Below, in pieces: positions 1-37,455 of a stretch of DNA of 37,455 nt. The position numbers and the translations under genes were made by a program. Position 1 is the first letter of the stretch. Each line of letters starts with the position of its first letter. Source of the DNA: Thiobacillus sp. (GTDB lineage Bacteria > Pseudomonadota > Gammaproteobacteria > Burkholderiales > Thiobacillaceae); the NCBI GenBank assembly GCA_020057245.1, contig JAGVGD010000011.1, positions 1 to 37,455 of the forward strand. Reading direction: 5' to 3'. Below the pieces are notes generated by a model. It was not told where the DNA came from. It searched no databases and saw only the letters and a program-made list of their open reading frames with translations.

Positions 1-282
1 CTTGACCATCGGTTGGGGCGGGGTCGGTCGGTGCTCGGGTTCCGGCTGCGGCTGTTCGTCTTCGATCAGGCTCACCATCAGCGGGCGTGGCGGGGTGATG
101 GTCTTGGCCTTGTCGGCGGCGGCCAGCACCAAGGCGGCCAGCAAACCGGCATGGGCCAGCACGACGCCGGCCAGCGACAGGCGCGACAGACGCGGCGTGT
201 ACGGCAGCGGGGCGGCGGTTGTCAGTGCCGTGTTCGGGGTGCCGTCATTGCGGGCGGCAGGGGCAGTCAGCGAAGGCGTCAT
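1..282 (-). CDS. tonB: TonB energy transducer, N-terminal part (cut by window edge)
   Basis: TonB couples the inner-membrane proton gradient (through ExbB-ExbD) to outer-membrane receptors. Only the first 94 codons are inside the window. The reading shows a 35-residue polar N-terminus, one hydrophobic segment at about residues 36-55 rich in Leu, Ala and Val that fits the membrane anchor, then MVSLIEDE and the start of a Pro/Glu/Gln-rich stretch (PQPEPEHRPTPPQP), which is the usual TonB order. The C-terminal domain is not visible, so a TonB-like protein of another kind cannot be excluded. The start is the ATG at 282. A promoter with a Fur-like operator lies about 145 bases upstream. It is the natural energy source for the TonB-dependent receptor at 3091-5334. 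Confidence 0.8.
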   Translation of the reverse strand, partial: MTPSLTAPAARNDGTPNTALTTAAPLPYTPRLSRLSLAGVVLAHAGLLAALVLAAADKAKTITPPRPLMVSLIEDEQPQPEPEHRPTPPQPMVK

Positions 283-427
283 CCAGTGCAATTCCAGTTT
301 GGTTCAAGAATGCGGGCTGGGGACTGGACCCATAGGGATGGGGCGTCCGTGGCTGGCGATAGAGCGGTTCGCTCCAGATGTCTGGCCGTTGCCGGGATAT
401 GCGCCCCGGCTTTTGTCAAACAATATA

Positions 428-460
428 AGTAATGATAATAATTCGCATTATGTATGTCAA
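428..460 (-). promoter_or_regulatory. tonB promoter with Fur box
   Basis: On the minus strand TTGACA (460-455) and TATCAT (437-432) are separated by 17 bases. The Fur-like operator at 428-446 has three hexamers: AGTAAT, a perfect GATAAT, and an inverted ATTCGC, about 14 of 18 matches to the classical GATAAT triple. It covers the -10 element, so iron-loaded Fur would block RNA polymerase. Nothing else is evident in 283-427. Confidence 0.75.
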
Positions 461-491
461 ACAATAAGAATCGGCTAATGAAAGCTGTTGT

Positions 492-521
492 AAAAAAGCC
501 CCGGAAGAGTGTCCGGGGCTT
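492..521 (-). terminator. Rho-independent terminator of ahpF
   Basis: A 10-bp stem (496-505 pairing with 512-521, GCCCCGGA core) with a 6-base loop is followed on the minus strand by a run of T. It lies 75 bases past the ahpF stop codon and would end ahpCF transcription before the tonB promoter. Confidence 0.85.
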
Positions 522-595
522 GGAGGCGATGCAGTCCGTCCCACCCGGAAGGCCGGGTTGACCGTGATGCCAGGGCTGCTGGCTTGAGCTGACGC

Positions 596-2158
596 TCAGG
601 CCGCGACCGAGCTGCGGATCAGGTGATCGAATGCGGCGAGGCTGGCTTTCGCGCCTTCGCTCATCGCGATGACGATCTGCTTGTATGGCACCGTGGTGCA
701 GTCGCCTGCGCCGAACACGCCGGGTACGTCGGTCTGGCCCTTGGCGTCGACCACGATTTCGCCGAAGCGCGACAGTTCGACCGTGCCCTTCAGCCAGTCG
801 GTATTTGGCAGCAGACCGATCTGGATGAACACGCCTTCGAGCGCCACATGCTGGGCCTGGCCGGTGGTGCGGTCGGTGTATTCGAGGCCGTTGACCTTGC
901 CGCCCGTGCCGGTGATCTGCGTGGTTTGTGCGCTCTTGATGACGGTGGCGTTGGGCAGGCTGTAGAGCTTTTTCTGCAGCACGGCGTCGGCGCGCAGGGT
1001 GTCGCCGAATTCGAGCAGGGTGACGTGGCCGACGATGCCGGCGAGGTCGATCGCCGCTTCGACGCCGGAGTTGCCGCCGCCGACAACCGCAACGTGTTTG
1101 CCCTTGAACAGCGGGCCGTCGCAGTGCGGGCAGTAGGCCACGCCCTTGCCGCGGTATTCGAGTTCACCCGGCACGTTCAGCTCGCGCCAGCGTGCGCCGG
1201 TGGCGACGATGATGCTCTTCGACTTGAGCACCGCGCCGTTGGCAAGGCGCAGCTCATGGTAGTCGCCTGCGTTGCCGGGGATGAGTTTCTCGGCACGCTG
1301 CAGGTTCATGATGTCGACGTCATATTCGCGCACGTGTTCTTCCAGCGCGCGGGCGAGTTTGGGGCCGTCGGTGTGCGGCACCGAGATCAGGTTTTCGATC
1401 GCCATGGTGTCGAGCACCTGGCCGCCGAAGCGCTCGGCCAGCACGCCGGTCCGGATGCCCTTGCGCGCGGCATAGATTGCGGCGGCCGCCGCGGCCGGGC
1501 CGCCGCCCACCACCAGTACGTCGTAGGGCGCCTTCTGCGACAGTTTGGCGGCGTCGCGCGCGGCAGCGCCGGTATCAAGCTTGGCGAGGATGTCCTCGAT
1601 CGCCATGCGGCCGTTGCCGAACACTTCGCCGTTCAGATACACCGTCGGCACCGCCATCACCTGGCGCGTGTTGACCTCGTCCTGGAACAGCGCGCCGTCG
1701 ATCATCACGTGCTGGAGGTTGGGGTTGAGCGCGGAGAGCGTGTTGAGCGCCTGCACCACGTCCGGGCAGTTGTGGCAGGACAGCGAGATGTAGGTTTCGA
1801 ATCGGAAGTGACCGTCGATGCCGCGAATCTGCTCCACCTGCTCGTCGCTGATTTTGGGCGCGTAGCCGCTGGCCTGCAGCAGCGCGAGGATCAGCGAGGT
1901 GAACTCGTGCCCCATCGGCAGTCCGGCGAAGCGGATGCGCGCGGGCTGGTTGACCAGGCCGATGCTGAACGAAGGTTTGCGTGCGTCGACGCCGTTTTCC
2001 AGCAGGCTGATCCGGTCGGAGACGCTGGCGATTTCTTCCAGCAGCCCGCGCATTTCCTGCGACTTGGCGCTGTCGTCGAGCGAGGCCACCAGTTCGATGG
2101 GGGCGACCAGGCGCTCCATGTAGGTTTTCAGTTGCGCTTTGATGTTGGCGTCGAGCAT
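596..2158 (-). CDS. ahpF: Alkyl hydroperoxide reductase subunit F
   Basis: AhpF is the flavoprotein that passes electrons from NADH to the peroxiredoxin AhpC. The 520 residues match the usual family length. The N-terminal double-thioredoxin domain carries SCHNC (Cys128, Cys131). The thioredoxin-reductase-like part follows, with the FAD-binding GGGPAAAA at about 218-225, the redox pair YCPHC (Cys343, Cys346) and the NADH-binding GGGNSG at about 360. Both disulfide centres are intact. A GGAG motif sits about 6 bases before the ATG. It lies downstream of ahpC on the same strand, with a terminator-like hairpin between the two genes that would lower its expression relative to ahpC. Confidence 0.97.
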
Positions 2159-2192
2159 GAAAGTCTCCGTTTGTTACAAAGTGAATGGCAAT

Positions 2193-2225
2193 AAAAAAGC
2201 GTCGGCAGCCGAAAGCGGCCGACGC
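2193..2225 (-). terminator. Hairpin with T-run between ahpC and ahpF (partial terminator or attenuator)
   Basis: Perfect 8-bp stem GCGTCGGC/GCCGACGC (2199-2206 with 2218-2225), 11-base loop, followed on the minus strand by six T. It ends 35 bases before the ahpF start, so it probably sets the AhpC:AhpF ratio by partial termination. No separate ahpF promoter is seen between it and the start codon. Confidence 0.8.
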
Positions 2226-2246
2226 CTTTGTGTTGCCCTCCCATTT

Positions 2247-2271
2247 CCCCTCTCCCTTGAGGGGAGAGGGG
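2247..2271. repeat. GC-rich palindromic intergenic repeat
   Basis: A 10-bp inverted repeat, CCCCTCTCCC (2247-2256) and GGGAGAGGGG (2262-2271), is followed by a further GGGGAGAGGG copy at 2274-2283. Such CCCTCTCCC/GGGAGAGGG palindromes often occur as dispersed intergenic repeats in proteobacteria. It forms a strong hairpin just 3' of ahpC and could protect its message. Confidence 0.6.
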
Positions 2272-2297
2272 CAGGGGAGAGGGTGAGCCGGTGGGAT

Positions 2298-2864
2298 TTA
2301 GATCTTGCCGACCAGGTCGAGCGACGGCGCCAGCGTGGCTTCGCCTTCCTTCCATTTGGCCGGGCAGACTTCGCCGGGGTGGGCGGCGACGTATTGCGCA
2401 GCCTTGATCTTGCGCAGCAATTCCAGCGCATCGCGGCCTACGCCGCCGGCGTTGATCTCGATGATCTGAATCTTGCCCTGCGGGTCGATCACGAAGGTGC
2501 CGCGCTCGGCCAGACCGGCTTCTTCGATCATCACGCCGAAGTTGCGGGTGATGGCGCCGGTGGGATCGCCGATCATCGGGTACTGGATCTTGCCGATGGT
2601 GTCGGAGGTGTCGTGCCAGGCCTTGTGGGTGAAGTGGGTGTCGGTGGAGACAGCGTAGATTTCCACGCCCAGCTTCTTGAAGGTCTCGTAGTTGTCGGCC
2701 AGGTCGCCCAGCTCGGTCGGGCAGACGAAGGTGAAGTCGGCGGGGTAGAAGAACACCACGGACCACTTGCCTTTGAGTTCTTCGTCGGTGATGTGCTCGA
2801 ACTTGCCGTTCATGAAGGCTTCGGCTTTGAAGGGTTTGATTTCGGTGTTGATGAGGCTTTGCAT
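2298..2864 (-). CDS. ahpC: Alkyl hydroperoxide reductase subunit C (2-Cys peroxiredoxin)
   Basis: AhpC reduces hydrogen peroxide and organic hydroperoxides in the cytoplasm and is recycled by AhpF. The 188 residues show the peroxidatic site FVCPTE (Cys48), with the conserved Pro and Thr beside it, and the resolving Cys167 in EVCPAKW. This is the typical AhpC1/Prx1 arrangement and length. A GGAG lies 8 bases before the ATG at 2864. A second, divergent peroxiredoxin is found inside the heme operon at 21380-21901. The upstream region carries an AT-rich palindrome at 2915-2928 but no OxyR site that I can recognise. Confidence 0.97.
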
Positions 2865-2914
2865 GGTGTGTGGCTCCGGTTGAAAAAGTGGGTTAAGGAT
2901 TCGACGGGGCGAAC

Positions 2915-2928
2915 TTTACTTAAGTAAA
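2915..2928. promoter_or_regulatory. Perfect AT-rich palindrome upstream of ahpC
   Basis: TTTACTTAAGTAAA is a 14-bp perfect palindrome, 50 bases upstream of the ahpC start in an otherwise GC-rich region. It looks like an operator for a dimeric helix-turn-helix regulator. Which regulator is unknown. The rest of 2865-3090 shows no gene. Confidence 0.4.
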
Positions 2929-3051
2929 ACCGAATATTCCAATTCAATTTCTGAAGCAGGTCGATTGATGCGCTCAATCGGTATTTTCTGCCGCATATAT
3001 CGGGCTTGAATCAGGCCCGGATGCCGGAAGCCTGTCCTTGCGCGATACACC

Positions 3052-3082
3052 CGCCACGCCATGCCACTGGGCATGGGTGGCG
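3052..3082 (-). terminator. Strong hairpin just after the receptor gene
   Basis: CGCCACGCCATGCC (3052-3065) pairs with GGCATGGGTGGCG (3070-3082) with one bulge, right after the stop codon of the TonB-dependent receptor. There is no T-run on the minus strand, so it may stabilise the 3' end or act with Rho rather than terminate by itself. Confidence 0.45.
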
Positions 3083-3090
3083 ATTGCGCA

Positions 3091-5334
3091 TCAGAAGTTG
3101 TAGCTGATATTGAGCGTGTAATTGCGTCCCGGCTGGGTGTAGCGATCGGGCCCCGAACCGGAGTCCGCAACATGGTTGGGGTCGCTGACCGGCACGTCCG
3201 ACCATGGCGTGTACTTCTGGTTGGTCGCATTGAGTATGCCGAACGAGAGGTGTCCGTTTTCGGCAAACTCCCAGTGCGCGCGCAAGTCGAGCACCGCGTA
3301 GCCATCGGTCAGAAACTGCTTTTCAAGATTTCCGTTGTCTGCGTGGCGTGCATCGTCTTCCTGCTTCGCCGCCGCCATGGTCAGCATGGCCTCGGCTTGC
3401 CAGGCGGCCCGCTTGTAAGCAATACCCAGCACGCCGCTGAGCGGGTTGACGCTGTCGATCGGATTGCCGTTGCCTTCGCGTCCGCGCGCATAGGCCATGC
3501 TGCCGCGCATTTGCCAGTTGGGAGCCAGCATTTGCGTGAAACCGGCTTCAAGTCCGTAGATGCGGACGTCGTCGAGATTCTGGGGCTGAAATGCATCAAG
3601 GTAGGTGCCAGGTAGACTAGCCGGAACACACAATGGATCAGCTGTTGCCGGCGCGTCCGGGCAATTGAGTGTTTCAAGCCCGATGAAGTTTTCGTAATCC
3701 GTGTTGTAGGCGGTAATCGACCAGGTACCGCTGACGTGATTATGCAGCAGGCTCAATTCTTGTCCCTGCGAGTATTCAGGTTCGAGATTGGTATTGGGCA
3801 AGGAAACATAGCCGGCATTCACGTTGGAAAATCCGAAATTTGCGTCGTCGAAAGGCGGCGCGCGGAAGCCGAATACATAACGGCCCCTCAGTTCGTAACC
3901 TTCGGCGAAGTGCCAGATCGCGCCGATTTTCGGCGTGAAAGCGTCCGTCGTGTAAGACTGGGGCACCGGCTTCTGCTGGGCGAGAGGCAGACCTGTTCCC
4001 AGATAAATCGCGTCTGCCTCGGGATCGAGGTGGTAGTAGTCGTAACGCACGCCGAGTATCACAGTCCACGTATCCGACAGCATCCAGGTGTCCTGCCCAT
4101 ACAGGCCGAGTTCGTCCACCGTGGATCTCGGGTAGTCGCGGTCAGGATAGGGCACGCCAGAAACTTCGGAAACGCATATATTGAAGTCGGGATAGCATTC
4201 TTGTCCGGTTCGAAGTTCTTCCGTTTTCCGTTGGGTAAGATCCAGCCCCCAGATCAGGCGATGCGCACCCCGCGCTTCAAACAGGGAATCGAAACCGATT
4301 TTGAGGCCGGTAATCGCCTGCTCTACTTCAAATCCACGTGTGACGTAGGACGCTGGGTTGGAGGCCGAACGGTCGTCGAACGTATCCTGGGTGGTGGTGC
4401 TGGTCTGGTGGTAGAGCTTGATGTCGAGCGCGCCGATGGCCAGGCCGTCTATGCTCTGATCGAGGGAGATGCGCTGCCTGCGGTAGCGGTCTTCGGCAGT
4501 GGCAGCGATGGTGGTGCCGCGCACGATGGACAGGATATCGGTATTGATATCCTGTGCGAAACCTTCGAGGGTCAGCGTCGTGCGCAGATTCTGGTCCGGA
4601 ATCAAGGCGATTTTCAGGAGGCCGGACAGCACGTCGTCGTCCTGCGGGTTGGCAACGGTGCGGTCCGGGCCTTGCACGTCGAGCGTGCCCATGGCTTCCG
4701 TTTCGTGTCCGCTGCGGCGCACCGCGCGCAGCAGGAATTTGAGCGTGTCGTTGCCCGCCGCCAGTGTGGGGATCAGCGCCGCGGAATCGTTAGCGCTGTA
4801 ATACTGTCCCTCAATGCCGCCGCCCAGCGTCTGGCCGGGCACCAGCCAGTCTTCGGGCTCGGGTGTGACATAGGACACCGCGCCGCCAATGGCGCCTGAT
4901 CCGAACAGCACCGAATCGGGGCCGCGCAGGATATTGATGCTTTTCAGCAGGCTGACGTCGACCATGTTGCGGCCGGCGTTGGAATAGCCGCCGATTTTGA
5001 ATGCTTCGGGAAGATCCACACCGTCGATCTGCAGGCCGATGCGGTCGCCGTCGATGCCGCGGATGTTGTAGCCGGACAGACCAAAGCGGGAAGGGCTGTT
5101 GGTGACGGATACGCCGGGTTCGTAGCGTACGGCCGATTTAATGTTGCCCGCCATTTCGCGGCTGATTTGATCGCTGGTAATTGTGGTGGTGGTTGCGGTT
5201 TCGTCGAGGACGTCGTCGATAGCTTCGGCTTCAACCGAAACCGTGTCGAGCGCAGTTTCGGCAACGGCCTGCAGCGGCAGGCCGTGCCAACCAAACGCGA
5301 CCGCAAGCGCAAGCGCAAGCGGTTGGCGTGTCAT
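3091..5334 (-). CDS. TonB-dependent outer-membrane receptor, hemoglobin/heme-type
   Basis: The 747 residues read as a signal peptide (1 to about 26, containing a LALALA stretch encoded by three CGCAAG units at 5302-5319), a TonB-box-like LDTVSVEA at 29-36, a plug domain with YNIRGIDG and LRGPDSVLFGSGAIGG (about 136-151), and a long beta-barrel ending in the outer-membrane signature YNF. Barrel motifs FRAP (490-493) and NTNLEPE (514-520) resemble the FRAP/NPNL pair of heme and hemoglobin receptors. However, no His lies between them, where heme receptors of this kind usually carry a ligand, so the substrate is uncertain. The start overlaps the stop of the preceding PEP-CTERM gene as ATGA, which implies translational coupling. 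It is the last gene of the Fur-box operon starting at about 8911. Confidence 0.9.
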   Translation of the reverse strand: MTRQPLALALAVAFGWHGLPLQAVAETALDTVSVEAEAIDDVLDETATTTTITSDQISREMAGNIKSAVRYEPGVSVTNSPSRFGLSGYNIRGIDGDRIGLQIDGVDLPEAFKIGGYSNAGRNMVDVSLLKSINILRGPDSVLFGSGAIGGAVSYVTPEPEDWLVPGQTLGGGIEGQYYSANDSAALIPTLAAGNDTLKFLLRAVRRSGHETEAMGTLDVQGPDRTVANPQDDDVLSGLLKIALIPDQNLRTTLTLEGFAQDINTDILSIVRGTTIAATAEDRYRRQRISLDQSIDGLAIGALDIKLYHQTSTTTQDTFDDRSASNPASYVTRGFEVEQAITGLKIGFDSLFEARGAHRLIWGLDLTQRKTEELRTGQECYPDFNICVSEVSGVPYPDRDYPRSTVDELGLYGQDTWMLSDTWTVILGVRYDYYHLDPEADAIYLGTGLPLAQQKPVPQSYTTDAFTPKIGAIWHFAEGYELRGRYVFGFRAPPFDDANFGFSNVNAGYVSLPNTNLEPEYSQGQELSLLHNHVSGTWSITAYNTDYENFIGLETLNCPDAPATADPLCVPASLPGTYLDAFQPQNLDDVRIYGLEAGFTQMLAPNWQMRGSMAYARGREGNGNPIDSVNPLSGVLGIAYKRAAWQAEAMLTMAAAKQEDDARHADNGNLEKQFLTDGYAVLDLRAHWEFAENGHLSFGILNATNQKYTPWSDVPVSDPNHVADSGSGPDRYTQPGRNYTLNISYNF

Positions 5335-6053
5335 GCAGCGACGGCTTGTGCGGCCGGGTTGCGGCGACGTGTCTGCCAGCCCACCAGACCCAGGCCAGCG
5401 ATCAGCATGGCGTAGGTTTCGGGTTCGGGAACCGGCGCCGCGGCGATATCGACGGCGGCCTGGGCGAAGGCGGTGTGAACTGACGCCTCAATGGCGAAAG
5501 TGTAGCTGGTGGGCGCGACGGCGAGATCCCAGTAGAAAACAGCCTGGCGCAGGTCGACTTCGCCGAACGAGGACTGGAATGCAGGATCGGTAAAGGTCGT
5601 GGCTGCGTAGGTTGCTGCAACGCCATTGAGGGTCACCGAGGTCAGGTCGTTGCCCCACACTTCGACCTGCAGCACGGCGCGTACCGGGCCGGCCGGCACG
5701 CTGCCGGACAGGTTGATCGCGAAGGACTCGTCGACGGAGAAGCTGTACAGGTTGCCCGAGCCGGCCTTGAACGTGCCGCTGTTCCAGGCGATGTGTGCGT
5801 CGGTCGCGCCAAACGATCCGGAATCCGGCGCAGCCGTGCGGTCGTTGATGGCACCATAGGTGATGTCAGTGAAAGTGTCGAATTCCGCGTAGACGGTGCC
5901 GGCATCGCCGCGCGCCCAGCCGCCCCAGCTCGCTTCGGTCGGCGTATCGAAACCGAAGCCGGCTGCGTAGGGGTCGGGCATGTTGGTGAAATCGGCGAGA
6001 GCCGGGGCGGAGGCGAGCATGGCGGCGGCCAGCGTTGCAAGTTTGAAGTTCAT
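5331..6053 (-). CDS. PEP-CTERM surface protein, coupled to the receptor
   Basis: The 240 residues have an N-terminal signal peptide (1-20, ending ALA-D), a beta-rich body with no family I recognise, and a C-terminal sorting signal: VPEP (208-211), a hydrophobic stretch, then RRR and a short tail. PEP-CTERM signals are recognised by exosortase, so the protein is expected at or beyond the outer surface. No Cys is present. The start has AAGGGAAAC before the ATG. The stop codon overlaps the start of the TonB-dependent receptor, a sign of matched synthesis, so it may be a surface partner such as a ligand-binding lipoprotein-like accessory. That role is inferred from position only. Confidence 0.85.
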   Translation of the reverse strand: MNFKLATLAAAMLASAPALADFTNMPDPYAAGFGFDTPTEASWGGWARGDAGTVYAEFDTFTDITYGAINDRTAAPDSGSFGATDAHIAWNSGTFKAGSGNLYSFSVDESFAINLSGSVPAGPVRAVLQVEVWGNDLTSVTLNGVAATYAATTFTDPAFQSSFGEVDLRQAVFYWDLAVAPTSYTFAIEASVHTAFAQAAVDIAAAPVPEPETYAMLIAGLGLVGWQTRRRNPAAQAVAA

Positions 6054-6162
6054 GTTGTTTCCCTTTGTAAATTAATTAACAACCAACAATTCGCCCTTTC
6101 GGGCCCATCGTGCTGGCTGGTCGCAGGGACTGGCTGGCCAAATCTGGGGAGTGAAAGCCTTG

Positions 6163-7101
6163 TCAGGCGCGCGTGCTCCGGCGGCGCGCGGCGGCGAGCA
6201 CCAGCAGCGCACCCGCGCCAAACAGTGTGGCGTGCTGTGGCTCCGGCACGGCGCTGACCTGCCAGCCGACGTCGGCATAGCCGGCGTAATCGAGGGCGGT
6301 TGGCAGTTCGCGCAGGCCGCGCGTGGTGCTCGGATCCATCTGGGTTTCCTGAGCGACGCCGTCGACCGTGCTCATCACGCCTTCAGCCCAGTGCACGCCG
6401 TATTGATCGACTGGAACCGGGCCGCCGTAGACGACCATCGCATTCGTGCCGTTGAAATAGCCAGCTTCGTCGATCTGCGTATGCCAGGAATCGGCCTCGC
6501 CGAAACCGAGGATGTGGCCGAGCTCGTGCGTGGCCGTGGTGAGGAAGTCGGGATGGCCGGCGCTGAGGCCGCTGGCGTCGCTGCCGAAATACCAGACGTT
6601 GGCAGCGTTGAACCAGATCATGCCGCCCCAGATGCCGTAATCGGTGGCATCTTCGCCCACGGTATTGGCCTGGCCGCGGGTGGTTACCGCGTCGACGAAA
6701 GCATCCGAGCCGCTGGCCGTGAGATTGCTGCCGGTGTTAGCAAAGCCCAGCACGCCGGGCGCCGATTCGGACCCACCGACGTAGATGAGCAGGGTGTCGG
6801 CCGCGATGTCCAGGTTGCTCAGCGTGATTTGCGGACCCCCTAGACTGGGATGCGTGATCTTGACCGACCAGCTGTCGCCGGCCTGCGGGGCGATGGCCGT
6901 CAGGGAGTCGGTGAAGCCGCTGTAAAAAGAGGCGGCTTCGTCGAGCAGCGCGCGACGTTCGGTAATGGGCGCGCCGGTCAGCGTGTCGGTGAAGAAACCG
7001 CGGGTGTCGTAGGTGTAGTCGAATTCGATGGTGATGGCTTGTGCCGGCGCGCCAAAGGTGAGCGACAGCAGGGCGGCCAGGGGCAGGCTGAATTTAGTCA
7101 T
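6163..7101 (-). CDS. PEP-CTERM zinc metalloprotease with leishmanolysin-like layout
   Basis: From the ATG at 7101, 312 residues: signal peptide (1-22, ending AQA), catalytic region with HELGH (His192, Glu193, His196) followed by ILGFG, and C-terminal VPEP (285-288), hydrophobic helix and RRR. The classical metzincin third His at position 11 of the motif is Glu here. A later GVHWAEG (His237) and a Met in QMDPS (Met255) match the spacing pattern of leishmanolysin-type (M8-like) proteases, where the third zinc ligand lies far downstream. The end of the domain has LDYAGYADVGW, also common in such surface proteases. I prefer this start because it opens directly into the signal peptide and has GGAAA 8 bases upstream. 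It overlaps the preceding gene by 8 bases. Confidence 0.85.
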   Translation of the reverse strand: MTKFSLPLAALLSLTFGAPAQAITIEFDYTYDTRGFFTDTLTGAPITERRALLDEAASFYSGFTDSLTAIAPQAGDSWSVKITHPSLGGPQITLSNLDIAADTLLIYVGGSESAPGVLGFANTGSNLTASGSDAFVDAVTTRGQANTVGEDATDYGIWGGMIWFNAANVWYFGSDASGLSAGHPDFLTTATHELGHILGFGEADSWHTQIDEAGYFNGTNAMVVYGGPVPVDQYGVHWAEGVMSTVDGVAQETQMDPSTTRGLRELPTALDYAGYADVGWQVSAVPEPQHATLFGAGALLVLAAARRRSTRA

Positions 7102-7963
7102 GATGGTTTCCAAAGAGGGTGGCGTAACCGGCAGGCGGACGCTGCGGCACATGGCGGACATCGCTGTGAGTGGCATTGCCGGCTACGGCAGCCGCAGGCG
7201 GGCTGCGACGGAAGCGGCTCAGCTTCCAGCTACGCCGCCAGACGACGAGGGCGAGTCCGGCCAGCATGCTGATCCAGCCCGCCGGTTCGGGAACCGGCGA
7301 CAGCGGCGTGACCGAGCCGGTTCCTGCGCCATACACGCCCTGCAGGGCAACAGCCATGCCGGCATCGAGTGGGAAAAGCGGCCCTACATAAATCGAGCCT
7401 TCGATCACCAGCAGTGTGTCGCCCGGTGCGCCCTCCACGGAGTGGCCCATGCCGAGCGTGTGGCCGAGTTCGTGCTGGGCGACCGCGTAGAACAGTGTTG
7501 CGGTCCAGCCGAAGCCGAAGCGTTCTGCGTTGAACACGATGTCGCCGGCCAGGCCGCTGATTTCGGTATTCATCGGAAAGTAGGCGTAGGCATTCGCGTC
7601 GTCGATATGCGCCACCTGGCCGATGCGGATGTCCGTCAAACCGGCAGAGTCGTACTGGCCGGTTTCAGGCAAGGGGCCGGCATCGGCCACTTCCACAAAA
7701 TGGATCGGAAGGATGGCGGTGTAGTCGGCGAAAGCCTGTTCGAAGGCGCTTTTCAGCACGCTCGCAGAAATGGGGATGCCTGCGCCGCTGGCCATGCTGC
7801 CGTCGAGCAGTTTGCTGTAGCTGTAGGTCAGCGTGATCGGCGAACCCGCGCCGCCCGGCTGCGGCCAGCTTGCGTACATGGGGAAATAGCCCCCCCAGAC
7901 GCTGGCGGGCAACAGGCAGGCGAGCGTAAGGCACGCGCGCCGGATCGGGCGGAGCGGGTTCAT
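7094..7963 (-). CDS. PEP-CTERM matrixin-type metalloprotease
   Basis: The 289-residue protein begins with a basic stretch and hydrophobic signal (1-24). It contains the full metzincin motif HELGHTLGMGH (His164, Glu165, His168, His174), so the zinc site is complete and family M10-like activity is likely. VPEP at 224-227 is followed by a hydrophobic stretch and a basic cluster (RRSWKLSRFRR, about 243-253). Unusually for a PEP-CTERM protein, about 36 more residues follow that cluster, running into the start of the next gene. A late frameshift or genuine extension could explain this. It starts 9 bases after the preceding stop codon. Confidence 0.85.
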   Translation of the reverse strand: MNPLRPIRRACLTLACLLPASVWGGYFPMYASWPQPGGAGSPITLTYSYSKLLDGSMASGAGIPISASVLKSAFEQAFADYTAILPIHFVEVADAGPLPETGQYDSAGLTDIRIGQVAHIDDANAYAYFPMNTEISGLAGDIVFNAERFGFGWTATLFYAVAQHELGHTLGMGHSVEGAPGDTLLVIEGSIYVGPLFPLDAGMAVALQGVYGAGTGSVTPLSPVPEPAGWISMLAGLALVVWRRSWKLSRFRRSPPAAAVAGNATHSDVRHVPQRPPAGYATLFGNHHD

Positions 7964-7972
7964 GGCCGACGC

Positions 7973-8716
7973 TTAGCCGAGTTGACGCTTGCGACGTACC
8001 ATCCAGCCGGTCATGCCGAGGCCGGCCAGCAGCATGGCGTAGGTTTCCGGCTCCGGCACCGCGGTGACGGTCAGATAGGTCGAACCGAATGCAACGGCCG
8101 AATCGTTGTTGTTGAGAAAGCCATGCAGGATGTCGGCGCCCGAGGTGTCGTTCTTGCCCGTCATGGCAATCGTGAACACCGAGTTCGAGCCGTCGATCCA
8201 GCTGTTGACGATGCCAGACACGTTGAAGCTGACCGCACCGAAGCTGTTGATGACGGTGCTGGCGGCGCTGTCGGCAGCCAGAATGTTGTTGTTGTAGAAA
8301 TCGAGCCAGCCGATGCTGCCGCCGGGATTGTTGTCGTCGGTGATGCTGCTGAACGGATCGGCGTTCACGGCGTGCGCGGACACGGTGAACGGATTTGCCG
8401 CGCCCGCGTCGGCGCCAAAGCCGCCTTCGGTGCTCTGCAGGGTCAGCGTGGCGGTCACGGGGCCGCTGTAGCTGGCGAAATCCGCCGCATTGAACGACAG
8501 GTAAATGGTCTCCGCGCCGGCATTGCCGAAAGCGCCATCGGTCGATACGCGCATCACCGGGCGGTTGTCGCCGGGGTAGCCGCGAACGGTATTGGTGCCC
8601 TGGAAAAAAGACGAGGTCATCACGTCTTCGGTCGGGTTGATGGTGTCGGCTGCAGCGGCCTGAGACAGGGCCAGGCCACAGGCGATGGCGACGAGCGTAC
8701 GAGCGTTCTTGTTCAT
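7973..8716 (-). CDS. PEP-CTERM protein with DNRLRE/CBM96-like body, first gene of the operon
   Basis: From the ATG at 8716 (GGGGAAC just upstream) the protein has 247 residues, a signal peptide (1-23, ending AAA-D), a beta-sandwich-like body, and the C-terminal signal VPEPETYAMLLAGLG followed by RRKR. The body (INPTEDVMTSS..., repeated Ser/Thr/Asn-rich strands and GIVNSWIDGSNS) resembles the DNRLRE-type domain found on secreted adhesive or carbohydrate-binding proteins. That assignment is tentative. It is the first gene behind the Fur-box promoter and shares strand and close spacing with the two proteases, the third PEP-CTERM protein and the receptor. Confidence 0.8.
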   Translation of the reverse strand: MNKNARTLVAIACGLALSQAAAADTINPTEDVMTSSFFQGTNTVRGYPGDNRPVMRVSTDGAFGNAGAETIYLSFNAADFASYSGPVTATLTLQSTEGGFGADAGAANPFTVSAHAVNADPFSSITDDNNPGGSIGWLDFYNNNILAADSAASTVINSFGAVSFNVSGIVNSWIDGSNSVFTIAMTGKNDTSGADILHGFLNNNDSAVAFGSTYLTVTAVPEPETYAMLLAGLGMTGWMVRRKRQLG

Positions 8717-8910
8717 GTGTTCCCCACGAAATGATTGAGCCGAAAAATTGCGCAAAGCGCGGTATGGACTGGCTCATCCGTGAGGATTAGCTGGCAGGCG
8801 GAAGCAGGCTTCCGGTCTGAGCTGGCGCTTCGTTACCGAAGCAGGCTGGCACGACGGTTGGTCGTGCCCTGAAGGAGGTGGCAATACGCACGCCGGTTCA
8901 GGGCATGCGC
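8717..8910 (-). other. Structured 5' leader of the PEP-CTERM/receptor operon
   Basis: About 190 bases of untranslated leader contain three compact perfect hairpins: 8848-8868 (GGCACGAC/GTCGTGCC, 5-base loop), 8827-8842 (GCTTCG/CGAAGC, 4-base loop) and 8800-8813 (GGAAGC/GCTTCC). No T-run follows them and I recognise no known riboswitch consensus. No open frame of note is present. Confidence 0.5.
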
Positions 8911-8940
8911 ATATTCTAATAAATGAGAACGATTGTCAAT
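8911..8940 (-). promoter_or_regulatory. Promoter with Fur box for the PEP-CTERM protease/receptor operon
   Basis: The minus strand has a consensus -35 TTGACA (8939-8934) and -10 candidates TAGAAT (8918-8913, 15-base spacer) or GAATAT (8916-8911, 17-base spacer). The 15-mer TGAGAACGATTGTCA at 8924-8938 matches 12 of the 14 defined bases of the Fur 7-1-7 consensus TGATAATNATTATCA and overlaps the -35 and spacer. Confidence 0.8.
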
Positions 8941-8944
8941 ACTA

Positions 8945-9310
8945 TTATTGATTGATTTGTGAAACGGTCAGGAAGACCAGCTTGTTGCCGTCCGGATCGA
9001 CGATCAGCATGTCGCGGATATTCGGCCCGAGGCTGTTGCCGGGCGGGTCGGCGACGGACATGCCGCGCGCCAGAAACTCGGCGTTCAGGGCATCGACATC
9101 GGGCACGTAGAAATGCACTTTCGCGCCGAAGGCGCAGTCGCCGGTGTGCTCGGTGAGGAAAGTCTGCATGCCGTCGCGCGCCACGGCGGCGAAGATAGGA
9201 AAGCCGGGTTCGAACTGATGCGTCCATAGCTCGACGAAGCCGAGTTGTTCATAGAAGGACTTGCTGCTTGCGTAGGCACGGACGCGGAGGGCGGGGATGA
9301 CGGTCTGCAT
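8945..9310 (-). CDS. VOC-family (glyoxalase/bleomycin-resistance-like) protein
   Basis: The 121 residues form a vicinal-oxygen-chelate fold: RAYASSKSFYEQLGF at the first helix, a VHFYVPDVDAL second half, and the closing DPDGNKLVFL. The opening and closing motifs are those of bleomycin-resistance-like VOC proteins. Substrate cannot be deduced. AAGGAAAC precedes the ATG. It is the last member of a three-gene VOC group (one decayed) at the end of the hugZ/ferritin block, ending 6 bases before the Fur-box promoter of the next operon. Confidence 0.8.
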   Translation of the reverse strand: MQTVIPALRVRAYASSKSFYEQLGFVELWTHQFEPGFPIFAAVARDGMQTFLTEHTGDCAFGAKVHFYVPDVDALNAEFLARGMSVADPPGNSLGPNIRDMLIVDPDGNKLVFLTVSQINQ

Positions 9311-9353
9311 CGTAGTTTCCTTTCAGAATGATTTGTGGGCGCTTGGGCGGGCT

Positions 9354-9790
9354 TCACGCTTGAATCGAATGGCTCGGATGTGCCCGTTCACGCAGCTAGA
9401 AGATGTTGCCCTCCGGATCGTGCCCGTCGCAGACGGCGCTGCCCTGAAACTGTCATAGGCTGTCTGGCGCATTCAACGTGCCACCCCATGCGCCGCCCCG
9501 TTCGCGCGCCGCTTCGTTGCTGTTGACGAAGAACGCCAGCTTGATCGGCGTATCCGTCCTGCGCGAGGGCGGGTTGGTTAACGCGATGGTGGCTGCGAGG
9601 GGAGCGGGGATGCGCACGATCACGAGCTGGAATCCAGGAGATAGAAGTACGACATGGTCGCTTTTCGCATGGCAGTTGGCGAGACCGGCCAGGGCGGCAT
9701 AAAAGGCGGCCATGCGCGGGTGGTCGAGCGCGTACAGGAGATTGCAGCGGCTTTGAGGTCGGTCGGCCCGGATGCGGCGACGGCCGTCAT
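9354..9790 (-). pseudogene. Decayed VOC-family gene
   Basis: Read on the minus strand, the frame MAAFYAALAGLANCHAKS... through KLAFFVNS and ERGGAWGG continues as LNAPDSL, an in-frame TGA where Trp is expected, QFQGSAVCDGHDPEGNIF, an in-frame TAG where Gln is expected, then LRERA. The DPEGNIF stretch after the first stop is the conserved VOC C-terminal motif, so the gene continued past it. The likely start, an ATG overlapping the upstream stop as ATGA at 9790-9787, is in a different frame, implying a frameshift near 9720-9750 as well. Two nonsense changes plus a frameshift make a functional protein unlikely. Confidence 0.75.
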
Positions 9791-10143
9791 GCTTGCGCCC
9801 CGACGCCGATGCGGTTGCCGTCCGGGTCGCGAAGGGCGAAATCGCGCATGCCGTAGTCGCGATCGCCGATCAGGCAATCGAACGCAATTCCCGAATCGGC
9901 CAGTCGAAGGTAGAAAGCATCTGTATCGTCCACCAGCAGATACAGTTCGCCACACCCGATCGCGGTGCGGGCGGCGCCGCGCGCATTGAGATTCAGATAG
10001 ACCGGGCCAAGATGCAGGCCGGCGTAGTACGGGGGCTCGCCGTAGCGGTAGTCGAGGGTGAATCCCAGCACGTCCCGGTAGAACGCAAGCGCGTTGTCCA
10101 GATTGGAGACATGGAATACGGGGGTACAGCCGAGTATCTGCAT
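9787..10143 (-). CDS. VOC-family (glyoxalase-like) protein
   Basis: The 118 residues show the two halves of a VOC domain: VFHVSNLDNALAFYRDVLGF at the start, ELYLLVDDTDAFYLRLAD in the middle and FALRDPDGNRIGV at the end. A GGAGG lies 5 bases before the ATG. It follows the DUF2325 gene by 12 bases and overlaps the decayed VOC gene by 4 bases, so the VOC genes were cotranslated. Function is probably small-molecule binding or detoxification, but there is no basis for a specific substrate. Confidence 0.85.
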   Translation of the reverse strand: MQILGCTPVFHVSNLDNALAFYRDVLGFTLDYRYGEPPYYAGLHLGPVYLNLNARGAARTAIGCGELYLLVDDTDAFYLRLADSGIAFDCLIGDRDYGMRDFALRDPDGNRIGVGAQA

Positions 10144-10155
10144 GGGGCCTCCGTT

Positions 10156-11499
10156 TCAATCGGGCTGAATGTCGGCCTTGCCTTCGGCCAGCCGCGTCAG
10201 CGCCGCGGCGAAACTGGCGACGCCCGAGCTTTTCATCAGCACGCAGGGCTTGCCGGCTTGTTTGCAATGCTGTTTGAGCTGGTAGTACGCCATATGTCCG
10301 ACGCAATCCGTCGGGCAGATCACTGCTTCGGAACTGGCCAGCAAGGCGGGCAGGCGGGACAGCGCTTCTTCCTTGCCGCCGTCGTGATGGATCAGGCGGA
10401 TGCCGAGCCTTTCGGCAAGCTGCCGGTACTGCGGCAGTAAGGCGGTGCGGCCGCCTACGCACAGGATGCAGCGGTCTTGCAGCCGGCTGTCGCAGCGCCC
10501 GCAATCCTGGTTGCATCCGGCTTCGCGCTCCGGGGTGTCGGTGTCAGGGGAGTCGGACAGCAACAGGCGTTCCATGGCATCGCGTTCCGCCATCAGCGTG
10601 GCCCGCTCGCGTTTGAGGCGGGTGTTTTCGGCTGCCGCGTCTTCGAGCTGGCGCGCCTCGATCAGCGCGGCCTGAAGTTTGGCGTTATGGGATTCCAGCA
10701 GCAGCAGTCGTCGTCCCATGTCCACCATGACCTGCCCGGATTCGAGCGCGAGCACTCTTGATTTGAGCGCGGGCAATTCGCGCATGGCTTCCGACTGGCG
10801 CTGGTTGTCCGCTTCCAGATCGCGTATGCGGGCATCGCGCTGGTTCAGCAGGCGGCGGGTGCGGGCGGCTTCCTGGTGTGCTTCGCCGGCCAGCCGGCGG
10901 GTCTCGTTTTCGAGAAACCCCAGGCGCCGCGCATCGGCGGCCAGACCCGCGCCGATCTGGTGAGACAGCATGTGCACATCGGCATACACCTGGTTGCGGG
11001 TGTCTTCGCTGGCGCATTTGTGGCTGAGCGCGGCCCACATCGGGCCGGCCACTTCGCCCCGCGCCAGGTGCTGCTGCCACAGCGCGAGTACATGCGCATC
11101 CGACTTGGCCTGCTCGAAGGCTTTGATCGACTGCGCGAATTTCTGTTCCAGCAGCTTGTGCATCGCTTCGGCAGCAGCGTTGCGCATGCACGAGGCGGAG
11201 ACGGCTTCGACGTGCAGGCGGTAATCGTCGAAACCGTTGCCGGAAAAGCCTTCCCTACGGGTAATTTTCTTCAGCTCCTCGATGCCGAGGCAGGTGCCGA
11301 TCACCGGACAGTGATGCTTTTCCTCCAGTTCCCAGAATTTTTTGCGGCGCGCCGGCGGCGTCGCGGCGGCAGCCGGTTTGTGCCGTTGCCCGGCATCCCG
11401 ATGGCTCGCCGCCGCCGTGGCGTCGCCGCTGCGGAAGAGTTGCTCGAACGCTGCGTCAAGCCCGTTGCGGGGTTTGTGACGAGAGGGGTGGTCACACAT
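10156..11499 (-). CDS. DUF2325 protein with coiled coil and Cys cluster
   Basis: The 447 residues have a Cys/His-containing N-terminal half, a long helical coiled-coil region at about 175-320 rich in Arg, Glu and Leu, then a cysteine cluster (Cys329, 333, 336, 344, 347; spacing CX3CX2CX7CX2C), and a C-terminal DUF2325 domain (about 345-445) beginning ILCVGGRTALLPQYR. DUF2325 proteins are uncharacterised. The Cys cluster could hold Zn or an Fe-S cluster. AGGATC precedes the ATG. The gene sits 37 bases after the ferritin-like gene and is probably cotranscribed with it, which suggests iron or redox handling, but only by association. Confidence 0.8.
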   Translation of the reverse strand: MCDHPSRHKPRNGLDAAFEQLFRSGDATAAASHRDAGQRHKPAAAATPPARRKKFWELEEKHHCPVIGTCLGIEELKKITRREGFSGNGFDDYRLHVEAVSASCMRNAAAEAMHKLLEQKFAQSIKAFEQAKSDAHVLALWQQHLARGEVAGPMWAALSHKCASEDTRNQVYADVHMLSHQIGAGLAADARRLGFLENETRRLAGEAHQEAARTRRLLNQRDARIRDLEADNQRQSEAMRELPALKSRVLALESGQVMVDMGRRLLLLESHNAKLQAALIEARQLEDAAAENTRLKRERATLMAERDAMERLLLSDSPDTDTPEREAGCNQDCGRCDSRLQDRCILCVGGRTALLPQYRQLAERLGIRLIHHDGGKEEALSRLPALLASSEAVICPTDCVGHMAYYQLKQHCKQAGKPCVLMKSSGVASFAAALTRLAEGKADIQPD

Positions 11500-11536
11500 G
11501 GCTGATCCTGGGTTTTGCGTACGCGCGCAATGGGGT

Positions 11537-11989
11537 TTATGCCTTGTAGGGCTCGGTCTGTCCGGGCTTGCGCAGCATCTTGTTGACTTCGTCGGCGTGC
11601 GCGATTTCTTCCGCGATCATGCTGCGGGCGTATTCCTCCAGACGCACGTCCTTGTCCCTGACCAGTTCCAGCAACTGGTAATAGGCCTTGAGCGCCTCGC
11701 CTTCATGGATGAGCGATTCGCGCAGGATGTCGCCGATGTCGTGCTGATGGGTTTCGAGCAGGGGGCCGATGGCGAGCGAAGGGTGGCCGCCCAGCCAGGT
11801 CACCAGTTCGCCGGCCTGGCGGGCATGCAGCAGGCCTTCGTCTGCGTTCTTCTGCATCCAGTCGACGATGGGAATGCGGTTGAAGCCGTACACCATGAGG
11901 GCGTAGTGCGTGTAGCGCACCACGCCGGCCAGTTCCAGTTCCATGATGCGGTTGAGGATGGCAACGATTTTTTTCTGGTTCGGTTTCAT
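11537..11989 (-). CDS. Ferritin-like (bacterioferritin-type) protein
   Basis: A four-helix diiron protein of 150 residues. Iron-ligand candidates are the Glu pair in MELELAGVVRY, the Glu/His of DEGLLHARQ and the EEIAHADE repeat near the C-terminus. Family members store iron or oxidise Fe(II). I chose the second of two ATGs (11989) because AAGGAGC lies 7 bases before it. The ATG at 11995 is only 1 base from the same Shine-Dalgarno and would be too close. Its neighbours are hugZ upstream and the DUF2325 gene downstream, so the block links heme breakdown with iron storage. Confidence 0.85.
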   Translation of the reverse strand: MKPNQKKIVAILNRIMELELAGVVRYTHYALMVYGFNRIPIVDWMQKNADEGLLHARQAGELVTWLGGHPSLAIGPLLETHQHDIGDILRESLIHEGEALKAYYQLLELVRDKDVRLEEYARSMIAEEIAHADEVNKMLRKPGQTEPYKA

Positions 11990-12074
11990 GTTCATGCTCC
12001 TTGGCGGTGAGAGAGGAAATGCGAGGGCAGGGCGCGGGGCGCACCGCTCTCGTAGTTCTTGATATGGCCCGTAC

Positions 12075-12641
12075 TCAGGCTGCCGTGTTCTCGCTTTGCA
12101 GCTGGTCGAAGCGCTCGCCCGCTTCCTTGCTCGCGGCGCGGTGGCCGACGTCGTTGATGTGGCGCACGTTGTCGAGATCAGCGCCTTCGACCACGAAAGC
12201 GCGGGCGAAACCGGACACGTAGGTGGCCTTGAGCGGGTGCAGGCGATAGAGGTGGAAGTCCTTCATGTCGCGCAGCGTGTCGATCATGTTGCCAAATTTT
12301 TGCGAGAACTTTTCCATCATCGGTGTGAACTCGGCTTCGTCGCGCGGCATGTGATGGGCGGTGCACTGGTAGGTGGTGCGTTTGCGGGCGAACAGGTTCT
12401 TGCTGTCGGATTCGTTTTCGATGAAGAACACGCTGACCTTGCCCTGTTCCTTGAGGTTGCGCGTGTGCGCGGCGAGTTCGCTGATGTAGACGTAGAAATC
12501 GCTGCCCTGGCGTACATAGGCGGCATAGCTGGCGTTGGGTACGCCTTCGCTGCTGACGGTGGCCATCAGCAGGGAGTCGAAGCGCTCGGGAAAGCCTTCA
12601 TATTCGGCGCGTACGGTTTCAAGATCGATGTTTGCAGACAT
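12075..12641 (-). CDS. hugZ: HugZ-type heme utilisation protein (FMN-binding-fold heme oxygenase)
   Basis: HugZ/HutZ proteins have the split-barrel fold of pyridoxamine-phosphate oxidases and bind and cleave heme. The 188 residues contain SLLMATVSSEGVPNASYAAYV and FYVYISELAAHTRNL, both typical of the family, and a C-terminal stretch LHPLKATYVSGFARAF that matches the part that contacts heme. The ATG at 12641 follows TGGAGAAATA. The gene starts a block with the ferritin-like and DUF2325 genes. Its promoter is not obvious: no Fur box is seen in the 314 bases upstream. Confidence 0.85.
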   Translation of the reverse strand: MSANIDLETVRAEYEGFPERFDSLLMATVSSEGVPNASYAAYVRQGSDFYVYISELAAHTRNLKEQGKVSVFFIENESDSKNLFARKRTTYQCTAHHMPRDEAEFTPMMEKFSQKFGNMIDTLRDMKDFHLYRLHPLKATYVSGFARAFVVEGADLDNVRHINDVGHRAASKEAGERFDQLQSENTAA

Positions 12642-12955
12642 GGGTATTTCTCCAGGGTTGGGCAGCGGACCGGCCACACGGATCACGGACCCAGTCGTCC
12701 GCCAGGGCGTACTGAATACCGTGTCATTCGTTGGCAGGTGCCAGCCGCATATGACTAAAAATTCGGCTGGCGAGGTGAGGAACCTGGCTGGCGGGTGGGG
12801 TGGGTCCGCAATGGCGAACGCCGTTCAAAACCTGGCTCGCGTGGGAGAGTTCCCGGCTGGCTGGTGAGGGGTGCGCACTGGGCGCGAATTCTGGTCAGAT
12901 TAGCGTGCATCTCCTGTGCGGACAAGGGGGCTCGGAGCGGGCATCGATGCGGCGC
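12642..12955 (-). other. Intergenic region with degenerate short repeats
   Basis: The 314 bases hold no convincing gene. Four degenerate copies of a GC-rich unit around GGCTGGCGNGGTGAGG occur at about 12764-12780, 12783-12800, 12831-12847 and 12852-12869. No Fur box, terminator or clear promoter is visible. It separates the ABC exporter at the end of the heme operon from hugZ. Confidence 0.35.
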
Positions 12956-14725
12956 TCATGCGCGCTGATACAGCTTGCGATACAGCCCGTCGCGCCCGAT
13001 CAGCTCATCGTGGCCGCCGTCTTCGACCACACGGCCATTCTCGAACACCAGAATGCGATCCGCCTCGCGTACTGCCGACAGCCGGTGCGCGATGATGAGC
13101 GTGGTGCGTCCTGCGAGGAAGGCGTGCATCGCCTGATGCAGCTGGCGCTCGGTGGCGCTGTCGAGCGCCGAGGTCGCCTCGTCGAGAATCACGATGCGCG
13201 GGTTGGCGACGATCATGCGCGCGATCGCCAGACGCTGGCGCTGCCCGCCCGACAGCCGCACGCCCTGCCGCCCCACTACCGTGTCCAGCTGGTCCGGCAG
13301 CGCCGCGATGATGTCCTTCAGCTGCGCGATCTCTAGCGCTTGCCACAGCGTGACGTCGTCGGCGTCGCGCCCCAGCGTGAGATTGGCGCGCACGCTGTCG
13401 TTGAACAGCACCGGATGCTGCAGCACCACGCCGACGTGTTCGCGCACCGTTTCCCAGCCGATCTCGGTCACCGGCACGTCGCCGTAGACGATCTGTCCGG
13501 CCTTCACCGGATACAGCCCCAGCAGCGCCTGCACCAGCGTCGACTTGCCGCCGCCCGACGCCCCCACCAACGCGACCTTTTCGCCCGGCGCCACGCTGAG
13601 GCTGACGTCGTCGAGGATAGTCTCGCCGCTTTCCGCGTAGGCGAAACTGACATGATCGAGCGTGATGCCCACGGTGTTGCGCCCGCTGAACGGATCGAGC
13701 ATCGCCGGATGCGCCGGCTCATCCTTCAGGCCGATCAGCGCGTTGATGCGCCCCAGTGCGCCCTGCGCGGCAAACCAGGAATACTGCAGATTCACCAGTT
13801 CTTGCACCGGCGTCATCATGAACCACAGGTAGCCGAACACCGCCAGCATCTCGCCGATGCTGAGGTTGGAGTACACCACCATCAGCATCGCCAGCGCGCG
13901 GAACACATCAAAACCCGCGAGGAACACGAAGAACGACACCCTGCTCATCGCGTCCGACTTCCAGGCGAACGCCGCCGCATGCCGGCGGATATCCGCCGCC
14001 TTGTCCGCCACCCGCGCCAGGTAGTGCTTCTCGCAGTTCATCGCGCGGATCTGCGTCAGCGCGTCGAGCGTCTCGGCGAGCGCCTCCTGGAACACCTCGA
14101 AGGCGCGGTTCTCGTGCTTTTTCAGGTCCTTCACCCGCTTGCCGAGGCGGGTCGAAAACAGGATCACCAGCGGATTCAGCAGCAGAATGAACAAGGCCAG
14201 TTGCCAGTGCATCCAGAACAGCACCGCCGCCACGCCGATCAGGGTGAGCACGGCCACCACGAGGCCGGAAATCGACGCGCCCAGAAAGCTGTCGATGGCA
14301 TTGAGATCGGTGACGAAATGCGAGGTCACCCGCCCTGAGCCGATGGTCTCGAACTCCGACAGCGCGATGCGCGACAGCCGGTTTAGCATCCGCACCCGGA
14401 TCGTGTACACCACCTCCTTTGCCAGCAGCGAGAAGGTGCGCCCCTGCCACACGTTGAGCAGAATCGAGGCCAGCCGCAGCACCAGCGTCAGCAGCAGCGC
14501 GGCGCCGATGAACAGCACCGGGCCGTGCCAGCCCGCCGGCGTCCAGGCCGCAATCGACTCGACGAAGCGCGCCGGATGCTGCAGCAGCACCTCGTCGACC
14601 ATCAGCGGCAGTAGCAGCGGAACCGGCACTGCCGCCATCACCGCCAGCAGGGCGATGAAGTTCGCCTGCAGCAGACGGGCGCGGTAGGTGCGGAGTTCAG
14701 CGTAGATGGATTGCCAGGTCAGCAT
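12956..14725 (-). CDS. ABC exporter, fused membrane and ATP-binding domains
   Basis: The 589-residue half-transporter has five to six membrane segments (about 20-310), then the ATPase domain with Walker A GASGGGKST (388-396), signature LSGGQRQR (491), Walker B RIVILDEATSALD (510-522) and the H-loop His547. All catalytic elements are intact. It resembles lipid- and peptide-exporter-type (MsbA/ABCB) proteins; the cargo cannot be read from sequence. It starts 40 bases after the triple TonB-domain gene with no terminator between, so it is probably the last gene of the heme operon. That position raises the possibility that it exports a porphyrin, peptide or siderophore. No Shine-Dalgarno is obvious. 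Confidence 0.85.
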   Translation of the reverse strand: MLTWQSIYAELRTYRARLLQANFIALLAVMAAVPVPLLLPLMVDEVLLQHPARFVESIAAWTPAGWHGPVLFIGAALLLTLVLRLASILLNVWQGRTFSLLAKEVVYTIRVRMLNRLSRIALSEFETIGSGRVTSHFVTDLNAIDSFLGASISGLVVAVLTLIGVAAVLFWMHWQLALFILLLNPLVILFSTRLGKRVKDLKKHENRAFEVFQEALAETLDALTQIRAMNCEKHYLARVADKAADIRRHAAAFAWKSDAMSRVSFFVFLAGFDVFRALAMLMVVYSNLSIGEMLAVFGYLWFMMTPVQELVNLQYSWFAAQGALGRINALIGLKDEPAHPAMLDPFSGRNTVGITLDHVSFAYAESGETILDDVSLSVAPGEKVALVGASGGGKSTLVQALLGLYPVKAGQIVYGDVPVTEIGWETVREHVGVVLQHPVLFNDSVRANLTLGRDADDVTLWQALEIAQLKDIIAALPDQLDTVVGRQGVRLSGGQRQRLAIARMIVANPRIVILDEATSALDSATERQLHQAMHAFLAGRTTLIIAHRLSAVREADRILVFENGRVVEDGGHDELIGRDGLYRKLYQRA

Positions 14726-14765
14726 GAGGGATCGTCGTGGAGTAAGGTGGGCTCAGGTCAACGCG

Positions 14766-15902
14766 TCATGGCGCGGCTGCGGGCTGCGTAATTTTGGGCG
14801 GGCTGAATTCGAACGGAATCCGCAGCCGCGCCGCAACCGGCTTGCCCTGGCGCAGCGGCGGCTCGAATCGCCACCGTGCCAGCGCCGTCGCCGCGCTCCA
14901 GCCAAATTCCGGGTGGGCGGCGTCGATAATGCGCGGCAGGTGGACGCGCCCTTCGGTATCCAGGATGAACTCGATCGTCACAGCCTCTTGCAGGCTCTGT
15001 TGGACAAGCGTGCGCGGGTAGGGCGGTGCAACGCGATAGCGTACGGCGGGCACCTGATCCAGATCGCGCAAGGCGAAAAGGTTCGCATCGGGTTGGCCTG
15101 CACGCTTGAGCAGATTCTGGTCGATGTCCGACAGTGCGGTATCCCGGTCTGAACCGGAAAACATCTGGGTCTTGACGAAATATGCCGCCGTGGGCTGATC
15201 GTTGCGGCGAGCAGGCTTGAACGCCCAGGACTCGAGCATGGCGGCAGTGGCAAGACCGAATTCAGGATGGCTTGCTTCAATCACATGCGTTTCCGTCACC
15301 CGCCCCGTTTTGCCAACAATGAACGCGACCTGGGCCGAGCCCTCGATCCCATGTTGTGCGAGGTCATGGGGATAAACCGGCAGTGTTGCCAGAACGGATT
15401 TGGGCGGAATGTCGTATTGCAGCATGGCCGGCAAGCGATCGTCGCTCGATTTCGGCATGGCGTAAGGACGCACGCCATCGTTTGCATAAAAGCGGCTTGG
15501 TGGCTGAATGTATTTGAACTGAATCGTCAAAACGACCGTTGCCTCGACCGGTTGGCCGGCACGCGTTGCCGGTTCCATCTGGACGTCGAGCAGCTTGTCG
15601 ACGACGGCGGCTTCGATCGCAGCATGATGCGACAGCAGCACAGCAAGATCCTTGATTTTTCCGGTGGACGATACGCGCACCCGCACCAGAACATTACCCA
15701 CGATTCCGCTGCCATGCAGACGCTCGGGATATTCAACAGTGAACAGCTTGGGCAGGCGTGGCGCAGTGTCGTAGCCCTTTTGTGGCGCGATCTGGGCGGG
15801 CGGAGCGGGGGGCTGCGTGCGTTCAACCGGCATGCTGGACAGCGCCGGCAAAGCAAGGAGACAGAGAAGCAGACTTGTATATGGGACGAACGATGTGCGC
15901 AT
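14766..15902 (-). CDS. Periplasmic protein with three tandem TonB C-terminal domains
   Basis: The 378-residue protein has a signal-like N-terminus (about 1-23), a short Pro/Gln linker, and three repeats of the TonB C-terminal fold at about 52-131, 169-249 and 288-367. Each repeat has the same course: a YP motif, GxV/VxF/IEF beta strand, TGR/TGK/EGR turn, and a W/F-F-K/E-P closing strand, e.g. ESWAFKPA and ARWRFEPP. Normal TonB has one such domain and a long membrane anchor plus Pro linker, both absent here. It may bind receptor TonB boxes or peptidoglycan without passing energy, or may use them as a scaffold. It lies in the heme operon, 38 bases after a small gene. Confidence 0.8.
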   Translation of the reverse strand: MRTSFVPYTSLLLCLLALPALSSMPVERTQPPAPPAQIAPQKGYDTAPRLPKLFTVEYPERLHGSGIVGNVLVRVRVSSTGKIKDLAVLLSHHAAIEAAVVDKLLDVQMEPATRAGQPVEATVVLTIQFKYIQPPSRFYANDGVRPYAMPKSSDDRLPAMLQYDIPPKSVLATLPVYPHDLAQHGIEGSAQVAFIVGKTGRVTETHVIEASHPEFGLATAAMLESWAFKPARRNDQPTAAYFVKTQMFSGSDRDTALSDIDQNLLKRAGQPDANLFALRDLDQVPAVRYRVAPPYPRTLVQQSLQEAVTIEFILDTEGRVHLPRIIDAAHPEFGWSAATALARWRFEPPLRQGKPVAARLRIPFEFSPPKITQPAAAP

Positions 15903-15940
15903 CGAGCGATTCTATTCGGAGTATGTGAACGTGCGACAGA

Positions 15941-16192
15941 TCAATGCACGCTCCCTGTGTGATCCGCTGCTTCCAGCATCTCCTGCCACTCCATGCCCAA
16001 ACGCTGCGCGGCGTTGCGCAGGACGTCGGACATGCGCGGGTCGCTCGCCAGAAAGCGGAAGTGCGCAGCGATGGATGCGGCCATGGTGCGGCAGCCGGTA
16101 GCGTGCTGGCGACTCAGCATGAACAGCAGCGAGACGACTGCCAGCTCGGGGTGGTTGGCGTATTCGGGCGGGGTGATGGAAGGCTTGCTCAT
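15941..16192 (-). CDS. Small protein, paralog of the 21912-22154 protein
   Basis: 83 residues of unknown function. Its middle shares a pattern with the protein at 21912-22154: a hydrophobic helix start, R...TGC, a H.R, then A.QRL..EW. It holds a single Cys in that TGC (ATGCRTM) and no membrane segment or signal peptide. AAGAGACC lies before the ATG. It sits between the S4 paralog and the triple TonB-domain gene inside the heme operon, so a role in iron or heme handling is likely but unproven. Confidence 0.65.
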   Translation of the reverse strand: MSKPSITPPEYANHPELAVVSLLFMLSRQHATGCRTMAASIAAHFRFLASDPRMSDVLRNAAQRLGMEWQEMLEAADHTGSVH

Positions 16193-16217
16193 GGCGGTCT
16201 CTTGCGTCGGGTCGGGG

Positions 16218-16829
16218 TCAGATGCGTTGCGCGTAGTACTCGACGACCTGCTGCACGTCGATTGGAAATGGCACTTCGTCGGCCATCGGCACGCGGTTGA
16301 TCTGCGCCGTGCGGGTGGTGTCGTCGAAATGCAGCCATTCGGGACGGGTCAGCGACGGTTCCTTCAGGCTTTCGATCACCATGGGAATCTTGGCCGCTGC
16401 TCCGTTGAGTGCGAGGGTGTCGCCGGGCTTGATGCGGATCGACGGGATGTTGACCCGTTTGCCGTTCAGCAGGATGTGCTTGTGGCGAACCAGCTGGCGT
16501 GCGGCAACGGTGGTGGGCGCGAAATCGGCGCGGAATACGGCATTGTCGAGCCGGCGTTCCAGCAGTTCGAGGAACTTGTCGCCGGTGGGCATCTTCGCGC
16601 GCTTTGCCTCGACGAACAGGCGGCGGATTTGCGTTTCGGTGAGGCCGTAGTTGTAACGCAGCTTTTGCTTTTCCATCAGCTTGACGCCGAAATCGGACTT
16701 GCGTTTCTGCTTCTGACCATGCTGGCCGGGCAGATAGGGACGGTCCTCGATGGATTTGGACGACAGGCCGGGCAACTGGGTGCCGAGGGCGCGCATGATT
16801 TTGAGGCGGGGGCCGGTGTAGCGGGACAT
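16218..16829 (-). CDS. rpsD: Ribosomal protein S4 paralog, cysteine-free
   Basis: The 203 residues align with ribosomal protein S4: MSRYTGPRLKIMRALG, LPGQHGQK, YGLTETQIRRLF, the S4 RNA-binding domain (LLERRLDNAVFR...ARQLVRHKHILLNGKRVNIPS) and the C-terminal FPIDVQQVVEYYA. It has no Cys. The usual rpsD lies in the alpha operon with rpsM, rpsK, rpoA and rplQ; this copy stands alone, 26 bases after hmuV, inside a Fur-controlled heme operon. It is therefore most likely an additional, iron-conditioned copy, although I cannot see whether the genome also holds the standard one. The start was set at MSRY because the homology begins there; the preceding Shine-Dalgarno is weak. Confidence 0.9.
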   Translation of the reverse strand: MSRYTGPRLKIMRALGTQLPGLSSKSIEDRPYLPGQHGQKQKRKSDFGVKLMEKQKLRYNYGLTETQIRRLFVEAKRAKMPTGDKFLELLERRLDNAVFRADFAPTTVAARQLVRHKHILLNGKRVNIPSIRIKPGDTLALNGAAAKIPMVIESLKEPSLTRPEWLHFDDTTRTAQINRVPMADEVPFPIDVQQVVEYYAQRI

Positions 16830-16855
16830 GAGATGGGTGAGCGGTAAGGGGTGGA

Positions 16856-17641
16856 TCAGGCAGCGGCGCGGGTGTGGACCCACAGTTCGCCGTTGGGGGT
16901 GGTGTGGCATTCGGCGGCGACGTGGTAGGTCGCCATCAGCTGATCAGGGGTCAGCACTTCGGCGGGCGTGCCACAGGCGGCGAGCCGGCCCTGGTCGAGC
17001 AGCACGATGCGGTCGGCATAGCGCGCGGCAAGATTGAGATCGTGCAGCACGGCGATGACGGCAAAGCGGTGCGCGCGTGTCAGGTCGCGCGCCATTTTGA
17101 GCAGGCTGTGCTGGTGGGTGATGTCGAGCGCGGCCGTGGGTTCGTCGAGAAACAGCAGGCGCTGCTGGGTGTCGCCCGGCCACACCTGCGCCAGCGCACG
17201 CGCGAATTGCACGCGTGCCATTTCGCCGCCGGACAGGCGCGGGTAGGGGCGTTTGGCGAGGTGCGCGGCATCGGCGGCTTGCAGCGCCTGATCGACGATG
17301 TCCCAGTCGTGCGCGGTGGTGTGGCGCTGGCAATGCGGGTAGCGGCCCATCATCACCACTTCGCGCGCGGAAAAGGCGAACTCCAGATGCGTGTCCTGCC
17401 GCATCACGGCGCGGACGCGGGCGAGTTCGAGCGGAATCCAGTTGCCCAGCGGCCGCCCTTCGATCGCGACATCGCCGCTGTCGGGGATGAATTCGCCCGC
17501 CATAACTTTGAGCAGGGTGGATTTTCCTGCGCCGTTGGGGCCGAGGATGGCGAGGACTTCGCCCGCGCGCGCCGACAGGCTGACGTCGTCGAGCAAAGCG
17601 CGGCCGCCGCGCGAGACGGATATTTTGCTGGCGTAAATCAA
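16856..17641 (-). CDS. hmuV: Hemin ABC transporter ATP-binding protein
   Basis: The ATPase of the HmuTUV heme importer. From a TTG start it has 261 residues: Walker A GPNGAGKST (34-42), signature LSGGE (136-140), Walker B LLFLDEPTAALD (162-173) and the H-loop His200 (LHDLN). The TTG start overlaps the hmuU stop as TTGA, and GAGGAAAAG lies upstream, which together fix the start in the absence of an ATG. It is translationally coupled to hmuU and precedes the S4 paralog. Length and motifs are normal for FecE/HmuV-type ATPases. Confidence 0.92.
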   Translation of the reverse strand: MIYASKISVSRGGRALLDDVSLSARAGEVLAILGPNGAGKSTLLKVMAGEFIPDSGDVAIEGRPLGNWIPLELARVRAVMRQDTHLEFAFSAREVVMMGRYPHCQRHTTAHDWDIVDQALQAADAAHLAKRPYPRLSGGEMARVQFARALAQVWPGDTQQRLLFLDEPTAALDITHQHSLLKMARDLTRAHRFAVIAVLHDLNLAARYADRIVLLDQGRLAACGTPAEVLTPDQLMATYHVAAECHTTPNGELWVHTRAAA

Positions 17642-18720
17642 GATTCTTTTCCTCGTTTTGCGAGCAGCCAGATGAAGAAGGGCGCGCCGATCAGTGCGGT
17701 CAGCACGCCGAGCGGCAGTTCGGCCGGCACGATGAGGGTGCGCGCGCCCATGTCGGCGATGACGACCAGCAGCGCGCCCATCAGCATCGATACTGGCAGG
17801 GCGCGGTGGTGGTCGGGTCCGAGCAGCAGGCGGGCGAGGCTGGGCACCACCAGGCCGACGAAGCCGATCATGCCGGTGAAAGCGACGAGGACGCCGACGG
17901 CGGCGGCCACGCCGAGAAAGATCCGCCGTTTGACGGTCTGCACGTCGACGCCCAGGTGCGCGGCTTCGGCTTCTCCCAGCAGCAAGGCGTTGAGCGCTTG
18001 CGCCTGCCGCATGAACACGGCGGCGACGAGGGCGACGACCGCGCTGCACAGGGCGACGATGGTCCAGTTGGCCGCACCGAGGCCGCCGAGGGTGAAGAAG
18101 GTGAGGTTGCGCAGCTGCTCGTCGTTGGCAAAAACGCTGAATGCGCCGAGACCGGCGCCGGCCAGCGCATTGATGGCAATGCCGGCGAGCAGCATCGAGG
18201 CAATGTCCGACATGCCGGCACGGGTGCCGAGCCGATAGACCAGCAGGGCCGCGGCCAGCCCGCCCGCAAAGGCGGCGACCGGCAGCAGCCACATCCGCAG
18301 TTCGGGAAAGACCAGCGGGGCGATCAGGTTGCCGAGCAGGATGATGAAGCCGGCGCCGAGCGCCGCACCGCCGGAAACGCCCACCAGGCCAGGGTCGGCC
18401 AGCGGATTGCGGAACAGCCCCTGCAGGGCGGCGCCGCAAATGGCCAGACCGGCGCCAGTGACCAGGCCCAGCAGCACGCGCGGAAAGCGCAGATGAATGA
18501 ACAGCGCGGCTTCGCCGGGCGTGAAATAGCGGCTGGTGTCGAAACCGAGCTGGCTCGCCAGGATGGCCAGGATATGGCTGGGCGGAATCTCGACTGCGCC
18601 GATGCCGGCGGCGGCCAGGGTGGCTAGCACCAGCAGCACGACCAGACCCGCGATCAGCAGGGTTGCGGAAGGTGCGAACGGGAAGCGTGGCTTGGGCAGG
18701 GGTTGCACGAGCGTATTCAT
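17638..18720 (-). CDS. hmuU: Hemin ABC transporter permease
   Basis: The 360-residue protein of the FecCD/BtuC family shows about ten hydrophobic segments and the family's ATPase-contact motif region (MSDIASMLLAGIAINALAG). GLFRNPLADPGLVG is the hallmark of the substrate-path helix in heme and siderophore permeases. Start at the ATG at 18720, preceded by GAAGGG. It imports heme from HmuT across the inner membrane with HmuV. It follows hmuT by 88 bases and overlaps hmuV by 4. Confidence 0.93.
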   Translation of the reverse strand: MNTLVQPLPKPRFPFAPSATLLIAGLVVLLVLATLAAAGIGAVEIPPSHILAILASQLGFDTSRYFTPGEAALFIHLRFPRVLLGLVTGAGLAICGAALQGLFRNPLADPGLVGVSGGAALGAGFIILLGNLIAPLVFPELRMWLLPVAAFAGGLAAALLVYRLGTRAGMSDIASMLLAGIAINALAGAGLGAFSVFANDEQLRNLTFFTLGGLGAANWTIVALCSAVVALVAAVFMRQAQALNALLLGEAEAAHLGVDVQTVKRRIFLGVAAAVGVLVAFTGMIGFVGLVVPSLARLLLGPDHHRALPVSMLMGALLVVIADMGARTLIVPAELPLGVLTALIGAPFFIWLLAKRGKES

Positions 18721-18808
18721 GTGTAGCCCTTCATCGCAAGGCGTATGGACAGGCAGGTGCGGAATGTCGAAGCATTTCCGGATGCGGGCCGGAAAACGGC
18801 AATCAGGC

Positions 18809-19657
18809 TCATTCCAGCCCCCGCGCATTTTTGGCGAGCTGTTCCACCGCCTGCGGCAGACGTGGTCCGAAACCCAGCAGGAACAGACCGTCGTAGGCGA
18901 GCACCCGTTTGTTGCGCGCGGCTGGGGTTTCCGCCATGCCCGGGCGCTTGAGCAGGGCCGCGGTGCCACCCATGCCCTCGACCGATTGCACGGTGGTGAC
19001 GATGACATCGGGCGCTGCGGCGGCCAGCGACTCGGCCGAAATGGCTTTGTAGCCGTGGAATTCCAGGGCGTTGACGCACCCCGCCAGCTTGAGTACGGCA
19101 TCGGCGGCAGTATCGCGCCCGGCCAGGTTGAGCGCCGGGCCGCCGTGAGACATCACGAATACCGCGCGTGGACGGCTGCCGAGCCGGGCGACGCCCGCTT
19201 GGGTGCGCTGCCATTCTGCTTCGAATTGGCGGATGCGTGCCGCCGCGCGTTCGGGTTGCCCCAAGGCTTCACCGATGGCGCGCAGCTTGTCGACCGGCGA
19301 CGCGGCGGTGTATGCAGTGGGCAACGACACCCAGCGCACGCCTGCGCTCTTGATCTGCGCCAGCACGGCGGGCGGGCCCGCGTCTTCCGACGCGAGGATC
19401 AGGCTGGGCGCCAGCGATAACAGGCCTTCGGCCGACAGTGCGCGCAGATACCCCACGCGCGGCAGGCGTTCGGCGACGGCCGGGAAGGTGCTAGTGGTGT
19501 CGGCGGCGATCAGGCTGCGTTCCAGCCCCAATGCATAGATGGATTCGGTGATTGCGCCGCCCACGCTGACGACGCGCGAGGGCCCTGCCGCATGCCCCTG
19601 GACATGCGGCAGGGCAAGCGCGCTGGCAGCCAGACCGAGAAAATCGCGACGTTTCAT
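18809..19657 (-). CDS. hmuT: Periplasmic heme-binding protein of the HmuTUV importer
   Basis: The 282-residue substrate-binding protein of the BtuF/HmuT type begins MKRRDFLGLAAS, a twin-arginine-like motif with hydrophobic region and a GHA-AG cleavage region at about residues 22-25, so export may be through Tat. The mature part has RVVSVGGAITESIYALG and PRVGYLRALSAEG, the signatures of heme-binding proteins of this family, with Tyr candidates for the heme ligand. The start overlaps the stop of the preceding ABM gene as ATGA. It hands heme to HmuU. A Tat signal for a substrate-binding protein is less common than a Sec signal, but is seen in heme importers. Confidence 0.9.
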   Translation of the reverse strand: MKRRDFLGLAASALALPHVQGHAAGPSRVVSVGGAITESIYALGLERSLIAADTTSTFPAVAERLPRVGYLRALSAEGLLSLAPSLILASEDAGPPAVLAQIKSAGVRWVSLPTAYTAASPVDKLRAIGEALGQPERAAARIRQFEAEWQRTQAGVARLGSRPRAVFVMSHGGPALNLAGRDTAADAVLKLAGCVNALEFHGYKAISAESLAAAAPDVIVTTVQSVEGMGGTAALLKRPGMAETPAARNKRVLAYDGLFLLGFGPRLPQAVEQLAKNARGLE

Positions 19658-19977
19658 GCCGCCCGTCTTCCGGCCCGGCGAACCTGTTTGTCTTCGCTGA
19701 AACTGGTTTCGATGGGCGCAGAAAAATCATGGCGCGACAGGCCCATGCCATTGAGCATCCATACGCCTACCCAGGAGCGGGTGAAATGGTCGAAGCTGGC
19801 CTGGCTGTCCCAATCCAGTGACAGGGTAAAGGCATCGCGCCGGCCGCGCGGGTCGTCGAATTCGTGCGAGACCAGCCCCAGCGCCTGCTGCAGGGTTTCC
19901 CGCGCGGCTTGATAGCCGTGGCGGAAATGATCCTGGTAGCGCGGCAGCACATGAAAACGGTAGGCAATCCTCAGCAT
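19654..19977 (-). CDS. Antibiotic-biosynthesis-monooxygenase-like protein, between hmuS and hmuT
   Basis: The 107-residue protein has the ferredoxin-like ABM fold: MLRIAYRFHVLPRYQDHFRHGY at the start, a second strand pair FTLSLDWDSQASFDHFTRS, and a C-terminal basic tail. ABM-fold proteins of similar size include the heme-degrading IsdG/HmuQ group. His and Asn/Arg ligands of that group cannot be assigned with confidence, so a generic monooxygenase or detoxifier is possible. Its start overlaps the hmuS stop by one base (TAATG) and its stop overlaps the hmuT start, so it is made in step with the heme importer. Confidence 0.65.
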   Translation of the reverse strand: MLRIAYRFHVLPRYQDHFRHGYQAARETLQQALGLVSHEFDDPRGRRDAFTLSLDWDSQASFDHFTRSWVGVWMLNGMGLSRHDFSAPIETSFSEDKQVRRAGRRAA

Positions 19978-21047
19978 TAGCGGGCCTCCATGCTTTCAGC
20001 CAGCGTGCGCCATTCGTTGGTTTCGGGAATGCCGGGTTTGCGCTTGCCGAAAAAGTAGGCAATGAAATCGCCGTTGCGGTCGAACAGTTCGATCGAGGTG
20101 ACGACGCCGTCCGCAGTGGGCTTTTTCACCAGCCAGACTTGGCCGACCAGGTCTTCGCGCAGATGCAGGTTGAAGTCGGGGTCGAGCACGTTGATCCACG
20201 GCCCCATGCGCTGGATGTCCTTGACCGGGCCGGTATGAATCTGGATGCAGCCGGGGTTGCCGACGAAGATCATGATGTCGAGGCCGCTGGCGGCCGCGGC
20301 CTGCATGACGCGTGCCGGCGTTGCGGTCAACAGCGGCTTGGCGAATTCTTCTCCCGCCAGCCGGAATGCCTGGGTGCGGCCGACCTTGTGTTTTTTCAGC
20401 AGGCCGAAGAACTGGTGGGTGTCGGTCATGGCGCGCCAGTCGGCGCGCAGGGCCTCGACGTCGATCTCGCTATCCGGGCGGTCTGGCGTGACGCCGGCTG
20501 GACGCGGTAGCACGGTTTCACCCGGAATTTGCAGCCGGGCGGCCCAGGCGTCGCACAGGGCTTCGAATGCGAAGGGATCGCCTTCGTCGCGCAGGAAAAT
20601 TTTATGGATGGCATCGCCGCAGGCGTCGAAAAACTGGAATGAGCGGCGCGTGGTGGCGCCGACCTTTTCCGTAACGGCATAGGCAAAGGCCCATTTGTCG
20701 TAGAACAGGCGCAGGTCGATGGCATCGCCCAGCACCAGGCCGACGTGATCGCCATGGCTGATGTTCGTGTAGAGGCCGTCCTTTTCGTGCACGGCGGCCT
20801 CGTTGCGGGTGAGCGCCATGACGCGGCCGAGTTCGCCCATGCGCATCATCAGTTCCGGCAGGTTACCCGACAGGCGCACCACATGTTCACCCACGCCGGT
20901 GGCGAGCAGCTGTGCTTCGGACACGCCGAGCTGTTGTGCGGCATCGCGGATGCGCAGGCTTTGCTGTGCGGTCAGGCTATGCCAGGCCTCGCGCAGGGCT
21001 TGCGGTGAGGCGTGAAGGAGTTCCCTCGATTGGGCGGCGATGTTCAT
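19977..21047 (-). CDS. hmuS: Hemin-degrading/trafficking factor HmuS
   Basis: HmuS/ChuS proteins bind heme in the cytoplasm and act as heme oxygenase or trafficker. The 356 residues fit the usual two-repeat length. Both halves have family features: AWHSLTAQQSLRIRDAA and VVRLSGNLPELMMRMG in the first, ADWRAMTDTHQFFGLLKKH, GCIQIHTGPVKDIQ and PDFNLHLREDLVGQVW in the second. The heme-coordinating His of the second half lies in the IHTGPV/HLRED region. It starts 4 bases inside the preceding gene's stop (ATGA). Confidence 0.93.
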   Translation of the reverse strand: MNIAAQSRELLHASPQALREAWHSLTAQQSLRIRDAAQQLGVSEAQLLATGVGEHVVRLSGNLPELMMRMGELGRVMALTRNEAAVHEKDGLYTNISHGDHVGLVLGDAIDLRLFYDKWAFAYAVTEKVGATTRRSFQFFDACGDAIHKIFLRDEGDPFAFEALCDAWAARLQIPGETVLPRPAGVTPDRPDSEIDVEALRADWRAMTDTHQFFGLLKKHKVGRTQAFRLAGEEFAKPLLTATPARVMQAAAASGLDIMIFVGNPGCIQIHTGPVKDIQRMGPWINVLDPDFNLHLREDLVGQVWLVKKPTADGVVTSIELFDRNGDFIAYFFGKRKPGIPETNEWRTLAESMEAR

Positions 21048-21364
21048 GCGGAAAGTCCTTTCAGGTCGGGCGTGAAGGGCAGGGTGGCTGCGACGATATT
21101 GAGCCGGCGTTCAATGCCCCAGTCGATGATGGGTTTGCCAGGTTTGGCGGGTTTGGCCGATGTGGGCACGACAGGTTGTTCGGCCGGTTCGTTATCCAGA
21201 TCGTCGGCCAGCGAGCGGCAGGCTTCGCGTTCGGCAGGCGAAAGATCGGCATGCTCGGCCGCGCGTTCAAGCAGAAACTGGGCGGTGGCCTTGTTGCGGC
21301 TGCAGGGGTGGCGCAGCATTACCAGCGCTGCGACGAGGAGGGATGAGGTGTGTGAAGTTTGCAT
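21044..21364 (-). CDS. Small protein coupled to hmuS, function unknown
   Basis: 106 residues with no family I recognise. It has an N-terminal hydrophobic helix-like stretch (LLVAALVMLRH), one Cys at CSRNKA and another at EACRSL, an A/E-rich helix, and a C-terminal Pro/Lys linker. The pattern of a helix followed by A...E.H and R.L loosely recalls the small proteins at 15941 and 21912, but the key TGC is missing, so homology is not shown. AAGGAGAC lies before the ATG at 21364, an excellent ribosome site. The stop overlaps hmuS by 4 bases. Confidence 0.65.
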   Translation of the reverse strand: MQTSHTSSLLVAALVMLRHPCSRNKATAQFLLERAAEHADLSPAEREACRSLADDLDNEPAEQPVVPTSAKPAKPGKPIIDWGIERRLNIVAATLPFTPDLKGLSA

Positions 21365-21379
21365 GATGTCTCCTTGGAA

Positions 21380-21901
21380 TTAAGCGGCCGCCACGAAGGT
21401 CTGGCCGGGTTGCCATTCGCAGGCGGTAAGTTCGCCGCTTTGCAGTGCATGCAGCAGACGCAGGGTTTCGTTGGCGGAGCGACCTACGTTGAGGTCGTTC
21501 GCCGCCACGCTCATGACCTGGCCTTCCGGGTTGATGATGAAGGTGGCGCGAACCGCCACCCCCGATGGCGTGAGCACGCCGAACCCCTGCGCCATCGCGT
21601 GCGAGACGTCGCCCAGCATCGGAAACCTGACCGTGCCGAGGCCGTGTCTGACCCAGGCGCGATGGGCGTGGGCGGAATCGACGCTGGCGCCGAGCAGGAC
21701 TGCGCCGGAGATGTCGAAGTCGTGACTGAGATCGGAATACGCACGGATTTCGGTCGGGCAGACGAAAGTGAAATCCAGCGGCCAGAAGAACAGCACCAGC
21801 CATTTGCCGCGATAGCGGGACAGGGAAACGGGTTCGATCCGCCCGTCCGGCCAATAGGCTTCGCAGGTCAGTTCGGGAAGGGTGTCGCCGATCGAGATCA
21901 T
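21380..21901 (-). CDS. Peroxiredoxin of the AhpC/TSA type, in the heme operon
   Basis: The 173-residue protein shares the FVCPTE peroxidatic site (Cys48) and the Trp/Pro-rich preceding strand with AhpC; a later Cys161 in TACEWQPG probably resolves it. It differs enough from the AhpC at 2298-2864 to be a separate lineage. Located between two small genes behind hemP, it would remove peroxide while heme and iron enter the cell, consistent with control by Fur. GAGGAGCCC precedes the ATG at 21901. Confidence 0.85.
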   Translation of the reverse strand: MISIGDTLPELTCEAYWPDGRIEPVSLSRYRGKWLVLFFWPLDFTFVCPTEIRAYSDLSHDFDISGAVLLGASVDSAHAHRAWVRHGLGTVRFPMLGDVSHAMAQGFGVLTPSGVAVRATFIINPEGQVMSVAANDLNVGRSANETLRLLHALQSGELTACEWQPGQTFVAAA

Positions 21902-21911
21902 GATGGGCTCC

Positions 21912-22154
21912 TCAGTGCAGGCCAGGTTGGGTCGTGGACATGGGCGTGGTGCACGACACCGCGCGCCATTCGAACGACAGCCGCTGGCAGGCATGGGCGA
22001 GTGCCGGGCTGCCCGCGCCCATCTGCATCCAGCGCAAGTGCTGCTCGACCATACGGGCGAGTTTTTTGCAGCCGGTCTGCTGATAGCGGTGCATCAACCA
22101 CAAGGTGGCTGCGATGACGATTTCCTGGGTGCTATGGATGGGGGTTGCGGGCAT
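21912..22154 (-). CDS. Small protein, paralog of the 15941-16192 protein
   Basis: 80 residues, no recognised family. Aligned with the protein at 15941-16192, it shares LW/LF..M.R....TGC...A.....H.RW and A.QRL..EWR. It has the same single TGC near the middle and a hydrophobic helix with a Met-His pair (LWLMHRY). A perfect AAGGAGAC lies before the ATG. It is the second gene of the heme operon, 10 bases upstream of the peroxiredoxin. The His, Met and Cys content would suit metal or heme binding, but that is inference. Confidence 0.65.
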   Translation of the reverse strand: MPATPIHSTQEIVIAATLWLMHRYQQTGCKKLARMVEQHLRWMQMGAGSPALAHACQRLSFEWRAVSCTTPMSTTQPGLH

Positions 22155-22218
22155 GCCAGTCTCCTTGGGTTAGGGCTGGCTGGCGCGTGGGCGCTGGCGG
22201 GCGGTGCGGGGAATTCCA

Positions 22219-22235
22219 TTTTCAGCGACTGAAAA
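22219..22235 (-). other. Short hairpin between hemP and the next gene
   Basis: A perfect 7-bp stem, TTTTCAG (22219-22225) with CTGAAAA (22229-22235) and a 3-base loop, 10 bases after the hemP stop. No T-run follows on the minus strand. It may stabilise the hemP end of the message and let hemP accumulate relative to downstream genes. Confidence 0.4.
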
Positions 22236-22245
22236 CGGAGGGGGC

Positions 22246-22464
22246 TTACTTGGTGAGGATCAATTTGCCGTTTTTGGTGATGCGCAGGCGGTAGTGTTCG
22301 CCGTTATGGTTGATCAGGATTTCCTGAGTGCCCCGGAATAAAAATTCCGTCGGGATTGCCCCCGGCGGAAAAGACCGCGTTCCGGGTGCTACCGGATTAC
22401 GGCTGGAGATCGAAGTACCGGTTTGCATGGTGTCGGATTCCGCTTCGGGTTGATCGGGGTTCAT
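22246..22464 (-). CDS. hemP: Hemin uptake protein HemP
   Basis: HemP is a small protein that is needed for heme use in some bacteria and acts in iron-dependent expression of heme-uptake genes. The 72 residues end with the family signature: FLFRG, EILINHNGEHY and RLRITKNGKLILTK. The variable N-terminal 40 residues are Pro/Ser rich. It is the first gene behind the Fur-box promoter and is followed by the rest of the heme operon after 91 bases. Confident family match at the C-terminus. Confidence 0.92.
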   Translation of the reverse strand: MNPDQPEAESDTMQTGTSISSRNPVAPGTRSFPPGAIPTEFLFRGTQEILINHNGEHYRLRITKNGKLILTK

Positions 22465-22498
22465 GTATGAGGCCGCTGTCTTTATTTTGTGTGTTACG

Positions 22499-22527
22499 AA
22501 TAATAACGATTCTCATTTGTAAGTCAA
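22499..22527 (-). promoter_or_regulatory. Heme-operon promoter with Fur box
   Basis: On the minus strand -35 TTGACT (22527-22522), 16-base spacer, -10 TATTAT (22505-22500), both five of six to consensus. The 15-mer TGAGAATCGTTATTA (22515-22501) matches 11 of 14 defined bases of the Fur consensus and overlaps the -10, so iron represses the operon. The start lies about 35 bases upstream of hemP. Confidence 0.8.
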
Positions 22528-22557
22528 GCGATCGCTCGCCGATCGTCAAAAAATGAT

Positions 22558-23535
22558 TCAGCTTGCGTGGGGTGGGTAGGGGGCGCGCACCAGCGGTGCG
22601 GCGGCCAGCGCTTCGGGTTGCAGCGTGACGTGGCGGATGCCGTGGCGCGATGCCAGAGTCTGGCGGGCCGATTCAAGCAGGTTCGGCCAGTTGGACAGGG
22701 AACGGATTTCGAGGTGGGCTGACAGTGCGAGGGTGCCGCTGGAAAGCGTCCATACATGCAGGTCGTGCACCCGCAGCACGCCAGGCAAGGCGGCGAGATC
22801 GTGGCCGACGGCTTCGAGTTTGATGTTGAGCGGGACGCCCTCCATCAGTACGTGGACAACTTCGCGCAACAGCCGCAACGCGGATATGCTGATCAGGCCG
22901 GCAACGAACAGGGACAGCAAGGGGTCGATCGGGGTCCAGCCCGTGGCGAGGATGACGATACCTGCGGTGATCGCCGCGACTGAACCGAGTGCGTCGCCCA
23001 GCACGTGCAGCAGGGCGGCGCGGCTGTTGAGGGTGTGCACGCCGCGGTGCAGGTTCCAGGCAACGATGAGGTTGACGATGAGCCCGATCACGGCGACGAC
23101 GACGACGGTACCGCCCGCGATGGGCTGCGGCGCACTGAAGCGATGGATGGCCTCGTACACGATGAAGCCGATCAGCACCAGCATGGCGAGACTGTTGATC
23201 AGCGCCGCCAGCACTTCGGCGCGCACCAGACCATAGGAGTGCTGCAGCGAAGGCGGACGGCGCGCCAGCCAGGCCGCGGCCGCAGCGAGCCCGAGCGAGG
23301 AAGCATCGGTGACCATGTGGGCGGCGTCGGACAGCAGCGCCAGCGAGCCGGACCAGAAACCCGCAACAACTTCTACACCGGCAAACCCCAGGGTGAGCAG
23401 CAGGGCGATGAGCAGCGTCTTGCTGCTGCTGTCATGGCCGAGATGGTGATGGACTTGATCTTCGCCGTTTTCGAGCGAGAGCGCCTGATCATGGGCATGA
23501 TCGTGATGCGCGGGGGTGTGGTTATGAGCGGGCAC
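22558..23535 (-). CDS. Cation diffusion facilitator (Zn/Co/Cd exporter)
   Basis: The 325-residue antiporter has a His-rich N-terminus (HNHTPAHHDHAHD and HHHLGHD), six membrane segments, and the transport site residues Asp70, His73 and Asp77 in LLSDAAHMVTD on helix 2 and His177/Asp181 in HVLGD on helix 5. The C-terminal cytoplasmic domain has HDLHVWTLSSGT, the CDF metal-binding part. It exports divalent metal, most often Zn2+, in exchange for protons. It overlaps nagZ by 14 bases and ends 30 bases before the -35 of the heme operon. Confidence 0.92.
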   Translation of the reverse strand: MPAHNHTPAHHDHAHDQALSLENGEDQVHHHLGHDSSSKTLLIALLLTLGFAGVEVVAGFWSGSLALLSDAAHMVTDASSLGLAAAAAWLARRPPSLQHSYGLVRAEVLAALINSLAMLVLIGFIVYEAIHRFSAPQPIAGGTVVVVAVIGLIVNLIVAWNLHRGVHTLNSRAALLHVLGDALGSVAAITAGIVILATGWTPIDPLLSLFVAGLISISALRLLREVVHVLMEGVPLNIKLEAVGHDLAALPGVLRVHDLHVWTLSSGTLALSAHLEIRSLSNWPNLLESARQTLASRHGIRHVTLQPEALAAAPLVRAPYPPHAS

Positions 23536-24601
23536 AGTAATCCGTCGGGTCGGCTGCCAGATTGAGATTGCCTGAGTTCATGCCCAGGCCGGCAATGTGA
23601 TGCAGGGCATCAGCGTAACGCGCAGACTCGCGCAGGGTGGTCATCGACAGCGGGTGCGGGTGACCGTGCATGCGCGCCAGCCGTGCGCGGGCCGGAGCGG
23701 GCCAGTCGACCTTGAGTTTGGCCAGCACTTCGTCGGCCAGATCGGGGCGGTTGCACACCAGCGCCATGTCGCAGCCGGCGTCGAGCGCGGCGGTGACGCG
23801 TTCGACTACGCCGCCGACCACGCCCGCCGCTTCCATGCACAAGTCGTCGCTGAAAATCGTGCCGTCGAAGCCGAGTTGCTTGCGCAGCAGCTTTTGCAGC
23901 CAGATGCGCGAGAAGCCGGCGGGCAGCGAATCGACCTGCGGGTAGATCACATGCGCGGGCATGATCGCGGCCAGTCCCGCTTCGATCATCAGGCGGAACG
24001 GCACCAGGTCGGCAATCGCGATATCGGCCAGAGTGCGCTCGTCGACCGGGATCGCCACATGCGAATCCGCCACCACGAAGCCGTGGCCGGGAAAGTGCTT
24101 GCCGCAGGCGGACATGCCAGCGTCTTTCATCCCCAGCATCACCGACTGGCCCAGTTCGAATACGGTGTGCGGCGAGCCGTGAAAGGCGCGGTCGCCGATC
24201 ACCGACGAGGCGCCGTAGTCGAGATCAAGCACCGGCGCGAAGCTGAAGTCGACGCCGTGCGCGCGCAGTTCGGCGGCCAGCACGTAGCCGGTCTCGCGCG
24301 CCAGGTGTTTGGCCTGTTTCGGGTGTTCATTCCAGATTTCGCCGAACGTGCGCATGCTCGGCAGCCGCGTGAAACCTTCGCGGAAACGCTGCACCCGGCC
24401 GCCTTCGTGATCGACGCCGATCAGCAACGGGGCGGATTTGAGTGCGTGGATGTCGGCGGTCAGCGCTTCGAGTTGGCCCGGATCGCGGTAGTTGCGGGAA
24501 AACAGGATCACTCCGCCGACCAGCGGATGCGAAAGCCGGCGGCGGTCGTCGTCGGTGAGCTCAGTGCCCGCCACGTCGAGCATCAGGGGGCCGAGTGTCA
24601 T
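23522..24601 (-). CDS. nagZ: Beta-N-acetylhexosaminidase
   Basis: NagZ (family GH3) removes N-acetylglucosamine from peptidoglycan fragments in the cytoplasm during cell-wall recycling. From the ATG at 24601, 359 residues. Signatures are present: GVDHEGGRVQRF (62-73), KHFPGHG (168-174) with the Asp-His dyad partner DSH (179-181), and the nucleophile region FSDDL (250-254). AGGAAAAT lies before the start. It lies between the CDF gene, which it overlaps by 14 bases, and acpS. Confidence 0.95.
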   Translation of the reverse strand: MTLGPLMLDVAGTELTDDDRRRLSHPLVGGVILFSRNYRDPGQLEALTADIHALKSAPLLIGVDHEGGRVQRFREGFTRLPSMRTFGEIWNEHPKQAKHLARETGYVLAAELRAHGVDFSFAPVLDLDYGASSVIGDRAFHGSPHTVFELGQSVMLGMKDAGMSACGKHFPGHGFVVADSHVAIPVDERTLADIAIADLVPFRLMIEAGLAAIMPAHVIYPQVDSLPAGFSRIWLQKLLRKQLGFDGTIFSDDLCMEAAGVVGGVVERVTAALDAGCDMALVCNRPDLADEVLAKLKVDWPAPARARLARMHGHPHPLSMTTLRESARYADALHHIAGLGMNSGNLNLAADPTDYCARS

Positions 24602-24626
24602 GGATTTTCCTGAGTGAAGTCTGGGG

Positions 24627-25040
24627 TCATGCCGTCTCCAGTTGCGGTGATTCAAGCGGGCCGGATCGCTCCAGCACAACGAAGGCCAGGACCCAATCGC
24701 CTTCGTCCGACAGGGATACATGATGCCCCGTCACGCCGCGTGCCGCCAGCCAGTCAGCGAGCACAGGGGCACATTGGATATGCGGCTTGCCGAGCGCGTC
24801 GCGCAGTACGGCGATGTTTTGCAGCGTCACCGGCGCGCGCAGGCCGGTGCCGGCCGCCTTGGCGAAGGCTTCCTTGACGGCGAAGCTTTTCGCCAGAAAA
24901 CGCGCCGGGTCGCGGCTGGCGGCATAGCCTTCATGCTCCGCCGGGGCGAGGATGCGCTCGGCGAATGCTGCGCCAAAGCGCGCGAGGCCGCTGCGGATGC
25001 GTTCGGCGTCGAGCAGGTCGGTGCCGATGCCATGAATCAT
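24627..25040 (-). CDS. acpS: Holo-[acyl-carrier-protein] synthase
   Basis: AcpS moves the phosphopantetheine arm of CoA to the acyl carrier protein. The 137 residues include the Mg-binding GIGTDLLD (Asp8) and RFLAKSFAVKEAFAKA (Glu57), both diagnostic. The ATG at 25040 gives the full family length. It lies 25 bases upstream of nagZ and 10 bases after the radical SAM gene, without a pdxJ neighbour. Confidence 0.93.
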   Translation of the reverse strand: MIHGIGTDLLDAERIRSGLARFGAAFAERILAPAEHEGYAASRDPARFLAKSFAVKEAFAKAAGTGLRAPVTLQNIAVLRDALGKPHIQCAPVLADWLAARGVTGHHVSLSDEGDWVLAFVVLERSGPLESPQLETA

Positions 25041-25050
25041 GTGCCGGACC

Positions 25051-25908
25051 TCACAACGAAACCCTGACCGGCAAGCCGGCTGCGCGGATGCGCCCGGCAA
25101 AGGCATCGAGCCATGCGGCTGGCAGGGCGGACAGGCGATCCGCCTGCGGCTGCAGGGACGGCCGCGCCAGGCCATACAGCAGCACGCCCTGGACCGGGAT
25201 GGATAGGTTGCGGATGCGCGTGACGGCGGCCAGATAGGCCGCCTGCTCGGCGTCGTCCGGCGCCTTGCCGTCGCGCGCAAACACGCAGGTTTGCAGCCAG
25301 GTCGGGCACAGCGCTGCAGCCATGCCCAGACGTTCGAACTGCTTGTCGGGCGAGAGGCGGGTCTGGTTGATGGCGCGCATGCCGCTGGCCGTGGCGCTGT
25401 CGAACTTGAACCACACTTCGCCGTTCAGGGTCGCCATATTCGCCAGCCCTGCGCGTACCCGCGGCCGGTCGATCAGGCTGCCGTTGGTGATCAACACCAG
25501 TTTGATTTTTCCGAGCAGATTGCAGTCCGCCATCACCCGGCCGATCAGTTCGATGACCTCGGGAAATGCCTTTGCGCTGGTCGGCTCGCCATTGCCCGAC
25601 AGCGCGATGTCGTTCAGCCGCCTGACCCCTTCGGGCACCCGGGTTTGCATGAAATCGCCCTGCAGAATGTCGGCGAGCAGCGCGCGCAGTTCGGCTTCCA
25701 GCTGCGCCAGATCGATCTCCGGCGCGGCGCCGCGTACCAGGTCCGGCACCTGGCAATACACGCAGGCCCAGTTGCAGGCGTTGTTGGGATTGAGGTTGAT
25801 GCCGACCGACACCCCGCCCGCGCGCCGCGATACCACCGGATAGACGTAGGTCATCCCCGCGCTGTCGCGGTCGTGGTTGACGGGGGTGAGGGGAGCAGGG
25901 GTGAGCAC
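25051..25908 (-). CDS. Radical SAM protein
   Basis: The 285-residue protein carries the SAM/4Fe-4S motif NACNWACVYC (Cys45, 49, 52; CX3CX2C), the following SGNGEPTSAK segment typical of the radical SAM barrel, and VLITNGSLI. Function cannot be fixed; it looks like the small, single-domain radical SAM proteins of unknown substrate found in proteobacteria. It ends 10 bases before acpS, so they may be cotranscribed. Three alternative starts are possible; I used the longest. Confidence 0.85.
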   Translation of the reverse strand: MLTPAPLTPVNHDRDSAGMTYVYPVVSRRAGGVSVGINLNPNNACNWACVYCQVPDLVRGAAPEIDLAQLEAELRALLADILQGDFMQTRVPEGVRRLNDIALSGNGEPTSAKAFPEVIELIGRVMADCNLLGKIKLVLITNGSLIDRPRVRAGLANMATLNGEVWFKFDSATASGMRAINQTRLSPDKQFERLGMAAALCPTWLQTCVFARDGKAPDDAEQAAYLAAVTRIRNLSIPVQGVLLYGLARPSLQPQADRLSALPAAWLDAFAGRIRAAGLPVRVSL

Positions 25909-25966
25909 GGGGTAGGTTGAGCGCGGCAGGCTTTTTCAGGAGCAGGTGCGTATTGTCGCAGGTGGG

Positions 25967-25988
25967 ACGGGCCGCTGTCGCGGCCCGT
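25967..25988. terminator. Hairpin downstream of phoH-like gene
   Basis: Perfect 9-bp stem ACGGGCCGC (25967-25975) and GCGGCCCGT (25980-25988) with a 4-base loop, between the PIN-PhoH stop and the radical SAM start. A short T-rich stretch lies on the plus side only, so termination of the minus-strand gene would be inefficient. Confidence 0.45.
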
Positions 25989-26034
25989 TTCGATTCAACA
26001 CCAGGCGGCCGTCCGACTTGACGGCGTGCCCGGT

Positions 26035-27432
26035 TTATAACACTTCGGCTGCGTAATCGGCCAGGCGCGAACGCTCGCCGCGTTGCAGGGTGACGTGGCC
26101 GTTATGCGGCCAGCCCTTGAAGTGGTCGACCACGTAGGTGAGGCCGGAACTGCCTTCGGTGAGGTAGGGCGTGTCGATCTGCGAGATGTTGCCCAGACAG
26201 ACCACCTTGGTGCCGGGGCCGGCGCGGGTGATCAGGGTTTTCATCTGCTTGGAGGTGAGGTTTTGCGCTTCGTCGATGATGAGGAATTTGTTGAGGAAGG
26301 TGCGGCCGCGCATGAAGTTGAGCGATTTGACCTTGATGCGCGAACGGATCAGATCCTGCGTCGCCGCGCGGCCCCAGTCGCCGGCTTCGTCGTCGGTCTT
26401 GTTCAGCACGTCGAGGTTGTCTTCCAGCGCGCCCATCCATGGCGTCATCTTTTCCTCTTCGGTGCCGGGCAGGAAACCGATGTCCTCACCGACCGGGACG
26501 GTGACGCGGGTCATGATGATTTCGCTGTAGATTTTCTTGTCGAGCACCTGGGCGAGTGCGGAGGCCAGGGTCAGCAGCGTTTTGCCGGTGCCGGCCTGGC
26601 CGAGCAGGCTGACGAAATCGATCTCCGGATCCATCAACACGTTGAGTGCAAAGTTCTGCTCGCGGTTGCGCGCAGTGATGCCCCAGACGTTGTTCTTTTG
26701 GTGGCTGTAGTCCTTGACCGTGACTAGTTCGGCCTGCTTGCCTTCGACCTTGAGCACCCTGGCATAGAGCGGATTGGGGCCTTCCTGATAGACGAATTCG
26801 TTGGGCAGGAAATCTGCCGCCAACGGTCCTTTGAGGCGGTAGTAGGTGTGGCCGTTGGCTTGCCAGGATTCCATGCCTTTGCCGTGGGTATCCCAGAAAT
26901 TGGCAGGCAGTTCGAGCACGCCGGGATACAGCAGATCGGTATCTTCCAGCACCTTGTCGTTGGAATAATCCTCGGCGGGCAGCCCCAGGGTGCGCGCCTT
27001 GATCCGCATGTTGATGTCTTTCGACACCAGGATGACCTGCCGCTTGGGGAAATGCCGCGACAGGAACAGCACCACGCCGAGAATCTGGTTGTCGACCTTG
27101 CTGGTCGGCAGACTCAGGGGGATATCGCCGGTGATCGCCTGGGTCTGCAAGAACAGCTTGCCGGTGGCGGCACCGTGGCTGTGCGGCGCGATCGGCACGC
27201 CTTCCTCGATGGTGTCGAGCTTGCTCACCATTTCGTCGAGGAAACGGCTGGCCTGGCGGGCGTTGCGCGAAACCTCGGTCATGCCTTTCTTGTGCTGGTC
27301 GAGTTCTTCCAGCGTGGCGATCGGCACGTAGATGTCGTGCTCCTCGAAGCGGAACAGACTGGTCGGATCGTGCATCAGCACATTGGTGTCCAACACGAAC
27401 AGCTTGGGGTGGGCAGGGGCTTTTCTCGGCAT
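26035..27432 (-). CDS. PIN-PhoH protein (RNase plus ATPase)
   Basis: The 465 residues combine an N-terminal PIN domain (about 10-150; Asp15 in FVLDTNVLMHD, Glu43 in LEELDQHKKG, VSKDINMRIKA) with a C-terminal PhoH ATPase (Walker A GQAGTGKT, 278-285; Walker B LIIDEAQN, 384-391; LGNISQID). This PhoH2 layout is thought to unwind and cut RNA. The gene is unpaired with a canonical antitoxin-like gene here. No clear Shine-Dalgarno. Confidence 0.93.
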   Translation of the reverse strand: MPRKAPAHPKLFVLDTNVLMHDPTSLFRFEEHDIYVPIATLEELDQHKKGMTEVSRNARQASRFLDEMVSKLDTIEEGVPIAPHSHGAATGKLFLQTQAITGDIPLSLPTSKVDNQILGVVLFLSRHFPKRQVILVSKDINMRIKARTLGLPAEDYSNDKVLEDTDLLYPGVLELPANFWDTHGKGMESWQANGHTYYRLKGPLAADFLPNEFVYQEGPNPLYARVLKVEGKQAELVTVKDYSHQKNNVWGITARNREQNFALNVLMDPEIDFVSLLGQAGTGKTLLTLASALAQVLDKKIYSEIIMTRVTVPVGEDIGFLPGTEEEKMTPWMGALEDNLDVLNKTDDEAGDWGRAATQDLIRSRIKVKSLNFMRGRTFLNKFLIIDEAQNLTSKQMKTLITRAGPGTKVVCLGNISQIDTPYLTEGSSGLTYVVDHFKGWPHNGHVTLQRGERSRLADYAAEVL

Positions 27433-27495
27433 GGTTTTAGTGGGCTGTCCTCGGGTGGGTGGGGGGTGGATTCATCCTACATCAGGCGCAAGTCG

Positions 27496-27522
27496 GCCGG
27501 GTGACACGCTGTTTCACCCGGC
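27496..27522 (-). terminator. Strong hairpin after the NlpC/P60 gene
   Basis: Perfect 9-bp stem GCCGGGTGA (27496-27504) and TCACCCGGC (27514-27522), 16 bases after the NlpC/P60 stop. It lacks a T-run, so it may end transcription with help or protect the message. The rest of 27433-27537 holds no gene. Confidence 0.4.
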
Positions 27523-27537
27523 ATGCGGCAGGCCATT

Positions 27538-28008
27538 TCATTCGGCCGCATCGACGGGCGCGGCCTGGGTTTCCGGAGCGATGCGGCGCGCGCCGTCGAA
27601 GCGGTCGCGCCAGTACTGATCGTCAAGGCTGGACACCATGACCTTGCCGCTGCGGCTGCTGGCGGCATGCACGAAGCGGTTGTCGCCCAGGTAAATGCCG
27701 ACGTGGGAAAAGGCGCTGCGCATGGTGTTGAAGAACACCAGATCGCCCGGTTGCAGTTCGGGCTGGGTGAGGATGCGGGTGGCCTTGCTGATGGCGACGC
27801 TGGTGCGCGGCAGCAGCACGCCCAGCGTCTGCTTGAACACGTGGCCGACAAAGCCGCTGCAATCGAGCCCGGATTCGGGCGTGGTGCCGCCCAGACGATA
27901 CGGGCTGCCGACCAGGCTGACGGCATACATGGGAATGTCTTCGGGCGGTGCGTCGGCATGGGCAGCGTGAGACAGCAGCAGCGCCAATAACAAGATGACA
28001 GGCTTCAT
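27538..28008 (-). CDS. NlpC/P60-family cell-wall peptidase
   Basis: The 156-residue secreted protein has a signal peptide (1-18, ending AHA-D) and an NlpC/P60 domain with catalytic Cys50 (LDCSGFV), His102 (FSHVGIYLG) and His114 (RFVHAAS). It cuts peptidoglycan stem peptides in the periplasm. The ATG at 28008 was chosen because the signal peptide begins there; the only longer reading starts from TTG. No strong Shine-Dalgarno is visible. It is divergent from the helical protein at 28116. Confidence 0.92.
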   Translation of the reverse strand: MKPVILLLALLLSHAAHADAPPEDIPMYAVSLVGSPYRLGGTTPESGLDCSGFVGHVFKQTLGVLLPRTSVAISKATRILTQPELQPGDLVFFNTMRSAFSHVGIYLGDNRFVHAASSRSGKVMVSSLDDQYWRDRFDGARRIAPETQAAPVDAAE

Positions 28009-28115
28009 CGAATAACAATCTGCTCTATATTGATAGAAGGCTACGGCCAAACGGGACGTTTCTTGAATCCCTGGCGCGTGAGCCGCCGAACCGATTAAAC
28101 CCTGAGGACAGCATC

Positions 28116-28799
28116 ATGAATGACACTTCCACTCCAGACGAAGGCAGTATCCCGGATAACACCCAGCTTGCGCAATGGCATGACGAAGCGGCCGCCGCTG
28201 CGGACACCCCCGATCTGTACGAACGGGTGCGGGAATTGACTGCACGTGCATTGCATGACCGGCGCATGACGCTGGAAGAACTGCGTGCCATCGTCGGCGC
28301 GATCAGTTCGGGCGTGGGCAGCGGTCTTGCCGCACGCGGCGGCGAAATGAAGGAAGGTCTCAAGCAGGCCGTGTCCGGCTTGGACGAGGCGGTCGGCAGC
28401 GCGGCGCAGAATGCGTCCTATACCCTGCGCGAAGCCGTCAGCCAGGGCAAGGCCTTCAAGGACGAAGAGCTGAAGGCCAGCTTGGAACAGTTGCGCGCCT
28501 TGGAAGGGCAGTTCGTCGACACCCTGAAGCAGACCGCCAGTCAGTCGGGCGGCAAGCTGAAAGAAGAACTGGAGTATCTGAGCGATCACCTGAAACACAG
28601 CGGCACCCGTACCGGCGAGCAGGTGCGCGAGGCTTTGCAGCAGATGGTGAGCGGTCTGAAAAGCAGCGGCGAGGCCGGGCGCGCCGGTTTGAGCGAGTCG
28701 GCCAGCACGGCGACCGAGCGGTTGTCGATGGTGGCCAGCGGCGTGCTGGCGGCGCTTTCCGATTCGCTGAAACGGCAGAGTGATCGCCTGCGTTCCTGA
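28116..28799 (+). CDS. Helical protein of unknown function, phasin/apolipoprotein-like
   Basis: The 227 residues are almost entirely amphipathic helix. Apart from a short N-terminal region, they are rich in Glu, Lys, Ala and Ser in heptad-like runs, such as EELKASLEQLRALEGQFVD and KLKEELEYLSDHLK. No Cys, no signal peptide. I recall a beta-proteobacterial family (DUF6781) of this type, but cannot confirm it here. The structure would suit a surface-coating or phasin-like protein. GAGGACAGC lies before the ATG. Single gene between two opposite neighbours; the 234-bp inverted-repeat element begins 12 bases after its stop codon. Confidence 0.75.
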   Translation: MNDTSTPDEGSIPDNTQLAQWHDEAAAAADTPDLYERVRELTARALHDRRMTLEELRAIVGAISSGVGSGLAARGGEMKEGLKQAVSGLDEAVGSAAQNASYTLREAVSQGKAFKDEELKASLEQLRALEGQFVDTLKQTASQSGGKLKEELEYLSDHLKHSGTRTGEQVREALQQMVSGLKSSGEAGRAGLSESASTATERLSMVASGVLAALSDSLKRQSDRLRS

Positions 28800-28811
28800 A
28801 GCTTGATTCAA

Positions 28812-29045
28812 CCTGGAAATCGCAGTTGACCGCTTTTCGCCTTGCCGAATTGCGCATGGATTCTGACTTTTCTGCCTTCGACGATATTCACCAACCAGGT
28901 GAGACCGCTACGCACCCGCTGGCACGCCGGCTCGCGCGCCTGCCTTTGTCGCGCCTCCTTGCGGGCCCCGGCCCGTAGCGTCGTTGCTTCGCGGCAGCCA
29001 CCCGATCCAACGCACCATCGGGCGCGTCCAACTGCGGTTTCCAGG
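28812..29045. mobile_element. MITE candidate with terminal inverted repeats and 5-bp duplication
   Basis: Left end CCTGGAAATCGCAGTTG (28812-28828) and right end CAACTGCGGTTTCCAGG (29029-29045) are inverted repeats with 16 of 17 matches. Directly outside both ends lies TTCAA (28807-28811 and 29046-29050), which looks like a target-site duplication. The 234-bp interior has no full transposase; two overlapping open frames in it are short and unlike known proteins. It fits a non-autonomous (MITE-like) insertion. Confidence 0.6.
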
Positions 29046-29065
29046 TTCAAACGGGCTATCGCCCA

Positions 29066-29089
29066 GCCGACAGCTGAATCGCTGTCGGC
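29066..29089. other. Hairpin upstream of ubiB
   Basis: Perfect 9-bp stem GCCGACAGC (29066-29074) with GCTGTCGGC (29081-29089), 6-base loop, about 40 bases before the ubiB start. It lacks a T-run. It may be a 5' leader structure of ubiB or an end-of-message structure for the gene at 28116. Confidence 0.4.
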
Positions 29090-29127
29090 TACACTCTCGG
29101 CATCACGGATTCCAATAATTAACGCCA

Positions 29128-30807
29128 ATGCTCTGGGAAACCATTTCGGTCGTACGCGACTTGCCGCGCTTGCACGAGATTGCCTCGGTCATGATTCGTT
29201 ATGGCTGGGGTGATCTGGTGCGCGTGCTGGGGATCAACGGCATGCTGGAACGGGCCGGGCGGATTTTGCACTGGCAGAGCAGCAACGAAATCAGCCAACT
29301 CGATGCGCCGGTGCGCATCCGGCGCGCGCTGGAGGAACTGGGCCCGACTTTCGTCAAGCTGGGGCAGGTGCTGGCGACGCGGGTGGACATGTTTCCACCG
29401 CACTGGATTACCGAATTCGAAAAGCTGCACAGCCAGGTGCCTGTCGTACCCTACGAGGCGCTGCATGCGGATCTGGTGGCGGCGATCAAGGGCGAGCCCG
29501 ACGCGGTGTTTGCCAGTTTCGACCCGATCCCGCTGGCTGCGGCCTCGATGGCGCAGGTCTATCGCGCCACGCTCAAGGACGGCACGCCGGTGGTCATCAA
29601 GATCCGTCGACCCGGCATCGAGAATGTGATCAAGGCCGACCTGCGCATTCTCGAACACGTGGCCAAGTTGCTGGACAGCGAAATGCCGGATGCGCGGCGC
29701 TACGACCCGGTGCACATCGTTACACAGTTCGGCCGTTCGCTGAACCGCGAGCTCGATCTGGCGAAAGAGGCGCGCAATATCGACCAGTTCGCGCGCCACT
29801 TTGCCGACGAGCCGCTAGTGAAGATTCCCCGCGTGTACTGGGAATTCAGCAACGCGCGGGTCAATGTGCAGGAAGAAATCATCGGCGTGTCGGGCTTGGC
29901 GCAGGACAAGCTGCTGGCGGCGGGTCTGGACGCGCGGCTGCTGGCCGCGCGCGGCGCCGATCTGGTGCTGCGGATGGTGCTGGAGCATGGCTATTTCCAT
30001 GCCGATCCGCATCCGGGCAACATGATTTTCCTCACCGGCAACCGCATCGGCATGATCGATTTCGGCATGGTGGGCATGCTGACCCATGCCCGCCGCAACC
30101 AGATTGTCGACCTGCTGCATGCCTTGACCAGCAAGGATGAACAGGCGCTGCTGCAGGTGCTGATCGACTGGAGCGGCGATTCGGTGCTGGACGAAGACCG
30201 GCTGGCCTACGATGTGGCCGAGCTGATGCAAAGCTACGACGATCTCCAGCTCAAGGACGTGCAGGTCGGCGCGCTGCTGAACGACATCACGGCGCTGATG
30301 CGCGAAAACAATCTGGCGTTGCCGGCCGATTTGACCCTGTTGTTCAAGACCCTGATCACGCTGGAAGGCCTGGGGCAGCAACTCGACCCCGAGTTCCACA
30401 TGATCGATCACGTCACGCCGTTTGTGGAACGCATCATCCAGCAGCGCTTCACCCCGCAGGCCCTGCTGGCGCGCGGGCGCAAGAGCGTACGGGAGGCGCT
30501 TGAAGTGGTGGCAGACCTGCCGCGCGACTTTCGTACCCTGCTGCGCGACATGCGGCGCGGTCGGGTCAAGATCGATCTCGATCTGAAGCGGCTGGACAGC
30601 TTCGGTCATCAACTGGATCGCGCCAGCAACCGGTTGACCATGGGCATTCTGACCGCCTCGCTGGTGGTGGGCTCCAGCATCATCATGACGGTGAAGGGCG
30701 GACCTCAGCTACTGGGGCTGCCGCTGTTTGGCCTGCTGGGATTCCTGATCGCGTTTTTCAACAGCCTGTGGATCATTTTCTCGATCTGGCGTTCGGGCAA
30801 GCACTAA
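29128..30807 (+). CDS. ubiB: UbiB-like atypical kinase (ubiquinone biosynthesis)
   Basis: UbiB is the ABC1/AarF-type membrane protein required for ubiquinone biosynthesis, thought to be an ATPase that helps extract lipid intermediates. The 559 residues have the diagnostic KLGQ (77-80), AAAS (137-140), Lys158 in VVIKIRRPG, HADPHPGN (291-298) and DFG (311-313), and two C-terminal membrane segments (about 504-555). Length is normal. No Shine-Dalgarno is visible before the ATG. Confidence 0.94.
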   Translation: MLWETISVVRDLPRLHEIASVMIRYGWGDLVRVLGINGMLERAGRILHWQSSNEISQLDAPVRIRRALEELGPTFVKLGQVLATRVDMFPPHWITEFEKLHSQVPVVPYEALHADLVAAIKGEPDAVFASFDPIPLAAASMAQVYRATLKDGTPVVIKIRRPGIENVIKADLRILEHVAKLLDSEMPDARRYDPVHIVTQFGRSLNRELDLAKEARNIDQFARHFADEPLVKIPRVYWEFSNARVNVQEEIIGVSGLAQDKLLAAGLDARLLAARGADLVLRMVLEHGYFHADPHPGNMIFLTGNRIGMIDFGMVGMLTHARRNQIVDLLHALTSKDEQALLQVLIDWSGDSVLDEDRLAYDVAELMQSYDDLQLKDVQVGALLNDITALMRENNLALPADLTLLFKTLITLEGLGQQLDPEFHMIDHVTPFVERIIQQRFTPQALLARGRKSVREALEVVADLPRDFRTLLRDMRRGRVKIDLDLKRLDSFGHQLDRASNRLTMGILTASLVVGSSIIMTVKGGPQLLGLPLFGLLGFLIAFFNSLWIIFSIWRSGKH

Positions 30808-30832
30808 GAGATGTAAACACCGCGACGATTGC

Positions 30833-33094
30833 TCAGGTCGGGTCTGTCACCGCGTTCAGACTGGCGACCAGATCGGCAAGCGGCCGTGGGTGATCCAGCA
30901 GGAATCCCTGGACGTGGGCGAAGCCCAGACTCTCGACCTTGCGCAGGGCGGCTTCGGTTTCCACCCCTTCGGCTGTCAGCGAATAACCCGCGCTGATCAT
31001 CATGCGGGCAAAATCCGTCACCACCTGAGCTGCGCGGTCATCTGCTTCCAGCCGGCTGATCAGGGAAAGATCGAACTTGATCACGTCCACCGGCAAGTCG
31101 ACCAGATAGCGCAGCGGCGAATGCCCGGTCCCGAAATCGTCCATCGCGATGCGGTATTGCGAGGTGCGCAGCAAATCCAGATAGGTGCTGGCCTCGGTCA
31201 CTTGGGTGATCAGCGAGGTTTCGGCTATCTCGATCATCAGGGGATGGCGCGAGTTGTGGCGGGACAGTTCCAGCAAATACGACACGATTTCCGGCTGCGA
31301 TACGCTTTGCGCCGTCAGGTTGATGCAGACGCCCACCCCGGCGGGCAACTGCTTGGACGACAAATCCAGATCGACCTGCTGCAGTACGGCCAGATCGAAG
31401 CTGGTTTCCAGACGGCGGCTGCTGACCACCGGCAGGAACGCTGCCGGCAGGATCAGTGTGTCGTGATAGCGGATGCGCGCCAGCGCTTCATAGTATTTGA
31501 CCTCCAGCCCGGGCAGGCTGCGTATCGACTGGTAATGCATTTCGATCATGCCGGGCGAGGCCAGGGCTTGGAACACGGCGCTGGTCTCGCGGCTGGCCAC
31601 CAGGGTTTGCGAGGCGCGTTCCACGTCGTCGCCGTACAGCGCCACGCGGTTGCGCCCCGGTTGCTTGGCGGTATACATGGCGATGTCGGCCCGCTTGGGC
31701 AATTCGTCGATATGTTCGACCTGATCGGCCGCGCAGAAGGCAATGCCGATGCTGACGCTGATCGGCTCGTTGATATCGAGCTCGCTGAATCGCTTGGCGT
31801 CGAGCAGGCTCTGGCAGCGTTGTGCAATCTGCCGCGCCTGCGCTGGCGTGGTCCGCAGCAGGATGGCGGCAAACTCGTCGCCGCCCAGACGATACAGCCG
31901 GTCGTTGGCACGCAGCGCCGTCACCAGCGCGTCGGCGATGAGGGTCAGCACGCGGTCGCCCTTGGCGTGACCGTAGGTGTCGTTGATGCTCTTGAAGCGG
32001 TCGCAGTCGAACAGCAAAAACGCCACGCCTTGCGGAACAGTCTTGATCTCTTCGCGGAAGCGCGACCAGTCTTCTTCGTAGGCTCGCCGGTTGTAACAGC
32101 CCGTAAGCACGTCGTGGCGCGCTTGCGAACGGAACTCGCGATTCTGGTGCTCCAGCGAACCGTGGAGTTCACGCAGCTGCAGCTGGTAGTCGATCAGCGA
32201 ACGGTGAATGTTTTCCAGTTCGCTGATCCGCATCGGTTCGGCATGCTCGGGCTTGGGCTCGAAGCGGCCCTGCTTCATGTCATCGATGTCTTGCGACAAT
32301 AGCCGCAACGGCCGCACCAGCAGCCGGTTGTGCGCGACAAATCCCAGCAGGGCGGTGGCTGCCAGCAGGATCAGTAGCGCAAGCAGCGCCCGCGACAGGA
32401 TGGTCTGGAAGCGCAACTGCTCGGGGTCGCTGCGGGCGTTCAGCTGCAGATTCGGAAGCAGATCCGATGCGGGCAGGATCTCGCCCGGCTTCAGGTTCAG
32501 CTTGATGCTGGTGGTGTCGGTATAGCGGAAACTGTTCTGATTCAGCAGCTCTGCCATGTAATTCAGGCGGATCAGGCCGTGGCCGAGCAGCGCCAGTCGC
32601 CGTTCATCGCTGTAAACCGGAAACGCGTAGTACAGGGTAATGGCGCCGGCCTCGTTACTGAGCCAGCTGACGTGGAGATGCGGCGCCACATGAACCGGCA
32701 GCCGGGCAGGCAGTGCGTTGATGGCTACGCTGGAGCGCAGCATGTTGCCTGACTGGTCGTACAGCGCCACGCGGGCAAACCGGCTCAGCATGCCGCTTTC
32801 GTACACCCGCTGATCCCGCCAGTAGTTGTAGTACTCGGAGATCACCAGCTGTTGGCGGGTTTCATCCCAGCGCCCCAGGGCGGTGGCCTGTTTCCTGATC
32901 TGGCCTGACAGCCGTTCGACCGCGGAGGTGAATTCGGCGCGCGCAGCTTGCTGGCTGGACTGCGTGAGATTGTGCGAGACATTCCGCATCTCGTGCAGGG
33001 CAAAGCCACCGATCAGGCTTACCAGCACCAGCACGCCGACGATGAAGGCCAGCGCAGCCTGTTTGATCGGGATGGAGGCAGACGATTTCATCAT
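30833..33094 (-). CDS. Membrane GGDEF-EAL protein (cyclic-di-GMP enzyme)
   Basis: The 753 residues show membrane helix 1 (12-33), a periplasmic sensor region (about 34-230), membrane helix 2 (233-256), an HAMP-like segment, a GGDEF domain with intact GGDEF (404-408, after RL) and an EAL domain with EAL (536-538), Asn592, Glu622, Asp652-Asp653 (DDFG), Lys673 and Glu709. Both catalytic sites look complete, so it could both make and break cyclic-di-GMP depending on signal. The start overlaps the stop of the preceding hydrolase as ATGA. Confidence 0.94.
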   Translation of the reverse strand: MMKSSASIPIKQAALAFIVGVLVLVSLIGGFALHEMRNVSHNLTQSSQQAARAEFTSAVERLSGQIRKQATALGRWDETRQQLVISEYYNYWRDQRVYESGMLSRFARVALYDQSGNMLRSSVAINALPARLPVHVAPHLHVSWLSNEAGAITLYYAFPVYSDERRLALLGHGLIRLNYMAELLNQNSFRYTDTTSIKLNLKPGEILPASDLLPNLQLNARSDPEQLRFQTILSRALLALLILLAATALLGFVAHNRLLVRPLRLLSQDIDDMKQGRFEPKPEHAEPMRISELENIHRSLIDYQLQLRELHGSLEHQNREFRSQARHDVLTGCYNRRAYEEDWSRFREEIKTVPQGVAFLLFDCDRFKSINDTYGHAKGDRVLTLIADALVTALRANDRLYRLGGDEFAAILLRTTPAQARQIAQRCQSLLDAKRFSELDINEPISVSIGIAFCAADQVEHIDELPKRADIAMYTAKQPGRNRVALYGDDVERASQTLVASRETSAVFQALASPGMIEMHYQSIRSLPGLEVKYYEALARIRYHDTLILPAAFLPVVSSRRLETSFDLAVLQQVDLDLSSKQLPAGVGVCINLTAQSVSQPEIVSYLLELSRHNSRHPLMIEIAETSLITQVTEASTYLDLLRTSQYRIAMDDFGTGHSPLRYLVDLPVDVIKFDLSLISRLEADDRAAQVVTDFARMMISAGYSLTAEGVETEAALRKVESLGFAHVQGFLLDHPRPLADLVASLNAVTDPT

Positions 33095-33939
33095 GGCGCG
33101 GAAGGAAGTGTTTGCAGAAAGCCGAGCGTGTGTTCGAGCAGGTCGAACTCATGTTCGGCATCCATGAAATGATTGGCGCCCGGCACGATGATCATCGGCG
33201 TCTGGATGTGTTGCAGGGCCTGGAGCCAGCCGTGCCCCAGGATTTTGTCGGCATCGCCCATGATGAGCTGCATCCGCACCGGCGCGTTTTTTATGGCCGC
33301 AAGCGTGCGCGGCTGATCCCACACGGCATACGACAGCAGGTCTGCGGGGGGCGCGGCGTAGCGGGGGCAGAGCGACACGCTCTGAGTGACCAGGGTGGTT
33401 TGATTGCGTTGCACCTGATTTTTCAGCTGGGCTATCAGGTCGGGACGTGACGGGGTCGCCATCCGGGTTTCGATCAGGGAGGTCCCGATATAGGCCTTCA
33501 CTGCCGCATCGGGTTTGCCATCCAGATAGGCCAGCAGTTGCAGGCTGCCGAAACTGTGGCCAAACAGGACGATGTGCTGATGGCCGTGCGATTTCAGCCA
33601 GTTGACCCAACGGGCAATCTCGATGATGTCCTCATTCATGCTGTGGCGATGGATGGCCTCGCACGACAAGCTTTGCATTCGGTTGGGGATGTTGAGACTG
33701 AGCGTCGGCGCCAAAACGGTATAGCCGGCATCGTGCAGGCTGTTGGCAAGCGTCGCCACGGTGCGAAACTCGCGCGTTTGCAAAAAACCGTGCAATAGCA
33801 GAACCGCCGGTTTGCCGCGGGCGCCGGCCCGATAGTCTGCGCTGGCCTGAATGCCGGGACGTACTTTCAGCTCGACCAGATTAGCCAGAGCCGCGGCCGG
33901 AAAAAACAGGATCAGCAGGCAAAACAGCTTAAGGCGCAT
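33091..33939 (-). CDS. Secreted alpha/beta hydrolase, coupled to the GGDEF-EAL gene
   Basis: The 282-residue protein has a signal peptide (1-19, ending ALA-N) and an alpha/beta-hydrolase fold: oxyanion motif LLLHGF, nucleophile Ser129 in GHSFGS, an Asp in GDADKI, and a His in GANHFMD. It is probably an esterase or lipase-like enzyme of the periplasm. The ATG at 33939 was preferred over longer in-frame starts since the signal peptide begins there, although no Shine-Dalgarno is visible. The gene overlaps the following GGDEF-EAL gene by 4 bases. Confidence 0.85.
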   Translation of the reverse strand: MRLKLFCLLILFFPAAALANLVELKVRPGIQASADYRAGARGKPAVLLLHGFLQTREFRTVATLANSLHDAGYTVLAPTLSLNIPNRMQSLSCEAIHRHSMNEDIIEIARWVNWLKSHGHQHIVLFGHSFGSLQLLAYLDGKPDAAVKAYIGTSLIETRMATPSRPDLIAQLKNQVQRNQTTLVTQSVSLCPRYAAPPADLLSYAVWDQPRTLAAIKNAPVRMQLIMGDADKILGHGWLQALQHIQTPMIIVPGANHFMDAEHEFDLLEHTLGFLQTLPSAP

Positions 33940-34081
33940 GAAGGGAACAAAGTGTCGGGGGATACTGATTGTTTTACGGCAAATGCGCCGGAAAGCTATA
34001 GCCATGGCCATGCAAACGGTGTGGGTTCTGTACGGATGTTACACTCCAGCTCGAAATTTGGCGCAACAAAGTCTGGCCTGA

Positions 34082-36046
34082 ATGTCTGATCTCAAACGTA
34101 TTTTTTCTCCGGATGGCGCGTGCGCGACTGTATTGCCTGGTTGGCGCTCGCGTCCGCAACAGCTGGCCATGGCCGAGGCGGTGGAGCAGGCCATCGAGAC
34201 GCATGGCGTGTTGCTGGCTGAAGCTGGCACCGGCACCGGCAAAACCCTGGCTTATCTGATTCCCGCCTTGCTGTCGGGCGGCAAGGTGGTGATTTCCACT
34301 GGCACCAAGGCCTTGCAGGACCAGTTGTTCCACCGCGACCTTCCCGCTGCGCGGCGCGCACTGAAGTCGCCGGTCAAGGTGGCGTTGCTGAAGGGCCGCG
34401 CCAACTACGTTTGCCACCATCATCTGCAGCGCAACCTCGCCGATGGCCGTTTTGCCAACCGCGACGATGCGGCATGGCTGCAAAAAATCGCCCGCTTTGC
34501 CGAAACCAGCAGCAGCGGTGACCGCGCCGAAGCCGAAGGCATCCCGGAAGACGCCACCGCCTGGTTTTATGCCATTTCCAGCCGCGACACCTGCCTCGGC
34601 AGCGAATGCAGCCATTTCAAGGACTGCTTTGTCATGGTGGCGCGCAAGGCTGCGCTGGAGGCCGAGGTGGTGGTGGTCAACCATCATCTCTTCTTTGCAG
34701 ACCTGTGGCTGAAGGATGAAGGCGTGGCCGAACTCTTGCCCGCCTGTAACACCGTGATCCTCGACGAAGCGCATCAACTGGCCGAAACCGCCGCGCAGTT
34801 TTTTGGCGAAACCCTGTCGGTCGCGCAGCTGCTCGATCTGGCGGGGGATACCAAGCGGCTGGCGGCGGTGAAGGCGGGGGATTTTCCGGCGCTGCGCCGC
34901 GCCGCCGAAGACCTTGGCAAGGCGGCGCGCGACCTGCGGCTGGCGTTTCCGCAAAACCCGGTCAAGGCGACGGTGGCGGAACTGACGCGCTACGAAAAAT
35001 GGCCGGATGCGCTGAAAGCCTTGTCGGCGGCGCTCGATGACACGGCGAAACTGCTGGAAACCCAAGCCGAGCGCGATGCCGATTTGAAAAACTGCTTCGA
35101 GCGCGCGCAAGGCATCGAGGCCACGCTGGCCAGCTGGCAGCGCAACGACGATCCCGCCAACCCGCGCGTGCGCTGGCTCGAAACCACACTGAGCTCGCTG
35201 CTGCTGCATGCGACGCCTTTGTCGGTCGGCGCGATGTTCGGCGCCAAGCTCACCGAGCGCGCGCAGGCCTGGATTCTGACTTCCGCCACGCTCGCCGTCG
35301 GCGGCGATTTCACTCACCTGAAAACCCGGCTGGGCATTGAAGAAGCCGAAACCCTGTGCGTCGACAGTCCCTTCGACTATCCGCGTCAGGGCGTGTTGTA
35401 TGTGCCGCAAGGCCTGCCTGCGCCCAACACCCCCGAGTTCACCGATGCCGTGGTCGCGGCTGCTCTGCCGGTGCTGGAGATCAGCAAGGGGCGTGCTTTC
35501 ATCCTGTTCACCAGCCTGCGCGCGCTGGAAAAGGCGCGCGGTCTGCTGGTCGAAGCCTTCAAGCAGCGCGGCTGGGACTACCCGCTGCTGGTGCAGGGCG
35601 ATGCGCCGAAGAACGAACTCCTCGCACGGTTTCAGCAAGCCGGCAACGCCGTGCTGCTGGGTAGCCAGAGTTTCTGGGAAGGCGTCGACATGCCGGGCGA
35701 GGTGCTGTCCGTCGTTATCATCGACAAGCTGCCGTTCCAGCCGCCCGACGACCCCGTCGTCGCCGCGCACATCGCCCAAGCCGAAAGGAACGGCGGCAAA
35801 CCCTTCATGGATTACCAGTTGCCGCACGCCGCGATCAGTCTCAAGCAAGGGGCAGGGCGCCTGATCCGCACCGAAACCGATCGCGGCGTGCTGATGATTT
35901 GCGATACCCGACTGGCAGACAAGCCCTACGGCAAGCTGCTGCTGAACGCGTTGCCGGCGATGACGCGGACGCGCAAACTGGAGGTGGTGGCGCGGTTTTT
36001 TGCGACGCAGGAGACAGGACTCAAACCCGAGGCAGTAGTGGTTTAG
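34082..36046 (+). CDS. DinG/YoaA-type DNA helicase
   Basis: The 654-residue XPD-like superfamily 2 helicase carries Walker A EAGTGTGKT (47-55), four Cys for a 4Fe-4S cluster (Cys111, 171, 176, 182), DEAH (228-231), and the C-terminal LGSQSFWEGVDMPG and QGAGRLIRTETDRG motifs. It is a 5'-to-3' helicase thought to resolve replication or repair intermediates. The overall layout matches YoaA/DinG. It starts 71 bases from the divergent hydrolase unit. The space between the two, 33940-34081, has no obvious operator. Confidence 0.93.
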   Translation: MSDLKRIFSPDGACATVLPGWRSRPQQLAMAEAVEQAIETHGVLLAEAGTGTGKTLAYLIPALLSGGKVVISTGTKALQDQLFHRDLPAARRALKSPVKVALLKGRANYVCHHHLQRNLADGRFANRDDAAWLQKIARFAETSSSGDRAEAEGIPEDATAWFYAISSRDTCLGSECSHFKDCFVMVARKAALEAEVVVVNHHLFFADLWLKDEGVAELLPACNTVILDEAHQLAETAAQFFGETLSVAQLLDLAGDTKRLAAVKAGDFPALRRAAEDLGKAARDLRLAFPQNPVKATVAELTRYEKWPDALKALSAALDDTAKLLETQAERDADLKNCFERAQGIEATLASWQRNDDPANPRVRWLETTLSSLLLHATPLSVGAMFGAKLTERAQAWILTSATLAVGGDFTHLKTRLGIEEAETLCVDSPFDYPRQGVLYVPQGLPAPNTPEFTDAVVAAALPVLEISKGRAFILFTSLRALEKARGLLVEAFKQRGWDYPLLVQGDAPKNELLARFQQAGNAVLLGSQSFWEGVDMPGEVLSVVIIDKLPFQPPDDPVVAAHIAQAERNGGKPFMDYQLPHAAISLKQGAGRLIRTETDRGVLMICDTRLADKPYGKLLLNALPAMTRTRKLEVVARFFATQETGLKPEAVVV

Positions 36047-36100
36047 GGAGCAAGGCGGGCACGTTTCGGGTGACTCAGCGAGCCTGTTTAAATCCTGTTG

Positions 36101-37300
36101 CTACTCCGCCCGCAACGCCTCCACCGGATTCAAGCGCGCCGCCCGCAAGGCTGGTACCACGCCTGCTGCCAATCCAATCACTACCGACGCCACCAGCGCA
36201 CCGATCGCATACTCCCAGGGAATGTTGACCGGCAGGCCGCTGACGGCGGTTTTCAGCAGCCAGGCCAGCCCCGCCCCGAGTGCCAGGCCGCCGAGTCCGC
36301 CGAGGCTGGCGAGCAAAGTCGATTCCATCAAGAACAGCGTGCGGATCTGCGCCCGTGTGGTGCCGAGCGCGGTGAGCAGGCCGATTTCGGCGACGCGTTC
36401 GGCCACCGCGATGTGCATCAGCGTGACCATGCCGACCGCGCCGACCAGCAGCGAAATGCCGCCGAGCGCTGCGACGGCGAAGGTGAGTACGTCAAGCACG
36501 GTGCCGAGGGTTTCGAGCATCTGTTGCTGCGGCGTCACGGTGAAATCCTCGCGGCCGTGGCGGGCGAGCAGGATGCGGTGGGTGTCGGCGACCACGGCGT
36601 CGAGCGGCGCCCCGGGGCGGTAGGCGATGTGAATTTCCATCACGCCTTCGCGATTGAACACTTCGAGCGCGCGCGCGGTGGGGATGTAGACCGTGTCGTC
36701 GAGGTCGAAGCCGAGCACCTGCCCCTTGGGTTCCATCACGCCGATGACGCGGAAGCGCGACGCGCCGACCTGCAGGGTCGCGCCGAGCGGGTTGGCGCTG
36801 CCGAACAGTTCGCTGCGCACTTTCGATCCCAGCACCGCGTAGGCGCGCGGGTTGCGCGGATCGTCGGTGGGCAGGAACTGGCCGACCGCCACCCGCATGT
36901 TGAACGCGCGTGAAAAGTCCGGCCCCTCGCCATACACCGTGACGCGACGGCTGCGGCCCTGGGCGCGGATTTCCGCATTGCCCATCACCCCGGCGTTGGT
37001 GTATTGCACGAAGCGCGAAGATTTCAGCGCCAGCGCATCGTCCACCGTGAGCAGCCGCGCGCTGCTGATCGAGCCGACTGAGGTGCCGTGGGTGCGGGTC
37101 TTCCCGGGGGTGACGGTGAGGATGTTGGTGCCGAACTGGGTGAACTCGGCCAGCACGAAGCGGTGAATGCCGTCGCCGATGGATGTCAACAGGATCACCG
37201 CAGTGATGCCGATCGCGATGCCCGACATCGACAGCAGGGTGCGCAACGGGTGCGCGGTGAGCGCGGTGCGGGCGTAGCGCAGGGTGTCGAGCAGGGTCAT
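36101..37300 (-). CDS. MacB-type ABC permease (FtsX fold)
   Basis: The 399 residues have the MacB/FtsX layout: membrane segment near residues 22-42, a large periplasmic domain (TNILTVTPGKTRT..., YGEGPDFSRAFNMRVAVGQF), and three membrane segments in the C-terminal third with VAVGQFLPTDD and the FtsX motif ERVAEIGLLTALGTTRAQI. It ends PALRAARLNPVEALRAE, the family tail. The start overlaps the stop of the next-upstream permease as ATGA. The pair and a separate ATPase usually form an exporter for lipids, macrolides or siderophores. Confidence 0.9.
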   Translation of the reverse strand: MTLLDTLRYARTALTAHPLRTLLSMSGIAIGITAVILLTSIGDGIHRFVLAEFTQFGTNILTVTPGKTRTHGTSVGSISSARLLTVDDALALKSSRFVQYTNAGVMGNAEIRAQGRSRRVTVYGEGPDFSRAFNMRVAVGQFLPTDDPRNPRAYAVLGSKVRSELFGSANPLGATLQVGASRFRVIGVMEPKGQVLGFDLDDTVYIPTARALEVFNREGVMEIHIAYRPGAPLDAVVADTHRILLARHGREDFTVTPQQQMLETLGTVLDVLTFAVAALGGISLLVGAVGMVTLMHIAVAERVAEIGLLTALGTTRAQIRTLFLMESTLLASLGGLGGLALGAGLAWLLKTAVSGLPVNIPWEYAIGALVASVVIGLAAGVVPALRAARLNPVEALRAE

Positions 37301-37455
37301 TTGCCGCTCAATGCTCGCACCGGATCAAGCCTGGCCGCGCGCGCGGCTGGCAGCAGACTGGCGACGATGCCGGTGATCAATGCGGTGGCGATGCCGGCGA
37401 CGCTGGCCCACGTTGGCGGCCAGGCCGGCAGGGTGGGGTAGGCCAGCCGGATCGC
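37297..37455 (-). CDS. Second MacB-type permease, C-terminal part (cut by window edge)
   Basis: The last 52 codons of an FtsX-fold permease are visible, including a hydrophobic stretch (VAGIATALITGIVASLLPA) followed by ARAARLDPVRALSGK, the same kind of tail as the neighbour. The stop (TGA) overlaps the start of the following gene as ATGA. The start is outside the window. Confidence 0.8.
   Translation of the reverse strand, partial: AIRLAYPTLPAWPPTWASVAGIATALITGIVASLLPAARAARLDPVRALSGK

Follow-up and report, generated by a model that had tools for sequence, protein, structure and literature searches.

A predicted Fur-controlled heme-acquisition system with a putative exosortase-sorted surface module in Thiobacillus sp.

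Five closely spaced minus-strand genes (g1 to g5) in a 37,455-nucleotide stretch of DNA from Thiobacillus sp., a relative of free-living methanol users, probably belong to a heme-acquisition system that is controlled by Fur and includes a surface module sorted by exosortase. The whole stretch was analysed and is called the window here. Fur-controlled heme uptake is a well-supported prediction, and we infer that g2 and g3 would release heme from proteins by proteolysis. The argument draws on gene set, gene order, protein families, Fur-like sites, co-occurrence and recurrence in other genomes, all read from the sequences. The unit runs from g1 (7973..8716), an FxDxF-type PEP-CTERM protein with weak DNRLRE similarity, through g2 (7094..7963), a matrixin-type (M10) PEP-CTERM metalloprotease, g3 (6163..7101), a leishmanolysin-like (M8-like) metalloprotease with a PEP-CTERM-like tail, and g4 (5331..6053), a PEP-CTERM beta-sandwich protein of a kind that adjoins heme receptors, to g5 (3091..5334), a PhuR-type heme/hemoglobin TonB-dependent receptor. 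The ORF coordinates and spacing bear out the order given in the first-pass annotation: g1 and g2 are 9 nt apart, g2 and g3 overlap by 8 nt, g3 and g4 are separated by 109 nt, and g4 and g5 overlap as ATGA. An AhpC peroxiredoxin lies downstream of g5 on the same strand (2298..2864, minus; TIGR03137 348, above the cut-off of 272).

The unit is part of a larger same-strand heme island that was overlooked in the first reading, and a standalone g1–g5 unit was set aside, since it shares its strand with hemP, hmuSTUV and tonB. The island, all on the minus strand, comprises HemP, a hemin uptake protein (22246..22464; PF10636 64 bits at 22249–22347, cut-off 25); HmuS, a HemS/ChuX-type heme-utilisation protein (19977..21047; PF05171 279.5); a small ABM-like protein between hmuS and hmuT (19654..19977; PF03992 21.4, below the cut-off of 23.1); an HmuT-like periplasmic binding protein (18830..19582; 45% to its positional counterpart in L030); an HmuU-like permease (17653..18600; 51% to L030, with BtuC/FecD-type profile matches below cut-offs); the HmuV heme ABC ATPase (16871..17644; NF010068 328, cut-off 261); a TonB with three TonB_C stretches (14766..15902; PF03544 133); an HutZ/HugZ-like candidate heme oxygenase (12075..12686; TIGR04110 157, below the cut-off of 225); and a ferritin-like protein (11537..11995; PF00210 66.1). 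The names HmuT and HmuU rest on similarity and position and not on a profile specific for heme; with these two assignments, hmuS, hmuT, hmuU, hmuV and hemP stand together in the window. L053 also carries hmuS and hmuT. Because hemP, hmuSTUV, tonB and the hutZ-like gene share the window with g5, heme as the probable cargo of the receptor is better supported than when it was first proposed.

The receptor call itself held: g5 passes TIGR01786 (407.9, cut-off 323.75) over residues 30–747 and, on this evidence, is a PhuR-type heme/hemoglobin TonB-dependent receptor, for which heme binding and import are predicted. The axial heme ligands of PhuR are a plug histidine and a loop tyrosine; the loop Tyr (AGY) is present, and the plug His is replaced by Gly in g5 and by Ser in the receptor of G040, a genome of a second bacterial family. 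We consider it very improbable that g5 imports another metal chelate or carrier-protein iron, with the hmu genes served by a different receptor. The lost plug His would fit such a cargo, as would the 8 kb between the five-gene unit and the hmu genes and the scope of TIGR01786, which also covers transferrin and lactoferrin receptors; however, the nearest solved chain is by far PhuR (8the, E 1e-92, vs 1e-23 for TbpA), hmu genes share a fetched stretch with the g4 family in 9 of the 12 genomes having that family, and g5 has no second match in its own genome (82% complete) at E 1e-40.

The two proteases differ in how well they match known families. The matrixin assignment of g2 stands in part: its PF00413 score of 29.6 exceeds the M10 cut-off of 24 and its zinc motif HExxHxxGxxH (HELGHTLGMGH) is present in all five orthologues, but the Met-turn methionine, a defining feature of metzincins, is absent from its expected place in 5/5 orthologues in an alignment read by eye. 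Thus g2 may work like an M10 protease, and we do not assign it full matrixin membership. With 18.0, g3 falls below the same cut-off of 24. The leishmanolysin M8 pattern consists of HExxH, a third His after an insertion, and a Met-turn; in g3, HExxH and the distant His are invariant in 18/18 sequences, and an MDP Met-turn is found in the group that we call clade A. Leishmanolysin is also the best match to the predicted fold of g3, in agreement with its original description as leishmanolysin-like. Clade A forms a single group in the protease tree (support 100/99).

A Fur-box-like site containing TTGACAATCGTTCTCATT lies upstream of g1 (8919..8949, minus strand) and scores 25 by a 6-bp-overlap consensus with a maximum of 38; a second, also scoring 25, precedes hemP and the hmu genes (22496..22520, minus strand). 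Markov simulations gave 0.225 expected sites of score 25 per window, and that score was reached in 2 of 200 simulations of the region upstream of g1. The core of the g1 site is near-identical to a site upstream of g2 in Methylophilus. Because the whole-window scan is weak by itself, with 1.45 single sites of at least 13 expected per window, we relied on comparison between clades. With gene starts chosen by hand, scores of at least 24 were found before 8/9 clade-A units vs 1/15 units of clade B (p = 1e-4), and scores of at least 25 at 13/18 module unit starts vs 8/126 other genes; the upstream scan found no Fur-like site in G040. Alone the g1 site is moderate evidence; taken with the genome comparison, the predicted Fur-box promoter, recognized in the first-pass annotation, is convincing.

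Recurrence in other genomes supports the association of these genes and qualifies the claim that they form a single unit. All five genes occur in the same order in G040, directly behind hmuSTUV, with identities to g1, g2, g3, g4 and g5 of 63, 70, 71, 59 and 46%, respectively. In three Methylophilus-type genomes, g2-g3 is convergent with a second group, smallX-g4-heme-type receptor, and Fur-like scores of 28–31 precede both. Conservation of order in relatives, put forward as a check, was thus found for all five genes in G040 and for the g2-g3 and g4-receptor parts in the Methylophilus-type genomes, where the unit resolves into two modules, (g1)-g2-g3 and g4-receptor, with separate Fur-like sites; a single transcript is therefore not essential.

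The distribution of the proteases was followed through the order, treating three samples that agree in size and handles as the same 399 genomes. Clade A occurs in four genomes, all four of which carry the g4-receptor module (p = 3e-7 vs 11/399); with the seed genomes (the window and G040) excluded, the two coincide in 2/2 (p = 5e-4), and the other g3-like genomes have the module in 0/8. Paired g2 and g3 adjoin the module in 5/5 genomes. In G060, g3 and the module lie on different contigs, so the link cannot be put down simply to their being neighbors. Plasmid-borne spread of g3 was rejected; a plasmid search gave only two weak partial matches. It is conceivable, and in our judgment quite unlikely, that the proteases are general scavengers for nitrogen or carbon, induced by iron starvation and placed near heme genes as a convenience of the regulon. 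Such a role would accommodate G060, G849 and G851, where clade-A g3 stands alone in the fetched stretch behind Fur-like scores of 28, 24 and 27, as well as clade B, whose members of this protease family mostly lack Fur-like sites and nearby heme genes, but it sits poorly with the pairing of clade A (4/4 sampled genomes) and of g2+g3 (5/5) with the heme module.

The C-terminal tails point to a common destination for g1 to g4. Of the four PEP-CTERM proteins claimed at the outset, g1 (34.2) and g4 (32.9) exceed the Pfam cut-off of 20.7 in the protein scan, g2 is borderline (19.2, with a site of 22.0 in the genome scan), and g3 is weak (12.7), with a tail of VPEP, a hydrophobic stretch and Arg. 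An earlier "DNRLRE-like" label for g1 did not hold: its score against NF033679 is 25.8, under the cut-off of 34, so DNRLRE was dropped as the main domain in favor of the better-fitting FxDxF PEP-CTERM subfamily NF038126 (50.4 bits, cut-off 50). Exosortase is present in 4/4 genomes tested; an exosortase match reaches 241.5 bits. With PEP-CTERM-type tails on each of g1 to g4, the four would be expected to end up in one location. This shared location and the transcript-like arrangement that joins g2/g3 to g4, both in the window and in G040, would also suit proteases that act on the cell's own surface within Fur-controlled heme uptake, trimming or shedding g4, g1 or the receptor, or remodeling a PEP-CTERM-bearing matrix. 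We regard this as unlikely; g4 and the receptor seem not to need a protease, because 7 of the 11 sampled genomes with the g4-receptor module have no clade-A match.

The g4 family occurs in 12/399 genomes of the order, and in 11 of these a heme-type TonB receptor lies beside it, named by profile in 3 and by 35–59% identity to the Methylophilus receptor in 8. Among 398 genomes of the phylum, g4 matched 8, at full length only in the window and G060; in the remaining six, the matches cover a portion of the profile, whose span takes in the PEP-CTERM tail (the best, in G084, at positions 47–194 with E 2e-11), and spread beyond the order was rejected because these matches are partial. The g4 model (pLDDT 79.5) has carbohydrate-binding and Eph-like sandwiches among its listed fold matches; no known hemophore is among the 50 listed, which excludes nothing. 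A conservation scan of 19 sequences found no conserved His or Cys, which argues against a classical HasA/HmuY/HphA-like hemophore; the most conserved candidate heme ligands are Tyr82 (18/19) and Tyr34 (16/19). The small gene upstream of g4 in Methylophilus-type genomes, smallX, has no Pfam match (PF10636 HemP included) and aligns in register with HemP by hhalign (probability 28.5, E 6e-4). A general replacement of HemP by smallX was discarded, as L084 and L085 have smallX plus HemP-like ORFs, recognized by eye, before hmuS.

We propose that, under iron starvation, Fur would leave the promoters; g1–g4 would be exported and placed on the cell surface by exosortase; the metzincin-type proteases g2 and g3 would cut heme proteins near the cell; and g4, perhaps with g1, would assist the receptor at the surface by binding substrate or fragments that carry heme. 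Heme would then be imported by g5 with TonB energy, carried into the cytoplasm by HmuTUV and used by HmuS and the HutZ-like protein, with ferritin and AhpC handling iron and peroxide. To us this looks like a new form of Hmu/Phu heme uptake, extended by a surface module that would depend on exosortase for sorting; a search of the available literature found no earlier description of such a system and no link of exosortase sorting to iron uptake. A bolder version, possible but less likely than not, is a distinct betaproteobacterial heme piracy, in which the exosortase/PEP-CTERM route, so far associated with matrix and flocculation, would serve a heme-capture apparatus of its own under Fur control. 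The g4 family would then be a constant companion of the receptor, and the metzincin pair would digest foreign heme proteins at the cell surface. Their plausible substrates are c-type cytochromes, from which covalently bound heme could be won only by proteolysis, and heme-peptides would be the cargo. If the proposed system is real, PEP-CTERM proteins, many without a known role, would gain a testable nutrient-uptake function, and surface proteolysis for heme, as by the gingipains of an oral pathogen, would extend to environmental betaproteobacteria. Being compact and recurrent, the module of g4 family, smallX and heme-type receptor lends itself to testing in cultivable Methylophilus strains.

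PEP-CTERM/exosortase proteins have been tied to flocculation. They are also commonly linked to exopolysaccharide (PMC8788690); the proteins here share the signal peptide, PEP-CTERM tail and genomic exosortase, and differ from both ties in their predicted Fur-controlled heme uptake. Phu/Hmu uptake in Proteobacteria likewise combines a PhuR-type receptor with HemP, a HemS-type protein, Fur-like sites and a transporter made of periplasmic binding protein, permease and ATPase; the system here adds a PEP-CTERM partner and a pair of metzincin-type proteases bearing PEP-CTERM-type tails, and its receptor lacks the PhuR plug His. Gingipains are cysteine proteases sorted by the type IX route, unlike g2 and g3 in both class and route, and g4 is without conserved His or Cys. 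The likeness to Porphyromonas gingivalis is one of logic, in that surface gingipains, the HmuY surface heme protein and the HmuR TonB-dependent heme receptor are reported to be combined there (PMC10100897). Neither g2 nor g3 matched an M16 protease, their matches being M10 and leishmanolysin. Fus imports ferredoxin and then processes it inside the cell with the M16 protease FusC, whereas the metzincin-type proteases here bear surface-sorting tails. What Fus of Pectobacterium shares is a TonB-dependent receptor with proteolytic processing that wins iron from a protein, ferredoxin (PMC7593965). Finally, the Slam-dependent hemophore HphA of Acinetobacter is reported to serve as a surface or secreted partner of a heme uptake locus (PMC8560813); it resembles g4 in its proposed role and relies on Slam export in place of the exosortase-type signal found here.

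The five genes under study lie in close succession on the minus strand: g1 (an FxDxF-type PEP-CTERM protein, 8716-7973); g2 (7963-7094), a matrixin M10 protease by profile scan; g3 (leishmanolysin-like, 7101-6163), a weak M10 match in the same scan; g4 (a PEP-CTERM beta-sandwich protein, 6053-5331); and g5 (5334-3091), a heme/hemoglobin-type TonB receptor by profile. Nine nucleotides separate g1 from g2 and 109 nt separate g3 from g4, while g2 and g3 overlap by 8 nt and g4 and g5 by an ATGA. PEP-CTERM tails, also scored by profile scan, are clear in g1 and g4, borderline in g2 and weak in g3. Among solved structures, g5 comes closest in sequence to PhuR (E 1e-92), with TbpA second (1e-23); alignment with PhuR reveals that the loop tyrosine is kept and that glycine occupies the position of the plug histidine, these two residues being the heme ligands of PhuR. 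The C-terminal part of g2 (7094-7225, minus strand) runs ~35-40 residues past the PEP-CTERM region, which could be either a genuine extension or a sequencing artefact; the orthologue in the related genome G040 lacks these residues. The g3-g4 gap (6054-6162) and its G040 counterpart (locus L030, 11926-12040) hold a similar AGCCAGTCCC..GACCAGCCAG stretch.

The first-pass annotation described an iron-regulated unit at 3091..8940; the five genes stand in the order it gave, but the annotation ends at 8940, and further genes, heme genes among them, lie upstream on the same strand. HemP (22249-22347, minus strand) is followed by a redoxin, by HmuS with an ABM-like protein behind it, and by HmuT, HmuU and HmuV, the last reaching down to 16871. 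Next come TonB, an MsbA-like ABC transporter, the HutZ-like and ferritin-like proteins, a DUF2325 protein, two glyoxalases and g1-g5; after g5 come AhpC and a putative AhpF, named from its sequence. The function of the HutZ-like protein is a guess, because its profile score (157) falls below the equivalog cut-off (225). Fur-like sites precede hemP (22496-22520) and g1 (8919-8949), and the strongest in the window (29 of a maximum 38; 422-458, minus strand) lies ahead of the start of a further gene judged TonB-like by eye; this gene is next to ahpCF and runs off the contig end (1-282, minus strand). The TonB-like protein between hmuV and the MsbA-like transporter (14766-15902, minus strand) carries three TonB_C stretches in a single chain. 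An uncharacterized 80-aa protein lies between hemP and hmuS (21912-22154, minus strand), and G064 has a similar-looking small protein at the same place (L084, 3903-4199, plus strand). Glyoxalase-fold proteins adjoin protease/heme units both here (9787-10143 and 8945-9310, minus strand) and in G376 (L053, 10828-11367, minus strand).

Conservation of gene order in relatives, which the first-pass annotation had named as a check, is complete in one other family and partial elsewhere. Among 59 relatives (35 of the same genus), G040, from a different family, is the only one in which g2 and g4 both have a close match, and its locus L030 holds g1-g5 in the same order (63, 70, 71, 59 and 46% identity, respectively) directly behind hmuSTUV. 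A g3 search of genome contigs yielded ten loci. In the Methylophilus loci L031 and L033, g2-g3 is convergent with the receptor, which a g4 relative precedes, and G858, a third genome of that genus group, has the same set; the L031 receptor scores highest against TIGR01785 heme/hemoglobin (257.9, under the cut-off of 316.85). In all 5 genomes found to have the g2-g3 pair, g4 and a heme-type receptor adjoin it. The g2 gene itself is rare (2/399 genomes of the order).

The g4 profile matches 12/399 genomes of the order, and in 11 of these a heme-type receptor lies directly 3' of g4 (window, G040, G376, G192, G345, G064, G288, G151, G402, G107 and G060); this adjacency argues for g4 as a receptor partner. 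Naming of the receptor rests on profile scores for the window, G040 and G376 (281.9 against the cut-off of 316.85 in G376) and, for the other eight, on its 35-59% identity with that of L031. The exception, G142, has a lone g4 behind a Fur-like site, and G151 has a second, solitary g4-like gene. Across a 398-genome phylum sample, full-length g4 matches were confined to the window and G060. Genes of the hmu system share the fetched stretch with g4 in 9/12 genomes; the G345, G151 and G142 stretches have no notable ones. A conserved protein of about 60 residues (smallX; RGQKE..I.C.KQYRFV.D), without a Pfam match, lies within the gene run in 9/12 g4 genomes and in the three Methylophilus-type genomes; it was not found in the window or at L087 and L088. 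Alignment of its core with HemP is in register, though only suggestive. Between smallX and the receptor, g4 occurs in tandem, with three copies in L089 (10892-12923) and two in L090 (8337-9748), suggesting diversification of the receptor partner.

Fur-like scores of at least 25 within 300 bases were found at 13/18 module or lone-g4 unit starts versus 8/126 other genes of the same loci, and scores of at least 28 at 9/18 versus 1/126, L053 and L082 being near copies in this count. The lower threshold was not reached at the unit starts of L030, L084, L085, L087 and L091. The L084 and L085 runs start earlier, with a HemP-like ORF, and the sites at that start score 25 and 30; the L087 stretch begins inside hmuS. 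Based on the gene set and its recurrence, it follows that the predicted role is heme uptake under Fur control.

The g3 relatives split (support 100/99) into clade A (9 genes: window, G040, three Methylophilus-type, G376, G060, G849 and G851) and clade B (15 genes). The best Fur-like site within 300 bases upstream of each unit scores at least 24 in 8/9 clade-A members (G040 fails) versus 1/15 in clade B (Fisher p 1e-4), and p becomes 5e-4 when a further clade-B site overlapping the start codon in L055 (score 26) is counted and 1e-3 when the window is also removed; these and the following p values are guides only, because the genomes differ in degree of relatedness. The fetched stretches of the 15 clade-B loci contain no g2, smallX, g4-family or hmu genes, and two show distant TonB-receptor similarity (about 50 bits). 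Among the clade-A genomes, 6 have the module adjoining or near the protease and G060 has it on a separate contig; it did not appear in the 18-19 kb around the proteases of G849 and G851. Within the sampled order, the module is present in 4/4 clade-A genomes and in 0/8 other g3-like genomes (one of which, G300, has a partial gene absent from the tree). The co-occurrence (4/4 against 11/399, p 3e-7) includes the window and G040, which seeded both searches; leaving them out gives 2/2 versus 9/397 (p 5e-4), and leaving out G376 as well, whose g4 is in the search profile, 1/1 (p 0.02). In G376, a ribosomal protein S4-like gene (L053, 9965-10576, plus strand) lies directly downstream of the clade-A protease with its Fur-like site.

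The co-occurrence, shared Fur-like sites and surface-sorting tails suggest that the proteases may release heme; on the other hand, they could possibly cleave the cell's own surface proteins or act as general scavengers. Seven of the 11 sampled module genomes show no clade-A protease; thus, if heme release is their role, the proteases resemble an accessory that would widen the range of heme sources. Our search of the open-licence PMC literature found no related description linking PEP-CTERM/exosortase to heme uptake, iron acquisition or Fur, and passages of one PEP-CTERM paper are likewise unrelated (PMC8788690). Known systems for comparison are the Porphyromonas gingivalis gingipains with HmuY/HmuR (PMC10100897) and Pectobacterium Fus (PMC7593965).
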